Part shown: positions 1 through 64,000 of the stretch, piece after piece | How positions within the stretch are numbered: the stretch's first letter is position 1 | Layout: each line of letters opens with the position of its first letter | Assembly (NCBI RefSeq): GCF_011603255.1 | Contig: NZ_JAANCM010000011.1 | Coordinates: 1-64,000 of the forward strand | Direction: 5' to 3' | Source: Ferranicluibacter rubi | Lineage (GTDB): Bacteria; Pseudomonadota; Alphaproteobacteria; Rhizobiales; Rhizobiaceae | Length of the DNA stretch: 64,000 nt | Program-made: the position numbers and the translations under genes | Notes under the pieces: model-generated | Seen by the model: the letters and a program-made list of their open reading frames with translations, nothing else | Told to the model about the DNA's origin: nothing | Databases searched by the model: none

Positions 1-48
1 AAAGGCAAACATTCCATCTTCTCACACATCCTCAGTCCCAATCCCTTC

Positions 49-125
<77 letters not shown>

Positions 126-145
126 AACATCTATGCAATACCAAT

Positions 146-168
146 AAAGCCCCCTCGTGGGGCTTTTT
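146..168 (+). terminator. Rho-independent terminator of tRNA-fMet
   Basis: Stem AAAGCCCC / GGGGCTTT with a 5-nt CTCGT loop, followed by a T run. It lies 20 nt after the tRNA and is a canonical intrinsic terminator. The remaining bases up to 320 show no supported feature. Confidence 0.9.
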
Positions 169-320
169 ACACTTGGGGCCTGCAAGCGTCCGGATGCGGC
201 CCGTATTATCCTCCAGAATTGATCGCTCGTTGAGAAACGAGGGTTCCCTCTTGCCAGAGACAAACGTCTGCAAGGGCGCATTCGCAGCGCCATGTCTGGT
301 AGGGCGTGATGACGGGCGCC

Positions 321-2573
321 TTATCCCTTGGACAGCACGTCTTCGATACGGATCGGAAACTTGCGGATGCGGTTTCCCGTCGCGTGCCAGACGGCGTTGG
401 CGATGGCGCCGACGGTTCCGGTGATGCCGATTTCGCCGACGCCCTTGACGCCGATCGGGTTGACGATCGCGTCATCTTCCGGGACGAGGATGGCCTCGAG
501 CGGGGGGATGTCGGCATTGACCGGCACATGATATTCGGCAAGGTCGGCGTTCATGATCCGCCCCGTCCGCTTGTCCGTCACCGCTTCTTCGTGAAGGGCA
601 AAGGAAATGCCCCAGATCATGCCGCCGAAATACTGGCTCTGCACCAGTCGGGGGTTGATGATGCGGCCGGCGGCAAAGGCACCGACGAGACGTGTGGTGC
701 GGATCTGTCCGAGATCGGGGTCGATCTTCACCTCGGCAAAGACGGCGCCGTGCGAATACAGCGCATGGCCGGCCGCGACAGTCGGGTCGCGGTTCGACTT
801 TGCCGTGCCGACGACATCGCTTCTCCCAGAGCGGGCGAGGATCTCTGCATAGCTTTCACTGCGGCTCTCGTCGTCGCGACGATAAAGGCGGCCGTTGCGA
901 GCGGTGAGCCCGATATTGCCGGCACCGAAAAGGGGGGACGCGGGATCGTTGACGGCAAGGTCGGACAGTTGCGCGATGGCGTCGCCGCCGGCCTGATTGA
1001 GGGCGAGACCGGCGCTGGCGGTGTGGCCCGATCCGCCGGCGATGCCGGCGTCGGGAAGGGTCGAGAGGCCCGAATGGAACTCGACATGATCCGGATCGAG
1101 ACCCAGAGCTTCGGCGGCAATCTGGGCGAGTGCGGTCCATGCGCCCTGGCCCATGTCGGCCGCGCCGGTTTCCACCAGTGCCGTGCCGTCGGCGCGCAGC
1201 GTCGCCCGGGCCTCTGCCGGAAAATGCGGACAACCGAAGACGGCAGTGCCCATGCCCCAGCCGACCAGCAGCCCGTTTTCATCCCGCATCTGACCTGCCG
1301 ACAGCGGTCGGCGCGACCAGCCGAAGCGGGCGGCCCCCTCCTCGTAGCAGGTACGCAGCGCCTTGGACGAAAAGGGCTTTCCCGTCGCCGGCTCGGTTTC
1401 TGCATAGTTCTTGAGCCGGAATGCGAGCGGATCCATGCCACAAGCCTCCGCCGCCTCGTCGATCGCGACCTCGAGAGCCGCGGAACCGGACGCTTCCCCG
1501 GGTGCGCGCATGGGGCCGGGGGTACCCGTATCGAGCCGCATCCCTTCATGCTCGACCAGGATAGCAGGGCTCGCATAGAGCGGCAGAGATGCGTTAGCTG
1601 CAGGCTCCAGAAAGTCGTCGAAGGCTGAGGTGGCCGAAAGCGAGCGGTGATGCAGGGCGGTGAGCGTGCCGTCGCTCTTCATGCCGATCCGCAGCTTCTG
1701 CCACGTCTGGCCGCGGTGACCGACCGGGCCGTACATCTGGGCGCGGGTCAGCGCCAGCTTGACCGGACGGTTCAGCATGCGGGCCGCAAGGATCGCCAGG
1801 ATTTGCGGCCCGTTGAGGATCGCCTTGGAGCCGAAGCCGCCGCCGAGGAAGGGCGAGCGGATGGTCACGTTTTCAACGGGAATGCCGAAGAAGGCGGCAT
1901 AGGACGCGCAGCTCAGCGCCAGCGCTTGGTTCGGCATGTCGAGAACGACGCGGTCGCCGTCCCATTCCGCGACCACGGCATGCGGTTCCATGGTGTTGTG
2001 GTATTGCGGCGGCGTCTCGACCTCGGCTTCCACGGTGATGGCGGCGTTCGAGAAACCCGCCTCGATATCGCCATGTGCCGTCTTCGGCGGACCGCCGATG
2101 CCGACAGCCGGAGGGTCGAAGCGAATGCCGGTTTCCCGTCCGACGCGGGCCGGCTCGGTGTCGTATTGCAGATCGAGGAGGGCAGCACCTTCGGTGGCGG
2201 CTTCCAGCGTTTCGGCGATCACCAGCGCGATCGGCTGATTGACGTATCGGACGCTATCGTCCTGCAACACCTCGACGCGAAAGCCGAAGGGCGGCATCTT
2301 CTCGTTCGGATCGTGGAACAGCGGCGGACGATTGGCCGGCGTCAGCACCTCGACGACGCCGGGATGGGCCTTGGCGGCATCCACGTTCATCGAGCGGACA
2401 CGGCCGCGGGCAATACGGCTGACGGCCATGACGGCGTACAACAGGCCTTCGGGGTGATTGTCGGCCGCATAAGTTGCGCGGCCCGTGACCTTGAGGATGC
2501 CATCGCGGCGGGTGAGCGGCTGGCCGGCATTGGAGCCGTAGCGGCTGGTGGCGGGCTGTTTTTCAGGCGACAT
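321..2573 (-). CDS. Molybdenum hydroxylase, molybdopterin-binding large subunit (cytoplasmic set)
   Basis: A 750-residue large subunit of a xanthine dehydrogenase/aldehyde oxidase family enzyme. It holds the molybdenum cofactor and carries out hydroxylation of an aldehyde or N-heterocycle. Residues from about 19 form the a/b hammerhead domain (TRRDGILKVTGRATYA), followed by the molybdopterin domains with GGGFGSK near residue 250. The catalytic glutamate is Glu714 in VKGVGEIG. It is the last gene of a three-gene minus-strand operon and overlaps the FAD gene by 11 bp. No signal peptide is visible and the partner 2Fe-2S subunit also lacks one, so the complex should be cytoplasmic. The substrate cannot be told from sequence; aldehyde oxidase and isoquinoline 1-oxidoreductase-like are both possible. 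Confidence 0.88.
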   Translation of the reverse strand: MSPEKQPATSRYGSNAGQPLTRRDGILKVTGRATYAADNHPEGLLYAVMAVSRIARGRVRSMNVDAAKAHPGVVEVLTPANRPPLFHDPNEKMPPFGFRVEVLQDDSVRYVNQPIALVIAETLEAATEGAALLDLQYDTEPARVGRETGIRFDPPAVGIGGPPKTAHGDIEAGFSNAAITVEAEVETPPQYHNTMEPHAVVAEWDGDRVVLDMPNQALALSCASYAAFFGIPVENVTIRSPFLGGGFGSKAILNGPQILAILAARMLNRPVKLALTRAQMYGPVGHRGQTWQKLRIGMKSDGTLTALHHRSLSATSAFDDFLEPAANASLPLYASPAILVEHEGMRLDTGTPGPMRAPGEASGSAALEVAIDEAAEACGMDPLAFRLKNYAETEPATGKPFSSKALRTCYEEGAARFGWSRRPLSAGQMRDENGLLVGWGMGTAVFGCPHFPAEARATLRADGTALVETGAADMGQGAWTALAQIAAEALGLDPDHVEFHSGLSTLPDAGIAGGSGHTASAGLALNQAGGDAIAQLSDLAVNDPASPLFGAGNIGLTARNGRLYRRDDESRSESYAEILARSGRSDVVGTAKSNRDPTVAAGHALYSHGAVFAEVKIDPDLGQIRTTRLVGAFAAGRIINPRLVQSQYFGGMIWGISFALHEEAVTDKRTGRIMNADLAEYHVPVNADIPPLEAILVPEDDAIVNPIGVKGVGEIGITGTVGAIANAVWHATGNRIRKFPIRIEDVLSKG

Positions 2574-3636
2574 GAAGATCTCCCTTCGGTGCGGGAATGT
2601 GCTGTTCCGGGAATGGCGAGGCGGGGAGGGCGGGCATGACCTTCGGCGTGCCCTCGTGAGCGAGCGTCAGCGCGCGGACGAGGATGCGGTTGGCGAGCGT
2701 GATCTTGAACGCGTTGTCGCCGGAGGGTCGTGCGTCCGCGAGGGCTGCGGTCGCGGCCTTCTCGAAGGCTTCGCGCGTTGCGCGTTGCCCGACGAGCGCT
2801 GCCTCCGCCGCATGCGCACGCCAGGGCTTGGCGGCGACGGCGCCGAGCGCAAGCCTTGCTGCGCGGATCGTGTCGCCGTCCATGTCAAGCATGGCGGCGG
2901 CGGACACCACCGCGAAGGCATAGGAAGCGCGCTCCCGCAACTTCACGTAACGGGCATTTTCAGAAAAGGCAGCAGCCTCGGGCGGCAGGCGCAGGCCGCT
3001 GATGAGGTCGCCCGGCAGAAGTGCGGACTCCCGTGCGCTTGTGGCATCGGGAAGGCTGTGGAGGTTCTCGATCGGGATGTCCTTGCGTCCTTCGACACCT
3101 TGGATCTCGACCACGGCACCGAGGGCTGCCAGAGGCACGCAGAAATCCGAGGGGTGCGTGGCAATGCACTGTTCTGTCCAGCCGAGAACGGCGTGGAGGC
3201 GGTTTTCGCCGTGCAATGCGTCGCAACCGGAGCCGGGTTCGCGCCGGTTGCAGGCGCTGGCGGTATCCTGGAAGTAGGCGCAGCGCGTTCGCTGCAGGAG
3301 GTTTCCGCCAACCGTCGCGGCGTTGCGCAGCTGTGCAGAGGCGCCCGACAACAGGGCCTCCGCGATGGCGGGGTAGGTGGTGGCAAAGCGGGTGTCGTAG
3401 GCAAGGTCCGCATTGCGCACGAGCGCGCCGATGCGCACGCCGCCGTCCGGCAGCCACTCGATACGATCGAGGCCCGGAAGCCGGCTGATGTCGATCACGC
3501 GTTCCGGACGGGTCACGCCGATCTTCATCAGATCGAGCAGGTTGGTGCCGCCCGCGAGATAGACGGATCCCGGGACGGCTGCGGCCGTCACGGCCTCGGC
3601 GAGGCTTGCCGGGCGGATGAAATCGAAGCGGTTCAT
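2563..3636 (-). CDS. Molybdenum hydroxylase, FAD-binding subunit
   Basis: A 357-residue FAD subunit of the cytoplasmic molybdenum hydroxylase. It carries electrons from the 2Fe-2S subunit to the final acceptor. The FAD loop [11 protein letters not shown] is at residues 28-38. Four cysteines, Cys119, Cys129, Cys138 and Cys157, match the spacing that binds an extra 4Fe-4S cluster in PaoB-type subunits. The start at 3636 was chosen because it overlaps the upstream 2Fe-2S gene by four bases (ATGA), indicating translational coupling, and the translation begins directly with the family N-terminus ([15 protein letters not shown]). The frame stays open upstream, but that part is antisense to nothing recognisable and overlaps the 2Fe-2S gene. 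Confidence 0.88.
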   Translation of the reverse strand: MNRFDFIRPASLAEAVTAAAVPGSVYLAGGTNLLDLMKIGVTRPERVIDISRLPGLDRIEWLPDGGVRIGALVRNADLAYDTRFATTYPAIAEALLSGASAQLRNAATVGGNLLQRTRCAYFQDTASACNRREPGSGCDALHGENRLHAVLGWTEQCIATHPSDFCVPLAALGAVVEIQGVEGRKDIPIENLHSLPDATSARESALLPGDLISGLRLPPEAAAFSENARYVKLRERASYAFAVVSAAAMLDMDGDTIRAARLALGAVAAKPWRAHAAEAALVGQRATREAFEKAATAALADARPSGDNAFKITLANRILVRALTLAHEGTPKVMPALPASPFPEQHIPAPKGDLHVA

Positions 3637-4160
3637 GCGGCGTTCCTCCCGCTTTCTTGTAACCCTGTGTTTGGCCCCACGGTTTTCTGCGAGAGAACGT
3701 GGCCTGCCTCCAGCACGGCCTGGGTGATGCCCTGATAGGCTCCGCATCGACAGATATTGCCGCTCATCAGTTCGCGCACACGCTCCGGATCGTCGCCGGC
3801 ATGGCCCTCGGACAGGAGACCGACCGCGCTCATGATCTGGCCCGGCGTGCAGTAGCCGCATTGCAGGCCGTCGCAGGCGATGAAGGCTGCCTGAACCGGG
3901 TGTAGGTCGGTACCGTCGGCAAGGCCTTCGATGGTGGTGACGGTGCTGCCGTCGAGGCTTGCGGCCAGCGTCAGACAGGCATTGATGCGCCGGCCATTGA
4001 GCAGAACGGTGCAGGCGCCGCACTGGCCGCGGTCGCAGCCCTTCTTGGTGCCGGTGAGGTGAAGCCGCTCGCGCAGGAGGTCGAGCAGCGTTACGCGCGG
4101 ATCATCGAGCGCAATGCTGTTCGGCTGACCATTGACGGTGAGGCTGATGGAGAAAGGCAT
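3633..4160 (-). CDS. Molybdenum hydroxylase, 2Fe-2S subunit (no signal peptide)
   Basis: A 175-residue small subunit with two [2Fe-2S] clusters. The plant-ferredoxin-type cluster is bound by Cys42, Cys47, Cys50 and Cys62 ([12 protein letters not shown]), and the second by Cys101, Cys104, Cys137 and Cys139 (CGYCTPGQ and ICRCGAY). The protein starts directly with the ferredoxin fold ([12 protein letters not shown]), so unlike the paralogue at 6117 it has no Tat signal. It is the first gene of the minus-strand operon, divergent from the TetR gene 173 bp away, and is the likely target of that regulator. Confidence 0.92.
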
Positions 4161-4300
4161 GGGGTGCTCCAGTCAGGATTGTGGTGTATGGAATAGGACC
4201 GCAGGCGCGGTGAACGCTTTGACGAGATGGGACGGATGCTGTTGAACCGTCGCACGAGGGATTGGCGTTCCGGTCGACGCTGCCTCGATGTGATATGCAA

Positions 4301-4323
4301 TATACGGAGGGTTCCTCCGTTTA
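4301..4323. promoter_or_regulatory. Candidate TetR operator palindrome
   Basis: Perfect 7-bp inverted repeat ACGGAGG-GTT-CCTCCGT at 4304-4320, extended by outer pairs TA/TA. It lies in the 173-bp divergent region, about 10 nt before the TetR start codon, and overlaps an AT-rich stretch (TGATATGCAATATA) that could be a -10 region. Size and position fit a site for TetR-family autoregulation. Binding is inferred. Confidence 0.6.
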
Positions 4324-4333
4324 GCAAGGGCAC

Positions 4334-4942
4334 ATGCGCAAGTTGCGGGCAACGAGTAAGCAGATGGACCAGCAAAGTACAAAAGCAAGCCGCAAGCCGC
4401 GGGCAGATTCGGTTCGCAACCGGGAACGTTTGCTGGAGGCGGCCACCGCCATCTTCCGGCTCGGCGGGGCGCAGGCGAGCCTCGAGGCCGTGGCCCGGGA
4501 AGCCGGCGTCGGTATCGGCACCCTCTACCGGCATTTCCCGACACGTGAGGCGCTGTTCGATGCCGTCTACCGGCATGAAGTGGACATTCTCGCCGATCTC
4601 GCCCGGGAGCTTTCGACGGAGGACGACCCGGTCGCGGCGCTCAAATCCTGGCTTCAGGCCAATGTCCGCCTTGTCGCGACCAAGAAGGGGATGATCGAAG
4701 GTCTGCAGCTGGCCGTCGTCGGCTCGTCCGAGCTCAAGGCCTATTCCTACGAGCGCATGATCGGCGCCATCGATCTTCTGCTCGAACGGGCGACCGCGGC
4801 AGGCATGATCCGGGACGACGTGTCGCCGGACGAGTTGCTGCGGACCCTGCTCGGCATCTTCTACAGCCACGGGCCGACGGACTGGCAGCCGACGGCACTT
4901 CGGATGGTCGACGTGTTCGTCGACGGGTTGCGCAAACGCTGA
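4334..4942 (+). CDS. TetR/AcrR family transcriptional regulator
   Basis: A 202-residue one-component repressor. Residues about 29-80 form the N-terminal helix-turn-helix (NRERLLEAATAIFR, then GVGIGTLYRHFPTREALF, a classic TetR recognition helix). The remainder is the ligand-binding and dimer domain. It is divergent from the cytoplasmic molybdenum hydroxylase operon with a perfect palindrome in between, so it probably represses that operon and itself in response to an aldehyde or aromatic compound. The start at 4334 has AAGGG only three bases upstream; ATG at 4364 (MDQQSTKAS) is an alternative that would shorten the tail by ten residues. Confidence 0.88.
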   Translation: MRKLRATSKQMDQQSTKASRKPRADSVRNRERLLEAATAIFRLGGAQASLEAVAREAGVGIGTLYRHFPTREALFDAVYRHEVDILADLARELSTEDDPVAALKSWLQANVRLVATKKGMIEGLQLAVVGSSELKAYSYERMIGAIDLLLERATAAGMIRDDVSPDELLRTLLGIFYSHGPTDWQPTALRMVDVFVDGLRKR

Positions 4943-5022
4943 TCGTCTTTCGATCCGCATCTGTGCGCAGCAAAGCTTTCGGGCTATGGCAGGCAGACCC
5001 TCCTCCTTTGCGATTCGACATC

Positions 5023-5970
5023 ATGCCCGTCTCCCAGTCTTCCCTTCGCGGTGTCGTCATCGCGTTCATCGCCTATGCTGTGTTCGCGTTCAGCGATGCC
5101 TCGGTCAAACTCATCGACGGCGCCATTCCCGCCTATCAGGTCGCCTTTGCGGGCGCCGTCTTCGGGCTGGTCATCCTGCCTCTGATCAAGGCGCGGGAGG
5201 ATTCCTGGCTCGATATCGTTCGAACCTCCAACCGTACGCTCTGGCTGCTGCGCTTTGCCTGCGGTGCCATCGGCTCCATCGCGTCGATCATCACCTTCAC
5301 CAAACTGCCGATGGCGGAGGCCTTCTGTCTTCTGTTCCTGCTGCCGTCCTTCGTCACGATCCTTTCCGTCATCTTCCTGAAGGAGGACGTGCGCTGGCAA
5401 CGCTGGACGGCCGTCATCGTCGGCTTCATCGGTGTGCTTATCGTGTTGCGGCCAGGCTTTCGCGAGCTTTCGGTCGGGCATCTCGCGGGTGCCATCGGCG
5501 GGTTGAGCGCCGCCATCGCCATCGTCATCCTGCGGGGCATGGGGCCGACGGAAAAACGGATGTCGCTCTATGGCGCAGGCCTTCTGGGCGTTCTCGTCGT
5601 CAGCGGTCTTCTGATGCTGTCGAACATTGCGATCCCGACGCCGATGCAGTGGGTCTTCATCGCAAGTTATGGCATTCTTGGCTCCGCCGGCAACGCGCTG
5701 CTGATGACGGCGGCGCGGATGGCACCGGCAAACCTCGTGGCGCCGCCGCAATACAGCCAGATGATCTGGGCGATCCTTTTCGGCTATTTCATCTTCGACG
5801 ACACGATCGACCTGCCGATGGCGGGCGGCATCGCGCTCATCGTCTTTTCCGGCCTGCTGACGCTGATGCGGGAGCGCAAACGCGGCACGCCGCTGCCTTC
5901 CGCCGTCGTGTCACCCGATGCACAGGCCTCGCTCGCCACGGCCGAGCCGGAGCCGGATACACGGGGCTGA
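5023..5970 (+). CDS. DMT superfamily (EamA) transporter
   Basis: A 315-residue inner-membrane permease of the drug/metabolite transporter superfamily with about ten hydrophobic helices arranged as two EamA repeats. The first repeat ends near FLKEDVRWQRW and the second near the FIFDDTIDLPMAGG segment. The ATG at 5023 (MPVSQSSLRG) is preferred because the first helix starts just after it; a GTG at 4963 in the same frame would add 20 residues with no family character. It follows the TetR gene by 80 bp and precedes the paoABC-like operon. The substrate is unknown. An export role for a product or precursor of the neighbouring oxidoreductases is only an inference from position. Confidence 0.82.
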   Translation: MPVSQSSLRGVVIAFIAYAVFAFSDASVKLIDGAIPAYQVAFAGAVFGLVILPLIKAREDSWLDIVRTSNRTLWLLRFACGAIGSIASIITFTKLPMAEAFCLLFLLPSFVTILSVIFLKEDVRWQRWTAVIVGFIGVLIVLRPGFRELSVGHLAGAIGGLSAAIAIVILRGMGPTEKRMSLYGAGLLGVLVVSGLLMLSNIAIPTPMQWVFIASYGILGSAGNALLMTAARMAPANLVAPPQYSQMIWAILFGYFIFDDTIDLPMAGGIALIVFSGLLTLMRERKRGTPLPSAVVSPDAQASLATAEPEPDTRG

Positions 5971-6116
5971 CGCCCGGCAATGTCGCCTTTGTGATCGCCT
6001 TCCGGCCACGAGGCAGGCACCAGAGGACTGGTCTGCCTTACGCTCCGCCCTAGCTCCGGCTTATGGATCCGCGCAATGCCATGTCGCGGAAATCTCATAA
6101 GAACATGGAGCAGAAA

Positions 6117-6776
6117 ATGCTAAATCAGGGCGACCTTGATCTATCCCGGAGGGATCTTCTGATGGCCTCAGCAGCAACCGTCGCGGTGAGCGGCGTCGCC
6201 TCCAAGGCCCGGGCACAGGCACAAGTGCCTGCCGGCACAAAGGTGACCGGCATGCCGGCCGGCGAGACCTCCAGCGTCTCCTTCAAGGTCAACGGCCAGG
6301 ACCAGACCTTATCGGTCGACAACCGCACGACGCTTCTCGATGCGCTGCGGGAGCATCTGCATTTGACCGGCACCAAGAAGGGTTGCGACCACGGCCAATG
6401 CGGCGCCTGCACGGTGATGGTGGACGGACGGCGGATCAATTCCTGTCTGTCGCTCGCCATCATGCACGAGGGCGACGAGGTGGTGACAATCGAGGGTCTC
6501 GGCGAGCCCGGCAACCTTCACCCGATGCAGGCCGCCTTCGTCAAGCATGACGGCTACCAGTGCGGCTATTGCACCCCGGGGCAGATCTGTTCTTCGGTCG
6601 CTGTGCTCGAGGAAATCAAGGCGGGCATGCCGAGCCACGTGACCGGCGATCTGACAGCCAAGGTCGAATTCAGCCTGGAAGAAATCCGCGAGCGGATGAG
6701 CGGGAACCTCTGTCGATGCGGGGCCTACTCCAACATCGTCGACGCCATTGCGGACGTCGCGGGGAGGCCGGCATGA
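6117..6776 (+). CDS. paoA: Periplasmic aldehyde oxidoreductase 2Fe-2S subunit (PaoA-like, Tat signal)
   Basis: A 219-residue iron-sulfur subunit. The N-terminus is a twin-arginine signal ([17 protein letters not shown], arginines 11-12) ending in an AxA site near residue 33. Cluster ligands are Cys90, Cys95, Cys98, Cys110 and Cys149, Cys152, Cys199, Cys201. In the PaoABC family this subunit carries the signal that exports the whole folded complex. The start at 6117 was chosen because GGAG at 6107-6110 sits six bases upstream; in-frame ATGs at 6063, 6081 and 6105 would lengthen the n-region. The stop overlaps paoB by four bases. Confidence 0.9.
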
Positions 6777-7723
6777 AGTCCTTTACCTATGAGCGTGCAA
6801 CCTCCGTCGAAGCCGCGGCCAAAGCGGCGGCGAGCCATGATGCCGCGCGCTTTATCGCCGGCGGCACCAACCTGCTCGACCTGATGAAGCTCGAAATCGA
6901 GACGCCGACCCATTTGATCGACGTCAACACGCTGGGGCTCGACACGATTGAGGCGACACCCGAGGGCGGCTTGCGAATCGGGGCGCTCGTCCGCAACACC
7001 GATCTGGCTGCCGACGAACGGGTGCGGCGCGACTATGGCCTGCTGTCGCGCGCGCTTCTGGCTGGTGCCTCCGGGCAGCTGCGCAACAAGGCGACCACTG
7101 CGGGCAATCTTCTCCAGCGGACGCGCTGTCCCTACTTTTACGATACCAACCAGCCCTGCAACAAGCGCCAGCCGGGCAGCGGCTGTTCCGCCATCGACGG
7201 CTTTAGCCGGCAGCTGGGTATTGTCGGTATTAGTTCTTCCTGTATCGCCACGCATCCGAGCGATATGGCGATTGCCATGCGGGCGCTCGATGCCGTGGTG
7301 GAGACCGTGGGCGCGGACGGTGCGAAGCGCAGCATTCCGATCGCCGACTTTCACCGGTTGCCGGGTGATACGCCACATATCGAAACGGAGCTGAAGAAGG
7401 GCGAGATCATCACCGCTGTCGTGCTGCCGAAGCCGATCGGCGGCAAGCAGATCTACCGGAAGGTTCGCGACCGTGCGTCCTATGCCTTCGCGCTCATCTC
7501 CGTCGGCGCCGTGATCCAGCCGGACGGCACCGGTCGCGTTGCCGTCGGTGGGGTGGCGCACAAGCCGTGGCGTCTCGATGCGGCGGACGAGGATCTGCCG
7601 AGCGGTGCCGGCCGTGTGACGCGCCGCCTGCTGCTCGACGCTGAGCCGACGGAACACAATGCCTACAAGGTGAAGCTGGTCGAGCGGACGCTTGGCGCTG
7701 TTCTTGCCGAAGCGAAGGGTTGA
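6773..7723 (+). CDS. paoB: Periplasmic aldehyde oxidoreductase FAD and 4Fe-4S subunit (PaoB-like)
   Basis: A 316-residue FAD subunit. [12 protein letters not shown] at residues 28-39 is the FAD loop. Cys119, Cys129, Cys138 and Cys157 form the insertion that binds an additional 4Fe-4S cluster in E. coli PaoB (RTRCPYF and PGSGCSAI segments). Start ATG and upstream stop share ATGA, so translation is coupled to paoA; paoC starts four bases after its stop. The protein itself has no signal peptide and should be exported as a passenger of the Tat complex. Confidence 0.9.
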
Positions 7724-7727
7724 GATC

Positions 7728-9926
7728 ATGAAGTTCGACACACCTGCAACACAGAACCCGATCGACCGCATGACGGTGGTCGGCAAGCCGATAGAGCGCA
7801 TCGACGGGCAGCTGAAGACGACCGGCCGCGCGAAATATGCTTATGAGTGGCACGACGACGCCTTGTCCTATGCCTATGGTTACCCGCTCGGTGCCGCCAT
7901 CGCCAAGGGCCGCATCCGCGCAATGGACGTGTCGGCCGCCGCCCGAGCGCCCGGCGTCATCACGATCGTGACCAGCGACAGCATGCCGGACCTGAAGACC
8001 GCCAAGCGCAATACCGCCAAGCTGTTTGGCGGACGTGAGATCCACCACTATCATCAGGCGGTCGCGGTCGTTGTTGCCGAGACCTTCGAGCAGGCGCGTG
8101 CTGCCGCGCATCTCATCAAGGTGGACTACGAAGAGACGAAGGGTGCGTTCGACCTCGAGGCGTCGATGGAAGGCGCCAAGAAGCCCGAGGATGGAGAGCC
8201 GGATTCGGCAGCGGGCGATTTCGCGCCGGCCTTCGAGGCGGCGACCGTCCAGTTCGACCAGACCTATACGACGCCCGACCAGTCGCATGCGATGATGGAG
8301 CCGCACGCCTCCATCGCCGCTTGGGACGGGGATGCGCTGACGGTGTGGACGTCGAGCCAGATGATCGACTGGTGGCGGTCCGATCTGAGCGTTGCGCTCG
8401 ATATGGACAAGGAGAAGATCCACATCATGTCGCCCTTCATCGGTGGCGGGTTCGGGGCAAAGCTCTTCCTGCGTTCGGATGCGGTGCTGGCGGCGCTGGC
8501 CGCGCGTGCGGCGCGTCGGCCGGTCAAGGTGGCGCTGCCCCGGCCGTTCCTCATGAACAACACCACGCACCGGCCGGCAACGATCCAGCGCATCCGCATC
8601 GGGGCCGGGCAGGACGGCAAGATCACGGCGATCGCGCATGAAAGCTGGTCGGGCGATCTGGAAGGCGGCAGCCCGGAGGCCGCGGTGCAGCAGACGCGGC
8701 TGCTCTATGCCGGTGCAAACCGGATGACAGCGACGCGGCTTGCCGTGCTCGATCTTCCCGAGGGCAACGCCATGCGCGCCCCGGGGGAGGCACCCGGCCT
8801 GATGGCGCTCGAAGTCGCCATGGACGAGATGGCGGAAAAGCTCGGGCAGGACCCGGTCGCCTTCCGCATCCTCAACGATACGCAGGTCGATCCGGAAAAA
8901 CCGGAGAAGGCCTTCTCGCACCGCGATCTCGTCGGCTGCATGAAGCTCGGCGCCGAGCGTTTCGGCTGGGACAAGCGCAGCACGCGCGCCGGCGCGGTGC
9001 GGGATGGCGACTGGCTGGTGGGCATGGGCGTTGCGGCCGCGTTCCGCAACAACATGGTCATGCCGTCAGGTGCCCGCGTGAAGTTCGATCGCGACGGTGT
9101 CCTCACTGTCGAGACCGACATGACGGATATCGGCACCGGCAGCTACACGATCATTGCCCAGACCGCGGCGGAAATGCTGGGCCTGCCGCTCGACCGCGTC
9201 GCCGTCAATCTCGGCGATTCCCGCTTTCCGGTGTCGTCCGGTTCGGGCGGGCAGTGGGGCGGCAACAGCGCCACGGCCGGCGTCTACGCGGCCTGCGTCA
9301 AGATGCGGGAGGCCGTTGCCCAATCGCTCGGGTTCAATGCCGAAAGCATCGACTTTGCCGACGGCATGGTGATCTCGGGCGACCGGCGCGTGCCCTTGGC
9401 CGATGCCATTCGGGAGGCGCCGCTGGTCGTCGAGGATACGATCGAGTATGGCGATATTTCCGAGGAGAAGCAGCAGTCGACCTTCGGCGCGCATTTCGTG
9501 GAGGTCGGGGTCGATATCGCCACCGGTGAGGTCCGTATCCGGCGCATGCTCGCCGTCTGCGCGGCCGGCCGCATCCTCAACCCGATGACGGCACGCAGTC
9601 AGGTCATCGGTGCGATGACCATGGGCGTCGGTGGCGCCCTGTCGGAAGAGCTTGCGGTTGACAAGAAGCGCGGCTTCTTCGTCAACCACGATCTCGCCGG
9701 TTACGAAGTGCCCGTGCATGCGGATATTCCGCACCAGGAGGTCATCTTCATGGACGAGACCGACCCGATGTCGTCGCCGATGAAGGCGAAGGGCGTAGGC
9801 GAACTGGGGCTGTGCGGCGTGGCGGCGGCGATCAACAACGCCGTCTACAATGCAACTGGCATTCGGGTCAGAAACTATCCGGTGACGCTCGACAAGCTGA
9901 TCGGGGCGCTGCCCCAGATCAGCTGA
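7728..9926 (+). CDS. paoC: Periplasmic aldehyde oxidoreductase molybdenum subunit (PaoC-like)
   Basis: A 732-residue molybdopterin-binding subunit, the same length as E. coli PaoC. The catalytic glutamate falls at residue 692 (AKGVGELG), also the E. coli position. GGGFGAKLF near residue 245 belongs to the cofactor-binding domain. The ATG at 7728 is four bases after the paoB stop; a longer reading from 7692 would overlap paoB and lacks family support. The complex should oxidise aldehydes, often aromatic, in the periplasm. E. coli matures PaoC with the XdhC-like chaperone PaoD. No such gene is present in this window, so one would have to be encoded elsewhere. Confidence 0.9.
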   Translation: MKFDTPATQNPIDRMTVVGKPIERIDGQLKTTGRAKYAYEWHDDALSYAYGYPLGAAIAKGRIRAMDVSAAARAPGVITIVTSDSMPDLKTAKRNTAKLFGGREIHHYHQAVAVVVAETFEQARAAAHLIKVDYEETKGAFDLEASMEGAKKPEDGEPDSAAGDFAPAFEAATVQFDQTYTTPDQSHAMMEPHASIAAWDGDALTVWTSSQMIDWWRSDLSVALDMDKEKIHIMSPFIGGGFGAKLFLRSDAVLAALAARAARRPVKVALPRPFLMNNTTHRPATIQRIRIGAGQDGKITAIAHESWSGDLEGGSPEAAVQQTRLLYAGANRMTATRLAVLDLPEGNAMRAPGEAPGLMALEVAMDEMAEKLGQDPVAFRILNDTQVDPEKPEKAFSHRDLVGCMKLGAERFGWDKRSTRAGAVRDGDWLVGMGVAAAFRNNMVMPSGARVKFDRDGVLTVETDMTDIGTGSYTIIAQTAAEMLGLPLDRVAVNLGDSRFPVSSGSGGQWGGNSATAGVYAACVKMREAVAQSLGFNAESIDFADGMVISGDRRVPLADAIREAPLVVEDTIEYGDISEEKQQSTFGAHFVEVGVDIATGEVRIRRMLAVCAAGRILNPMTARSQVIGAMTMGVGGALSEELAVDKKRGFFVNHDLAGYEVPVHADIPHQEVIFMDETDPMSSPMKAKGVGELGLCGVAAAINNAVYNATGIRVRNYPVTLDKLIGALPQIS

Positions 9927-9949
9927 GAATAGAGTTGTCTTTTGCTCTC

Positions 9950-9978
9950 AAGGCTGGCGCTTCCTTGGCGCCAGCCTT
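9950..9978. terminator. Hairpin after paoC
   Basis: Perfect 11-bp stem AAGGCTGGCGC / GCGCCAGCCTT with a 7-nt loop, 23 nt after the paoC stop. There is no strong T run, so it is a probable weak or Rho-assisted terminator or mRNA-stabilising hairpin. Confidence 0.55.
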
Positions 9979-10019
9979 ATGTCGTTTCGACGAAAAACGG
10001 GATGGGGAGGAGATCATCG

Positions 10020-10361
10020 ATGATCCGGCATATCGTGCTTTTGAAATTCAAGGACAGCGTCTCGGAAGCCGACAAGCAGTCGATCTATCAGGAACTCAAG
10101 GCACTTAAGGGACATGTCGATGGCATCCGTGCCTTTCATGCCGGCCCGAATGTCAGCGTCGAGACCGAGATGATGCGCGGTTTCAACGATGCGTTCTGGT
10201 TCGACTTCGACAGCGCGGCTGTACGCGATGCCTATCTGGTCGATCCGCATCATCAAGCCGCCGGTGCTCGGATCGTCGCCCATACCAAGGGCGGGCCGGA
10301 CGGTGTCATCGTCGTTGATCTTGAGTTCTCATCCGCTGCCGGTCAGGCGCGCAGGGCCTGA
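10020..10361 (+). CDS. Dabb (stress-responsive alpha/beta barrel) domain protein
   Basis: A 113-residue single-domain protein with the Dabb pattern: MIRHIVLLKFKDSVSEAD at the N-terminus, an F-H-x-GPN turn (AFHAGPN), the DAFWFDFDS strand and the DPHHQA helix. Dabb proteins are dimeric ferredoxin-like barrels; some are cyclases or dehalogenation enzymes, and most have no known role. AGGAG seven bases before the ATG at 10020 supports this start over the longer frame from 9942. Its 3' end overlaps the convergent glycosyltransferase gene by 19 bp. Confidence 0.83.
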   Translation: MIRHIVLLKFKDSVSEADKQSIYQELKALKGHVDGIRAFHAGPNVSVETEMMRGFNDAFWFDFDSAAVRDAYLVDPHHQAAGARIVAHTKGGPDGVIVVDLEFSSAAGQARRA

Positions 10362-12682
10362 CTTTGTTGAATCATCCTTTCGCCGGAGTCCGGCCGTACA
10401 TCCTCCTGCAGCCTAGCGCCGTCTCCCTTTAGGAAGGCTGCGATCGCGGCGGCCAGTGGCTCGTGGACGCGTCGTCCCTCTGCCGCAATACTGGCGGAGA
10501 GGAGGCCGTTCTGGCAGGCGCGCTTGTCATCCCAGCCGGCATGGTTGACGATCGGGTAGAGGCAGAGGCCCTCGAGCGGCACGCCGGCCTTCATGGCGGC
10601 CACAGCCTCCTGTGCCACATAGGTGAACCATGCGGCGCGACGGTCATCCTCGATGCCGGTTTCCGCGATCATCATCGGCTTGCCGTAGCGGGCATAGGTT
10701 TCGATGAGGATGGTCCGGAGCGGCTTGTAGAGCGGGTGGCCGATATCGATCGGCGGGCCACCATGGATCCATTGGTTGTTGAAGTAGTAGTTGACGCCGA
10801 TGACATCGAGATAGCGCTCGGCGCCCCCGATCTGTGGCCACATGCGGCCGCTCAGAAGATCCCATCCCTGGAACTGCGACTGGCGATGACCTTCGGCGAC
10901 CTGGGCTTCCCAGGGTCTCGATGGGTCGGTAATGACGTTGATCACGGGATCGCAATGCACGAAGCGGGCACGGGGATCGACGGCGAGAATGGCATCCATT
11001 CCGGCAATCGCTGCCCGGGCTAGCTGTACTTTCAGCTCGAAGCCGCGGCCGTGCGCGAAGGGATTGAGATAGCCGGCATCGCCCGCGCCCCAGGAGAAGA
11101 AGGAGATTTCGTTGACCGGACAATAGAACGGGATCTCGTCGCTCTCTTCCCGCACGATGCGCGCGCAGGCGCCGGCGAACCGGGCGAAGCGATCCACGAA
11201 ATGGGGCGTCCAGATATCGATATCGTCGGGCCAGCCATAATGCAGCACATCCCAGATGACTTGCGTGCCTGAGCGCGCAGCCGCCTGCAGCATGGGCCGC
11301 ACGCTCGACCAGTCGAAAGTGCCGTTGTTCTCGATCAGATGCCAGCGAAAGCCGTCGCGCACCGTGCGGATGCCGTGCTCTCGCAGCTGGCGATAGTCAC
11401 GCTCGGCATGGATGTCGTGGCCGATGTCGTCGATCATGTCGAGCCGGGGACCGAGTGGCTCCTCCTGCGTCGGGCGCAGGCGATGCGTCGAGCACTCGAA
11501 CCCGCCCTGGACGAATGACCGGAAAAGACCGGTGGGGCCGCGGGGCGTGCGCGTCGCAACGACATCTTCGAAAAGGCGCTCCCACTGCGGTACGACGGCT
11601 TCCACGGAATAGAGGCGCTTGACCTTCTCGCGCAAAGCACTGCCGAGTGTCCGGCGAAGGCTCGAGTCCGATATCAAACGGCGACCGGCATCGGCGACGG
11701 ATGCCGGATCGTCATAGGGGACGATGAGTCCGGTGGTGCCGTCCTCGATCTGCTGCAATGCGCCGTTGTCGGGCGTTGATATGACCGGCAGACCGGCAGC
11801 ACCGGCCTCCGCGATGACATGCGGCATGCCTTCGCCGCGCGACAGCCACACGAAGATGTCGAACGCCTGGAGCAGGTCCGGAATGTCCTTCCGGTCGCCA
11901 AGGAACTGGAGCACATCCGACAGCCCGAGGGCAGCAGCGCGTTGTTGCAGCTCCACTGCATATTCCGGCATGAACGCATCCGGCCCGCCGACGATGACGA
12001 AGCGGGCATCGGCGTTTTCGGCCTTGAGGAGCGCTGCCGCCTCGATGACGTCCTTGACGTTCTTTTTCGGATCGAGCCGCCCGATCCAGCCGATCAGGAT
12101 ATGGCCGTCGGAGATACCGAGTTTCGCGCGCATCGATGCCCGCTGCGACGGATCGAAGGCTGCGAGATCGACCATGGAAGGGATTTCGATCGCATCCGCC
12201 TCGCGCCCCGGCATGCGCGAGGCTGCGGCATCACGGATGGATCGGCAGACGCCGACATAGCGCGTGGTCAGATGCTTCGGCCCCGCCAAGGCCTCGGACA
12301 CGAGCCCGCCATGCTCGATCAGCGGCGGGCGGATGTGCAGGCGCTCCAGCGCCGGGTAGATATCGGCGACGTTCTGGCAGGAGACCACAACGTCATAGCC
12401 GGGCACCTTACCGGCGAGGTAGGAGACGGTATCCTCGAACGACATGGCGTAAGGGGCTGTGTCGACGGAAACACCGAGTTCCCGCAACTGCTCGTGTGTC
12501 TGCTCCGGCATGCCGGGCTTGCGGAAGCAGGCGACGACATCGATGCGGTAGCGCGCGGGATCGAGCGCCTTTGCCAGAAGCCGGACTTCGGTTTCCTCTC
12601 CGCCGACGACCAGCCAGGCGAAGACGAAGAGGATACGGATCGGCGGGTCGCCCGGTGCTGCCTCTTGTGCCGTCTGCATCAT
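10343..12682 (-). CDS. Fusion: GT4 glycosyltransferase plus GH clan A glycoside hydrolase domain
   Basis: A 779-residue two-part protein. Residues about 15-380 form a GT-B glycosyltransferase of the GT4 type: the nucleotide-sugar half carries IGWIGRLDPKKNVKDVI and the donor motif EGMPHVIAEAGAAGLPV. Residues about 390-765 form a TIM-barrel hydrolase resembling GH1/GH5. Candidate acid/base is the Glu of CPVNEISFF near residue 522, and candidate nucleophile the Glu of MIAETGIEDD near 670. No signal peptide or membrane segment is visible, so a GH-like domain appears to sit in the cytoplasm beside a transferase. Its start overlaps the stop of the upstream gene by four bases, so it is the last gene of the glycan cluster. 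Acceptor and product are unknown. Confidence 0.75.
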   Translation of the reverse strand: MMQTAQEAAPGDPPIRILFVFAWLVVGGEETEVRLLAKALDPARYRIDVVACFRKPGMPEQTHEQLRELGVSVDTAPYAMSFEDTVSYLAGKVPGYDVVVSCQNVADIYPALERLHIRPPLIEHGGLVSEALAGPKHLTTRYVGVCRSIRDAAASRMPGREADAIEIPSMVDLAAFDPSQRASMRAKLGISDGHILIGWIGRLDPKKNVKDVIEAAALLKAENADARFVIVGGPDAFMPEYAVELQQRAAALGLSDVLQFLGDRKDIPDLLQAFDIFVWLSRGEGMPHVIAEAGAAGLPVISTPDNGALQQIEDGTTGLIVPYDDPASVADAGRRLISDSSLRRTLGSALREKVKRLYSVEAVVPQWERLFEDVVATRTPRGPTGLFRSFVQGGFECSTHRLRPTQEEPLGPRLDMIDDIGHDIHAERDYRQLREHGIRTVRDGFRWHLIENNGTFDWSSVRPMLQAAARSGTQVIWDVLHYGWPDDIDIWTPHFVDRFARFAGACARIVREESDEIPFYCPVNEISFFSWGAGDAGYLNPFAHGRGFELKVQLARAAIAGMDAILAVDPRARFVHCDPVINVITDPSRPWEAQVAEGHRQSQFQGWDLLSGRMWPQIGGAERYLDVIGVNYYFNNQWIHGGPPIDIGHPLYKPLRTILIETYARYGKPMMIAETGIEDDRRAAWFTYVAQEAVAAMKAGVPLEGLCLYPIVNHAGWDDKRACQNGLLSASIAAEGRRVHEPLAAAIAAFLKGDGARLQEDVRPDSGERMIQQSQALRA

Positions 12683-15600
12683 GCGCCGACCTTGAAGACG
12701 ACCTGCAGGAAGTCGGGGCGATGCTCCACGAGATCCTGAAGGAAGGCCGGACCATCCTCGAACGGCACCACATGCGTGATCATGTGCTCACGGATCGCAG
12801 CCCCGTCATGCCGCAGGAGATCGACCGTTTCATTCGCCAGACGCTGGCGGTTCCAGAGCGCCGACAGGCCGCGGGGCACGCGGTTGATCTGGGCGCAGCG
12901 GATGTTGAGGCCGTTGTGGTGGAACTCCTCGCCAAGACGCAAATGGTCCGCACCACCTTGGTAGAAGGCGAGGTCGATGACGGTTCCCTGGGGACGCAGG
13001 GCCTTCAGCGCGGTCTGGAGACTGCCGGAATGGGCTCGTGTCTGGAAGACGAGATCGGCGCCGCGACCCAAGCCGCCATCATGCCAGCGGGCCTTGGCGT
13101 GCTGCCAGGCCTGGTCCTCCGTCATGGCGGTGAGGCCCATGGCCTCGGCCTTCGCGCGGCGGAAATCCGAAGGGTCGGTGATGACGACATCGGAAGCCCC
13201 GAGCTTGCGGGCAAACAGCGCCGTCATCAGGCCGACGGTGCCGGCGCCGATGACCAGCACGGGACGGCCGGCAACGCCGGCGCCGAGGTTCGAGACCTGG
13301 GTGCCCATGGCTTCGGCGTCGGCATGGAGAATACCGTTTGCGGCGATCGGCCCCATCTGTGCGACGAAGACGCCGAGGAGCGGATCGACCTCCGGCGGCA
13401 TGGGCACGAGGACATCGTGGTACGGGTCGGCTGTATGGCCGGTCTTGTGGGCATAGGTCGTCGCCAGCACGTCGCCTTCGGCATAGCCGTTGGCTCGAGA
13501 CTCTGACACGCGCGCGACTTCCATATAGCCGAGGAAGGGGACGGGATAATGGAGGTCCGGCTCGTTCTCGATGAAGACGCCCCGGCCGGCATCGAAGCGC
13601 GAACGGAAATAAGGATTGGTATTCTTCAGGAACGTGAGCTCGGTGCCGGCGGAAAGGCCTGTATAGAGCGTTTCCAGCCGCACCTGGCCATCGGCGGGCG
13701 GACCTTCCTCATATTCGAGAACATAGGCGCGGCCCGGAGCTTCGATGCCGAGCGAACGGATCTTGCGATGACCGGGCGGCATTCCGCGCGGTGCTTCCTC
13801 CGGTCGCGGCTGGAACTGGAGCGGTGCCGGCGGTGTCCGGGTGATCTTGGGGAGGTCGAGATGGACAGGCTGGCCGCTGCGTGACGAAGCGACCACAGCC
13901 AGCGCCAGGCGGTGCGTGGCGACGGCGTCGGCATAGGGGCAGCGGATGCGATTCTCGCCGCCGCGCACCGCATCGATGAAGTCGCGATCCTCGCGCCAGA
14001 CCGGATCGCCGTCCGCCTGACGGACGGGCCGGCCACGACCGACATCGACCATGATGTCGCGATCGGTGAGCTCGATGGCGAGCTTGTCGGCGAAGATGTG
14101 CAGACCGACGCGATGGCTCCAGCCGAGGAGGCATGTCGAGGCGATGTTGGCGACGACGCCTGACTGGAAGGTAAGGCTGGCGGTGCTGACGGTTGGCACA
14201 TTGAGACCGGGGAACTCCTGACGTTCGGCATGGCCGGCACGGCCATAAACCTCCGTCACCTCACCGATCAGGAAGCGAGCGAGATCCAAAAGGTGCGTGG
14301 TCTGCTCGACCATCTGGCCACCGGACTTGTCTTCTTTCCACCACCATTGCGGCGGGGGCGTCGAATCCAGCCAATAGCCCGACAGGAGCTGCGCGGGGTT
14401 ATCGGCCAGCAGCGCACGTGCTTCCTCGACCGTATCGAGATAGCGCCAGTGATACCCGACCGCCGTCACCAGGTTCTTCGCCGCGATGCCCGCCGCGATC
14501 TCTTCAGCAAGGGCGATATCGAGCGAGACCGGCTTTTCCACGAAGAAGGAAATGCCATGGGCGATCAGGTCGCGCTCCGGCTCGCCATGGGCAAAGGGCG
14601 GTACGCAGACGTAGACGGCGTCGAGGCTTTCGTTCTCCAGCATCTCGCGGTGGCCGGTGAAGGATTTCGCGCCGAAGCGACGGGCTGCGGCATCGGCCCG
14701 CGCCGCATCCGGATCGGCAAAGGCGACCAGTTCGACATCCTCGAAGCTTGCAAGGATGTCGAGATGGCGGTGGGCGATGCCCCCGACGCCGATAAAGCCG
14801 AGACGGGTCTTTTGCATGGAGTGGTCCTTTTGCAGGGATGAGTTCGGCGTGAGGAACGGCCGGTAGACGGAGGCGGTTTCCGCGGCCATACGCGCGGCGG
14901 AGAAATGCTGGTGGAAGCGGTCGCGCCCTGCCTGTCCGACGGCCGCGCGCTTGGCGGGATCGTCGAGAGCCTGGGCGATCATCTCGGCGAGCGAGGAGGG
15001 ATGCCCGGGCTCAGCGAAGAAAGCGTGATCCTCGCCCAACGCCTCGACGGTGCCGCCGATCCGCGTGGCAACCACGGGTACGCCCAGCGACATGGCTTCC
15101 AGCACGGCAAGCGGCAGGCCCTCGAACAAAGAGGGGAGAACGAAGAGATCGGCTACCGCAACGAGATCCGCGATATCGTCGCGGTGGCCAAGGAAACGCA
15201 CGGCATGGGCGACGCCAAGGTCCGTCGCCAAGGCTTCCACGCGCGCCTGTTCTTCTCCGGATCCGACCAGAAGAAGAATGACGGTGGGGTGGTTGGCGAT
15301 GATCGCGGGCAGGGCGCGGATCAGGGAGGCGTGATCCTTCTGGGCGGAAAAGCGTGCGACCGAGAGGAGGACGGTGCGCCCGGCGATGTCCATGGCCGCG
15401 ATCGTCTGCTCCGCCAAGGCTTTCGGTTCGAGCGAGAAGATGCCGTTGCGGACCACTGTGATGCGCGATGGGTCGATATGATTGCCGACATAGGTTTCGC
15501 GCGACGCTTCGGACACGACGATGTGGTGGGCGAGGGCAGCGGTTTCCGCGCTGTAATGCGCCTTCTGGTCCGGGTCGGTCAGCAGATAGGGCAGGTGTTC

Positions 15601-15933
15601 CGTCCGGATGACGGGAATGCCCGTTGCGATGCCCGATGCTGCAAGGGCATGGGCTTCCCAGCCGATGCCGGCATGGACATGCAGCAGATCTATGTCTGTC
15701 TGTTGCAGCCACACCTGAAATTCGTCAGCAGACGCCAAATCCTTGACGGCAAGACCCTGCCGCGCAGCCTTGGCGAGAAGACGGTCGGCGCTCTCGGTAT
15801 CGGCTGCGATGATGACGTCGTGATCCCGCTGCAATCCACGGGCCAGTGCCAGCATGTGCTCGCCCAGCCCCGAGGGGTCACGGCTATCGGTTGCAAGGAC
15901 GATGCGCGGGCGTCTTGCGGGCTGCTCAGGCAT
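12679..15933 (-). CDS. Three-domain fusion: GT4, Gfo/Idh/MocA oxidoreductase, zinc alcohol dehydrogenase
   Basis: A single 1084-residue frame. Residues 1-365 are a GT4 glycosyltransferase (LLSVARFSAQKDHASLI; EGLPLAVLEAMSLGVPVVA). Residues 373-720 are a Gfo/Idh/MocA NAD(P)-dependent sugar oxidoreductase (MQKTRLGFIGVGGIAHRH, with the EKPVS lysine motif). Residues about 720-1084 are an MDR/zinc alcohol dehydrogenase-like domain with the dinucleotide fold VLVIGAGTVGLM. Only a short linker separates parts one and two, and the second begins with a methionine preceded by a good Shine-Dalgarno, so this looks like a recent gene fusion or a gene with a second start. It overlaps the genes on both sides (8 bp upstream, 4 bp downstream). 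It probably modifies and transfers a sugar for a surface glycan. Confidence 0.78.
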   Translation of the reverse strand: MPEQPARRPRIVLATDSRDPSGLGEHMLALARGLQRDHDVIIAADTESADRLLAKAARQGLAVKDLASADEFQVWLQQTDIDLLHVHAGIGWEAHALAASGIATGIPVIRTEHLPYLLTDPDQKAHYSAETAALAHHIVVSEASRETYVGNHIDPSRITVVRNGIFSLEPKALAEQTIAAMDIAGRTVLLSVARFSAQKDHASLIRALPAIIANHPTVILLLVGSGEEQARVEALATDLGVAHAVRFLGHRDDIADLVAVADLFVLPSLFEGLPLAVLEAMSLGVPVVATRIGGTVEALGEDHAFFAEPGHPSSLAEMIAQALDDPAKRAAVGQAGRDRFHQHFSAARMAAETASVYRPFLTPNSSLQKDHSMQKTRLGFIGVGGIAHRHLDILASFEDVELVAFADPDAARADAAARRFGAKSFTGHREMLENESLDAVYVCVPPFAHGEPERDLIAHGISFFVEKPVSLDIALAEEIAAGIAAKNLVTAVGYHWRYLDTVEEARALLADNPAQLLSGYWLDSTPPPQWWWKEDKSGGQMVEQTTHLLDLARFLIGEVTEVYGRAGHAERQEFPGLNVPTVSTASLTFQSGVVANIASTCLLGWSHRVGLHIFADKLAIELTDRDIMVDVGRGRPVRQADGDPVWREDRDFIDAVRGGENRIRCPYADAVATHRLALAVVASSRSGQPVHLDLPKITRTPPAPLQFQPRPEEAPRGMPPGHRKIRSLGIEAPGRAYVLEYEEGPPADGQVRLETLYTGLSAGTELTFLKNTNPYFRSRFDAGRGVFIENEPDLHYPVPFLGYMEVARVSESRANGYAEGDVLATTYAHKTGHTADPYHDVLVPMPPEVDPLLGVFVAQMGPIAANGILHADAEAMGTQVSNLGAGVAGRPVLVIGAGTVGLMTALFARKLGASDVVITDPSDFRRAKAEAMGLTAMTEDQAWQHAKARWHDGGLGRGADLVFQTRAHSGSLQTALKALRPQGTVIDLAFYQGGADHLRLGEEFHHNGLNIRCAQINRVPRGLSALWNRQRLANETVDLLRHDGAAIREHMITHVVPFEDGPAFLQDLVEHRPDFLQVVFKVGA
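14815..14829 (-). promoter_or_regulatory. Internal ribosome binding site and start for the oxidoreductase part
   Basis: On the minus strand AAGGA (14829-14825) lies seven bases before an in-frame ATG (14817-14815) that begins exactly at the Gfo/Idh/MocA domain. A 713-residue protein could be made from here in addition to the full-length fusion. A base error abolishing a stop between two ancestral genes is an alternative explanation. Confidence 0.5.
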
Positions 15934-17158
15934 GGGGTGTCGGCTGCTCCGGTGCTGCCCGCGCCACGAACGGTCCGGTCGCCTCGGCAGGCAGGGGTGC
16001 AGGTGCGCTCATGGACTGCTCGATCAGCAGGCGCATCTTTCGCGCCGTATCATCCCAGGATGAGCGGGCGAGAAGAGCATCCACCGATTCCAGCCAGGGC
16101 TCGGACGATTGACACAGAGCCAGCGCCGCGGCGCAGGCTTCGACGAAGCTTCTTGAATCCCCTGCAATGTAAACGCCGGGGACTTCGCCATAGCTACGAA
16201 CGACGTCCGTTATCGGTGTGCTGACGACCGGTCGGCCAGCGGCAAGGTATTCCGGTGTCTTGGTGGGGCTGATAAAGCGGGTCGCGTCATTGAGCGCAAA
16301 GGGCATCATGGCCACATCCCAGCCTGAAAGGTAGGCTGGCAGCTCGGCGTAGGTCTTCTGCCCGAGATAGTGAATGTTGGCCGCTCGGGGCAGATCGTTC
16401 TGCGAGATCTTGACCACGGGCCCAAGGAAGATGAACGACCAGTCTGGACGGGCGGCGGCGATATCGCGGATCAACGCAAGGTCGAGCCGTTCGTCTATCA
16501 CGCCGTAGAAACCGAGGCGGGGACCCTTGATGCCGGCCTGATCCGGCGGCGAAGCCTGACCGTTGCGGGCGTTGCGGAAATGATGCGCATCGACGCTGGA
16601 GGGGAAAGCATGAACGTTGTCGTGACGGTCCCGCTTCGCCTCGTAGAGGCTGTCGCCGCCGGTGAAGACAACGTCGGCTCGAGCCAACAGCGCCTGTTCC
16701 ATGGCCTTCAACTGCGGTGGTGCGAACTTGAAGTTGGCAAGCTCATCCATGCAGTCGTAGACGACCGCTGCCGCATCCACATGGCGGGCAAAGGCAAACA
16801 TCAGCGGCGTGTAGAACCAGAGAATCGGCTGCCGGCCGCCTTGCAGCGCCAGGAGATCATCAAGCAGGCGCGCAAGTGCGGTCTCGCGCTCACTCTCGCT
16901 CCACCAATGCGGCACGCGCGGACGGATCGCCTTGACCGTGGTGCCGGCAAAGGGGTGAATTTCGAGATACGCCAGATGGTGGTCGGTCGGGATATATTCC
17001 TCGAAGAAGAAGACCTGCCGATCGGCTGAGAAGCGCTGCATGAGATGCTGCGGCCGCTGGAGCACGAAATCCCAGCGCAGATGGGAGAAACAGACGAGCG
17101 GTGCGTCGGTGCAAAAAATGCCCTCGGAAACCTTTGAAAACGCACCCAGTAAATTCAT
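15926..17158 (-). CDS. Glycosyltransferase, GT-B fold
   Basis: A 410-residue glycosyltransferase that probably adds a sugar to a surface polysaccharide or glycolipid in the cytoplasm. It has the N-terminal segment LVCFSHLRWDFVLQRPQHLM typical of a GT-B subfamily, VVYDCMDELANF in the middle, and a donor half with RLGFYGVIDERLDLALI and KTPEYLAAGRPVVSTP. The ATG at 17158 is preferred to an upstream TTG at 17176 because AGGGAG lies five bases before it. It is followed by an 8-bp overlap with the three-domain fusion gene, implying co-translation. Confidence 0.82.
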   Translation of the reverse strand: MNLLGAFSKVSEGIFCTDAPLVCFSHLRWDFVLQRPQHLMQRFSADRQVFFFEEYIPTDHHLAYLEIHPFAGTTVKAIRPRVPHWWSESERETALARLLDDLLALQGGRQPILWFYTPLMFAFARHVDAAAVVYDCMDELANFKFAPPQLKAMEQALLARADVVFTGGDSLYEAKRDRHDNVHAFPSSVDAHHFRNARNGQASPPDQAGIKGPRLGFYGVIDERLDLALIRDIAAARPDWSFIFLGPVVKISQNDLPRAANIHYLGQKTYAELPAYLSGWDVAMMPFALNDATRFISPTKTPEYLAAGRPVVSTPITDVVRSYGEVPGVYIAGDSRSFVEACAAALALCQSSEPWLESVDALLARSSWDDTARKMRLLIEQSMSAPAPLPAEATGPFVARAAPEQPTPHA

Positions 17159-17202
17159 CGAGCTCCCTTCCGTCAAGCTTGCAGGGAACTGCTTGGACCT
17201 CT

Positions 17203-18375
17203 CTAGGTTCCAGGGGTAGGCGGTCTTTTTTTGTCACTCGGCGACATCAGAGCTTCCAGCCTTCGGATCGAGTGCGGCCATGTCCAGTTTGCCCGGACGA
17301 CAGCGCGCGGATCGAAGCTCGAAAGTGTTTTCAGCATGTCGGCGATCGCAAGGTGAAAGTCTTCCGCCGAAGCCGTTCGGCCGGTCTTGGGCGTGATGAA
17401 CTGGCCGCCGCAGGAGAGCGCGCTGTTGGCAAGAACGGGAAGGCCGGCCAGCATGTATTCCGTCAGGATCGCGGGCGCTCCGTCATCGACACCGCAGACG
17501 ACGCCGATGCGCGCCGTGTTCATCAGTCGGTTGACCTCCTCGAAGGGCACGCCCGGCGGGTCGATGATATCGACCGAGATACCGCGTTCGGCGACCTGCT
17601 GTCGGAACGCGTCCGTCAGTTCGCCGTAACCGCAGACGCAGAGCGCTCGTAGCGAGCGCGGCAGCTTCGCCATGGCATCGAACAGGATGTCGTGGCGTTT
17701 ATAGCTTTGAGCGGCGGCGACATAAATGATGTCGTAGGTTTTCGGCATGTCGAGCGGATGGAACGTCGTGTCCGAGGCAAATTCGGGCCCGATCGGCAGG
17801 ATCGCGGTCGGCATGTCGGGGTGTCGTTCGTGCACGGCGTCCGACTGCCACTGGGCGCCTGTCAGGATGAGGTCGAAATACCGGCTGACCTCCGGCGGAA
17901 TGCGCAGGGCCGGAGCATCTATCGAATTGTAGATCTTGAAACTGTCGCGACAGGCGAGAAGGATCTCCTCGCTGACACCAAGACCCCAGACGCAGAGGAT
18001 GTGCGGCGCGCCGAAGGCGGCGATATGGCCGAGCATGTCGTTGGATGCGAAAGGGGCATCCGGTCCGTTCATTCGGAAAACGCGGCGCTTGAGGTGCGAG
18101 CTTGGGCCGGCACGTGTCTCCGGCGGATGGCCGCCGCGCCAGTGCGTCCAGATCTCGGCGCTATCGACGAGGCCCGCCTTCAGGCAGGCGAGCGGCAGGC
18201 GCTCAATATAGCCGCCATCGACAGCGATATCATCGCGGTTGGCAACCATTTCCGGTATGTCGCCGCGCCGTCCCGACGCCCAGGCTTCGCGCGCTTCCTC
18301 CACCGTTGGGAGGGGAGCGTCATCCGGATGCCCGTCCTGAAAGTCGCTGATGACGACGATGCGTCTGCCTGTCAT
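17203..18375 (-). CDS. Glycosyltransferase-like protein
   Basis: A 390-residue protein with a GT-B C-terminal half: YDIIYVAAAQSYKRHDILF, CVCGYGELTDAF, and an acceptor/donor loop ending in LTEYMLAGLPVLANSAL. The N-terminal third (DFQDGHPDDAPLPTV) is unusual and I do not recognise it. It is the first gene of the minus-strand cluster, 44 bp upstream of the next transferase, and no other transferase lies before it. Donor and acceptor are not predictable. Confidence 0.72.
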   Translation of the reverse strand: MTGRRIVVISDFQDGHPDDAPLPTVEEAREAWASGRRGDIPEMVANRDDIAVDGGYIERLPLACLKAGLVDSAEIWTHWRGGHPPETRAGPSSHLKRRVFRMNGPDAPFASNDMLGHIAAFGAPHILCVWGLGVSEEILLACRDSFKIYNSIDAPALRIPPEVSRYFDLILTGAQWQSDAVHERHPDMPTAILPIGPEFASDTTFHPLDMPKTYDIIYVAAAQSYKRHDILFDAMAKLPRSLRALCVCGYGELTDAFRQQVAERGISVDIIDPPGVPFEEVNRLMNTARIGVVCGVDDGAPAILTEYMLAGLPVLANSALSCGGQFITPKTGRTASAEDFHLAIADMLKTLSSFDPRAVVRANWTWPHSIRRLEALMSPSDKKRPPTPGT

Positions 18376-18422
18376 GGACGGAGTTTGCCTTTTCTTGTCT
18401 TGGATGTGTTCGCGTTGGCGTA

Positions 18423-19043
18423 TTAGTTGGTCACGCAGGTGCGGCGTGGTCCGCTATAGGGCTGGTAGGTGTTATCCGAGGCGCGGTAGGACGAATAGCG
18501 CGCCTGACACTGGCGCACGTGATCGTCGGTCACGGCGTCGGAGGAGGGCGACATCCGGCCGATATCGTTGGTGGAAGCCACATCCATATAAGGGGAGATG
18601 CAGGCCTTCCGGTCGCCGCTATAGGCGCTGTAGCTGTTGTCGTCTGCGCTGTAGGACCGGTAGCGTTGCTCGCACCATGCCTGATGCTCGGGGTTACCGA
18701 TGGCCGGGTCGCGTTCCAGTGCCAGATCGGTGTCCGCGCTCGGCGCGCCCGGCTGGGTCTTGTCGATCTCGGCGGAAGCGTTGTTCCTCAATATGACGGG
18801 TTGGGCGACGGTCAGGTTGTCGGACGATGCCAGATCCACGGGCGGTGCGGCGGGTGCACGCTCAAGCCCACGGTCGGCGGTCGAGACGCGCTTCGGCTCG
18901 GACGACCAGAGGTCGGCCACACTGATATTGGCAAGTGCTTCCGTCGCGGGCTTCGCCATCAGGGCGGACGCGCTGAGAAATCCCGCAACGAAGAGCGTCA
19001 TGGCGACGGTGAGGAAGAAAGCGAGCGCGGCCGTGGCTTTCAT
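18423..19043 (-). CDS. BA14K family protein, two repeats
   Basis: A 206-residue secreted or membrane-anchored protein. Residues 1-28 form a signal or single membrane helix ([21 protein letters not shown]). After a low-complexity linker come two BA14K units: [20 protein letters not shown] and [20 protein letters not shown], each ending in a R-x-x-C pair, so each unit has two cysteines that could pair. BA14K is a Brucella immunoreactive protein family with suggested lectin-like activity, common in Rhizobiales. AGGAG seven bases before the ATG at 19043 decides the start; the frame is open further upstream without family character. Confidence 0.85.
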
Positions 19044-19213
19044 GAGAATGCTCCTGACATGCAGACAAACGTGTCGATTCCCAAGGAATCTGCCCGTCAA
19101 CGCATGCTGTGGCGCAGAGTTCCGACAGCTTTCGCGTGTCGAAAACATCAAGTGTTAGGAGGATACGATAAGGCCCGCGTGCGCTTCGCTCTTACGCGGG
19201 GCAAATTCGCCGG

Positions 19214-19354
19214 TCAGACGCTCTTCAGATAGAGGACGATCGAGGTCGCCATGCTGCTGACGGTGGCGAGGACGACGATGCCGACAAGCACTGCGAAGAT
19301 GATTTTCGCCCGGCGGGAAGGCGGGGCGTGGTGGTCGAGATCATGGTTGGACAT
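19214..19354 (-). CDS. Small single-pass membrane protein (46 residues)
   Basis: Reading the minus strand from the ATG at 19354 to the TGA at 19214 gives MSNHDLDHHAPPSRRAKIIF followed by a hydrophobic helix and the tail SIVLYLKSV. A His/Pro-rich cytoplasmic head, an RRAK basic stop and one membrane helix (about residues 18-42) make a plausible membrane peptide. It lies 91 bp after glgB, and the leader holds a strong hairpin. The Shine-Dalgarno is weak. I do not recognise a family. Confidence 0.5.
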   Translation of the reverse strand: MSNHDLDHHAPPSRRAKIIFAVLVGIVVLATVSSMATSIVLYLKSV

Positions 19355-19366
19355 GCCGCATCTTGG

Positions 19367-19408
19367 CCGATCCCGCCACCTGCCGTCAATGGCAGGCGGC
19401 GGGATCGG
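19367..19408. terminator. Long GC-rich hairpin between glgB and the small membrane gene
   Basis: An 18-bp stem with a single A-C mismatch (arms 19367-19384 and 19391-19408) and a 6-nt loop GTCAAT. It starts 38 nt after the glgB stop and ends 13 nt before the ATG of the 46-residue ORF. It most likely terminates the glucan operon. It lacks a T run, so partial readthrough into the small gene is possible. Confidence 0.6.
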
Positions 19409-19445
19409 TCAGCGACGGATTGGCGCATCGGATCACGGGACGGTG

Positions 19446-21647
19446 TCAGGCCTGCCACTTGAGCAGGATCGTCGACAGTGGCGGCAGCGTCAGCGACAGG
19501 GACTGCGGCTTGCCATGGGCGGGGTGATGCTCCGTCCACGCCTCGACATTGCCGAGGTTGGAGCCGCCATAGACGCCTGCATCGCTGTTGAAGACCTCTT
19601 CCCAATGGCCCTCCATGGGCACGCCGATCCGGTATCCCTGGCGCGGCACCGGTGTCATGTTGGAGACGGCAAGGATCATCGAGGTTCTGTCCTCGTTGAT
19701 GCGCAGCATGGCGAAGATCGAATGCTCGGCATCGTCCGACACCGCCCAGTCGAAGCCCTGGGGATGCAGGTCGCCATATTGCAGGGCCGGTTCCGCGGCA
19801 TAGAGACGGTTAAGGTCGCCAACGAGCCGCTGCATGCCGGCATGTTCCAGCCGGTCGAGCAGATCCCAGACGATCGAGGCGTCATGGTTCCACTCCGTTT
19901 CCTGCGCGATCTCGCCGCCCATGAAGAGCAGCTTCTTGCCAGGATGGGCCCACATGAAGCCGAAATAGGCGCGCAGATTGGCGAGCTTCTGCCAGGCGTC
20001 ACCCGGCATCTTACCGAGAAGCGAACCCTTGCCGTGCACGACCTCGTCGTGGGACAACGGCAGCATGAAGCGCTCGGAGTAAGCATAGACCATGCCAAAC
20101 GTCATCTGCCCATGATTGTAGCGCCGGTAGACCGGGTCTTCCTCCATGTAATGGAGCGTGTCGTGCATCCAGCCCATGTTCCATTTGAAGTCGAAGCCGA
20201 GGCCGCCATTCTCGACGGGCTCTGTCACACCGGGCCATGCAGTCGATTCCTCGGCGATCATCAGGACATTCGGGCAACGCTGGTGCACGATGCTGTTAAG
20301 ATGCTTGAAGAACTCTACGGCTTCGAGGTTCTCCCGCCCGCCATATTCGTTCGGAATCCACTCGCCGGCATTGCGGCTGTAGTCGCGGTAGAGCATGGAG
20401 GCGACCGCATCCACGCGCAGCGCATCGACATGGTATTCCTCCAGCCATTCGAGCGCGCTGGCGATCAGGAACCCCTTCACCTCGTTGCGGCCGAAATTGT
20501 AGATGAGCGTGTTCCAGTCCTTGTGGAAGCCCTCGCGCGGGTCTTCGTGCTCGTAGAGAGCGGTGCCGTCGAAGCGGGCGAGGCCCCAGACGTCGGTGGG
20601 GAAATGAGCGGGTACCCAGTCGAGAATAACGCCGATGCCGGACGCGTGGCAGCGATCAACGAAATAGGAGAAATCCTCCGGCGTGCCGTACCGCCCGGTC
20701 GGCGCGAAGAGGCCGAGCGGCTGGTAGCCCCAGGAGCCGCCGAAGGGATATTCCATGATCGGCAGCAGCTCGATATGGGTGAAGCCCAGCCGTGCGGCAT
20801 AAGGGATCAGTCGCTGGCTGAGCTCGATCCAGTCCAGCGGACGGTTTCCGTCCTCGGCGATCCGCAGCCAGGATTCGAGATGGACCTCATAGACTGAAAT
20901 GGCCGCTTCCCCGTCGCGGATCTCCGTCTTCCGGCGCATCCAGTCTTCGTCGGTCCAGGGATAAGGCGATGCGGAGGCAACGATGGAGGCGGTGGCGGGG
21001 GCTGCCTCGCTCGCGCGCGCGATCGGGTCCGCCTTCTGCGCCAGAACGGTGCCGGAGGCGTCAACGATCTCGAACTTGTAGCGTTCACCCTTGCCGAGGC
21101 GCGGGATGAAGATTTCCCAGACACCGGCGGAAGGGCGCAGCCGCATAGGATTGCGGCGTCCATCCCAGGCATTGAAGTCGCCAACGACGGACACGCGCCG
21201 CGCATTCGGTGCCCAGACGGCGAACCGTACGCCCTCGATGCCATCCACATCCATCACCCGCGCACCAAACGTTCGGCCGAGACTGTAATGCGTGCCCTGC
21301 GAGAAGAGGTGCAGGTCGAGATCGCCGAGCAGCGGGCCAAAGGCGTAGGGGTCCTCGGTTTCCTGCACGGCTTCTGGCCAGGTGATCTGCAGCCGGTAAC
21401 GGGGAAGGTCGGTCAGGGCCGCAAAGAGGCCGGCAGGATGCACGAGTTCAAGGCTCGTTGCGACGGCGCCGCTTGCCGGATCGAGAAGGTCGATCCCGAC
21501 GGCGCCCGGCATCAGCACGCGGACGATGGTCCGGTCGGCATGCGGATGAGGGCCGAGAATGGCGAAGGGGTCGCCGTGGCGTCCATCGATGAGGGCGGTG
21601 ATGGCATCGTGGTCGATACCCTGGAGAAGATCAAGGCGTTCCAGCAT
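19446..21647 (-). CDS. glgB: 1,4-alpha-glucan branching enzyme GlgB
   Basis: A 733-residue GH13 branching enzyme that cuts alpha-1,4 chains and rejoins them as alpha-1,6 branches. Order: N-terminal CBM48-type modules ([35 protein letters not shown]), the GH13 barrel, then a C-terminal beta domain. Catalytic residues are the Asp of [11 protein letters not shown] (about 411), the Glu of LMIAEEST (about 465) and the Asp of [12 protein letters not shown] (about 532). The ATG shares one base with the treS stop (TGATG), so it is translationally coupled as the last gene of the operon. Confidence 0.96.
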
Positions 21648-24600
21648 CAGGCGTTACTTTCCGAAAGTCGGCGAACGATGGCGGAGAAGCCAGCGAGCGG
21701 GATGGGCAGCCATTTCGGCCGGTTGCGGGCTTCGTAGGCGATTTCGTACGTCGCCTTTTCCAAGAGGAAGAGGTCGAGGATCTGCGTGCGGATCGCTTCC
21801 GGCATGCGCAGGTGGTCCGACGTTTCGGTCACCGTGAAGTAGCTCGACAGAAATGCCGCCTCGGCCTTTTCGATGAAGGCGCGGATGAGTACCGTCCTTC
21901 GGTCGTCGTTCGGGTCGGTCACCGCCTCATTGTCGAGTTCGGCCGTTGCACCGAGGTAGCTCAGCGACCGCAACAGGCCGGCGACATCGCGCAGGGGGTT
22001 GGTCTTTGCGCGGCGCTCGTCGAGGTTCCGGGCCGGCTCGCCTTCGAAGTCGATGAGATAGGCATCGGCTTCTGCGACGAGGATCTGGCCCAGGTGAAAG
22101 TCACCGTGGTTGCGGATCATGAGCGTGTCCGCGGCACGATCTGCGAGCGCGCCGATGGAGGCGAGCAGGGTCTCGCGCCCCTCGACCAGTCTTGAGATCT
22201 CGCCGCCAAGCGCCGGATCGACGTCGGCACGCGCGCCGTCGAGGATATCGAGACCGTCCGAAATCTGGCCGATCACCTGACGGCGCAGGTCTTCGATGTC
22301 GTTCGTCCCGGCACGAACGGGGGCGAAAGCCTCATCCTCAGTCGGTTTCGCCAGGGCGACATGAAGTTCGCCCAGGCGCGTGCCGACGTTGGAGACGAAG
22401 TCCATCAGTGGCGAGAATAGGCCTTCCTGCACATCGGTGGGGGCGATGTCGGAAACGGAGGTCAGCGTATCGTCGAGCGTGCGGCGCAGAGTGCTAAGCA
22501 TCCAGGTCCAGGCATCACCTTGATTGCGGATGGCGCCCTGAATGATGATCAGCGTCGAGCGCGTGCCGTCCGGCGCGATGCGGGCGATCTCGCCGAGCAG
22601 CGGTGCGGTGTTGGCGTAGCCGACGCTGGTCAGATAGCGCGTCATCTCCACTTCCGGATGGATGCCCGGGAAGATGTGGCGGATGAGCTTGGTCATCGCG
22701 ATATCGCCGACGATCAGCGAGCTGTTGGACTGCTCGGCCGACAGCCAGTGGATCGGCAGATCGTCGCGCACGTCGATGCCATCGAGCTGGTCGCTTCCAA
22801 TGAACTCCAGCGTGCCGCTGCGTCCGGAGATCTGGGTGCGTTCGCGCAGCCCCTTGAGGACGCCGCGGGCAAAGGCTTCGACCGCAAAGCCATCCGTCAG
22901 GAAGCCGACACGGCGACCCTGCCGCAGACGGGCAAGCGCCAGCTGTTGGGCGAGAGCCGGCGGGTTGGCATCGTCCCAGGCGATCGCGAGCGGCAGCATG
23001 TAAGTTTCGGTATGCCCTTCGAGTTCCGCCTCGAGTTCGCCGAGCAGGATGTCGTGCGGGAAGCCCATGGGCACGGCGCTGACGATCCTGGCGCTATGCA
23101 GCGTTTCGCCCTTGGAGCCGAACCAGCGGCGCTTGGCGAGATAGGAGGGGAGGACATCGCGCGACAGGACGTTTGACAGACGCGGCTCCTCGACCACTTC
23201 CAGAAGGTCGCGGCGCAGCACCATGGTCGCGAAATCGGGCAGTTGTTCCGGCGGGTCGTTGCGCCAGGTCGGGCCGTCTGCTTCGGCAACCAGCTGGAAC
23301 CAGAAAAAGCCGTAGGGTGGCAGGGTCAGGAGATAGGTGAGCTGGCCGATGGGCGGGAAGGGCGACATGCCGGTCAGCTCAATCGGTACGCGGTTCTCGA
23401 ATTCGGAGAGATCGAGTTCGACGGCCTGCGGCAGGCGGGAGAGGTTGAAAACACAGAGGATCGTGTCGCCTTCATACTCCCGGAGATAGGCGAGGATCTT
23501 GCGGTTGCCGGGCTTGAGGAAGCGCTGCGTGCCGCGGCCGAAGGCGACGTGACGACGGCGGAGCGCCAGCATGTGCCGCATCCAGTTCAGGAGCGAATGC
23601 GCGTCCGCCGATTGCGCCTCGACGTTCACGGCCTCGTAGCCATAGAGCGGATCCATCACCGGGGGGAGGACGAGGCGAGCGGGGTCAGCGCGGGAGAAGC
23701 CGCCATTGCGATCCGGCGACCACTGCATCGGCGTCCGCACGCCATCGCGGTCTCCGAGATAGATATTGTCGCCCATGCCGATCTCGTCGCCGTAATAGAT
23801 GACGGGCGTGCCGGGCATGGAGAGCAGGAGCGCGTTCATCAACTCGACCCGGCGGCGGTCGCGCTCCATCAGCGGCGCGAGGCGACGGCGGATGCCGAGA
23901 TTGATGCGGGCGCGGCGGTCGGCGGCGTAGATATTCCAGAGGTAGTCCCGCTCCGCATCCGTCACCATTTCGAGCGTCAGTTCGTCATGATTGCGCAGGA
24001 AGATCGCCCACTGGCAATTTTCCGGGATATCGGGCGTCTGGCGCATGATGTCGGTGATCGGAAAGCGGTCTTCCTTGGCGATCGCCATGTACATGCGCGG
24101 CATTAGCGGGAAGTGGAATGCCATGTGGCACTCGTCGCCGCTGCCGAAATACTCGTTGGTATCTTCCGGCCACTGGTTGGCTTCGGCCAGCAGCATGCGC
24201 CCCGGATGGCTCGCATCCAGCGCCGCGCGGATCTGCTTCAGGATGTCGTGGGTTTCGGCCAGGTTCTCGTTGTTGGTCCCCTCGCGTTCGATCAGGTAGG
24301 GGATGGCGTCCAGCCGAAAGCCGTCGATGCCGGTTTCCAGCCAGAAGCGCATGACCGACAACAGCTCTTCGAGGACCTGTGGGTTGTCGAAGTTCAGGTC
24401 CGGCTGGTGGGAGTAGAAGCGGTGCCAGTAATAGGCGCCGGCCACCGGGTCCCAGGTCCAGTTGGATTTCTCCGTATCGATGAAGATGATGCGGGTTTCC
24501 GGGAACTTCTGGTCCGTATCCGACCAGACGTAGAAATCACGCTCGGGGGAGCCTGCCGGCGCGTTGCGGGCACGCTGGAACCACGGGTGCTGGTCGGAGG

Positions 24601-24982
24601 TGTGGTTGATGACCAGTTCGATGATGACCCGAATGCCCCGATCATGAGCGGCATCCACGAAGGCCTGGAACTCGTCCATCGTGCCGTAATCGGGGCTGAC
24701 ATCGCCGTAGTCGGCAATGTCATAGCCATCGTCCCGTCGCGGCGACGGGAAGAAGGGGAGTAGCCAGATCGCGGTGACGCCCAGCGACGAGATATGGTCG
24801 AGCTTCTCCTGCAAACCCTTGAAGTCACCGATGCCATCGCCGTTTCCATCGTGAAACGACTTGATGTGCAGCTGGTAGATGATCGCGTCTTTATACCATA
24901 GCGGGTCAGAAGAGCCGCTTTCGCCATGCGCGTGCGGGCGGGTGCGGCTGTCGTCCTCAGCCTGATCGGTGAGCATATCCAT
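21647..24982 (-). CDS. treS: Trehalose synthase/maltokinase fusion (TreS-Pep2)
   Basis: A 1111-residue bifunctional enzyme. Residues about 25-570 are a GH13 trehalose synthase that interconverts trehalose and maltose: Asp of [11 protein letters not shown] (about 222), Glu of LLAEANQW (about 264), Asp of LRNHDELT (about 332). Residues about 590-1111 are a maltokinase with the aminoglycoside-phosphotransferase-like catalytic loop [10 protein letters not shown] (about 961) and metal-binding DFEGEP (about 978). The fusion turns trehalose into maltose and then maltose-1-phosphate, the donor used by the GlgE encoded just upstream. It lies 12 bp after glgE and overlaps glgB by one base. Confidence 0.95.
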
Positions 24983-24994
24983 GTCGGTTCCTCC

Positions 24995-27900
24995 CTATCG
25001 AACCCGCCAGATGCCGAACGGCATCGACGGATCGAGGCGGATGCGTTGTATTTTTCCCGTCCAGGTGAAGGCCCGGTTGGCAATGAGGTCTTCCATCGGA
25101 AGCGAGCCGTCGTCGGGAAGGTTCCATGACCAGAGCGGCACTTCGACATCCGCTTCCTGCGTCGCGTTCGGATCGAGGCTGATGGCGATCAGCACCACGT
25201 TCTCGCGGCCGGCGCTGGCCTTTTCGAAGAACATGACATTGTCGTTCCAGGCGGGCAGCAGCGTCAGGCCGAGATGCGAGTGAAGCGCCGGGTTCTCGCG
25301 GCGGATGCGGTTCAGAAGCGCAATTTCGCCCTTGATGTGGCCCGGCCGGTCATAGTCCCATGCCCGGATCTCGTACTTCTCGCTGTCGGCATATTCCTTG
25401 CGCTTGGCATCCGGCCGGCCTTCGCAAAGCTCGAAGCCATTATAGACGCCCCAGAGCCCCGACAGCGTTGCGGCGAGCGCGGCGCGGATGAGATAGGCCG
25501 GGCGCGGCGCGTTCTGCAGGAAGTCCGGGTTGATATCGTGCGTGTTGACGAAGAAGTGCGGGCGGAAGAACTCCTTCGGCTCCTGCGTCGTAATTTCCCG
25601 CATGTACTCTTCGAGTTCCCACTTCTCGTTGCGCCACGTAAAGTAGGTGTAGGACTGCGAGAAGCCGACTTTCGCCAGACGGTACATGACCTTCGGCTTG
25701 GTGAAGGCTTCCGATAGGAACACGACCTCGGGATGACGGCCGCGAATATCGGCGATCAGCCACTCCCAGAAGGGAAACGGCTTGGTGTGGGGATTGTCGA
25801 CGCGGAAGAGTTTTACGCCTTGATCGACCCAGTGCTGAACGACATCGCGCAGCGTCTCCCACAACGATGGCACGGCGTCCTTCGCGTAGAAATCAACGTT
25901 GACAATGTCCTCGTACTTCTTCGGCGGGTTTTCGGCATAGCGAATGGTGCCGTCCGGTCGCCAGTCGAACCAGCCGGGGTGATCCTTCAGCCAGGGGTGA
26001 TCCGGCGAGGCCTGGATGGCGAGATCGAGCGCGATTTCGAGTCCGTGATCGGCGGCAGCCGCGACCAGCCTGCGGAAATCCTCAAGCGTGCCGAGTTCCG
26101 GATGGATGGCATCATGACCGCCATCCGGCGAGCCGATGGCATAGGGGCTGCCGGGATCTGTCGGGCTGGGCGTCAGCGTGTTGTTGCGGCCCTTGCGGTT
26201 CGTCGTGCCGATCGGGTGGATCGGCGGGAAATAGAGGACGTCGAAGCCCATCTCACGGATGGCGGGTAGTCGGCCGATGACATCATCGAACGTACCGTGA
26301 CGGTTCGCATCGCCGCTCTGCGAGCGCGGGAAGACCTGAAACCAGCTGGCAAAACCAGCTGCCTTCCGCTCGGCATCGACGGGGATGACGGCGGAGCGGA
26401 CGCTGAACGGCCGGCGGTCTGCGCGGGCCATGAGGGCGAAGGTTTCCGGTGCCAGCAGCCGCTTGGTCTTCGCGTCCGCATCCTCGTCCGCCAGCGTTGC
26501 AAGAAGCGCTTTCAGTTCGGGTTGAACCCGCTGGGGGCCATGTTCTTCTGCGGCCTTGATGAAGTTGATGCCTTCCTGGATTTCCAGCGTCAGATCGAGA
26601 TTGGCCTCGTGCTTCTTGCCGAGTTCATAGCGGAAGATAGCGTAAGGGTTGCGCCAGGCCTCCACGACGTATTCGTGGCGACCCATGCGCTTCAGGGTAA
26701 ATTCCGCCTTCCAATGGTCGTTAATGACGAACTGCATCGGAACTTCTGTCCATTCCTGCGCATCCACCGGACGCCAGAGCAGGACGGCTGCCAGCGGATC
26801 ATGGCCGTCGCCGAAGATATCGGCTTCCACCTTCACGACATCGCCGACGACGCGCTTTACCGGGAAGCGGCCGTCATCAACCGCAGGTGCGACTTTCTCG
26901 ATGGCCAGACGCGGCGTATCAGCGGCCGCGCGCGCATCCATAGCGGCGCCTGCCATGAGGATCGGCTTGGACGCCGTGCCCTCGAAGATGCGTAGCTCGC
27001 CCGGTGCAAGCCGCACATCGGCATCGAGCGCGCGTTCGGGTCGGGCGATATCGCACAGCGGCAGGAAGGCGGATGCCGCCTCGCGGATCGCATTGAACGG
27101 TGCTGCGGCGCTCCGGCGAAGATCGCGGTTGCAGACGATGACGCGCACGGTCTCAGCCTGACGAAGGTCCGCGTGATCGCCCTGAACGAGAGCGCTCACG
27201 GATGTCGCGCTGCCGGCAATCAGGGTGAGCGGCGTTGCAGCCGAGGGTGTTGCGGCAGCAAGCCGTTCGTTGAGGGATCGTATCTCGGAGGAGATGTCGA
27301 AGGCGCCTTGGGATTTCAGGGCGCGGATGCCGCTGCCATGACCATGCATCGGGTTCAGCGGTGTCGATGCGCCGAACTCGAAGCCCATCGGGATCAAAAT
27401 GCCCTGGCCGATCGTCGCGGAGAGGCCGAGCGTGCGGATGGCGTGCCGCTTCAGGATCTCGATGCTCTCCGTGCCATGGGCGATGCGCTTGGCGAACGGT
27501 GCTTCGGGAAAAGCGATTTGGTAGCCGAAATTCCGCTGAAGCTCGTACTCGTCGAGAAGCCAGCGATCCCTGAGGTTCCACCAAGCGAGCGACGAGAAGC
27601 TGGCCTCGAATCCGGCTCCGGCAAGGGCTTTACGATCTTCGAAGGTCGTGCCCGGCGTCCAGGCGAGGAAACGGACCTGCGGCTGACGCTGATGAACGTT
27701 CGAGATCAGCGTCCGCCATGCATTCGCCGGTATGGCAGCAAGGCCGACGCAGCGGAAGCCGCTGACACCGGCGTCGGCGAGCGTCTGGATGCGATCCGCC
27801 CACGTGGTGATCAGCGTGGCTTCCGAGTCCGCGTCATGTGCGTGGACAGCCCGGCTGCCGGCGACGGTGGGCGAGATACGCGGATCGACGGAGCCGCTTG

Positions 27901-28243
27901 TGTCGGAATGTGTATCTGCTTCGCGTCCGACGACGAGATCCAGCATCAGGGAGAGGCCATGTCGCCGCGCGGCATCGACCAGAGCCGACACGCCGTCCTC
28001 GACGCTCTCGCCAAGCCCGAGTTCCGGGTTCAGCTTTTCGAAGTCGGCCGTGACGAACAGGCTGGTTGTCTCACCCTTCTGAAAGACGGGTGCTGATAGT
28101 ACCGTGTCGAAACCGAGCGTCGCAGCATGCGCAAAGGCCGCGTCCCACGCCTCCATCCCCCGCAATTGCAGGGGGTGGACGTAGTAGATCCGCGGCGGCG
28201 TGATGACAGGTGTGTGTGCTTCGGCTAGCGAATGAACATTCAT
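24995..28243 (-). CDS. glgE: GlgE maltosyltransferase with extra N-terminal GH13-like domain
   Basis: A 1082-residue protein. The C-terminal part from about residue 440 is GlgE, which adds maltose from maltose-1-phosphate to alpha-1,4-glucan. Catalytic residues are the Asp of LFRVDNPHTKPF (about 814), the Glu of VVFLSEAFTKP (about 842) and the Asp of VNTHDINPDF (about 902). Standalone GlgE proteins are around 660-700 residues, so about 430 residues are additional. That region is itself barrel-like (PRIYYVHPLQLRGMEAWD; LMLDLVVGREAD; GVSGFRCVGLAAIP), but the GH13 nucleophile position reads Cys in FRCVGLAA, suggesting a non-catalytic module. It precedes treS-pep2 by 12 bp. Confidence 0.93.
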   Translation of the reverse strand: MNVHSLAEAHTPVITPPRIYYVHPLQLRGMEAWDAAFAHAATLGFDTVLSAPVFQKGETTSLFVTADFEKLNPELGLGESVEDGVSALVDAARRHGLSLMLDLVVGREADTHSDTSGSVDPRISPTVAGSRAVHAHDADSEATLITTWADRIQTLADAGVSGFRCVGLAAIPANAWRTLISNVHQRQPQVRFLAWTPGTTFEDRKALAGAGFEASFSSLAWWNLRDRWLLDEYELQRNFGYQIAFPEAPFAKRIAHGTESIEILKRHAIRTLGLSATIGQGILIPMGFEFGASTPLNPMHGHGSGIRALKSQGAFDISSEIRSLNERLAAATPSAATPLTLIAGSATSVSALVQGDHADLRQAETVRVIVCNRDLRRSAAAPFNAIREAASAFLPLCDIARPERALDADVRLAPGELRIFEGTASKPILMAGAAMDARAAADTPRLAIEKVAPAVDDGRFPVKRVVGDVVKVEADIFGDGHDPLAAVLLWRPVDAQEWTEVPMQFVINDHWKAEFTLKRMGRHEYVVEAWRNPYAIFRYELGKKHEANLDLTLEIQEGINFIKAAEEHGPQRVQPELKALLATLADEDADAKTKRLLAPETFALMARADRRPFSVRSAVIPVDAERKAAGFASWFQVFPRSQSGDANRHGTFDDVIGRLPAIREMGFDVLYFPPIHPIGTTNRKGRNNTLTPSPTDPGSPYAIGSPDGGHDAIHPELGTLEDFRRLVAAAADHGLEIALDLAIQASPDHPWLKDHPGWFDWRPDGTIRYAENPPKKYEDIVNVDFYAKDAVPSLWETLRDVVQHWVDQGVKLFRVDNPHTKPFPFWEWLIADIRGRHPEVVFLSEAFTKPKVMYRLAKVGFSQSYTYFTWRNEKWELEEYMREITTQEPKEFFRPHFFVNTHDINPDFLQNAPRPAYLIRAALAATLSGLWGVYNGFELCEGRPDAKRKEYADSEKYEIRAWDYDRPGHIKGEIALLNRIRRENPALHSHLGLTLLPAWNDNVMFFEKASAGRENVVLIAISLDPNATQEADVEVPLWSWNLPDDGSLPMEDLIANRAFTWTGKIQRIRLDPSMPFGIWRVR

Positions 28244-28351
28244 GGGCTGTCTCGCGTTGTTTCATCGAGAACCGTGCGAACCCCAAGCTTGTTCCACATC
28301 GTCTTGCCGATCATGGCAGAACGATGCCGTCAGCCACGCGCAAACGTCATC

Positions 28352-30208
28352 CTACGACCGCGGGCGTTCCTCCCGCATGACCGTGGATATGGCGACGAGA
28401 AGCGGCGCTTCGGACAGGGCTTCGAGCGCCAAGGACAGCTTCGGCTTCCAGTTCGGATAGCTGTCGCTCGTTCCCGGAACGTTGGTCGGGTTCTTCTCTC
28501 CGGTCATATCGGCGAGACGCACGGCAGAGAGCGCCGATGCCGTCCTGGCGATGAAGCGGTGGGCGTCGATGACGATACGGGTCAAGGCCTGATCCTGTGC
28601 CGAACCCGGAGGCAGGTGGGGAGGTTGCTTGATACCCGCGTCGTCCAGTGCCCGTGCCAGATCCTTCCGCTCCGTCTTGCGCTCTTCCTGATGCGCCTTG
28701 GTGATATCCGGCGGCAGGATGCCGTGTTCGGCGCGGGTGGTGATATCCGCACCACGCCACCAACCGGCGAGCGTCTGGTGGTCATGCGTGGAGATGCAGG
28801 CGAGCGACAGTGCCGGATACTCTTGCCCCGGCTTGAAGCCGTCTTCGGTGCGCTCGTAGGAGAGGATCCGGTAGGAGAGGATGCGTGCCTCCGTGAGGTC
28901 GTCCTGCAGGCCATCGGGGAGGACGCCGAGATCCTCGCCGATGACAAGGCATTCATGGTGCCCGGAGGTTTCCGCGAGAATGCCGAGGAGATCCTTTTCC
29001 GGATATTCGACATAGGCGCCGCCATCCGGCTTGAGGTCGAGCGGGACAAGGAACAGGCGGCGCAGGGCCGCGGCGTGATCGATGCGGATGGCGCCGGCAT
29101 AGCGCATGGCGGCGGTTACCATGCGCTGGTAGGGCGAGGGGTCGCCGCTGGCGATGGCGGCCGGCTGGAAGGCGGCGAGATGCCAGTCCTGTCCTTCGGC
29201 CGCGAAGGGATCCGGCGGGCTGCCGACGGTGGCCGCGGAGACGTAGAGATCGCGCTCGCCCCAGGTGGCGGCGCCATCGAGCGCTTCGCCCACCGCGAGA
29301 TCGAGATAGAGTCCGATCCGCATGCCGGCTGCTTTCGCAGCCTCGGAGGCCGCGTCGAGTTGGCCGTGCGCCAGCCATTGCAGCCACATATGGAAGCGGA
29401 TCTCGTCCTCGTGCGTTTCGGCAAAGGCTGCGACGTCAGGGCTCTCCGGGTCCTTGAAGCTCTCCGGCCATGCATGCCAGCCGGCGCCGAGGCCCTGGGC
29501 CGACATCGTGAAGGACAGGGCTTCGAACAGCGCGTGGAGACGCAGAGGCGCGCCCTCGCGCGTGATGAAGGTCTCGAAATTCTCGGGGTTGGATGATCCG
29601 TTCTGTTCGGGCGTCCAGCCTGCCCAGATGTTGCGCAGCGCTTCCAGCTTCAGGCTGCAGACGCCGACATAATCGACCAGCGTGGTTTCCCGCAATTCGG
29701 CTGCCCTGCGCTCCACATCCGGATGCGGCTCATAACCGGGAACGCGATCGACGGCGATATAGAGCGGGTTCAGGCGCTGGCGACTGGAGGGTTCATAGGG
29801 GCTGCAACGATCGGGGTCGGCGAGGAACGGCGCGTGCAGCGGCGTCAGTCCGATGAAGTCGGCGCCGAGCGGACCGAACACGCGGGCGATATCGCAGAGA
29901 TCCTGAAAATCGCCGATGCCCCAGTTGCGGGACGAGCGAAGCGCGTAGGGCTCGAGCGTCACGCCCCAGACGCGGGTTTTTCCGAGGAAGGGCGGGAGGT
30001 AGGAGGCGGGCAGGGTTTTCGTCGTCGCGGTCTTCTGCCCGACCAAGGGCTTGCCCGGTTGCTCGGGGGCATCGAGATCGACGTTCAGCGCCTCGAGAAT
30101 TTTGATCTTCGTCTCGGTGGAGACCGTAACCTCGTCCTTCTCAGGGCTCGGTCGTGTTTCGCCGATACCGTGCCGGCGTGCAAGCTCGTCGATCGTCTCG
30201 CGCTTCAT
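28352..30208 (-). CDS. malQ: 4-alpha-glucanotransferase MalQ
   Basis: A 618-residue GH77 amylomaltase that disproportionates maltodextrins in the cytoplasm. Catalytic residues are the Asp of IRIDHAAALRR (about 377), the Glu of VIGEDLGVLPD (about 422) and the Asp of ISTHDHQTLAGW (about 475). The ATG at 30208 (MKRETIDELARRHG) starts the normal family N-terminus; the frame is open 25 codons further upstream with no support. It leads the glucan operon, with glgE 108 bp downstream. No glgX, glgA or glgC is visible nearby. Confidence 0.94.
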   Translation of the reverse strand: MKRETIDELARRHGIGETRPSPEKDEVTVSTETKIKILEALNVDLDAPEQPGKPLVGQKTATTKTLPASYLPPFLGKTRVWGVTLEPYALRSSRNWGIGDFQDLCDIARVFGPLGADFIGLTPLHAPFLADPDRCSPYEPSSRQRLNPLYIAVDRVPGYEPHPDVERRAAELRETTLVDYVGVCSLKLEALRNIWAGWTPEQNGSSNPENFETFITREGAPLRLHALFEALSFTMSAQGLGAGWHAWPESFKDPESPDVAAFAETHEDEIRFHMWLQWLAHGQLDAASEAAKAAGMRIGLYLDLAVGEALDGAATWGERDLYVSAATVGSPPDPFAAEGQDWHLAAFQPAAIASGDPSPYQRMVTAAMRYAGAIRIDHAAALRRLFLVPLDLKPDGGAYVEYPEKDLLGILAETSGHHECLVIGEDLGVLPDGLQDDLTEARILSYRILSYERTEDGFKPGQEYPALSLACISTHDHQTLAGWWRGADITTRAEHGILPPDITKAHQEERKTERKDLARALDDAGIKQPPHLPPGSAQDQALTRIVIDAHRFIARTASALSAVRLADMTGEKNPTNVPGTSDSYPNWKPKLSLALEALSEAPLLVAISTVMREERPRS

Positions 30209-30323
30209 GGATGTCGTCGCCTTCTGAGGAAGTCCTGATATGGGTAATTCAGGGAGACCTAAGGCGGTTCGTCCGGATGGCAAACGGCGGCGATGCGAAT
30301 GTCGTGACGTGGGTCGCTTCCTA

Positions 30324-30351
30324 GAGGCGGGTAAGCCCGGCTGCCCGCCTC
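30324..30351 (-). terminator. Hairpin at the end of the two small SOS-linked genes
   Basis: Perfect 8-bp stem GAGGCGGG / CCCGCCTC with a 12-nt loop, overlapping the TGA of the 64-residue gene. There is no T run. It could end the small operon before malQ, but this is a weak call. Confidence 0.4.
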
Positions 30352-30544
30352 AGTGGCTCGTCGCCGCCTTGGCTTGGCGCATGGCGGCCAGATATTTCTC
30401 GCCAGGGCGCGAGGCCATGGCGGCAACCTTGATGCGGGTCTGTTCGCGGTGGGCCTCCGCACGCTGGCGGGCGGCTTCGCCCTGGGCGATCAGGATCCGG
30501 ACGCTTTCGCGCAATTCGATCTGCTTATCCATCGCATACCTCAT
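30350..30544 (-). CDS. Small basic helical protein, 64 residues
   Basis: A 64-residue protein that begins MRYAMDKQIELRESVRIL and is rich in Gln, Glu, Arg and Ala. It reads as one or two long amphipathic helices (AQGEAARQRAEAHREQTRIK), possibly a coiled coil. I do not recognise a family. The ATG at 30544 overlaps the stop of the 79-residue gene as ATGA, the reason for preferring it over ATG 30532. The coupling and the shared promoter with a LexA box suggest the two proteins act together in a DNA damage response. That is inference. Confidence 0.65.
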   Translation of the reverse strand: MRYAMDKQIELRESVRILIAQGEAARQRAEAHREQTRIKVAAMASRPGEKYLAAMRQAKAATSH

Positions 30545-30780
30545 GCTGCTGCGAGATCGGCAACCTCGCCGAACTGGATGATCAGGCGGGGATCGCTCAT
30601 GTCCCCGGACTCCTCGTCGACCTTGACCGCATAGGCCGCCACGCCGGGAAAGCGGGTGGACATGGAGGTTGCGATCTTCTCGGCGCTGACGGCATTCGAC
30701 GCCTGGCGCATCTCGCCGGGGGCAACGCCGCCGCGGACCTTCTTGAAGGGCAAGACAATGAATTTCTCTGCTATTGCCAT
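30541..30780 (-). CDS. Small protein of unknown function, 79 residues
   Basis: A 79-residue protein, MAIAEKFIVLPFKKVRGGVA at the start and PRLIIQFGEVADL near the end, with a central helix (SAEKIATSMSTRFPG) and a strand (VAAYAVKVDEES). The alternating pattern suggests a compact alpha/beta fold. No catalytic motif is visible and I do not recognise the family. AGGAG lies ten bases before the ATG. It is the first gene of a two-gene operon transcribed from the promoter at 30807-30835, which overlaps a LexA box, so induction by DNA damage is likely. Confidence 0.65.
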   Translation of the reverse strand: MAIAEKFIVLPFKKVRGGVAPGEMRQASNAVSAEKIATSMSTRFPGVAAYAVKVDEESGDMSDPRLIIQFGEVADLAAA

Positions 30781-30800
30781 CTCGAACCATCTCCTGATTT

Positions 30801-30815
30801 GTTCTCTAAATGTTC
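30801..30815. promoter_or_regulatory. LexA (SOS) box
   Basis: Exact GTTC-N7-GTTC direct repeat (GTTCTCTAAATGTTC), the LexA site established for alphaproteobacteria. An inverted GAAC follows seven bases later at 30823-30826. The box covers the -10 region of the minus-strand promoter, 21 bp from the start codon of the 79-residue gene, the position expected for repression. Confidence 0.75.
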
Positions 30816-30835
30816 TATTTTTGAACGCATGTCAA
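30807..30835 (-). promoter_or_regulatory. Sigma-70-type promoter of the small two-gene operon
   Basis: On the minus strand TTGACA (30835-30830), a 17-bp spacer, then CATTTA (30812-30807). The -35 is a perfect match, the spacing is optimal and the -10 is moderate. Transcription would start near 30800, about 20 nt before the ATG. Confidence 0.7.
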
Positions 30836-30988
30836 GGGATCCGTTTCCGGATGGGCAACCATTGCTTTCGAAGGGACATCGCAAGCGTGGAGCAGGTCTT
30901 TCTTTCAGGTGTATAATTGACAAAATAATACTTCTTTAGATTGTGTAAAAGATCGTAAATAAAAATATAAATTAATTAGAATGCCACA

Positions 30989-31004
30989 TTAAACCGGTTT
31001 TAAC
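30989..31004 (+). promoter_or_regulatory. CtrA-type box upstream of the chemosensory operon
   Basis: TTAA-ACCGGTT-TTAAC, an exact match to the CtrA consensus TTAA-N7-TTAAC, 233 bp before the first gene and in an AT-rich segment. CtrA controls motility and cell-cycle genes in alphaproteobacteria. Binding here is inferred. Confidence 0.55.
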
Positions 31005-31144
31005 GCTCTTGAGGGAAAGTTCTCTCTATCAGATCGGCCCGGGGAACCGGCTCCTGATCCGCATGAAGCGGATCGTCATGAGTGCCCGATCATTTCCCAT
31101 TTTTCTCGACCTCGGCACCTCCCCGTGCCTCCTAAATGCATGAA

Positions 31145-31163
31145 CGGTGCCGTACCGGCACCG
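31145..31163. repeat. Inverted repeat in the chemosensory leader
   Basis: CGGTGCCG-TAC-CGGCACCG, an 8-bp perfect stem with a 3-nt loop, 74 bp before the first start codon. It could be an operator or an RNA hairpin; nothing further supports either. Confidence 0.4.
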
Positions 31164-31236
31164 CCATTAACATTCCTGTCCCTCATGGGGACGCGGCTGT
31201 GGGCTCTGCCGCGCCCGTCGTTAAGGTTCTCCTCGT

Positions 31237-31572
31237 ATGTCTGTTCAAGATCCCATGCCCTCGGTGCCTCTTGTGCTTCCGGTTGCGTTGACCATTCGCC
31301 AATCCCGAGACATTGCCGAAATGCTGCGGACTGCTTTCGAGCACCCCGGCGACGTTGTCATCGATGTTCCGGAAGCTGCTGAAGCCGATCTTTCGTTCAT
31401 CCAGCTTCTCGAAGCCTCGCGGCGCTATGCCGAGACGCTCGGCCGCAGCTTTTCCCTCTCAAGACCCGCTGAAGGCAGCCTGCTGTCGACGCTCGCGCGC
31501 GGCGGATTTCTCACCGACATGACCCCGCAAGACAGCCGGTTCTGGCTGCACGGCAAGGAACAGATGCAATGA
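31237..31572 (+). CDS. STAS-domain protein leading the chemosensory operon
   Basis: A 111-residue protein with the STAS layout: LPVALTIRQSRDIAEML, a strand DVVIDVPEAAEADLSFIQLL in which the usual anti-anti-sigma Asp-Ser switch reads A-D-L-S, and a C-terminal helix (LSTLARGGF). STAS proteins in chemosensory operons are usually small protein-protein switches. The conserved Ser (about residue 50) could be phosphorylated. It overlaps cheY by four bases (ATGA), so it is the first gene of a tightly packed operon. Confidence 0.75.
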   Translation: MSVQDPMPSVPLVLPVALTIRQSRDIAEMLRTAFEHPGDVVIDVPEAAEADLSFIQLLEASRRYAETLGRSFSLSRPAEGSLLSTLARGGFLTDMTPQDSRFWLHGKEQMQ

Positions 31573-31937
31573 GCGCCCATATTCTCACCGTCGATGACAG
31601 CGCCAGCATCCGGATGACCACCCGGATCGCGCTGACGGGTGCCGGCTATCAGGTGACCGAGGCCGTGGATGGTGTCGATGGTCTGGCCAAGGCCAAAGGC
31701 GGCCGCTTCGACATGATCGTCACCGACCTGAACATGCCCAACATGAACGGCCTTGCCATGATCCAGGCACTACGCGCCTCGCCCGCCCATACCGGCATTC
31801 CGATCATCTTTCTGACGACCGAGTCGGATGCCGAGATGAAGGCCCAGGCCAAGGCCGCAGGCGCGACGGGCTGGATCACCAAGCCGTTCGATCCCGAGCA
31901 GCTCGTCAAGATCACCCGGAAGGTGTTGGGCAAATGA
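31569..31937 (+). CDS. cheY: CheY-type single-domain response regulator
   Basis: A 122-residue receiver domain. The acidic pair is Asp9-Asp10 (TVDDSAS), the phosphoacceptor is Asp53 (MIVTDLNMPNM), the switch Thr is in FLTTES and the conserved Lys in WITKPF. It should receive phosphate from the CheA encoded next to it. It overlaps the genes on both sides by four bases. The output partner (flagellar motor or other) is not identifiable. Confidence 0.93.
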   Translation: MSAHILTVDDSASIRMTTRIALTGAGYQVTEAVDGVDGLAKAKGGRFDMIVTDLNMPNMNGLAMIQALRASPAHTGIPIIFLTTESDAEMKAQAKAAGATGWITKPFDPEQLVKITRKVLGK

Positions 31938-33985
31938 ACCTGATGGATCCTGTGCAGGTCTTTCGCATGGAGGCCGCCGAGCTGTTCGTCGTCATCGAGG
32001 AGGGTCTTCTCGACCTCCTCGGCGATCTGTCGAACCAAGCGCAGATCGACGCCGTGTTTCGCGGTCTCCACACGCTGAAGGGGTCGGGCTCCATGTTCGG
32101 CTTCGAGGCGCTGGCGGCCTTCACCCACCATTGCGAGACGGCGTTCGACCGGGTGCGCAAGGGCGAGGTGCCGGCCACGGCCGAGCTCGTGGCGGCGGTG
32201 CTGGAAGCACAGGATCACATGAAGGCGCTGGTGGACACGCCGAACGGCGACCATGAGGCGACCGGAAACGGCTTGCTGGCAAAGCTGCAGGCGGCCGTGG
32301 GCGCCAAGGCTGCGCAGGGCTGTGTCGTCGCGGCCCCGCTGCCGGCGGCCGTTGCGGGTACCTCCTCTGCTGCCGCGCCGGCGGCCACGCGCTGGCGGCT
32401 GCGCTTCCGCCTGCCGGTCAATGCCATGGCGAACGGCACCAATCCCCTCGGCCTGCTCGACGAACTGGCCGATCTCGGCGACTGCACCATCAAGGCCGAT
32501 ACCTCCGCCATTCCGAGCCTCGACGCGATCGAGCCCGACGACCTTCATATCGGCTGGACGGTGGAGCTGACGACGACACAGCCGCAGCCGCGCGCCGCCA
32601 TCGAGGACGTCTTCATCTTCGTCATGGACGATATGGAGATGGTGCTTGAAGAGGTCTCTTCCGCGCCGGCCCCGGCCGTCGCCTCCGCACCAACCCCAGC
32701 CTTGGCCCCGACATCCGTCGCGCTCCCTCTCGCCGACGCTGCACCATCCGAGCCGGCGCGCGCCGTCAATACCGCGCCTGCCATCGCCGATGCCAAGCAG
32801 ACGAAGCCCGCGGCCGAGAACGTCCGCGTTCCCGCCGAACGGCTGGACGAGCTGATGGACCGCGTCGGCGAGCTCGTCATCGCCCAGTCCCGTCTGTCGC
32901 AGCTGGCCGGCGTCAGTGCCGATATCCAGCTGCGCTCGGTCTCCGAAGACGTCGAGCGTCTGTCGGGCGAGCTGCGCGACACGATGATGGTGCTGCGCAT
33001 GGTGCCGGTCGGCAGCCTGTTCGGCCGCTTCCGCCGCCTCGTCCACGATCTCGCCCGGGAAACCGGCAAGGAGATCGAGCTCGTTACCGAAGGCGAGACC
33101 ACGGAGGTCGACAAGACGGTGATCGAGCGCCTGGCCGATCCGCTCGTCCATCTCGTGCGCAATTCGATCGATCACGGGCTGGAGATGCCCGAGGACCGCC
33201 TGGCCTCCGGCAAGGCGCGCGCCGGCCGCGTAACGCTGTCGGCCCGTCAGGCCGGCGGCGAGGTCATCATCACCATTCGCGACGACGGGCGCGGCATCGA
33301 CCGCGAGCGCGTCCGCGCCAAGGCCGAGGCCTCCGGCCTCATCCAGCCCGGTCAGATGCTGCTCGATCAGGAGTTGCTGCAGCTGATTCTTCAGCCGGGC
33401 TTTTCCACAGCCGCCCAGATCACCAGTCTTTCCGGCCGCGGCGTCGGCATGGATGTCGTCAAGAAGACGGTCGAGGCGCTCCGCGGCGTCATCGACATGC
33501 AAAGCACGCCGGGCGAAGGCTCCGAGATCTCGCTGCGCATCCCGCTGACGCTCGCCATCATCGACGGGCTTCTCGTTCGGGTCGGCACGGGCTCCTACGT
33601 CATTCCGCTCTCGGCAGTGGAAGAGTGCCTGGAACTGTCGGCCGAGGAGGACCTGCGCTCGCGCGGTCGCAGCTTCATCTCGCTGCGCGATCACCTCGTG
33701 CCCTTCCTGCGGCTGCGCGAGCTGTTTCGCACCGGCACCCCGCCGGATCGCTACCAGAAGATGGTGGTCATCTCCACGGGCAACGAGCGCGTCGGGCTCG
33801 TGGTCGACCAGATCATCGGCGACCACCAGACCGTCATCAAGGCAATGTCGAAGCTGCATCACGACGTCGTCACCTTCTCGGGCGCCACCATTCTCGGCGA
33901 CGGCAATGTCGCGCTGATCCTCGACGTCACGCATCTCGTGACCGTTGGCCAGCAGCAGGAGGCGCAGTTGCGGGCTGCCGGATGA
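31934..33985 (+). CDS. cheA: Chemosensory histidine kinase CheA
   Basis: A 683-residue CheA. Order: HPt domain with phospho-His46 (RGLHTLKGSGSMFG), a P2-like module (about 130-225, NPLGLLDELADLGD), an Ala/Pro linker, the dimerisation helices (VPAERLDELMDRVGELVIAQ, about 297), the HATPase domain with N-box HLVRNSIDHGLE (about 404), G1 RDDGRGID (about 449) and G2 GRGVGMDVVK (about 500), and the CheW-like P5 domain (about 545-680). All catalytic boxes are intact. It phosphorylates CheY and CheB of this cluster. It overlaps cheW by four bases. Confidence 0.95.
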   Translation: MNLMDPVQVFRMEAAELFVVIEEGLLDLLGDLSNQAQIDAVFRGLHTLKGSGSMFGFEALAAFTHHCETAFDRVRKGEVPATAELVAAVLEAQDHMKALVDTPNGDHEATGNGLLAKLQAAVGAKAAQGCVVAAPLPAAVAGTSSAAAPAATRWRLRFRLPVNAMANGTNPLGLLDELADLGDCTIKADTSAIPSLDAIEPDDLHIGWTVELTTTQPQPRAAIEDVFIFVMDDMEMVLEEVSSAPAPAVASAPTPALAPTSVALPLADAAPSEPARAVNTAPAIADAKQTKPAAENVRVPAERLDELMDRVGELVIAQSRLSQLAGVSADIQLRSVSEDVERLSGELRDTMMVLRMVPVGSLFGRFRRLVHDLARETGKEIELVTEGETTEVDKTVIERLADPLVHLVRNSIDHGLEMPEDRLASGKARAGRVTLSARQAGGEVIITIRDDGRGIDRERVRAKAEASGLIQPGQMLLDQELLQLILQPGFSTAAQITSLSGRGVGMDVVKKTVEALRGVIDMQSTPGEGSEISLRIPLTLAIIDGLLVRVGTGSYVIPLSAVEECLELSAEEDLRSRGRSFISLRDHLVPFLRLRELFRTGTPPDRYQKMVVISTGNERVGLVVDQIIGDHQTVIKAMSKLHHDVVTFSGATILGDGNVALILDVTHLVTVGQQQEAQLRAAG

Positions 33986-34497
33986 ACAAGCATATCAGGA
34001 AACACGAGACCGACCTGCTCTGGAGGGACCGCGAGGATGTCGCCGTCCTGACCTTCAATCTCAATGGCGAAACCTTCGCCATTGAGGCGACGGTGGTCCA
34101 GGAGATCCTCGACCTCCTGCCCGAAACGCGGGTGCCCGGCGCCAAGGCCTTTCTCGGCGGCGTCATCAACTTCCGCGGCAAGGTCATTCCGCTGGCCGAC
34201 ATTCGCCTCGCCTTCGGCATGGAGGCGGGCGAAGCGACCATCGACAGCCGCATCATCGTCGTCCAGCTCGACATCGACGGCGAGCCCTGCCTCGTCGGCA
34301 TCCGCACCGACAAGGTCTACGAAGTCACCACCCTTGCCCAGGCATCCAGCGAACCGCCGCCCAGCATCGGCATGCGCTGGCGTGCCGACTTCATCGACTG
34401 CCTCGTCAAGCGAAACGGCGAGTTCATCATCGTGCCGAACCTGAAGAAGATCTTCTCGGTCGATGTCACTCCGACGGGAATGCTCTTCACGGGCTAG
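33982..34497 (+). CDS. cheW: CheW coupling protein (first copy)
   Basis: A 171-residue CheW that links receptors to CheA. The CheW fold is seen from [20 protein letters not shown] through [20 protein letters not shown] to [18 protein letters not shown] 20-residue N-terminal extension ([19 protein letters not shown]) precedes the fold. The ATG at 33982 overlaps the cheA stop by four bases. It shares the fold but little sequence with the second CheW at 36429, so the two may serve different receptors. Confidence 0.92.
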
Positions 34498-34579
34498 GGC
34501 TCCGGTTACACCGATTCCGACATTCGGCCGACCTTTCATATCCGTCACTCTTCACCCTATCCACGAAAGCGAAATCCCG

Positions 34580-36427
34580 ATGCGGATGACGATCAAACTG
34601 AAACTGGCCGGCGCGTTCGGCTTCCTCATTCTTCTCTCATGCGGCATGGCGGTGCTTGCCATCGTCAACCTGTCCTCGCTGAACAGTTCGATCACCGACA
34701 TCATCCAGGGACCTGCGGCAAACCTCAGGGATTCCAGCGATCTCTCGGATGCCGTTCTGACATCCATCCAGCAGGAAAAGAACGCCATCATCAACACCGA
34801 TGCGTCGCTGATCGAAGGCTACGTATCGTCCGTCACCGGACAGCGCGAAACGATCGCCCGGATCGTCAAGAGCTTCGACCGCGAAACGAATCCGCTCATC
34901 CGGCAGAAGGTCGCTGATTTCCAAGCGACCTATCCGGCCTGGGTCAAGATGCAGGACGGCGTTCTGCAACTCGCGAAGGAGAACACGCCCGACAGCAATC
35001 GCCGCGCGGGCGAGATTTCGATGGGCGACGGTGCCCAGGTCACCAAGGCATTGCTGACGTCCCTCTCGGGCCTCAACGACCAGATCGCCGCCGACCTGAC
35101 CACGACCGATCAGGCGACCAACGCGCAGTATGAATTCTCCCGCAACGTGTTGATCGGCAGTCTTGTTGCCATGCTCCTGATCTCCACGGCCGTCGCTTCC
35201 ATCATTGCGATGGGTATCAATAGCGGCTTGAAGAAGATCCGCATCATGGCCGAAGCCGTTGCCATCGGTGACCTCGACCAGACCGTTTCCGTCAAGACGA
35301 ACGACGAGATCCGCGATGTGGTCGATGCCGTCATGGTCATGACCGGCAATCTGCGCGAAACGGCCAAGTCCGCCGACCAGATCGCCAATGGCGACCTGAC
35401 GAACACGCCGAAGCCCCTCTCCGACAAGGACATTCTGGGCAGCTCCCTGCAGCTGATGGTCGAGCGCCTACGCGGCGTTGTCGGCGATGCGCTGTCGGCC
35501 TCCGACAACGTCTCCTCGGGCAGCCAGGAACTGTCCTCGAGCTCCGAACAGCTGAGCCAGGGCGCAACCGAGCAGGCCTCGTCCGCCGAGGAAGCCTCCG
35601 CTTCGATGGAAGAGATGGCGGCTAACATCAAGCAGAACGCCGACAATGCCGCCCAGACGGAGAAGATCGCCCGCCAGTCGTCCAAGGATGCAGAAGCCAG
35701 CGGTGCTGCGGTTGCCCGCGCTGTCGTCGCCATGCGCACGATTGCCGAGAAGATCTCCATCGTTCAGGAAATCGCCCGCCAGACCGATCTGCTGGCGCTG
35801 AACGCCGCCGTGGAAGCGGCCCGTGCCGGCGAACATGGCAAGGGCTTTGCGGTCGTTGCCTCCGAAGTGCGCAAGCTGGCCGAACGCAGCCAAGCGGCGG
35901 CCGCCGAAATCAGCGGTCTCTCCGGCGAGACGGTGCAGGTGGCGACCGAAGCCGGCGACATGCTCGGACGCCTCGTGCCCGACATCCGCAAGACGGCCGA
36001 ACTGATCGCCGAGATCTCGGCTGCCTGCCGCGAGCAGGATATCGGGGCCTCGCAGATCAACGAGGCGATCCAGCAGCTCGACAAGGTGACGCAGCAGAAT
36101 GCCGGTGCTTCCGAGCAGATGTCGGCGACCTCAGAGGAACTGGCCGCCCAGGCCGAGGAGCTTCAGGCCTCCATCGCCTTCTTCCGGGTGGACAACGTCT
36201 CGCACAAGCATCAGCCGGCCCCGATCGCCGCCGCTCCCCAGCGGTCCACGCATCATGCGGCCCATCATGGGGCAACGGCACGCCCGGCCGCCGCCCCGCG
36301 CAAGCCGGCAGCTGCCGCCCCCCGCCAGAGCGTTTCTGCCCAGCAGGCCCGCGTGAAGGGTTTTGCGCTGGATATGTCAATGGGCGGCCCGGACGCCGAC
36401 GACGCCGACTTCAAGCAGAGCGCCTGA
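34580..36427 (+). CDS. Methyl-accepting chemotaxis protein
   Basis: A 615-residue transmembrane receptor. TM1 is at about residues 10-30, a periplasmic four-helix-bundle sensor of about 155 residues follows, TM2 is at about 188-212, then HAMP (about 213-265), and a cytoplasmic signalling domain whose tip [20 protein letters not shown] lies near 400-420. The tail is His/Ala/Pro-rich and has no CheR-tethering pentapeptide. The ATG at 34580 begins with the membrane helix. The ligand is unknown. It is encoded between the two cheW genes and should form the receptor array with them. Confidence 0.93.
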
Positions 36428-36428
36428 G

Positions 36429-36923
36429 ATGGACCATATGCCTGCGGAGTCCCAGTTCGTCACCTTCAGCCTCGGGGAAGAGCTGTTTGCCGTTCCCGTC
36501 ACCGTGGTCCGGGAGATCCTGGACCACGAGGACCCGTTCAAGATCCCGCACGGGCCCGACTACCTGATGGGCCTGCGCGACGTGCGCGGCCAAGGCGTAC
36601 CGATCATCGACCTGCGCCTGCGGCTGGGCATGACGCCCACCGTGCGCACGCCGCACACCCGCATTCTGGTGCTCGACATTCCCTTGGGCGAGAAGGATCT
36701 CGCCCTCGGGCTGGTGGCCGACAAGGTGTTCGAGGTGACCCCCTTCCGGCGCGACAGCATCGAGCAGGCGCCCGATATCGGCGTGCGCTGGCGGTCGGAC
36801 TACATCCGCGGTGTCGTCCGCCGCGAAACCGGCTTCGTCGTCATCATCGATCTTGCCCGGCTGTTTTCGGATAGCGGATCGGCGCTTGCCGCGACAGGCC
36901 TGCCGGAGCGCAGCGTCGCATGA
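36429..36923 (+). CDS. cheW: CheW coupling protein (second copy)
   Basis: A 164-residue CheW: FVTFSLGEELFAVPVTVVRE, GLRDVRGQGVPIIDLRLRLG and LGLVADKVFEVTPF mark the fold. It starts one base after the stop of the MCP gene, and cheR follows 37 bp later. Two CheW proteins in one cluster allow different receptor-CheA linkage states; which one dominates cannot be told. Confidence 0.92.
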   Translation: MDHMPAESQFVTFSLGEELFAVPVTVVREILDHEDPFKIPHGPDYLMGLRDVRGQGVPIIDLRLRLGMTPTVRTPHTRILVLDIPLGEKDLALGLVADKVFEVTPFRRDSIEQAPDIGVRWRSDYIRGVVRRETGFVVIIDLARLFSDSGSALAATGLPERSVA

Positions 36924-36960
36924 GCACGGCAAGGCCCGCCATCCCAGGAGCATCTTTTCC

Positions 36961-37839
36961 GTGACACAGGCCGCTTCCTATCAAAACGCTTCCCGTCATG
37001 GCGCTTCCTCTACGGAAGGCGGACGGCTGAGTGCGCGCAACTTCAAACGGCTTGGCGCCTATATCTACGACTATAGCGGCATCAAGATGCCGCAGAGCAA
37101 GGCCACCATGCTCGAAGGCCGGTTGCGGCGGCGGCTGCGCGCCACCGGCATCGAAACGCTCGACGCCTATTGCGACTTTCTGTTCGACGGGCATGGGATC
37201 GAGCGCGAGGCGATCCACCTGATCGACGCCGTCACCACCAACAAGACGGATTTCTTCCGCGAGCCGAACCATTTCGACATTCTGCGCCAGACGATCCTGC
37301 CGGGATTGAAGGAACAGGGCGTGCGGCGCGTCCGCACCTGGAGTGCGGCCTGTTCCACGGGTGCGGAGCCCTACACGATGGCGATGGTGCTGGAGGACTA
37401 CCGGCAGACCTGCAACGGCCCTGATTACTCGATCCTGGCCACCGATCTCTCGACACAGGTTCTCGAGGTCGCGACCAAGGGTATCTATACGGAGGAGATG
37501 ATCCGGCCGGTTCCGGCCGATCTGCGCCGCCGCTTCGTCATGACCGCTCGGGACCCGGCGCGCGGTGAGGTGCGCATCGTGCCGCAGCTACGCTCCCGCG
37601 TCGGCTGCATGCGGCTGAATTTCATGGACGACGTCTATCGTGTCGGCGAGCCGATGCATGTGATTTTCTGCCGTAACGTGCTGATCTACTTTGACAAGAA
37701 GACCCAGATGCATGTGCTGAACCGGCTGGTCGATTGCCTGCTTCCCGGCGGGCATCTGCTGATCGGTCATTCCGAGTCGATCACCGGCATGAACCTGCCG
37801 GTCCGCCAGCTTGCCAATACCGTCTTCGTGAAGGAATAG
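36961..37839 (+). CDS. cheR: Chemoreceptor methyltransferase CheR
   Basis: A 292-residue SAM-dependent glutamate methyltransferase. The N-terminal helical domain includes YIYDYSGIKMPQSKATMLEG and the catalytic domain has TNKTDFFREPNHF, the SAM motif WSAACSTGAEPYTMAM, the DLS motif (ILATDLSTQVLEVA) and FCRNVLIYFDK. The GTG at 36961 was chosen because AGGAG lies 10-11 bases upstream and the longer frame reads back into cheW. cheB follows after 3 bp. Confidence 0.92.
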   Translation: MTQAASYQNASRHGASSTEGGRLSARNFKRLGAYIYDYSGIKMPQSKATMLEGRLRRRLRATGIETLDAYCDFLFDGHGIEREAIHLIDAVTTNKTDFFREPNHFDILRQTILPGLKEQGVRRVRTWSAACSTGAEPYTMAMVLEDYRQTCNGPDYSILATDLSTQVLEVATKGIYTEEMIRPVPADLRRRFVMTARDPARGEVRIVPQLRSRVGCMRLNFMDDVYRVGEPMHVIFCRNVLIYFDKKTQMHVLNRLVDCLLPGGHLLIGHSESITGMNLPVRQLANTVFVKE

Positions 37840-37842
37840 CCT

Positions 37843-38934
37843 GTGCCCGGCAAACAGATCCGCGTCCTGATCGTTGATGATTCCGCCAGCGTCCGGCAGA
37901 CGCTGACGGCCGTTTTGGAATCCGACCCGGGCATTACCGTCATCGGCGCGGCCTCGGATCCGTTCATGGCCGCCAAGCGCATCCAGGAGGAAATTCCCGA
38001 CGTCATCACGCTGGATGTGGAGATGCCGCGCATGGATGGCATCACCTTCCTGCGCAAGCTGATGTCGCAGCGGCCCATTCCCGTCGTCATGTGTTCATCG
38101 CTGACGGAGACGGGTACGGAAACGCTGATGCAGGCGCTGGAAGCCGGTGCCGTCGATGTCATCCTGAAGCCGAAGATCGGCGCGGCGGACTATCTCGCCG
38201 AACAGGCGGCCCGGATCTGCGACGTTGTCAAGAGTGCGGCCCAGGCGCGCGTCCGGCAGAAGGCCGGACGCGTCGTGTCGGCATCTGCAGGCGGACCCAG
38301 CGAGAAGCTGACGGCCGATGCCATGCTGCCGCCGCCCTCAGGCAGGGCCATGGCGCGTACCACGGAAATGGTCGTCTGCATCGGCGCCTCCACAGGCGGC
38401 ACGGAAGCGTTGCGCGAACTGCTCGAACGGCTGCCGTCGAATGCGCCCGGCATCGTCATCGTCCAGCACATGCCGGAGAAGTTCACCGCCGCCTTCGCCA
38501 AACGCCTGAACGGGCTTTGCGAGGTGGAGGTGAAGGAGGCCGAGGATGGCGACCCGGTGCTGCGCGGCCATGTGTTGATTGCACCCGGCGACCGCCACAT
38601 GATGCTGGAGCGGCAGGGTGCGCGCTATCACGTCTCGGTCCGGCCCGGGCCGCTCGTCTCGCGTCATCGCCCGTCGGTGGATGTACTGTTCCGCTCGGCC
38701 GCGCGGGCGGCCGGCAGCAATGCCATGGCGGCGATCATGACAGGAATGGGCGACGACGGTGCGCGCGGCATGCTGGAAATGCATCAGGCCGGCGCCTTCA
38801 CGATCGCCCAGGACGAAGCGACGTCCGTCGTCTTCGGCATGCCGAAGGAAGCGATCGCCCGTGGCGGCGTCGACCGGATCGTGCCGCTCGGACAGATCGC
38901 CATGGAAATCCTCTCCGAGGACAGGCGTCGCTAG
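37843..38934 (+). CDS. cheB: Chemoreceptor methylesterase CheB
   Basis: A 363-residue response-regulator esterase. The receiver domain has Asp58 ([12 protein letters not shown]), and an Ala/Gly-rich linker follows. The esterase domain has Ser183 ([12 protein letters not shown]), His209 (VQHMPEKF) and the Asp of [10 protein letters not shown] (about 306) as catalytic triad. It removes methyl groups (and deamidates) on the MCP in opposition to CheR. Start is GTG at 37843. A CtrA-type box begins six bases after its stop. Confidence 0.94.
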
Positions 38935-38939
38935 CTGTT

Positions 38940-38955
38940 TTAACCCGGCCTTAAC
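38940..38955 (+). promoter_or_regulatory. CtrA-type box upstream of parA
   Basis: TTAA-CCCGGCC-TTAAC, an exact TTAA-N7-TTAAC match lying between the cheB stop and the ParA start 89 bp on. It has the same orientation as the site upstream of the operon at 30989. It suggests that the ParA gene has its own cell-cycle-linked promoter. Confidence 0.55.
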
Positions 38956-39043
38956 CATGACGCCGCAAAACTCGTTCCGGACGCCATGTGAGCGGCGGTC
39001 GGGACGGGCGATGACAAGCTCTGTGACGGAAACGGGGTTTGCA

Positions 39044-39751
39044 ATGGCTATCATCACTTTCGCCAATACCAAGGGCGGCGCCGGCAAGACCACGGCCGTG
39101 CTGCTTCTGGCGACGGAACTCGTGCGGCGTGGCCATCGCGTGGCGATCATCGACACCGATCCGCAACGCTGGATCTCCCGCTGGTTCGAGGCCGCAGATC
39201 CCGTCGCCAACCTGACGGTCGCCACCTTCGTTTCGCTCTCGGCCTTGCCGCGCACGGTCGAGGAATATCGCTCCGCCGATTACGTGATCATCGATCTCCC
39301 CGGCGCCCAGTCGCCCTTGCTGGCGACCGCGCTCGGCCTGTCCGATCACGTGCTGATCCCCATACAGGGCAGTTCCATGGATGCGCAGGGCGGGGCGCAG
39401 GTTCTGGAGCTGCTGTCCTATCTCGACCGCAAGGCCGGCATCCGCATTCCCCATTCCGTGGTTCTCTCGCGGGTCAATTCCATGGTCACCACACGCGGTC
39501 TTCTCGCCGTCAAGATGCTGCTGCAGGAGCGCTCGGTGCATATGCTCTCGACCCCGATCATCGAGCGCGCCGCGTTCCGCGACATGTTCGAGTACAAGAC
39601 CTTCCTGCATCTCATGAACCGCGACCGCGTCAGCAATCTCGACAAGGCGATCCTCAATGCGGAACGCTATGCCGACGAGGTGCAGGCGCTGGTGAAAGGC
39701 CGGGCGAGGGGCGCTGAGTCCAACCTTTCCCTCAAGGCCGACGCAGCCTGA
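39044..39751 (+). CDS. ParA-family ATPase of the chemosensory cluster
   Basis: A 235-residue MinD/ParA ATPase. The deviant Walker A is FANTKGGAGKTTAVLL (residues about 6-21), switch I is DTDPQRW and Walker B is YVIIDLPGAQSP. It is closer to the small VirC1/ParA type than to chromosomal ParA. Encoded directly after cheB, it probably positions chemosensory arrays, as ParC or PpfA do in other bacteria. The ATG at 39044 starts with the conserved strand; ATG at 39011 would add 11 residues. No ParB partner is seen. Confidence 0.85.
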   Translation: MAIITFANTKGGAGKTTAVLLLATELVRRGHRVAIIDTDPQRWISRWFEAADPVANLTVATFVSLSALPRTVEEYRSADYVIIDLPGAQSPLLATALGLSDHVLIPIQGSSMDAQGGAQVLELLSYLDRKAGIRIPHSVVLSRVNSMVTTRGLLAVKMLLQERSVHMLSTPIIERAAFRDMFEYKTFLHLMNRDRVSNLDKAILNAERYADEVQALVKGRARGAESNLSLKADAA

Positions 39752-39763
39752 CGGGGGTCGAGG

Positions 39764-41497
39764 CTAGAACAACGCGTCTTCGAAGAGATCGTCGTCGCTC
39801 ATCGCAGCAGCTGGCGCGGCCGCCGCAGGTGCTGTGTCCAGCTCTTCCGTCGGGAAGATCGACAGGTGAATGTCGCGCTCCTGCGCCATCGTGTAGGTCC
39901 GGTAGATGGTCTGCGACAGGCTTGCCGCTGCCGCTGACGGCACGGGTGCACCCAGATCATCGGCGAAACGGCCGGCCATCTCGACGCAGGCTTCCAGAAC
40001 GGTGCCGAGGCTGCTTTCGAAGTCGAGCGCGCCGATGGCCGCAGCGATCTTTCCGAAGACGGCATCGCCCTGTTCGTTGAAGGCGTCGAGATTTTCATCC
40101 ATCTGCGTCGAGACGGCGGAGATCGACTGGAGGGCCATGTCGAGCGGCATTGCGATATTCGCGATCTCCGAGCCGCTGCCGGACGAAAGCGAGGCGGCGG
40201 AGGTTTCGATCCGCCGCATGCCGGCGACGACATTGTCGGCGGGCTCTTCCAGCCGGCCTGCAAACGTGCGCAGTTCGCCACTGACGACGTTGACCGAGCG
40301 ACCGGCATCGCCCAGCCGCGAGCATCGCAGGTTGGAGTTCAGCGCCATGTAGTGGATGTCGACCTTGATCGACCGGATCATCTCGATCGCGGTGATCAGC
40401 GTCTGCACGGCATCGACGACGGAAGCGACGAGCGCCGTCGCATCGCGGCTGCGACCCTCGACACGGGCGGCAAGGTCGCAGGCGTGACGAATGTCGCGCG
40501 CGATGACCTTCAGAATGTCCTCGTCCGGCGCGTCGCGAAAGCCCGCAAGCTCCGACCGGAGGTCGAGAATGCGGGAAGCATCCGCCGTGAAGCTCGAGAT
40601 CGTCGTGAAGACGCTGGCACATTTCTTCCGGAAATCCAGCAGTGTCTCTTCCAGCTGGGCATGGGCCAGATGCAGGACGCAGGCGGCGATGCCGTCTCGC
40701 TCGGCACTGCCGAGATGCCGGCCATCGCCTTCGAGGAAGGCATCGAGATGGGTGAAGCTCGCCTGGACATGCTCGATCCGCTGGCGCGTGATGTCGCCGA
40801 TCTGAAGGGCAGACAACGCCGCGGCGATCTTCGTCTGGACGTTGGCAGCAACAGCCCTGACCTCGCCGGCGCGCTTGGCCATGGCCGCGTGCTGCGCGAT
40901 CAGCCGGGTCGCATTGCCGGTGAGGTTGGCGACGATCTCGGGGATGGCGACGCGAAAATCGCCGAGGACGGAGGAGGAAAAGCTGCGTGCGGTGGACAGT
41001 TCGCCTTGCATGGATTTGAGCTCGGCTGCGAAACGCTCGATCTCGCCGGCGCCCGAATGGATGCGGTCACGGATTTCGTCGGCGAAATCGGCAAACTCAT
41101 CGAGGCCGGCACCGGTGATCTTGACGGTGATGGCGAAGACCTTGAGGTAGCGAAAGGTCTCGTGCATGTCATCGACATGGCGGCGCGATGCGGCGCAGAG
41201 ATCGGCGATCTCGTCGAAGGACAATTGCCGTTCTGCCATGATGTCCGGCAGGCGGGCGAGCTCTGCGATCGTCCGGTGCAGACCGGCAATCGCCGCCGTG
41301 GTTGTCTCGCCGTCCAATGCGCCGGTGACACGATCGAGTGTGCCGACGAGCCCGGTCACGAGCTCCATGACGGCCACGAGAGAGGCTCCGCCATCCAGAA
41401 ACGCCGTCTCGATCCGCTGATGCGCCTGTGTCAACCTGTCTTCGAGGTTGCCGCGTGCATAGGTGCTCGACTGGGAATTACGCAGGGCTAGCGGCAT
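39764..41497 (-). CDS. Soluble chemotaxis-linked helical protein with CheZ-like DxxxQ motif
   Basis: A 577-residue protein without signal or membrane segments, almost entirely helical. Residues 231-244 (LQIGDITRQRIEHV) match the CheZ phosphatase signature DxxxQ with Asp235 and Gln239. Residues 384-415 (MALNSNLRCSRLGDAGRSVN and following) resemble the MCP hairpin tip but with key residues changed. The C-terminus ends in an acidic segment SDDDLFEDALF, reminiscent of the CheY-binding tail of CheZ. It is convergent with the chemosensory operon, 12 bp from parA. Possible role: phosphatase or sink for CheY-P, or a receptor-array decoy. An alternative is a divergent cytoplasmic MCP. Confidence 0.6.
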   Translation of the reverse strand: MPLALRNSQSSTYARGNLEDRLTQAHQRIETAFLDGGASLVAVMELVTGLVGTLDRVTGALDGETTTAAIAGLHRTIAELARLPDIMAERQLSFDEIADLCAASRRHVDDMHETFRYLKVFAITVKITGAGLDEFADFADEIRDRIHSGAGEIERFAAELKSMQGELSTARSFSSSVLGDFRVAIPEIVANLTGNATRLIAQHAAMAKRAGEVRAVAANVQTKIAAALSALQIGDITRQRIEHVQASFTHLDAFLEGDGRHLGSAERDGIAACVLHLAHAQLEETLLDFRKKCASVFTTISSFTADASRILDLRSELAGFRDAPDEDILKVIARDIRHACDLAARVEGRSRDATALVASVVDAVQTLITAIEMIRSIKVDIHYMALNSNLRCSRLGDAGRSVNVVSGELRTFAGRLEEPADNVVAGMRRIETSAASLSSGSGSEIANIAMPLDMALQSISAVSTQMDENLDAFNEQGDAVFGKIAAAIGALDFESSLGTVLEACVEMAGRFADDLGAPVPSAAAASLSQTIYRTYTMAQERDIHLSIFPTEELDTAPAAAAPAAAMSDDDLFEDALF

Positions 41498-41793
41498 GGT
41501 TCTGGGTCCATTCTTCGTTCCCCCGACGTATATCGGAAAGGCCCGAAGGTGCCGTAAAGGAGCAGGCTTAAGGGATCGTAACCTGAGGTTTTATTCAGCG
41601 TGCAACCTTTCGGCTCGCTCGATGGGAACTTTTGCGCCGGTCATCCGTTGCTGCCTCGGCGCGCCGAGACTTGGTCAAACGCCTCTTCCTGTCGCGGAAA
41701 CCACTGTTGCCCCGGCCGTACGCGCCAGCGATGATATCCTCTACGTCACGATCGTCGAAACCTTACGATCTCCCCAGACAAGGAACAGAACCC

Positions 41794-42312
41794 ATGGACC
41801 AGTCCGTAAAATCGCGCCGTAAGGCCGACCTGAAGACGCCGACAGGACTTTCGCAGGAAGGTGTGAAGGACATTTCCGGAGGCGCGACCGCCCTTCTGGC
41901 CGATGTCTTCGCCCTGTATCTGAAGACGAAGAATTTTCATTGGCATATGTCCGGCGCGAATTTCCGCGACTACCATCTGCTGCTCGACGATCACGGTGCC
42001 GAACTTCTCGCCATCACCGACCCGCTGGCCGAGCGTGTTCGCAAGCTCGGCGGATCGACCCTGAAGTCGATCGGCGACATCTCCCGTCAGCAGCGGATCA
42101 AGGACAACGACGCCGACTTCGTCCATCCGCACGAAATGCTGGCGGAACTTCGCGACGATAACGGAGCCCTGGTCCAGAGCATGCGGGAACTGCATGACGT
42201 CTGCGACGAGCATGGCGACGTCGCAACGGCGAGCCTGCTCGAAAACTGGATTGACGACGGCGAGAAGCGCGTCTGGTTCCTGTTCGAGATTCTGCGCGAC
42301 ACCAACGCCTGA
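41794..42312 (+). CDS. dps: Dps family DNA-binding ferritin-like protein
   Basis: A 172-residue Dps. The ferroxidase ligands are recognisable in TKNFHWHMSGANFRDYHLLL and DDHGAEL. The short basic N-terminus (MDQSVKSRRKADLKTP) would contact DNA. It forms a dodecamer that stores iron and protects DNA from peroxide in stationary phase. AAGGA ten bases before the ATG at 41794 sets the start; frames upstream are unsupported. The preceding 296 bp hold no other gene and no regulator site I can name with confidence. Confidence 0.92.
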   Translation: MDQSVKSRRKADLKTPTGLSQEGVKDISGGATALLADVFALYLKTKNFHWHMSGANFRDYHLLLDDHGAELLAITDPLAERVRKLGGSTLKSIGDISRQQRIKDNDADFVHPHEMLAELRDDNGALVQSMRELHDVCDEHGDVATASLLENWIDDGEKRVWFLFEILRDTNA

Positions 42313-42347
42313 CGGGTGACTGATCGGTCGTTCCGGACGACGTATGA

Positions 42348-42389
42348 ATGAAGAGAGGCGCAGGCCTTGCAGCCTGCGCCTCTCTTCAT
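42348..42389. terminator. Perfect 18-bp bidirectional terminator between dps and rmlA
   Basis: Arms ATGAAGAGAGGCGCAGGC (42348-42365) and its exact complement (42372-42389) around a 6-nt loop CTTGCA. It lies 36 bp after dps and 26 bp after the rmlA stop, serving both convergent transcripts. T-rich flanks are short, so the long stem probably does most of the work. Confidence 0.85.
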
Positions 42390-42414
42390 GTTCGATGGAT
42401 TGTCGAGATTTCGC

Positions 42415-43290
42415 TTAGATCTTGCCGTCCTGCAGGCGCGACAGCAGGTACTTGCCGTAGGTGCTCTTGCCGAGCTTCTTGCCGAGCACTTCCAGCTGGT
42501 TGGCGTCGATGAAGCCGTTGAGGTAGGCGATTTCCTCCGGGCAGGCGATCTTGAAGCCCTGGCGACGCTCGAGCGTGGCGACGAATTCGCCAGCGTCGAG
42601 CAGGCTGTCGGGGGTTCCCGTATCGAGCCAGGCATAGCCGCGGCCCATCAGTTCGACGCTGAGATTGCCGCGCTCCAGGTAGACCCGGTTGACGTCGGTG
42701 ATCTCAAGTTCGCCCCGTGGCGAGGGCTTGAGGTTGGCGGCGATCTCGACGACGGCGGCGTCGTAGAAGTAGAGACCGGTTACGGCCCAGTTGGACTTCG
42801 GCTCTGGCGGCTTTTCCTCGATGGAGAGCGCCTTCATGCTCTTGTCGAACTCGACCACGCCGTAGCGTTCCGGATCGGCGACGTGATAGGCGAACACGGT
42901 GGCACCGTCCGTGCGGGCGCTTGCGCGGTCGAACAGCTCGGTAATCCCGTGGCCGTAGAAGATGTTGTCGCCGAGGATGAGGCAGGAGGGATCCGAGCCG
43001 ACGAAGTCGGCGCCGATGATGTAGGCCTGTGCCAGACCATCCGGGGACGGCTGCTCGGCATAGGTGAGGTTGATGCCCCAGGCGCTGCCGTCACCCAGCA
43101 GACGCTGGAAGTTCGGCAGGTCGACCGGGGTCGAGATGATCAGGATGTCCTTGATGCCGGCCAGCATGAGCGTCGACAGCGGATAGTAGATCATCGGCTT
43201 GTCGTAGACCGGCATCAGCTGCTTGGATGTGACCAGCGTCATCGGATGCAGGCGCGTACCGCTGCCGCCGGCGAGAATAATACCCTTCAT
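42415..43290 (-). CDS. rmlA: Glucose-1-phosphate thymidylyltransferase RmlA
   Basis: A 291-residue nucleotidyltransferase that makes dTDP-glucose, first step to dTDP-L-rhamnose. The signature [20 protein letters not shown] is at residues 8-27 and the metal-binding Asp is in [11 protein letters not shown]. The ATG at 43290 has AGGAG seven bases before it; the longer open frame is not supported. It is the last gene of rmlC-rmlB-rmlD-rmlA. Confidence 0.96.
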
Positions 43291-43309
43291 CGAAATACTC
43301 CTAAATGAA

Positions 43310-44200
43310 TTATGCCTGGAGGATGCGGGTAACGACCGTTTCGGTCGCTGCGCGCCAGTCCTGCAGGGTGACGCCGTGCGTGGCGGAAAGCTTGCTGCCG
43401 TCGAGTTGGGAATTGGCCGGGCGCTTTGCCGGCGTCGGATAGGCACTCGACGGGATCGGGTTGACTTTCGCCGACGGGCCGCCTTGCTCTGCCGACAGGC
43501 GGAAGATCTCGGTTGCAAACTCTGCCCAGCTGGCGCGGCCGGCATTGGTCAGGTGGAAGATGCCGCGCAGCGCCGTGTCGTCGCTCTTCAGCAGGTTGCC
43601 GGCAACGGCAAGGACGGCATCGGCGATGTCGAGTGCCGATGTCGGGCAGCCCACCTGGTCGGCGACCACGTTCATCTCGTCGCGGTCGGCTGCCACGCGC
43701 AGCATCGTTTTGACGAAGTTCTTGCCATAGGGGCTGTGGACCCAGGCGGTGCGCAGAATGGCATGGTTCGGCGTGGCCGCTGCCACGGCCTCTTCACCGG
43801 CAAGCTTCGAGCGGCCATAGGCGCCGATCGGCGCGACCGGATCGCTCTCGACATAGGCGCCCGACTTGGTGCCGTCGAAGACGTAATCGGTGGAGATGTG
43901 GACGATCGGAATGCCGAGACCGGCCGCCGCTCTGGCCAGCGCGCCCGCCGCCTCGCCATTGACCGTAGTGGCGAGGTCTTCCTCGCTTTCCGCCTGATCC
44001 ACGGCGGTGTAGGCGGCAGCGGAGATGATGATATCAGGCCGGACCGTTGCGATGGCCGGTCCGAGTGTTTCCGGTGCGCTGAAATCCACGTCCGGGCGGC
44101 CGAAGGTGACGATGGCGATATCAGGATGGTTGGCGGCCCGCTCGATGATCGAGCGGACGACCTGTCCTTCCTTGCCGGTGACGAGATATTTCAGGGCCAT
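43310..44200 (-). CDS. rmlD: dTDP-4-dehydrorhamnose reductase RmlD
   Basis: A 296-residue short-chain reductase for the final step to dTDP-L-rhamnose. It has a Rossmann start with [12 protein letters not shown] in place of the usual GxxGQLG, the [13 protein letters not shown] segment, ISTDYVFDG and the YGRSK catalytic Tyr-Lys. Its ATG shares one base with the rmlB stop. rmlA follows after 19 bp. Confidence 0.95.
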
Positions 44201-45264
44201 CAGGAAGCCTTCGGCTGCGTCTGGATGAGGCCGAGGCGGCCGCCATCATAGCCGTCGCGCAGCGGCTTCCACCACCACTCGTTCTCCAGATACCAGCGCA
44301 CCGTCTTCTCGATGCCGGTGTCGAAGTTCTCGAGTGCCTTCCAGCCGAGTTCCGTTTCCAGACGCGTTGCGTCGATCGCGTAGCGGGCGTCGTGGCCCGG
44401 GCGGTCGGTAACGTGCTCGATCAGCTTGGCATGCGGCGCGCCCTGCGGACGCAGCGTGTCCATGAGTTCGCAGACGCGGTGGACGACGTCGATGTTGCGC
44501 CGTTCGTTGCGGCCGCCGACATTGTAGGTCTCGCCGATCTGGCCGCGCTCGGCGATGAGATCCAGCGCGCGGGCGTGATCCTCGACATAGAGCCAGTCGC
44601 GAATGTTGGCGCCGCTGCCGTAGACCGGCAGCTTCTTGCCGTGCATCGCGTTGAGGATGATCAGCGGGATGAGCTTTTCCGGGAAGTGGTAAGGGCCATA
44701 ATTGTTCGAGCAGTTCGACACGACGATCGGCAGACCGTAGGTGCGCTGCCAAGCCTTGGCCAGATGGTCCGACGAGGCCTTGGAGGCCGAGTAGGGCGAG
44801 CTCGGGTCGTAGGGCGTCGTTTCGGTGAAGAGGCCGTCGTCGCCGAGCGAGCCGTAGACCTCGTCCGTGGACACGTGCAGGAAGCGGAAGGCGTCCTTGG
44901 CATCGGCTTCCAGCGTGTTCCAGTAGGCGCGCGCGGCTTCGAGCATGGTGAACGTGCCGATGACGTTGGTCTGCACGAAGTCGGCAGCACCCGTGATCGA
45001 CCGGTCGACATGGCTTTCGGCGGCCAGATGCATGACGCGGTCCGGGCGGAACGTGTCGAAGGCTTCCTGGATGGCGCTGCGATCGCAGATGTCGGCCTGC
45101 AGGAACCTGTGGTTTGCCTGGTTGCTGATGCTTTCGAGAGAGGTCAGCGTGCCGGCATAGGTCAGCTTGTCGATGGTGAGAACCTCGTAGCCCTTCTCAA
45201 GGACGAGATAACGAACCACGGCCGAACCGATGAAGCCGGCGCCTCCGGTAACAATAACGCGCAT
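44200..45264 (-). CDS. rmlB: dTDP-glucose 4,6-dehydratase RmlB
   Basis: A 354-residue extended SDR. NAD motif [11 protein letters not shown] at 7-17, the DKLTYAG motif, [22 protein letters not shown] and catalytic [10 protein letters not shown]. It converts dTDP-glucose to the 4-keto-6-deoxy sugar. It is coupled to rmlD by a one-base overlap and lies 18 bp after rmlC. Confidence 0.96.
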
Positions 45265-45282
45265 AGTCGGGATTCCTGATGG

Positions 45283-45861
45283 TTACGAGTTGGCGTTGGG
45301 GCCGGTATAGGTGAAGCTTTCCTTCAGGTCGGCCAGCAGCGGCTGCAAGGTGTCCTTCTTCGACAGGACGGGCGTCCTGGCGACATCCGGCCAGACGACG
45401 CCGATGGCCGGATCGTTCCAGCGAAGCCCGCGGTCGTGTTCGGCGCTGTAATAGTCCGTCACCTTGTAGCTGACCTCCGTGGCCGGCACCAGAGTGCAGA
45501 ACCCATGGGCAAAGCCCGCGGGAACCCACAGCTGATGGCCGTTCTGCGCGGTCAGTTCCGCGCCGACATACTGGCCATAGGTGGGCGAGCCGACGCGGAT
45601 ATCGACGGCGACGTCGTAGATGGCGCCGGCGATGCAGCGCACGAGCTTGCCCTGCGCGCGTGGTTCCAGCTGGAAGTGCAATCCGCGCACCGTGCCGGCA
45701 TCTGCCGAAAGCGACTGATTGTCCTGACGGAACTCGACCTTGGCAGCCTGTTCTTCGAACAGGGACTGGCGGAACGTTTCCATGAAGTAACCACGGTCGT
45801 CACCGATCTTGTTCGGCTTGATCAGGATCACGTCGGAAATCGAGAGGCGCTCAAAATTCAT
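45283..45861 (-). CDS. rmlC: dTDP-4-dehydrorhamnose 3,5-epimerase RmlC
   Basis: A 192-residue cupin epimerase, first gene of the rhamnose operon. Catalytic His is in VRGLHFQLEP, with RQDNQSLS, FAHGFCTL and the YYSAEHDRGLRWNDP signature. ATG 45861 (MNFERLSISDV) matches the usual family start; ATG 45873 would add MDFW and cannot be excluded because neither has a strong Shine-Dalgarno. The rhamnose is presumably used by the nearby transferases. Confidence 0.95.
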   Translation of the reverse strand: MNFERLSISDVILIKPNKIGDDRGYFMETFRQSLFEEQAAKVEFRQDNQSLSADAGTVRGLHFQLEPRAQGKLVRCIAGAIYDVAVDIRVGSPTYGQYVGAELTAQNGHQLWVPAGFAHGFCTLVPATEVSYKVTDYYSAEHDRGLRWNDPAIGVVWPDVARTPVLSKKDTLQPLLADLKESFTYTGPNANS

Positions 45862-45979
45862 CCAAAAGTCCATCTATCGTTGCTGAAATATCGATTGGCT
45901 GCCAATGCTTGTACCAACTTGTCTGTGCAGCTTTCAAGACATGTGTGAGAAGCAGGCCCCGGAGAGGCAGGATTTCCGT

Positions 45980-48520
45980 CTAATCCTTAATGGAGCCGTC
46001 TTCGCGATCGCGCGTTAGGTTGACGTTGTAGTAGGGATCGTTGGTAATCCGCTGCTTCCAACGGGCAAGGACCGTTTCGGCTTCGCGGCGGAATCGGTCC
46101 GCTTTCTCCCCTGTCATGTCGAGGCCGCGGGTGGCGCTTTCCAAGTGGATGAGGCGCGCTGCCGGCACCATGAGATTGCGGTAGCCGGCAGCATCGAGCT
46201 TGAGGCAGAGATCGACGTCGTTGAAGGCGATCTGCAGGGCGGCTTCATCCATGCCGCCGACCTCGGCATATTTGCGGCGCTCCACGATGAGGCAGGCGGC
46301 GGTGACGGTGGAAACGCGGTGCGTGGCGACGAGGCTGTCCATGTAGCCGCGATCATCCCCAGCCTTGAACTTCTGTGGATGCGCGGTGACGAAGCCGACG
46401 CCGCAGGCCATGCCGCCGTGCTGCACGTGGCCGGAGGGGTAGAGGAGCTTTGCGCCGACCGCGCCGATGTCCGGCCGCACGGCTTCCGCAACCATGTCCT
46501 TCAGCCAGGAGGGCTCGATGGCGAGGATGTCGTTGTTGACGAGGCCGAGAACCGCACCCTTGGCCTCCATCGCCGCCTGGTTGTTCAGATGTGCGAAGTT
46601 GAAGGGGCCCGGCACCTTGACGATGCCGACCTGTCCGCCCGCCACGATCTCATCGAAATAGGCCAGCGTTTCCGGCTGCGTACTGCCGTTGTCGATGATG
46701 AGGATATCGAAGCTCGGATAGTCGGTCTCGCTAAGCAGCGAGGCAACGCCATTGCGCAGGATGCCGACGCTGTCGCGTGTCGGGATCATCAGCGTGACGT
46801 GCGGCCAGCCGCCGACCGGCGCCTCTGGAGGCTGCGGCAGGGAGGCGATGGGCTTTGGCGTGACATGACGATGGTTCAGCACGTCGGGGATATGCAGAAC
46901 GTCCGTTTCCGCGGCGCCAGACAGCACGGTCGCCAAAACGTCCTGCCACCGGTCGGACGACCCGCCGAGAGCTTGGCTTAGCCGATCCTGACGGATCGTG
47001 ACGAAGGTGCCGATATAGCCGGTCGAGGCCTGAAAGTCCGGATCCCAATCGGGCTTGAAGAGCGGGTCGCGGCGCTCGCCCGAGACCCAATGATCCTCGT
47101 CCGTGTAGATGATGTCCGTGCCCTTGCCGCGTCTGGCGAAGATCTCTTCCGCAAGACGGAACAGCGCCGCGGGAGAAAGCCGGTCGCCCGCGTCGATATG
47201 CACGATGTGGTTGCCCTGCCGACTGTCGAGGGCTGCGGACAGGTCAGCGGGAAAAGTGGCGCCGGGGACGATGGTCTCGATCTGTTGCCGTTCCCCTGCC
47301 GTCAATGGGCGGGGTGAAAGGATGTCGAGCGTCCAGTGCGGATAGATTTGTTCTGCGAGCGATGCCAGCGTCTCGGTAATGGGCATCGTTTCCGAAGCGT
47401 CCCATTCGACGAGGACCGCCAGAGCCGGCTTCTTCGGCCAGCGTGCGATGTTCTTGCGGGCTTGATCTGGGGCAAGCTGCGACGGCGTCTCGTAGCGGCG
47501 GATCCAGCGCTGGTAGGCGTCGAGCGCGGGGTTCGCAAGGCATTGCACCAATGCTTCTTCCATGGCCGACGGGCCTTCGTTCCGGCGCTTGGCCAGGGCT
47601 TCGCGCGTCGCGGCGCGGTCCCGTTTCCACGCATGACGCACGACGCGGCTCAGCCCGGTCTGGCGCAGGCCGATCTGTGTGACGGTGAAGGGGCCGGCGG
47701 CGTTGGACGGGTCGAGCCGGAGGCCGAGGATGGGCGCTTCCAGCCGGCAGACGGCGTGGAACCGGCCATTGCGCGGGACGAGGCGGAAGGTCGAGAAGGC
47801 CTGCCACTGCGGTGCATGCTCGACATAGAGGATCGGCTCGATGATCGGCGTCGTCATGTCGATGCCGAAATCGATCTCGACCCAGCCTGGGGCGCATGCG
47901 GTGGCGCACCGGATCTCGAATTGCGGATTGTCGGTGGTTCCCGTGAGAACGCCGTCGCGAATGACCAGATTGGCCTTGGGCACCAGTTCGGCCTTTAGGT
48001 CGGTCGAGCAGGTGAGGGACGGGAGACGCGGGCGCGTCGTCGTGTCCGCCGCCGGTGCGGTATCAGTAAGATCGACGCCGGCACGCGCCAGTTCGCCCGA
48101 GAGGTCGTCCAGCAGGGCATGGAGGCGCGGTGAAAGCGGGGAGGCGGGCGGTGGCGCTGAAGGGCGCTGGATCACGCTGTTTTCGGGCAGGAGCGCGACG
48201 CGCAAGCCGGCCATCTCGTGCTCGACATTTGGTCCGTCCGGCAGCGCGCGGATGGTCTCGAACATCGTCAGCGCCTCCGGCAGCCGGTCGAGACGTTTCA
48301 ACAGGTGGGCGAGGTGCAGTCTCGGATCCCATTCCGTGCCGTCGCACCGGATCGCCGTTCGATAGGCCTTCTCGGCTTCTTCCAGAGCGCCCGCGTCCTT
48401 CAGCAGATGCGCGAGCTGGACCCAGCGCGGTGAAGACGTGATCTCGCGCCGGAGTTCGCCCGTCATGGCGGTGATGGCTGCAAGACGGCGTTGGTCGTCC
48501 AGGGAGATCTCGGCGGACAC
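45980..48520 (-). CDS. TPR-containing GT2 glycosyltransferase
   Basis: An 846-residue protein. Residues about 30-125 are TPR-like helices (EEAEKAYRTAIRCDGTEWD, DRLPEALTMFETIRALPD). A long region of unknown fold follows, with a first GT-A-like domain around 370-540 (IIYTDEDHWVSG). The C-terminal GT2 domain from about 575 has VTLMIPTRDS, ILIIDNGST, VLGLVNNDI as DxD equivalent and FNDVDLCLKL as acceptor-side ED motif. Resembles rhamnosyl or O-antigen transferases. It lies 119 bp upstream of rmlC on the same strand, so it may use dTDP-rhamnose; that is inference. Confidence 0.82.
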   Translation of the reverse strand: MSAEISLDDQRRLAAITAMTGELRREITSSPRWVQLAHLLKDAGALEEAEKAYRTAIRCDGTEWDPRLHLAHLLKRLDRLPEALTMFETIRALPDGPNVEHEMAGLRVALLPENSVIQRPSAPPPASPLSPRLHALLDDLSGELARAGVDLTDTAPAADTTTRPRLPSLTCSTDLKAELVPKANLVIRDGVLTGTTDNPQFEIRCATACAPGWVEIDFGIDMTTPIIEPILYVEHAPQWQAFSTFRLVPRNGRFHAVCRLEAPILGLRLDPSNAAGPFTVTQIGLRQTGLSRVVRHAWKRDRAATREALAKRRNEGPSAMEEALVQCLANPALDAYQRWIRRYETPSQLAPDQARKNIARWPKKPALAVLVEWDASETMPITETLASLAEQIYPHWTLDILSPRPLTAGERQQIETIVPGATFPADLSAALDSRQGNHIVHIDAGDRLSPAALFRLAEEIFARRGKGTDIIYTDEDHWVSGERRDPLFKPDWDPDFQASTGYIGTFVTIRQDRLSQALGGSSDRWQDVLATVLSGAAETDVLHIPDVLNHRHVTPKPIASLPQPPEAPVGGWPHVTLMIPTRDSVGILRNGVASLLSETDYPSFDILIIDNGSTQPETLAYFDEIVAGGQVGIVKVPGPFNFAHLNNQAAMEAKGAVLGLVNNDILAIEPSWLKDMVAEAVRPDIGAVGAKLLYPSGHVQHGGMACGVGFVTAHPQKFKAGDDRGYMDSLVATHRVSTVTAACLIVERRKYAEVGGMDEAALQIAFNDVDLCLKLDAAGYRNLMVPAARLIHLESATRGLDMTGEKADRFRREAETVLARWKQRITNDPYYNVNLTRDREDGSIKD

Positions 48521-48762
48521 GAATGGCTTCTCCGAAAGCGTGCGATGCCGAACGCTTTAAACGATCTCTGCGCGAAGGGAAACGCCGACGTCCGCCCGCA
48601 GGCTGCACGGGCCGGCGATCCGGGTGGCTAGCGTTTGCGATGTTCTTTTCAGCCCTATGGTCAGCAAGCGGCAAGCTCGCCGCTTCATGGTCGTTTTCCC
48701 GTGGGAGAGATTGCGGGGTGCGCTATAGTTTAGCGTAACAGGATTGGAAGAAAGCCGCAGAC

Positions 48763-50586
48763 ATGCCGCATCGCAGGGACGCTCGCAACAAGCAGACAGG
48801 GCGCGCTACCAGCGTGGCAGCGGGGGATCTGGAGGAGGAGCAGACGCTTGGCCAGCAGCTGCGCATGATGCAGCAGGCCTTCGTCGCCTCGCCGTCGCGG
48901 CGCATCATCCTGTTGCTGGCTGCCGGGCTCCTTGCGGTCATCATCGCCATTGCCATCGGGCAGATCTTTCTCAATCGCTGGTACAAGCCGTTCTACGACA
49001 CGCTGGAGCGGCGCGACCTGCCGGCCTTTCTCGGGCAATTCGTCGTCTTTGGGCAGATTGCCGGCGTCATCCTCGTCCTCAACGTCATCCAGACCTGGCT
49101 TGGACAGTGGATCAAGATCAAGCTACGGGAAGGGCTGACGCGGGATTTGATCACCGAGTGGATGAAGCCGACGCGGGCGTTCCGCCTTGCCAATGCCGGC
49201 TCGCTCGGCATCAATCCGGACCAGCGCATCCACGAGGATGCGCGGCATCTGACCGATCTGACGGCCGGTCTCGGCATAGGGCTCGTGCAGTCCGGCATCC
49301 TGCTCGTCAGCTTCATCGGCGTGCTCTGGTCGCTGTCGGCCGGTTTCGTCTTCCGGTTCCAGGGCTATGCCGTGGCCATTCCCGGCTACATGGTCTGGGC
49401 CGCCATCCTCTATGCCGGCATCGCCTCGTGGCTCAGCTGGCTGGTCGGACGGCCGCTCGTGAAGCTGAACGGCGAGCACTACCAGCGCGAGGCAGCGCTC
49501 CGGTTCTCGCTCATGCGCGTCAACGAACATATCGAGGCGGTGTCGCTCTCGGGCAGCGAGGCGAACGAGAAGCGCCGGATCGAGCGCGATCTTGCCTCGG
49601 TGCTGGAGATCAGCCGCGGCCTGATGTTTGCGATGACCCGGCTGACCTGGGTGACGGCCGGTTACGGCTGGGTCACGGTCATCGCGCCGATCGTCATCGC
49701 GGCGCCGGTGTTCTTCGCCGGGAACCTTTCCTTCGGCGGGCTGATGATGGCCGTTGGCGCCTTCAACCAGGTGCATGCGTCGCTGCGCTGGTTCGTCGAC
49801 AATATCGAAGCGGTGGCCGACTGGCGCGCGACGCTGCTGCGGGTTTCCGCTTTCCGCTCGGCCATGCTGATGACGGACGAGCGCTACGAGAACGACAAGC
49901 GGATCGTCTATGCCGAGCCGGGTTCCGGCAGCATCGTCATGGACGACCTTGCGGTGGCGTCGCCGTCCGGCAGCGTCAAGCTCGCCGATACGCATGTCGA
50001 GATCCTGCCCGGAGACCGGGTGCTGATCACGGCCCGAACCGACGTCGACAAGAGTTCGTTCTTCCGCGCGGTGACGGGCCTCTGGCCCTGGGGGCGCGGG
50101 CGGCTCGCCCTGCCGCCGTCGGACAGCATGGCGTTCATTCCGCGCACACCTTATTTTCCGCCCGGCAGCGTGGCGGAAACCTTGATCCATCCCGCCGCAC
50201 CCGACCGGTTCCCGCGCGAGCAGCTCGCCTCGGTATTGACGCGCCTCGGGCTCGATCGTTTCGTGGCAGGGCTCGATCAACCGTTGCAGTCGCAGGTGAA
50301 GCCCACGGAGGCGGAACTGCGCCTGCTCGCCATCGCCCGGCTCGGCCTGCACAAGCCGCGCTGGATCGTGGTCGAGGAGGTGCTCGATACGCTCGATCCG
50401 GAAACCTACCAGCGTGTCGTCACCTTCTTCACCGTGGAGACGGCGAAGGCTGCCATTATCAATATCGGGCGGATGCAGCCGAACGACACGTTCTTCAAGC
50501 GCGTGCTGCACCTGGAAAACGACCCTGGCGGCAAGACGCTGAAGCGCCTGCAACCGCGAAGCCTGAGGACGCGTCGCGACGGTTAG
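48763..50586 (+). CDS. SbmA/YddA-like ABC protein with degenerate ATPase domain
   Basis: A 607-residue protein. Residues about 45-370 form an ABC_membrane_2 transmembrane domain (IILLLAAGLLAVIIAIAIGQ; RHLTDLTAGLGIGLVQSG) as in SbmA/BacA and YddA. The C-terminal domain (about 388-585) has the shape of a nucleotide-binding domain, but the motifs are broken: Walker A reads TARTDVDKSS (423-432) instead of GxxGxGKS, the signature reads TEAELRLLAIAR (515-526) and the H-loop His is absent (INIGRMQ). It may work without ATP hydrolysis, for example with a proton gradient as SbmA does. It may take up peptides. Divergent from the GT2 gene by 242 bp. Confidence 0.82.
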   Translation: MPHRRDARNKQTGRATSVAAGDLEEEQTLGQQLRMMQQAFVASPSRRIILLLAAGLLAVIIAIAIGQIFLNRWYKPFYDTLERRDLPAFLGQFVVFGQIAGVILVLNVIQTWLGQWIKIKLREGLTRDLITEWMKPTRAFRLANAGSLGINPDQRIHEDARHLTDLTAGLGIGLVQSGILLVSFIGVLWSLSAGFVFRFQGYAVAIPGYMVWAAILYAGIASWLSWLVGRPLVKLNGEHYQREAALRFSLMRVNEHIEAVSLSGSEANEKRRIERDLASVLEISRGLMFAMTRLTWVTAGYGWVTVIAPIVIAAPVFFAGNLSFGGLMMAVGAFNQVHASLRWFVDNIEAVADWRATLLRVSAFRSAMLMTDERYENDKRIVYAEPGSGSIVMDDLAVASPSGSVKLADTHVEILPGDRVLITARTDVDKSSFFRAVTGLWPWGRGRLALPPSDSMAFIPRTPYFPPGSVAETLIHPAAPDRFPREQLASVLTRLGLDRFVAGLDQPLQSQVKPTEAELRLLAIARLGLHKPRWIVVEEVLDTLDPETYQRVVTFFTVETAKAAIINIGRMQPNDTFFKRVLHLENDPGGKTLKRLQPRSLRTRRDG

Positions 50587-50704
50587 GCGGCTTTTTCGCG
50601 CCGCCATTAATCGGCTATTGGCGAATTTGGCCTATCCCGGATGAAGCCGCCCTCCGGGGCGGACGCTACGGCATCCGCGCCTTTGGCGGATCGGGAGGTT
50701 CGAC

Positions 50705-51619
50705 GTGGAAGGACCGCTGCAACATCGCTTTTCCCTCGTCGTGGCGACCCTCGGGCGGGTCGAAGAGATCGAGCGCCTTCTGATGTCGCTCGTCGCGCAG
50801 CAGCGTCGGGATCTCGAGGTTCTGTTCGTCGATCAGAACGGTGACGACCGGCTCGTGCCGGTTCTCGCGCGATTTTCCCAGGAGATCGACATCGTCCATA
50901 TCCGATCAGTGGAAAAGGGCGTCTGTCGCGCGCGAAACCGCGGTGCGGCGCAGTCGCGCGGCATCTGGCTGATGTTTCCGGACGACGACTGCTGGTACCC
51001 TGGCGATTTCTTCCGGACGCTGGAGGCGCTGATGGCGTTAGAGCCGGCCGACATCTATAGCGGCCGGCCGACGGCGCCCGATGGACGGACGATCATGGGG
51101 AGCTTTGCCACGGAGACGACGGTGCTGACACGGGACACGGTCTGGAATACGCTGATGGAGTGGATCGTGGTCGTGCGGAAACCGGTGTTCGAGGCCGCAG
51201 GCGGGTTCGATGCGGCTCTGGGGCCGGGGTCGGGCACGATCTGGGGCGCACACGAGGTCCAGGATATGGTGCTCAAATGCCTCGAGACCGGCGCCAGCGG
51301 ACAGTATTATCCGACACTCACGGCCCATCATCCCGAAGACCATGGCGATCGGCGGACGCGCGAGAATGCGCAGAAGATGTATCGCTACGGGGCGGGGCTC
51401 GGCTATGTACTGCGGCGGCACGGTTTTTCGATGGGGCGGTTTCTGCCGGAAATCCTTCGTCCGCTGGCCGGTATCCTCGTTTACGGTCTCAAGGGTGATA
51501 GGGCGATGGCCCGCCGCTCGCGACATTTGCTTCTCGGTCGCCTGCAAGGGTGGCGTACCGCGCCTGCCCGAAATACGGCGCCGCAGACCGTTCTCAAACC
51601 CGTCTCGCCCAAGGTCTGA
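50705..51619 (+). CDS. GT2 family glycosyltransferase
   Basis: A 304-residue GT-A transferase: FSLVVATLGRVEEIERLL, VLFVDQNGDD, CRARNRGAAQSRG, and the DDD motif in LMFPDDDCWYPGDF. The second half (WGAHEVQDMVLKCLE) holds the ED-type acceptor motif. GTG start at 50705 with GGGAGG six bases upstream. It probably works on an exopolysaccharide with the hydrolase encoded 101 bp downstream. Donor unknown. Confidence 0.86.
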   Translation: MEGPLQHRFSLVVATLGRVEEIERLLMSLVAQQRRDLEVLFVDQNGDDRLVPVLARFSQEIDIVHIRSVEKGVCRARNRGAAQSRGIWLMFPDDDCWYPGDFFRTLEALMALEPADIYSGRPTAPDGRTIMGSFATETTVLTRDTVWNTLMEWIVVVRKPVFEAAGGFDAALGPGSGTIWGAHEVQDMVLKCLETGASGQYYPTLTAHHPEDHGDRRTRENAQKMYRYGAGLGYVLRRHGFSMGRFLPEILRPLAGILVYGLKGDRAMARRSRHLLLGRLQGWRTAPARNTAPQTVLKPVSPKV

Positions 51620-51720
51620 AGGGTCGGATCTTCATGAGAATGATCGAATATTAACCGCTGCCGCCTTAGATTGACGAGCCGCGCACGCTTGTGCGTCCAA
51701 CCAACGGAACCGAATGCGCG

Positions 51721-53514
51721 ATGACTGCCGTCAGCATGGATGCCATCCAGATGCCCCGTCCTGCCGGTCGGCCGGTCACGTTCGAGAACACCGTTGGCCT
51801 CTTCACGCCGGCACAAGGAGTGATAACGCGCGCCGCCGTTCTGTTTATCAGCCCCTGGGGGCTGGAAGAGCTTTGCGTGCATAAGGCGTGGCGCGAGCTT
51901 GCCGATAGTCTTGCCGATGCCGGCATGGCCAGCCTGCGCTACGATCATCCCGGCACAGGTGATGCTCTAGACCTGTCCGAACCCTCAGGTCTCGAACCCT
52001 TCACGACGACAGCGCTGGCCGCTGCGCGATGCCTTCGCGATCTCACCGGGCTTGAACGTCTGGTGGTGGTGACGCAGGGGTTCGGATCGCTGTCGGTTCC
52101 GGACCTTCTGAAGGCCAATGCCCCCTCGCTTCGGTTTGCGGGCGTCGCGCTTCTCGCCCCTGTCACGAGCGGACGGCGGTATCTGCGCGAGCTTTCGCTC
52201 TGGGCAAAGGTCGTGGACGAAGGATTGGGCCTGCCGCCCGGTAGCGGCGGTCCAGGCACGTCCATCGCCGGTCTGGTGATGGAGGACAGCGTTGCCGCCG
52301 CCGTGCGCAGCGCGGATCCCAAGGCATTCAAGCCGGCGGGATCGACGCGTTTTTTCATCGCGGAACGGCCGCAATCGGATGCTGACGGTGCGCTGGCTGT
52401 TCAGTTGCAGACGGAGGGTGCCGATGTCACCCGGGTCGTCTTCGACGGCTATTCCGATCTCGTGTCGAACCCGACCATCGCCGAGACGCCTGTTGCCGTC
52501 TTCAAGGCCTTGACCAGCTGGATCCTCGGCCTCGATGCTTCTGAGCTCGAAAAGGGTGCCGGGCCGGGAGCGCCGTCTTCCGGCGTTCTCGACGGCGGCA
52601 GCTTCATCGAATGTCCCATGCGGTTCGGCGCCGGTGACCGATTGTTCGGTGTCCTCTGCACGCCGGCCGATGCCATTCCCGTGGGGACTGCCCTTTTGCT
52701 CGGTACCGGCTACGACCGGCAGTCCGGTTGGGCGCGCTCGACGGTCGAGACGGCGCGGATGCTGGCCGCATCCGGCATCGCCTCGTTCCGGTTCGACGCC
52801 GCCGGCATCGCCGACAGTCCGCCGGTGCCGGAGGGCGACCGACAGGTGCTCTATTCGCCCGGACAGATTTCCGATGTGCGCGCCGCGCTCGATCGCATCG
52901 AGGCCATCGGCCTGCCCAACCCCGTCTTCGTCGGCCGCTGCAGCGGTGCTTACCTTGCGTTCAAAGCGGCACTGGCCGATCCGCGGTGCCGCGGGGTCAT
53001 TGCGATCAATATTCTGACCTTCGCCTGGGATCCGCGCGACGATGTGGATCAGATGATCCGCTACAATCCGCGCTCTCTCGACGACTACAAGCGACGCGCC
53101 CTGCGCATGGAGACGGCCTACCGGTTGATCTCCGGCAAGATCGACGTGCCGCGCGCCGCCGGCAATATCCTGAAGATCGTCGCCCGCCGCGTCTCGCGGA
53201 CGGCAGCGCCGGTGCTGGGTTCGCTGTCGGTCGAAGCAAGGTTGCGCAATGGGGTGCACCGCGCGTTCCGCCAGTTGCGCGAACGTCATGTGCCCGTTTC
53301 GCTCGTCTACAGCGAAGGTGATATCGGCCTTGCGCGGCTGACCCAGCATTTCGGCCGGGACGGCCAGCTTCTGGCACGGTATCCGAACGTTTCGCGCATC
53401 CTGCTCGCCAATGCCGACCACAACGTCACACCGCCCAAGGCGCGGCGCGAACTGCGGGAGCATATCCGCGACACGATCCTCGCGATCGTGTCGGGCACGT
53501 GCAAGGCATCGTGA
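51721..53514 (+). CDS. Tandem alpha/beta hydrolase, second domain with Cys nucleophile
   Basis: A 597-residue protein of two fused alpha/beta hydrolase folds. In domain one (about 20-275) the nucleophile elbow reads TQGFGSLS with Gly122 where Ser or Cys is needed, so it looks inactive. In domain two (about 295-595) the elbow is VGRCSGAY with Cys407, and Asp534 (YSEGDIG) and His567 (NADHNVT) complete a dienelactone-hydrolase-like Cys-Asp-His triad. The ATG at 51721 is preferred; a GTG at 51691 is possible. Likely to act on an acyl ester or thioester of a surface glycan, judging by its neighbours. Confidence 0.7.
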   Translation: MTAVSMDAIQMPRPAGRPVTFENTVGLFTPAQGVITRAAVLFISPWGLEELCVHKAWRELADSLADAGMASLRYDHPGTGDALDLSEPSGLEPFTTTALAAARCLRDLTGLERLVVVTQGFGSLSVPDLLKANAPSLRFAGVALLAPVTSGRRYLRELSLWAKVVDEGLGLPPGSGGPGTSIAGLVMEDSVAAAVRSADPKAFKPAGSTRFFIAERPQSDADGALAVQLQTEGADVTRVVFDGYSDLVSNPTIAETPVAVFKALTSWILGLDASELEKGAGPGAPSSGVLDGGSFIECPMRFGAGDRLFGVLCTPADAIPVGTALLLGTGYDRQSGWARSTVETARMLAASGIASFRFDAAGIADSPPVPEGDRQVLYSPGQISDVRAALDRIEAIGLPNPVFVGRCSGAYLAFKAALADPRCRGVIAINILTFAWDPRDDVDQMIRYNPRSLDDYKRRALRMETAYRLISGKIDVPRAAGNILKIVARRVSRTAAPVLGSLSVEARLRNGVHRAFRQLRERHVPVSLVYSEGDIGLARLTQHFGRDGQLLARYPNVSRILLANADHNVTPPKARRELREHIRDTILAIVSGTCKAS

Positions 53515-53555
53515 CCGGATCGTCACTGGATAATTCCGGGCGCTCTATACGTGGA

Positions 53556-56036
53556 TCAGAAGGGAACGGGGAGGGCGCTGCCGATGGCGGCGACGTCGCC
53601 TGAGGGACGCGCCGGCTTCTCCCTCGTCTCCGGCTGTGTCGATTGCGGCACCAGCTGGATGCGGCGGGCGGGGCCGGGCGCGAGGTGGAACCAGTTGTCG
53701 GACGGCAGGAAGCCGGGGCAGGCGATGTGCACCGACAGGGCGAGGCGATCGGTCGCGATGTCGAGCGTGAAGCCCGCATCGTTCTCGATCAGGGCGGCCG
53801 TCAGCGTCGCATCGTGGATCGCCGGGCGGCGGCCGAGCGGGAAGTGGAAGGCTTCGGCGATCGGTTCGTTCGATTCCGCCGAGATGAGGCGGGCGACCGT
53901 TACGTTGTGCTGTGGGCCGGCGAAGCGGTAGGCATAGGTCGTATCGAAGAAGGCGCCGAAGAGATCGGTTGCGGGCAGACGGAGCCTCGATCGAGCAGGC
54001 AGGACGACGTCTCGGCGGCCGGAGATGACGGGCTGGCGGCCCGCGCGCAGGCAGGTGAGTTCGAGCCGCACCGCTTCGTCGCGCGCCGTGTCGTTGACGA
54101 GATGGATGTCGAGGCCGTTCGTTCCCTCGTCGAGGAGAAGCACCTGGACCGGGCGGAAGGCGCGGCGGACGGCGTGCCAGACGGGCTTCGGCAGGCCCGT
54201 GGCATCGACGAGACCCCAGCCGGCGCCGGCCAAGAGGTCCTGAAACGTCCAGACGAGCGCGCCGCCGCAGGCGGAGCCCGCGCGGCGCCATTCCGAGAAC
54301 GTCGCCTCGATCACCTCGCCGGTCACTGCGCGGGAGAGGTCGAGATAGCGCGCGGGATCTTCCCGCCGCAGGCGGGCCGGATCGAGATCGTAGAGGCGGC
54401 CGAGATAGTGGTCGCGCGTATCCTCGAAATCCCACGAGGCATCGCGGTCGCGGGGAACGCGGGCCTTCCAGCGGGGATCGTGGACGGGGGCGACAGGCAG
54501 GTGCGCATCGAGCGTCACTTGCTCCGGCACGTTGGCAAAGGCGAGGCATTCGGCAGCAAAGCTGGCATCGGCGCGGCGCGCATCCTCGAGCGGTCGTTCA
54601 TAGGCGCCGACGCCGTAGTAATGGCCGATGCCGGCATTCGGCGAGAAGGGCTGCGTGCCGCCGAAGGGGGAATTGGGGACGTAGGCGATGTCCGGCCGCT
54701 CGTTGGCCACGATGCCCGGCAGGACCGTTTCGGTGAGAGGGCCGGCCCAGACCCGCTCGGCGAGACCCATCATCGCGGCCTGCTGGTACATCTCGCTGCC
54801 GCCGCAGAAGACGGCGAGCGACGGCGAGGCGCGTGTCGACCGCAGCAGCGTCTCGACTTCTTCGCGCAGCAGGGCGGCAAAGGCCTCGTCGTCGGCCGGA
54901 TAGTCGAAATTGGCCAGCATGGCGTCCTGCCAGACCATCAGCCCGAGTTCGTCGCAGAGCGCGAAGAAGGCCTGCGTTTCGTAGGTCATGGTGCCGCCGA
55001 TGCGGATCATGTTCATGTTGGCGTCTGCCGCAAGCCGCAGCCAGGGCGCATAGGCTTCCCGTGTTCCCGGTAAGCCTACGATATCCGCATTGGTCCAGAC
55101 GGCGCCGCGGCAGAAGATGTCGATGCCGTTGACCTTCAGGGCGAAACGCGTGCCCTCGGCGCCGCGGTCGATCTCGACCCGGCGGAAGCCGGTGCGGCCG
55201 AGGACGAGACGGTCCTCACCCATGAGAATCTCGACTTCGTGAAGCACCGGTTCGCCATGGCTGCGTGGCCACCAGGGTGCGATGCCGGGCAGGGAAAGCG
55301 TGGCTTCCGCGCGGCCGTTTTCAACGATAACGGTAGTCTCGTGGCTGGCACAGCGCAGCCTGATTGGCCCTGTTGCTGTCGTCTCGAAGCGGACGTTCAG
55401 GTGCCCGGTGCCGTCGGCATCGAGCGAGGCGGCGATATCGACGGCGCTGACGGAAGCCTGTTCGGCGCGGCGGAGTGTGACGGGGCGATAGGGGCCGGCG
55501 GCATGGATCTCCGGGCACCAACCGGGCATGTAGCCGAGCGCCGTGGTGCGCACGCCGCGCAGGCCTGCGGGAACGATCATCTTGGTGCGCCAGCGCGCCC
55601 GCTTCAGCTTGCGGGACAGATGCGGCAGGAGCGCCCGGCAGCAGATGGCGAGGCGGTCGTTGCCGCTGAGGTGCACGGGGACGTTGTGGCTCATAAACAT
55701 GCTGTGCGAGGACAGGATCTTCTCGCCATTGAGAAAGACGTCGGCAATGGTCGCCAGGCCTTCGAAACGGAGAACGGCCTCACCCGGCGGTTCATCCGCG
55801 ATGACGGCGAGGAACCAGGCATCCTGCCCGTTCAGCGGGTGGGGGGCCGTGCGGTCGAATTGGCCCGCCGCTTCCAGGGCTCCGGCGACGGTGCCGGGAA
55901 CGATCGCGGGGATGCCGTCATCGTCAGCCAAGGTCGATGGGTCGGCGTGGAGCCCCGGGGGCGTCAGGACGAGGCGCCAGCCTTGCGTCAGGGGGCGTGC
56001 ATCCACGAGACGAAGGGGGGCGGGCAGCGTTGTCAT
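53556..56036 (-). CDS. GH2 beta-mannosidase-like glycoside hydrolase
   Basis: An 826-residue multidomain hydrolase of the GH2 mannosidase type. The N-terminal sugar-binding jelly roll includes VFLNGEKILSSHSMF, then Ig-like domain, then a TIM barrel with NMNMIRIGGTMTYETQAFFA. The candidate acid/base is the Glu of FCGGSEMYQQ (about 414), and candidate nucleophile the Glu of SFAAECLAF (about 493). It has no signal peptide, so it appears cytoplasmic. It is the last gene of the carrier-protein operon, 41 bp after DUF1839. The link between a mannosidase and an amino acid carrier system suggests a glycan acceptor or product. Confidence 0.85.
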   Translation of the reverse strand: MTTLPAPLRLVDARPLTQGWRLVLTPPGLHADPSTLADDDGIPAIVPGTVAGALEAAGQFDRTAPHPLNGQDAWFLAVIADEPPGEAVLRFEGLATIADVFLNGEKILSSHSMFMSHNVPVHLSGNDRLAICCRALLPHLSRKLKRARWRTKMIVPAGLRGVRTTALGYMPGWCPEIHAAGPYRPVTLRRAEQASVSAVDIAASLDADGTGHLNVRFETTATGPIRLRCASHETTVIVENGRAEATLSLPGIAPWWPRSHGEPVLHEVEILMGEDRLVLGRTGFRRVEIDRGAEGTRFALKVNGIDIFCRGAVWTNADIVGLPGTREAYAPWLRLAADANMNMIRIGGTMTYETQAFFALCDELGLMVWQDAMLANFDYPADDEAFAALLREEVETLLRSTRASPSLAVFCGGSEMYQQAAMMGLAERVWAGPLTETVLPGIVANERPDIAYVPNSPFGGTQPFSPNAGIGHYYGVGAYERPLEDARRADASFAAECLAFANVPEQVTLDAHLPVAPVHDPRWKARVPRDRDASWDFEDTRDHYLGRLYDLDPARLRREDPARYLDLSRAVTGEVIEATFSEWRRAGSACGGALVWTFQDLLAGAGWGLVDATGLPKPVWHAVRRAFRPVQVLLLDEGTNGLDIHLVNDTARDEAVRLELTCLRAGRQPVISGRRDVVLPARSRLRLPATDLFGAFFDTTYAYRFAGPQHNVTVARLISAESNEPIAEAFHFPLGRRPAIHDATLTAALIENDAGFTLDIATDRLALSVHIACPGFLPSDNWFHLAPGPARRIQLVPQSTQPETREKPARPSGDVAAIGSALPVPF

Positions 56037-56077
56037 GATGTCCTGAGGTTTCCTGTCTGTCGGCCGCGAATGTGGGA

Positions 56078-57046
56078 TCAGCCGAGCTTTGCCGCCAGCC
56101 CCTGCATCAGAGCGTCCCAGGCCTCTGCGGCCGGCGTCAGCGTGCCGGCCAGCGCATCGAACTTCTTGCGGTTGACCGCGCGGGCGACCTGGAACTGCAC
56201 GGTCTTGCCGACCTCGGAGATCTTCAGGGCCGCGAGGCGTTCCGCCTCATAGCGACCGTCCGGCGAAAGCCATCCGAGATGGGTGGCGAGCAGCTCGTAA
56301 TTCGCGCCGAACTGGCGCAGCGTGTTGAAGGCGTATTTGTGGAAGAAGTCGAAGTCGCGGCTGGCCAGCGCCTCCACCTGCGCCGGGAACACGGCGGCGA
56401 AGGCCCGAAACGGATTGTCTTGCGGGCGGCGGGCGAAGTGAAACGCGAGCAGCGCCTGCGCCTTCTCTAGGATCCGCGCCTCGTCCGGCAGCACGGTCGG
56501 CAGCTTGGCGAATTCGGTATAGGGCAGGAGCGGCAGGGCCTCCGGGTGCCCAAGCGTCTGGAACAGGCCGTCGAAATCGTCGCCTTCCAGATGGAAGAAG
56601 CCGCCATTGTGGAAATAGTCGAGGCTACGGGAGGCCACGTCCAGCCGGTTGATGCCGATCGTCGTCTTGCCGTGCTCGCGGCCATAGGCGACGCCCGCGG
56701 TGTCGGGCATGAAGAAGCTGTCCATCTCGACGAGGCAGAGACGGCCGCGGGCGATCTGGGTCTGCAGATGCCGCTCGACCTTGTCGAAGATGGCGAGTTC
56801 CGTGCAGGTTATGCCGTAGAGAGCTTCGAGGTCTTCCAGTGGCACCTTGAAGAAGGTGAACTGGTCGCCCTCGAAGTCTTGGCCCAGCGTGAAGCCGAGC
56901 ATGGCTTCCGGCGGCAGGCCCAGCGTGTTCAAGACCTCGATCCAGAGATCGATGTAGCAGTTGGTCTCCGGCCACATGCGCTCTTTGTCGTGGAGCGCAT
57001 GTGGGCGATAGGTCTCGGGCGCGATGCCGGGGAAGACGGCTTGCAT
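56078..57046 (-). CDS. DUF1839 family protein
   Basis: A 322-residue protein with no catalytic family I can name. Notable conserved-looking stretches are WPETNCYIDLWIEVLNTLG, GQDFEGDQFTFFKVPLEDLE, VEMDSFFMPDTAGVAYGRE and YFHNGGFFHLEGDDFDGLF. The length and motifs fit DUF1839, known mainly from its association with amino acid:carrier protein ligases. The DSFFMPDT and HLEGDD acidic/His segments could be an active site. It lies 7 bp after the ligase, so probably receives or transfers the aminoacyl group. Confidence 0.8.
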   Translation of the reverse strand: MQAVFPGIAPETYRPHALHDKERMWPETNCYIDLWIEVLNTLGLPPEAMLGFTLGQDFEGDQFTFFKVPLEDLEALYGITCTELAIFDKVERHLQTQIARGRLCLVEMDSFFMPDTAGVAYGREHGKTTIGINRLDVASRSLDYFHNGGFFHLEGDDFDGLFQTLGHPEALPLLPYTEFAKLPTVLPDEARILEKAQALLAFHFARRPQDNPFRAFAAVFPAQVEALASRDFDFFHKYAFNTLRQFGANYELLATHLGWLSPDGRYEAERLAALKISEVGKTVQFQVARAVNRKKFDALAGTLTPAAEAWDALMQGLAAKLG

Positions 57047-57053
57047 GGTTCGA

Positions 57054-57962
57054 TCAGCCCCAGAGCGTCTTGCGGACGTGTGCCGGCCACTCGTTGACGT
57101 CGAGGCCGTGGTGCTTGAAGAGCGCCAGCGCGATGCGCTCCAGGCCGAAGCCGACGCAGGCGGTGTGCGCCGTTTCGCCGTCGTCCGTCGTCAGGCCCCA
57201 GGTCTTGCCGAAATGGTCCTGATGGTAGTTGAAGCTCATGCAGGCGGTGGGGCCGGCATTGGCGTTGACGGGGATCAGCAGCTCGAACTTGAGGTTCTGG
57301 TTGCGCTGGTTGTTCTTGTACATCTTACCGGCGCGGCCGAAGAAGGGGTCGTTGGCGACGTCGATCTCGACGGGCAGGCCGACCGATTCCATCAGCTTGG
57401 TGCCGCGCTCCATCCAATCCTGACGGAAGGCGACGACGTCCGTTGGCTTGCCCATGCGGACATATTCGCGCATGCGGAACAGCTGCATGCGGGTCGGCTC
57501 TTTCGACGGCTCATGACGGAAGCAGTAGGACTGCAGGTCGAAGAGACCGCCACCGACGGGCAGGGCGCCACGCTTGGCGATCGTCGGGTAGAGCGGGTAG
57601 CAGGCCGCGGGCGTCAGCACGATGTCGGTCGCCTGCTGCTGGCCGGTCCAGTCCTTGCCTTCCTCCATGCAGGTCAAGAGGCTGACATGGTCGAGCTCGC
57701 AGCCGCAGAAGGAGTGGATGGTGCCGGCGAGCTGCGGGAAGCTCTTCATATAGCCCGAGCCTTCGAAATGGGCGCGGTTCATGCCGGGCGGGAAGCGGAT
57801 GGTCTCCGGCTTGTCCACACCGCCGAGACCGTCGATGACGGCTTCGAAGCGGGTGATGACGTCTTCGAACGCACCGCTGCGGCCATAGAGGCCATCGACG
57901 CCGGTGTCGATGAGGAGGCCGGCCGCAAACAGCCGGTCGAGCAAGGGAAGCTGCATATCCAT
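57054..57962 (-). CDS. Amino acid:[carrier protein] ligase (SerRS-like)
   Basis: A 302-residue class II aminoacyl-tRNA synthetase-like catalytic core without the tRNA-binding arm. Motif 2 is seen in [16 protein letters not shown] and motif 3 in [16 protein letters not shown]. Zinc ligands Cys121, Glu166 and Cys269 keep the same spacing as the characterised Bradyrhizobium enzyme Bll0957 (shifted by ten). Such enzymes activate glycine or alanine with ATP and load it on a carrier protein instead of tRNA. The carrier is encoded two genes upstream in the same operon. The specific amino acid cannot be read from the sequence. Confidence 0.9.
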
Positions 57963-57968
57963 GGTCGG

Positions 57969-59150
57969 TTACCCCAGAAGGTTGGTTTCAATCTTGTTCA
58001 CGAGAAGCATGTTCGACGTATTGGCGAGAATGCGGTCGTTGGAGATCATCAGCTGCGCCGACTGGGCGTCGCGCAGGTGGCGTCCGAGCGAGAACGGGGT
58101 GCCGTTCTTGTAGCCCATGATGCCGGTGATCTGCATGGCGTGGTCGATGATCTCGGGCACGGTCCGGGAGACCGCGATCTTCACGTTGTTCATCGCGACG
58201 GAGAAGCCCATGGAGGAGAGCAGTTCCGGCTCGGCAAGGGCTGACTCATAGCGGGCAAGGCCGGCCGTGACGTTGGCGCGGACCTGTTGCAGGAGGCTGG
58301 AGGCTTCCGCGAGGTGCAGTGCGCCGGGCGGTGTCTGGCCGGGGCTCTTGCGGGCTGCGGCGCGCACGAACGCCTGGGCGCGGGTCATCGCATTGACCGC
58401 GATACCGTACCAGACGCCGCCCCAGAGCAGGTGCGAGCTTGCCAGCATCGACTGTGCCGCGATTTCCGCGAAGGGCTTGGGCAGGATCTGCTCCTTCGGG
58501 GCTTCGCCCTTGAAGAGATAGCCTTCCGAACAGGTGCCGCGCATGCCGAGCGTGTCCCATTCGTTGGTGCGCTCCAGCGTGTACTGGTCCTTCGTGAACA
58601 CGGTCATGACCTGGTCGGTCGTCACGGCATCCGGATGGGCGCGGGAGGTGATGAGGATCGCATCGGCGTGGCGGCCATAGGAAATGACGGTCGCATCCTT
58701 CTGGAGCCGGCAGGTGTCGCCATTGATCTCGATGGCGCAGATCGAGTTGCGCATATTGCCGCCGATGCCGCCTTCCGTCGTCGCCGAGGCGATGAGGAGC
58801 TGCTCGTCGACGATGCGGCGCATGAAGCTCTGGTGCCAGGGGCTGTCGATGCCGTGGGACACGAGGCTCGACAGCTTGATGTGGTGCATGGCAAAGACCA
58901 TGGCGGAGGCGGAGCAGGCCTGGCCGAGAACGGTGCAGACTTCCGCGATCTGCGCGGTCGTCGCGCCCTCTCCGCCCAGGGTGACGGGGATCTGGATCGA
59001 CAGCAGTCGTTCCGAGATCAGGGCATCCGCCGCTTCACGCGGGAAGCGGGCATTGCGGTCCACGTCGTCGGCGTGCTGGCCGGCGATGCCGGCCACGCGG
59101 CGGGCGCGCTCCAGCAGCGTCGACCCTTGAGCGTTGAGGGCGACGTCCAT
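57969..59150 (-). CDS. Acyl-CoA dehydrogenase-like flavoprotein
   Basis: A 393-residue member of the acyl-CoA dehydrogenase fold: PVTLGGEGATTAQIAEVC and ASATTEGGIGGNMRNS bind FAD, the middle strand domain includes NEWDTLGMRGTCSEG, and the helical C-domain ends with MQITGIMGYKNGTPFSLGRH. In carrier-protein pathways such enzymes oxidise the tethered aminoacyl or acyl group rather than a CoA ester. The ATG shares a base with the carrier protein stop, and the ligase starts 6 bp after its end. The substrate here is probably the aminoacyl-carrier. Confidence 0.85.
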   Translation of the reverse strand: MDVALNAQGSTLLERARRVAGIAGQHADDVDRNARFPREAADALISERLLSIQIPVTLGGEGATTAQIAEVCTVLGQACSASAMVFAMHHIKLSSLVSHGIDSPWHQSFMRRIVDEQLLIASATTEGGIGGNMRNSICAIEINGDTCRLQKDATVISYGRHADAILITSRAHPDAVTTDQVMTVFTKDQYTLERTNEWDTLGMRGTCSEGYLFKGEAPKEQILPKPFAEIAAQSMLASSHLLWGGVWYGIAVNAMTRAQAFVRAAARKSPGQTPPGALHLAEASSLLQQVRANVTAGLARYESALAEPELLSSMGFSVAMNNVKIAVSRTVPEIIDHAMQITGIMGYKNGTPFSLGRHLRDAQSAQLMISNDRILANTSNMLLVNKIETNLLG

Positions 59151-59398
59151 CAGGCGGCTTCTTTCCCGGCCACCAGCTGGTTGACCGTCTGCTCGATGAT
59201 AGCGATCGTGGAGAAGGACTTGCGGTTGAGCAGGTTGTCGGGAAACTCGACGTCAAAAGTGTCTTCGAGCGCCAGCATCAGCTGCACCGAGCCATGCGAC
59301 GACATGCCGGCCGCATAGAGGTCCGCATCGTCGTCCAGACCGGCTGCCGAAGGCAGGGAGGCATATTGGGCAAGCATCTCACGGATCTGGGTCTTCAC
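59150..59398 (-). CDS. Acyl/aminoacyl carrier protein
   Basis: An 82-residue carrier protein. The phosphopantetheine attachment is Ser34 in AAGMSSHGSVQL, followed by the helix LALEDTFDVEFPDNLL. Starts with GTG at 59398 (MKTQIREMLAQY), eight bases after AAAGGAG; the frame is open further upstream without support. It leads the operon and is coupled to the flavoprotein. It should accept an amino acid from the SerRS-like ligase after phosphopantetheinylation by a transferase encoded elsewhere. Confidence 0.9.
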   Translation of the reverse strand: MKTQIREMLAQYASLPSAAGLDDDADLYAAGMSSHGSVQLMLALEDTFDVEFPDNLLNRKSFSTIAIIEQTVNQLVAGKEAA

Positions 59399-59718
59399 GG
59401 CGTCACTCCTTTGCAGCGCGGGGCCTGTGGCTCTGATGACGCAGGGATAGCGGTTGCAGGCTAAAAACGGGCTAAGGAATATAGCTAAAGTTTCCTCAAG
59501 CCACGCCTGATATGGCCCGACGCCCGGGACGTCCGTCCTTAAGTCCCTGCAAATGCTGTGCTTCGCATCAATGTAAGTCACGACGTTCAGGGGTTGTTAA
59601 CCATAAGCTGTCAATTCTTCGGATCGAGAACCTCGTGCGGGCTGCAGGTCATTGTCCGAACCCGCCGAGCCGAGATGTGAGCGCGGACAAAACAACCTGG
59701 CGTGGATATGGAAGCCCT
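59399..59718. other. Divergent intergenic region, carrier-protein operon / exopolysaccharide genes
   Basis: 320 bp with no gene. It contains TTAACCAT at 59597-59604, the classic half of a CtrA box, but no second TTAA at the right distance. Short AT-rich stretches at 59460-59490 and 59590-59620 are probable promoters for the two divergent operons. No palindromic operator was recognised. Confidence 0.5.
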
Positions 59719-61803
59719 ATGGACATCGACGTCTTTCAACTTCCGTCGATCGTGATGCGCCGCATCGGCATCGTCATCGTGACGGCGCTGATCTTCGGTG
59801 GCCTGGGGTTTGCCTTCGTTCTCAGCCAGCCGGCCGTGTTCCGTGCCTCCACCCAGATCCTGCTCGACCCCGAGCGGCTTGCCGCCGTCGGCCAGTCCGC
59901 CGGCGATACCGCCGCACCGGCGCAGGCGCAGCAGGCGATCGACAGCCAGATCTATGTCATGCAATCCTTCAGCGTTCTCTCCGAGGCTGCGCGCAAGCTC
60001 GCATTGCAGGAGGATCCTTTCTTTCAGGCAAAGGTGGGTCTGATCGGCCGGCTTCTCGGCCGGTCGCCGTCGCTCCCCGTTTCGGAAGAGGCGGCAGCGG
60101 CGGGCGCCGCAGCGACGCTCGCGCAGAACCTCATTATCGCGCGCGCCGACCAGTCGCTGGTCTTCACCATCACGGCTCAGCATCCGAACGCGGCGCGCGC
60201 GGCCGAGATCGCCAATACCGTCTCTGCGATCTACCTGGAAAAGGCGAACAAGATCGGGTCCGACAAGAGCCTCAAGGCCAGCATGAGCCTTCAGGTCGAG
60301 GCCGAAGAGCTGCGCAAGCGGTTGCTCGAAGCCGAAGACAAGGTCGTCAAGTTCCGCACGCAGAACGGTCTGATCAGCACCGGCGAGAAGGGCCTCGTGA
60401 CCGACCAGCAACTCGAGGCTGTGACGCAGCAGCTCGGCAGTGCCCGCGCCGCCCTCGAGCAGCAGCAGATCAATTACAATCAGGTTCGCACGTTGACGAC
60501 GGGCGATCTCGCCTCGGGCGCGATCCCCGAAGCGCTGCAGCAGACGTCGGTGACGACGTTGCGCACGCGCTATGCGCAGACGCTCGACCGGCTGGCGGAG
60601 CTGCAGACCAGTCTCGGCAGCCGCCATCCGCAGCTCCAGACCGCGCAGGCGCAGGCCGAAAGCATGCGGCGGGCGCTGGAGTCGGAATTGAAGCGGGTTC
60701 AGGACTCGGTGCGCAATACCTATGAGCGCAGCAAGGCCAATGTCGCGGCGCTCGAAACGCGCTTCGCCGCGCTTCGCAACGCCAATGGCGACAGCGGCGA
60801 TGCGCGCACGACCCTTGCGCAACTGCAGAGCGAGGCCGATGCGATCCGCGGCGTCTACACCTCATTCGTCACGCGCTCGGAGGAGTTGAGCCGCCAGTAC
60901 GATATCGGTTCGGGCAATTCCCGCATCATCTCGGAGGCCCTGCCGCCGATAAAGACGACGCGCGCCTCCGCCCTGCTGGTCGCCATCGCCGGCGTCCTGT
61001 TCGGGGCGGCGGCCGGATCGGCCATCGCCGTCGGGCTGGACCTGCTCGACGGGCGGGTGACCTCCGACCGGCAGATCGTCGATACGCTCGGCGTTCCCGT
61101 CATCGCGCGGATCGCGGCTCGGCAGACGCGGGGAACATCGGATGTGCCGGACGATGGCTGGCCTTCCGGGCGTTCGCGGCGCAACGTCGGTCTCGTCGCG
61201 CGGATGAAGCGCCGCCTGCCGTTTTCCGGCAAGGCGGCTGCACGGTCGCATGCCGCAGAACGCCAACGCGAGGCGGGCGTCACGCGCTCGGCCTATGTGC
61301 TGACCGATGCCGTTGCGGCCCTGCCGGCCCGGATCGTGTTTCTTTCGCCCGGCATGGAAAAGCCGGATGAAACGCTGGTGGGCGACATCGCGCTCGCGCT
61401 GGCCGATACAGGTGCGGCCGTCGATATCGCAGCGGCATCCGTGCCTGCCTCGTCTCTGCTGGCCGGCACGCTGAAGCGCATGCAGATGGGCGGTGTCCCT
61501 GCTTTTGAAAGCGTCAGTTACCGCCGTCTCGATCGCCATGCCATGCCGCGGCAGCGCAGCCGCGCTTCCGGCTCGCTCCTGTCGGCGGCAGTCAAGCCGG
61601 CACCCGCCGACTTTTCCGTGGTCGATGCGACCGGCGAAGAGAATGCCGCGCGGTTGATGGCCTTCGTGAAGGATAGCGACGCGATCGCCATCGTCATCCG
61701 GCCCGGCCGGGTGGGTCGCGCCGACCTCAAGGATCTCGCACAGACGCTCGGCCCCTGGAGAACCAAACTCGTCGGCGTCGTGATCGTTGAGGCGGTCGCC
61801 TGA
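59719..61803 (+). CDS. Wzz/ExoP-like polysaccharide co-polymerase with dead kinase domain
   Basis: A 694-residue inner-membrane protein. TM1 is at about residues 14-36 (IGIVIVTALIFGGLGFAFVL), a long periplasmic coiled-coil region (about 40-410) includes FRASTQILLDPERLA and repeated Gln/Glu-rich helices, and TM2 is at about 415-437 (LLVAIAGVLFGAAAGSAIAV). The C-terminal cytoplasmic region would be a tyrosine kinase (BY-kinase) but the Walker A site reads FLSPGMEKPDET, without GxxGxGKS, so it should not bind ATP normally. Such proteins set chain length in Wzx/Wzy export. ATG 59719 is the first codon of the membrane domain start. Confidence 0.85.
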   Translation: MDIDVFQLPSIVMRRIGIVIVTALIFGGLGFAFVLSQPAVFRASTQILLDPERLAAVGQSAGDTAAPAQAQQAIDSQIYVMQSFSVLSEAARKLALQEDPFFQAKVGLIGRLLGRSPSLPVSEEAAAAGAAATLAQNLIIARADQSLVFTITAQHPNAARAAEIANTVSAIYLEKANKIGSDKSLKASMSLQVEAEELRKRLLEAEDKVVKFRTQNGLISTGEKGLVTDQQLEAVTQQLGSARAALEQQQINYNQVRTLTTGDLASGAIPEALQQTSVTTLRTRYAQTLDRLAELQTSLGSRHPQLQTAQAQAESMRRALESELKRVQDSVRNTYERSKANVAALETRFAALRNANGDSGDARTTLAQLQSEADAIRGVYTSFVTRSEELSRQYDIGSGNSRIISEALPPIKTTRASALLVAIAGVLFGAAAGSAIAVGLDLLDGRVTSDRQIVDTLGVPVIARIAARQTRGTSDVPDDGWPSGRSRRNVGLVARMKRRLPFSGKAAARSHAAERQREAGVTRSAYVLTDAVAALPARIVFLSPGMEKPDETLVGDIALALADTGAAVDIAAASVPASSLLAGTLKRMQMGGVPAFESVSYRRLDRHAMPRQRSRASGSLLSAAVKPAPADFSVVDATGEENAARLMAFVKDSDAIAIVIRPGRVGRADLKDLAQTLGPWRTKLVGVVIVEAVA

Positions 61804-63104
61804 TGAGCGTTATTCAGGACGTGTCCGCGCGATATGCCCTGCCGGTCGGCGGTCTCGCGGCCAAGAATGACGACGCCTGGCGGGGGCTCTACACGCGGCT
61901 TGCGGCCTTCAGCGTCATCGGCGGCCTCGTCTTCAACGCGCTTCTCTGCCTCGTCAACACACGGGTGATGCGGGTCTCCGACGGGCATGTGATGATGTCG
62001 GAAATGGTGCTGGTCGGCTGCGTCTTCATCGTGGCGCTCGGGTGGCGCACGGCACCCTACATGCTGCTGGCCGTCTATATCTCCTACATGATCTTCCTCT
62101 TCACCATGCGCGGCGCACCGGACCTCAAGGCCGTGCGCGACATCCTCATCCCCATCGGATTCTATTTCGCCGGCCGGACGCTGCAGGACTTGAAGCTGGC
62201 GGATCGGCTGGTCTTCATCTCCTCGGCTATCGTGGTGGCTGTCGGCCTGTTCGAGTACATGGCGCTCGACGTCTACATCTCCTTCTTCAACGTCATCGGT
62301 TATTATCTCGCCCGCGGCAGCGTCACCGTCGATCAGCTCTACGGGCAGACGACCGGCCTCTTCATCAGCGGCATGCGGCCGAGCGCACGCACCATTCTGC
62401 CGTTTCTCGGCATGCACCGCGTGTCTTCGGTCTTTCTGGAGCCGGTTTCCGTCGGCAATTTCGGGGCGATCGTCTATGGCTGGTGCCTCTTCCGGCCGAC
62501 CATGCGCCTGCGCTTCGTGACGCTCTTTCTCGCCCTTACGGTCATCGCGCTCGGCGATGCGCGGTTCGGGCTCTATACCTGCATCCTGATGACGCTGCTT
62601 CTGCCGGTCTACCGCTTCATGCCGCGCTTGGCCTGGTACGTGCTGCCGTTCATCATGCTGTCGGTGCTCGCCTATTACGGCATCCAGTCGGGAACGCAGG
62701 GCGGGCCGAACGATATCGGCGGGCGGTTTCAGGTGACGGCGCATCTCCTCACCTCGCTCGACCTACGCGTGGTGTTCGGCGCCCAGACGACGACGCAGTT
62801 CACGGCGGATTCGGGGCTTGCCTATACGCTGACGAAGTTCGGCCTGTTCGGCTTCATGGGGCTATGGGGCCTGCTCGTCTTCGCGCCGCTCAACAGCGTG
62901 AAGGCCCGCACTTTCCACGGCATGGTCATCGTCTATCTGCTGCTGCTGATGATCATCAGCGACAGCGGCTACTCCATCAAGACCGCGGGACTGCTGTGGT
63001 TCCTGTTCGGCACCATTTCGGTGCTCGACGATGCGGCGCTCGGTCGCAAGCCGCGAGACCCGCGGCCCGCAGTGACGGGTGGCAGCAGCCTCAGCGCGAC
63101 CTGA
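61803..63104 (+). CDS. Polysaccharide polymerase-like integral membrane protein
   Basis: A 433-residue membrane protein with about ten to twelve hydrophobic segments (FSVIGGLVFNALLCLV; YMLLAVYISYMIFLF; AWYVLPFIMLSVLAYYG) and a periplasmic loop including GMHRVSSVFLEPVSVGNFGA, a pattern of Wzy/O-antigen ligase type proteins. It starts on the shared base of the TGATG stop/start with the co-polymerase gene, so the two are coupled. It probably polymerises the repeat unit of the exopolysaccharide. The final part overlaps the convergent GH5 gene by 14 bp. No single motif is decisive. Confidence 0.7.
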   Translation: MSVIQDVSARYALPVGGLAAKNDDAWRGLYTRLAAFSVIGGLVFNALLCLVNTRVMRVSDGHVMMSEMVLVGCVFIVALGWRTAPYMLLAVYISYMIFLFTMRGAPDLKAVRDILIPIGFYFAGRTLQDLKLADRLVFISSAIVVAVGLFEYMALDVYISFFNVIGYYLARGSVTVDQLYGQTTGLFISGMRPSARTILPFLGMHRVSSVFLEPVSVGNFGAIVYGWCLFRPTMRLRFVTLFLALTVIALGDARFGLYTCILMTLLLPVYRFMPRLAWYVLPFIMLSVLAYYGIQSGTQGGPNDIGGRFQVTAHLLTSLDLRVVFGAQTTTQFTADSGLAYTLTKFGLFGFMGLWGLLVFAPLNSVKARTFHGMVIVYLLLLMIISDSGYSIKTAGLLWFLFGTISVLDDAALGRKPRDPRPAVTGGSSLSAT

Positions 63105-64000
63105 CCGCGTCTAAGGCCGGGCAGGCGTCTTCCTCGCGGGCGAGCTTGCGCGTCGTCAGGGCTTTCAGCTGCAGCCTGTCGCCGGTGTCCGTCGGTTGAA
63201 TGTTGAGGGGTTCGTCGGGCGACCACCAGTCGCCGGCGGCCCAGTAGGTCCAGCCGATCCAGACGTCGTTTGCTTCTGCCATCACATCGACCATGCGGGC
63301 GAGCCCGATCATGCAGTCCGATGTCGCCGATCCCCCGAACTCGCCGAGGAAGCCGCGTGTCTTGTTGGCCCGGAACCAGTCGGTCATGGCGCGAAGCGCG
63401 GCGGCCGCATCGTCGCCACGCGGGCAATCGTCGTTGGTGCCGGAGAAATCGCTGTCGAGATACTGGTGCACCTCGAAGGCGAGGTTGTTTGCCGTATCCT
63501 TGACGTCGATCATAGTGGAGGCATTGGAAGAGCCCTCGATATCGGCCTGCCAGCTGTGCGCGCCCGTCCAGGAGACGCCGGGCACCAGCACGAGGTTCTT
63601 CGCACCCGTCTTGCGGATCGCGGCGATCGCGGCATTGGCCGGCGGCAGCCAGGCGGTGGGGGGCATGTCGAACGGTTCGTTCATCAGCCCGAAAACCACG
63701 CCCTTCTGGTTGGCGAAGACCTTGGCCAAACGCGCCCAGACATCGGCGAGCGCTGCGTCCGGCACGTCCTTCGTGCCGATGATCTTCTCGTTATAGCGGG
63801 CGAAATTGTGGAGGTCGAGAATGACGGTCTGGCCGTGCGCGCGCATGGCCGCGACGCTTTCTTTCAGACGGGCAAGCTCCTCCCGGTCGAGTGGGCCGTT
63901 CAGCCTGCGCTGGATTCGCTCCCAGCGAAAGGGGAGGCGGACGGTGTTGAAGCCCTTGCCGGCGAAGTAGTCGATCGTTTCCTGGGAGGGGTAGGTATAT
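63091..64000 (-). CDS. GH5 family glycoside hydrolase (partial, N-terminus outside window)
   Basis: An incomplete cellulase-like TIM barrel running off the right end of the window: the minus-strand frame is open from the stop at 63091 to base 64000, 303 codons. Visible motifs are FNTVRLPFRWERIQ, VILDLHNFARYN, the acid/base Glu of VVFGLMNEPFD, the HQYLDSDFSGT segment and the nucleophile Glu of GFLGEFGGS. All GH5 landmarks are intact. The start and any signal peptide are not visible. Its setting in an exopolysaccharide cluster suggests trimming of the polymer. The ATG inside at 63846 is not the true start. Confidence 0.88.
   Translation of the reverse strand, partial: YTYPSQETIDYFAGKGFNTVRLPFRWERIQRRLNGPLDREELARLKESVAAMRAHGQTVILDLHNFARYNEKIIGTKDVPDAALADVWARLAKVFANQKGVVFGLMNEPFDMPPTAWLPPANAAIAAIRKTGAKNLVLVPGVSWTGAHSWQADIEGSSNASTMIDVKDTANNLAFEVHQYLDSDFSGTNDDCPRGDDAAAALRAMTDWFRANKTRGFLGEFGGSATSDCMIGLARMVDVMAEANDVWIGWTYWAAGDWWSPDEPLNIQPTDTGDRLQLKALTTRKLAREEDACPALDAVRSR

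What the first reader, a model, noticed from the sequence alone, without database searches (positions are those of the whole stretch)
53556..59398. Amino acid:carrier-protein operon joined to a beta-mannosidase
Five minus-strand genes follow each other tightly: carrier protein (Ser34), acyl-CoA dehydrogenase-like flavoprotein (1-base overlap), SerRS-like ligase (6-bp gap), DUF1839 (7-bp gap), GH2 enzyme (41-bp gap). From established work on Bll0957-type ligases, these activate an amino acid on a carrier protein, and no product is agreed. The flavoprotein suggests the tethered amino acid is oxidised. DUF1839 may be the release or transfer enzyme. The GH2 gene and the adjacent exopolysaccharide cluster hint that the acceptor is a glycan. 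That last step is inference.
Basis: partly seen in the sequence, partly recalled or inferred. Interest (0 to 1): 0.85.

Follow-up and report, generated by a model that had tools for sequence, protein, structure and literature searches.

The report
Carrier-protein system decorating a bacterial sugar
A set of six proteins that travel together probably hangs a small amino acid on a carrier protein, alters it, and moves it onto a sugar that belongs to the slime coat of soil bacteria; this would give a job to an enzyme family that had none and can be tested directly.

Summary
All five genes, their spacings and Ser34 are exactly as reported. The operon is old: flavoprotein, ligase, DUF1839 and GH2 keep order and strand in all 80 loci kept by a scan, the carrier in 78, two contigs being cut; likewise in Azospirillum and Mycetohabitans. 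It is in 29 of 29 DUF1839 genomes tested and in 0 of 46 relatives without DUF1839. It resembles, below cut-off, exosortase-A hydrolases 2 and 1 fused, with the same degenerate first and Cys-Asp-His second active site; those follow a carrier gene. The DUF1839 model (pLDDT 92) matches over its length carrier-dependent papain-like enzymes AziU3, CtaG and CcbD; CcbD joins a carrier-bound amino acid to an amino sugar. Operon or hydrolase lies within 15 kb of a Wzz gene in 16 of 29 genomes, 0.65 expected. Best reading: aminoacyl-S-carrier, flavin oxidation, transfer to an exopolysaccharide sugar. The flavoprotein lacks the dehydrogenase Glu. Amino acid, oxidation product, acceptor and GH2 substrate are not shown.

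The parts
59150..59398 (-). aminoacyl carrier protein (82 aa), phosphopantetheine site Ser34
   Evidence: NF005480 99.6 bits, cut-off 72; closest solved chains 4h2w_C and 2jq4 (Atu2571); Ser34 in 100 of 100 loci with a match
57969..59150 (-). ACAD-fold flavoprotein (393 aa) without the catalytic Glu of acyl-CoA dehydrogenases (Ile369 in its place)
   Evidence: (alignment); Ile369 in 102 of 102 loci with a match
57054..57962 (-). amino acid--[carrier protein] ligase, SerRS-like (302 aa)
   Evidence: NF005479 510 bits, cut-off 357; Bll0957 chains, E 1e-95 and 7e-92; C121, E151, C269 in 102 of 102 loci with a match
56078..57046 (-). DUF1839, papain-like, proposed carrier-dependent condensing (transfer) enzyme, Cys30, His125, His146 (322 aa)
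   Evidence: 435 bits; model pLDDT 92; AziU3, CtaG, CcbD; Cys30 in 102 of 103 loci, His125 and His146 in 103 of 103, best-scoring copy per locus; PMC10318531, passages
53556..56036 (-). GH2, beta-mannosidase-like, no hydrophobic leader, candidate catalytic Glu415 and Glu496
   Evidence: 5n6u E 2e-50; alignments with 2vjx and 2je8; both Glu in 102 of 102 loci with a match
   Evidence: Cys417, Asp544, His577 in 68 of 68 loci with a match; same triad in 10 of 10 exosortase-A hydrolase 1 sequences; 29 of 29 DUF1839 genomes; 0 of 46 relatives without DUF1839
59512..61803 (+). divergent Wzz/GNVR exopolysaccharide chain-length protein (conserved part begins near 59719); context, not part of the operon
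   Evidence: (Wzz 34.1 bits, cut-off 25.5); linkage statistic
61803..63104 (+). membrane protein, Wzy-like by position and hydropathy only; context
   Evidence: no family match
50705..51619 (+). GT2 glycosyltransferase; context

Best explanation
The operon plus the convergent hydrolase gene is a six-protein, probably cytosolic, carrier-protein-dependent system that puts a small amino acid (or an oxidised form of it) on a sugar belonging to an exopolysaccharide. Step 1 (shown for homologues in the literature, not here): the SerRS-like ligase adenylates a small amino acid and loads it on Ser34-phosphopantetheine. Step 2 (inferred): the ACAD-fold flavoprotein changes the tethered aminoacyl group; lacking the Glu base, and with glycine (recalled as substrate of homologues) having no beta carbon, it more likely works at N or C-alpha than as a classical 2,3-dehydrogenase. 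Step 3 (inferred from fold and residues): DUF1839 takes the acyl group on Cys30 and hands it to an amino or hydroxyl group of a sugar, as CcbD does in celesticetin synthesis. Step 4 (inferred): the Cys417 hydrolase works on the same carrier or product (second transfer, or removal of wrong acyl groups), as its two unfused relatives may do in exosortase-A loci. Step 5 (inferred): GH2 trims or frees the sugar acceptor or a stalled product.
For: Fixed gene set: flavoprotein to GH2 in order and strand in 80 of 80 kept loci; 29 of 31 DUF1839 copies in searched genomes sit beside ligase and GH2, the other two being second copies. Co-occurrence: DUF1839 and hydrolase occur in the same 15 of 61 relatives (Fisher P 1.4e-14), and the hydrolase in a further 14 of 14 DUF1839 genomes. 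DUF1839 and ligase: 16 of 16 DUF1839 genomes among 398 have the ligase above cut-off, 12 genomes have the ligase alone (P 2.2e-21). Fold: the 18 best hits of the DUF1839 model are all AziU3, CtaG or CcbD, E 1.5e-7 to 2.5e-3, over about the whole length, then 0.05 for the next. CcbD: carrier-tethered proline moves to the enzyme Cys, then to the amino group of a thiooctose (PMC12945683, passages); CtaG is proposed as peptidyl transferase between carriers (PMC6772006, passage). Small amino acids: a review table lists such ligases adding Ala, Gly or Ser (PMC9437257, passages). Nucleophiles and Glu pair kept. Exopolysaccharide: Wzz within 15 kb of operon or hydrolase in 16 of 29 genomes, 10 of 20 genera (one genome each), expected 0.65 and 0.42, P 4e-20 and 1e-12; in G023, G165 and G249 it is a hydrolase on another contig than the operon that lies by Wzz. 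Exosortase-A loci: a carrier gene precedes the hydrolases in 3 of 3 loci fetched (L210 just under the Pfam cut-off), and carrier, hydrolase 2, hydrolase 1 follow in the order of the fusion in the 2 that my gene caller resolved; hydrolase 1 has the same Cys-Asp-His residues in 10 of 10 and hydrolase 2 the same degenerate elbow (G-L-R-x-G) in 2 of 2.
Against: No sequence-profile match of DUF1839 to any solved chain (E <= 1): the CcbD link rests on a predicted fold, with query TM-scores of 0.54-0.62 and rmsd of 5.2-7.7 A. PMC10318531 describes the DUF1839 triad as Cys-(Thr/Ser)-His, permuted against Cys-His-Glu of CcbD. No acceptor or glycosyltransferase is fixed in the operon. Thirteen of 29 genomes have no Wzz within 15 kb; many loci sit by efp-epmA-epmB or in a nif region instead. 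Four of 13 type B genomes, without the transfer module, are also near Wzz, so the linkage is not specific to that module. The four Burkholderiales-like genomes (G306, G312, G381, G385) have no Wzz match. In 25 of the 80 named loci no hydrolase was found within the stretch, and those genomes were not searched further. Another contig does not prove distance: in G005 and G312 the operon lies at a contig end. The G005 hydrolase matches in two pieces and the G088 one has an internal stop. Genera are related, so the P values are optimistic; the 15-kb limit was chosen after seeing distances.
Confidence: 0.5

Rival explanations
1. The product is a small diffusible aminoacyl-glycoside (a lincosamide-like natural product), not a polysaccharide. 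DUF1839 condenses the carrier-bound amino acid with a soluble amino sugar, GH2 removes a mannosyl group, and the exopolysaccharide neighbours are incidental or co-regulated.
For: CcbD and CtaG, the fold relatives, make small molecules; a crude hydropathy test shows no leader or membrane segment in the six window proteins; loci also occur on plasmids and beside unrelated genes.
Against: Wzz linkage in 10 of 20 genera and kinship of the hydrolase with the exosortase-A cassette; in the annotated loci read and the neighbour clustering I saw no exporter, resistance gene or sugar-tailoring set that is fixed beside the operon.
Confidence: 0.25
2. A thiotemplated oxidation pathway with release: the flavoprotein oxidises the tethered amino acid and DUF1839 (and the hydrolase) simply hydrolyse it off as a free metabolite; GH2 is a passenger.
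For: Type B loci keep flavoprotein and ligase (13 of 13) and mostly a carrier, without the other three, so oxidation on the carrier may be the core; papain-like and alpha/beta-hydrolase folds often hydrolyse.
Against: Two separate Cys-dependent acyl enzymes would be redundant for one hydrolysis; the nearest folds of DUF1839 are carrier-dependent biosynthetic enzymes; GH2 keeps both Glu residues in 102 of 102 loci.
Confidence: 0.15
3. A Dlt-like system: activated amino acid on a carrier is passed to a membrane O-acyltransferase and esterified on an envelope polymer; DUF1839 and the hydrolase only edit.
For: Same logic of ligase plus small carrier; the carrier scores weakly with DltC models (25.9 bits, cut-off 68). 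Genes annotated acyltransferase stand some way upstream in two plasmid loci.
Against: Ligase is SerRS-like, not a DltA-type AMP-binding enzyme; no membrane acyltransferase recurs across the loci in the neighbour clustering.
Confidence: 0.05

Closest known systems
Bll0957-type amino acid:[carrier protein] ligase with its carrier (PDB 3mey, 4h2w; 2jq4 Atu2571)
   Same: Ligase and carrier are clear members (NF005479 510 bits; NF005480 99.6 bits); an ACAD-fold gene stands by the ligase in both locus types.
   Different: Type B loci (ligase 48% identical in the one compared) lack DUF1839 in the genome, GH2 within the stretch and a full-length hydrolase (0 of 13; G392 has weak pieces). Here the ligase feeds a transfer module.
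CcbD/LmbD lincosamide condensing enzymes, CtaG (closthioamide), AziU3 (azinomycin)
   Same: Fold over about the full length, Cys at a helix start, carrier-bound donor (CcbD, CtaG); for CcbD an amino sugar acceptor.
   Different: No detectable sequence similarity; published triad order Cys-(Thr/Ser)-His instead of Cys-His-Glu; acceptor unknown. AziU3 papers were not read.
Exosortase-A cassette: TIGR03098 ligase, carrier, TIGR03101 and TIGR03100 hydrolases
   Same: Carrier, hydrolase 2, hydrolase 1 in the order of our fused gene (L209, L210); same Cys-Asp-His in hydrolase 1 (10 of 10) and same degenerate elbow in hydrolase 2.
   Different: Scores below the curated cut-offs (73 of 168 and 27 of 203 bits); two genes there, one here; AMP-binding ligase there (seen in L210), SerRS-like here.
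Prolyl-[carrier] dehydrogenases (PltE/RedW type, NF045652)
   Same: ACAD-fold enzyme beside an aminoacyl carrier.
   Different: 38 bits against a cut-off of 650; catalytic Glu missing here.
Beta-mannosidases of GH2 (5n6u, 2je8)
   Same: Domain plan and both candidate Glu residues.
   Different: Sequence is remote, no hydrophobic leader, substrate unknown.

Membership tests
amino acid:[carrier protein] ligase (Bll0957 family) | curated model NF005479 above cut-off; catalytic domain only, without tRNA-binding domain | tested here: met
   510.4 bits, cut-off 357, 302 aa covering model 19-317
amino acid:[carrier protein] ligase (Bll0957 family) | Zn ligands Cys, Glu, Cys (assignment recalled, from no call) | tested here: met
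   C121, E151, C269 in 102 of 102 loci with a match
amino acid:[carrier protein] ligase (Bll0957 family) | loads the local carrier, no tRNA aminoacylation | not testable with these tools
   needs an enzyme assay
aminoacyl carrier protein | PP-binding domain with modifiable Ser | tested here: met
   33.2 bits, cut-off 20.8; Ser34 in 100 of 100 loci with a match
DUF1839 (PF08893) | Pfam gathering score | tested here: met
   435.1 bits, cut-off 22.5
carrier-dependent papain-like enzymes (CcbD, CtaG, AziU3) | same fold over the whole length | tested here: met
   best 18 Foldseek hits are all of these three, prob 1.00, query TM 0.54-0.62, rmsd 5.2-7.7 A
carrier-dependent papain-like enzymes (CcbD, CtaG, AziU3) | sequence similarity | tested here: not met
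   no PDB chain at E <= 1 with profile A1
carrier-dependent papain-like enzymes (CcbD, CtaG, AziU3) | catalytic Cys with His and acidic partner in that order | tested here: inconclusive
   Cys30 in 102 of 103, His125 and His146 in 103 of 103 loci; PMC10318531 assigns Cys-(Thr/Ser)-His; no coordinates were available to superpose
carrier-dependent papain-like enzymes (CcbD, CtaG, AziU3) | forms an amide from a carrier-bound acyl group | not testable with these tools
   needs an enzyme assay
acyl-CoA dehydrogenase | ACAD domains | tested here: met
   PF00441 and PF02771 above cut-off, middle domain PF02770 below
acyl-CoA dehydrogenase | catalytic Glu in the IYEGT motif or at the isovaleryl-type site (site positions recalled) | tested here: not met
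   Ile369 in 102 of 102 loci; position 239 is Ser, Ala, Cys or Thr in 27 of 27 rows of A5
exosortase A-associated hydrolases 1 and 2 (TIGR03100, TIGR03101) | curated cut-offs | tested here: not met
   73.2 of 168.45 and 26.9 of 202.75 bits
exosortase A-associated hydrolases 1 and 2 (TIGR03100, TIGR03101) | active-site residues of hydrolase 1 | tested here: met
   Cys, Asp and His align in 6 of 6 fused proteins and 10 of 10 hydrolase 1 sequences
GH2 beta-mannosidase | GH2 N2 domain and two catalytic Glu | tested here: met
   44.1 bits, cut-off 27; E415, E496 in 102 of 102 loci with a match
GH2 beta-mannosidase | cleaves beta-mannosides | not testable with these tools
   needs an enzyme assay
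Dlt D-alanylation system | DltC model above cut-off, DltA-type ligase, membrane O-acyltransferase | tested here: not met
   DltC 25.9 of 68 bits; ligase is NF005479; no such membrane gene recurs in the neighbour clustering

The most novel reading that the evidence does not exclude
The system installs an oxidised glycyl group that I know from no bacterial polysaccharide: the flavoprotein, without the dehydrogenase base and with nitrososynthases and DszC-type monooxygenases among its nearest folds, N- or C-alpha-oxygenates glycyl-S-carrier, and DUF1839 fixes the reactive acyl group as an amide or ester on an exopolysaccharide sugar, with the Cys417 hydrolase finishing or proof-reading and GH2 recycling mis-acylated sugars. 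DUF1839 would then be a second natural kind of CcbD-like aminoacyl-to-sugar synthase, found in many root-associated bacteria.
Probability: 0.18. Interest if true: 0.85.

Novelty: new variant of a known kind. Interest (0 to 1): 0.7.

Why it matters
Amino acid:[carrier protein] ligases have solved structures but, to my knowledge, no agreed product. This work fixes the partner set (six proteins, not five), splits the ligases into a bare type and a type with a transfer module, and gives DUF1839 and the hydrolase a concrete, testable role. It also ties them to the exosortase-A hydrolases, whose own role is, to my knowledge, open. If right, it adds a new route for decorating bacterial exopolysaccharides in bacteria that live on roots and in nodules, and a new source of carrier-dependent aminoacyl-sugar synthases.

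Tried and rejected
Rejected: GH2 as a chance neighbour (fixed in 80 of 80 kept loci). Rejected: a beta-lysine link through the EpmA/EpmB-like genes that precede the carrier in many Rhizobium loci (EpmA-like gene in 42, radical-SAM gene in 39 of the 80 named loci; families checked in L108 only): neither was clustered near the operon in the other 24 loci compared. Rejected: the ATPase behind GH2 in the Rhizobium tropici group as a replacement for the sixth gene: in the one checked (L098) it is a MalK-type ATPase. Undecided: oxygenase or dehydrogenase for the flavoprotein; Foldseek puts TdsC first but mixes both kinds, and by profile the first three are dehydrogenases and DnmZ is fourth. Led nowhere: a search for papers holding Bll0957 with two other terms, Atu2571 and exosortase terms gave none; AziU3 gave three papers, listing seen only. 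The 2010 paper on these ligases is not held, so its content is recalled. DUF1839 is in one held paper, of which I saw passages. PMC4351081 on lincosamide synthetase: passages.

Counting notes: the 103-locus set is the 80 named loci, 8 plasmid loci and 15 fetched stretches (L057, a degraded copy, left out); counts are of loci with a tblastn match, best-scoring copy per locus. In L184 the second DUF1839 copy was the one counted; its operon copy lacks the Cys. In one search distances start from the ligase-DUF1839 span except in the window genome, and hydrolase places of G306, G312, G381 and G385 were not entered because they have no Wzz match; the Wzz searches covered all 29 DUF1839 and 13 type B genomes. 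Of three exosortase-A loci fetched, my gene caller did not resolve the hydrolases of L211. Neighbour gene calling is a simple own script that also picks up shadow frames.

Full report
1. What is there. Family scans agree with the naming. The carrier starts at a GTG at 59398 behind an AAAGGAG box; the closest solved chains are 4h2w_C and 2jq4 (Atu2571). The ligase is closest to Bll0957 chains.

2. Is the operon real? A DUF1839 profile scan of the species genome collection confirmed 525 relatives and kept the best 80, nearly all Rhizobiales by title. In all 80, flavoprotein, ligase, DUF1839 and GH2 lie in this order on one strand; the carrier is there in 78, the other two contigs being cut. The same order holds in Rhizobium, Shinella, Azospirillum and the betaproteobacterium Mycetohabitans, read from annotated plasmid records; one further record holds a decayed copy. 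Of 31 DUF1839 copies found in two genome samples, 29 stand beside ligase and GH2 and the other two are second copies. Among 61 relatives DUF1839 is in 15 and the ligase above cut-off in 16; among 398 genomes of the phylum DUF1839 is in 16 and the ligase above cut-off in 28, including all 16.

3. The missed sixth gene. Behind GH2, convergent in the window at 51691-53514 (+), lies a 607-aa tandem alpha/beta hydrolase. It directly follows GH2 on the same strand in Azospirillum and Mycetohabitans and is within about 10 kb in 55 of the 80 named loci; the other 25 were not searched further. Searched as a profile, it occurs in exactly the 15 relatives that have DUF1839 and in none of the other 46, and in 14 of 14 further DUF1839 genomes, against 0 of 12 ligase-only genomes, one of which has weak pieces. 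In G005 it matches in two pieces, in G088 with one internal stop. In seven genomes (G005, G017, G023, G046, G165, G249, G312) it is on another contig than the operon; for G005 and G312 this may be an assembly break. The second domain has G-x-C-x-G with Cys417, Asp544 and His577 kept in 68 of 68 loci with a match; the first domain has no Ser or Cys at the nucleophile elbow.

4. Two kinds of locus. Twelve ligase-only genomes of the phylum sample and one relative carry flavoprotein and ligase side by side (13 of 13), a divergent carrier-like gene detected in 8 of 13, and no DUF1839 or GH2 within the stretch. Flanking genes differ in the five loci looked at; one has methionine-salvage-type genes. 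The literature ligase Bll0957 probably belongs to this kind (inference from kinship and genome size); the window is of the other kind. So carrier, flavoprotein and ligase are the core; DUF1839, GH2 and the hydrolase are a module gained or lost together.

5. DUF1839. [quoted passage not shown] My model from 33 sequences has pLDDT 92. Its 18 best solved matches are all AziU3, CtaG and CcbD, E 1.5e-7 to 2.5e-3, about the whole length, query TM 0.54-0.62, rmsd 5.2-7.7 A; staphopain follows at 0.05. A review says that CcbD loads carrier-tethered proline on its Cys and that the amino group of a thiooctose then attacks (PMC12945683, passages); CtaG is proposed to transfer an acyl group from one carrier to a chain on another (PMC6772006, passage); AziU3 papers were not read. 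Cys30 is at a helix start and kept in 102 of 103 loci; His125 and His146 in 103 of 103. In two genomes (G312, G385) the operon copy has lost Cys30 but a second copy with the Cys is present, next door in G385 and on another contig in G312, as expected if a Cys enzyme is needed. Against: no sequence match to any solved chain.

6. The flavoprotein. Fold and profile neighbours mix dehydrogenases with oxygenases: TdsC is first by Foldseek, KijD3, DszC and MsuC are in the best 30 among many dehydrogenases; by profile three dehydrogenases come first and DnmZ fourth. The catalytic Glu position of acyl-CoA dehydrogenases is Ile369 in 102 of 102 loci, and the alternative site is never acidic in 27 of 27 rows (site positions recalled). 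I therefore do not file it as an acyl-CoA dehydrogenase. That glycine is the substrate of homologues is recalled; a review table lists Ala, Gly or Ser for such ligases (PMC9437257, passages).

7. GH2. Closest to beta-mannosidases (5n6u, 2je8); Glu415 and Glu496 align with the catalytic pair (recalled) and are kept in 102 of 102 loci with a match. A crude hydropathy test finds no leader in the window copy or in 103 family members (8 of 81 hydrolase members do exceed the same limit, possibly by wrong starts), so it probably acts in the cytosol.

8. Exopolysaccharide. In the window the operon lies between rmlA/D/B-like and GT2 genes on one side and Wzz and GH5 genes on the other. In 29 DUF1839 genomes, operon or hydrolase is within 15 kb of a Wzz-family match in 16, expected 0.65; with one genome per genus 10 of 20, expected 0.42 (matches). 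In G023, G165 and G249 it is a hydrolase on another contig than the operon that lies near Wzz. Against: 13 of 29 have none near; 4 of 13 type B genomes have one; the limit was chosen after seeing distances. Of five polysaccharide gene clusters tallied, at least one is near in 34 of the 80 named loci and in 3 of the 24 others.

9. The exosortase-A link. The sixth protein resembles hydrolases 2 and 1 of exosortase-A loci, below cut-off. A search for hydrolase 1 in 299 genomes gave 15 with a match above cut-off and 11 with only a weaker one; 8 of these 11 are DUF1839 genomes. In three exosortase-type loci fetched, a carrier gene precedes (34.7 and 30.4 bits; L210 20.5, just under the 20.8 cut-off); in L209 and L210 hydrolase 2 and hydrolase 1 follow in the order of our fusion, and the TIGR03098 ligase stands beside them in L210. 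Hydrolase 1 has Cys, Asp and His at the places of Cys417, Asp544 and His577 in 10 of 10, one having Ala-Ser-His-type surroundings or similar drift beside the His; hydrolase 2 has the same G-L-R-x-G elbow without nucleophile in 2 of 2 as most of our first domains.

10. Mechanism and grade. Shown by computation: the gene set, its co-occurrence, kept active-site residues, the DUF1839 fold match, the Wzz linkage. Inferred: every chemical step. I put 0.5 on carrier-dependent aminoacylation of an exopolysaccharide sugar, 0.25 on a small soluble glycoside, 0.15 on oxidation and release, 0.05 on a Dlt-like route.

11. Novelty. Each step has a known relative (Dlt, lincosamide synthetase, exosortase-A cassette), so this is a new variant of a known kind. 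Only one held paper names DUF1839, and I found none that describes the six-gene set; these searches cover open-licence papers only.

Noticed in passing
L108:4550-7387, and 42 (EpmA-like) / 39 (radical SAM) of the 80 named loci: EF-P, an EpmA-like class II synthetase and a radical-SAM (EpmB-like) gene lie just upstream of the carrier in many Rhizobium loci, so two synthetase paralogues outside translation proper are neighbours; families were checked in L108 only.
   Followed up: partly
window 48763-50586 (+): BacA/SbmA-like ABC transporter with its own ATPase part; a homologue is near the operon in 26 of 104 loci, in differing places.
   Followed up: no
L182, L183, L184 (G312, G385): Two DUF1839 copies per genome in two genomes of one genus; the operon copy has lost the catalytic Cys, the second copy keeps it, as if one were a partner or scaffold.
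   Followed up: partly
L050 (Rhizobium gallicum plasmid pRGM101a), 12322-18494: The operon stands directly behind a nif cluster on a conjugative plasmid, with a gene annotated as exopolysaccharide production repressor just upstream of the carrier.
   Followed up: no
L057 (Rhizobium leguminosarum Vaf10 plasmid unnamed3): Decayed copy: DUF1839 whole, ligase and GH2 only in part, with a large NRPS gene some 4 kb further on.
   Followed up: no
window 42415-45264 (-): rmlA, rmlD and rmlB-like dTDP-rhamnose genes close to the operon; rhamnose may be part of the local polysaccharide.
   Followed up: no
L209, L210, L211 and L199-L208: Exosortase-A hydrolase 1 has a Cys nucleophile (G-x-C-D) and hydrolase 2 an elbow without nucleophile, so the pair looks like one active and one inactive half beside a carrier.
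   Followed up: partly
L123 (MAG labelled Arenimonas): Carries a Rhizobiaceae-like operon (70% identical DUF1839) with Wzz and GT4 genes; may be a mis-binned contig.
   Followed up: no
L164, L165 and 15 further matches listed: A more distant ligase class (101-175 bits, below cut-off) in 16 genomes of other families of the phylum; context not examined.
   Followed up: no
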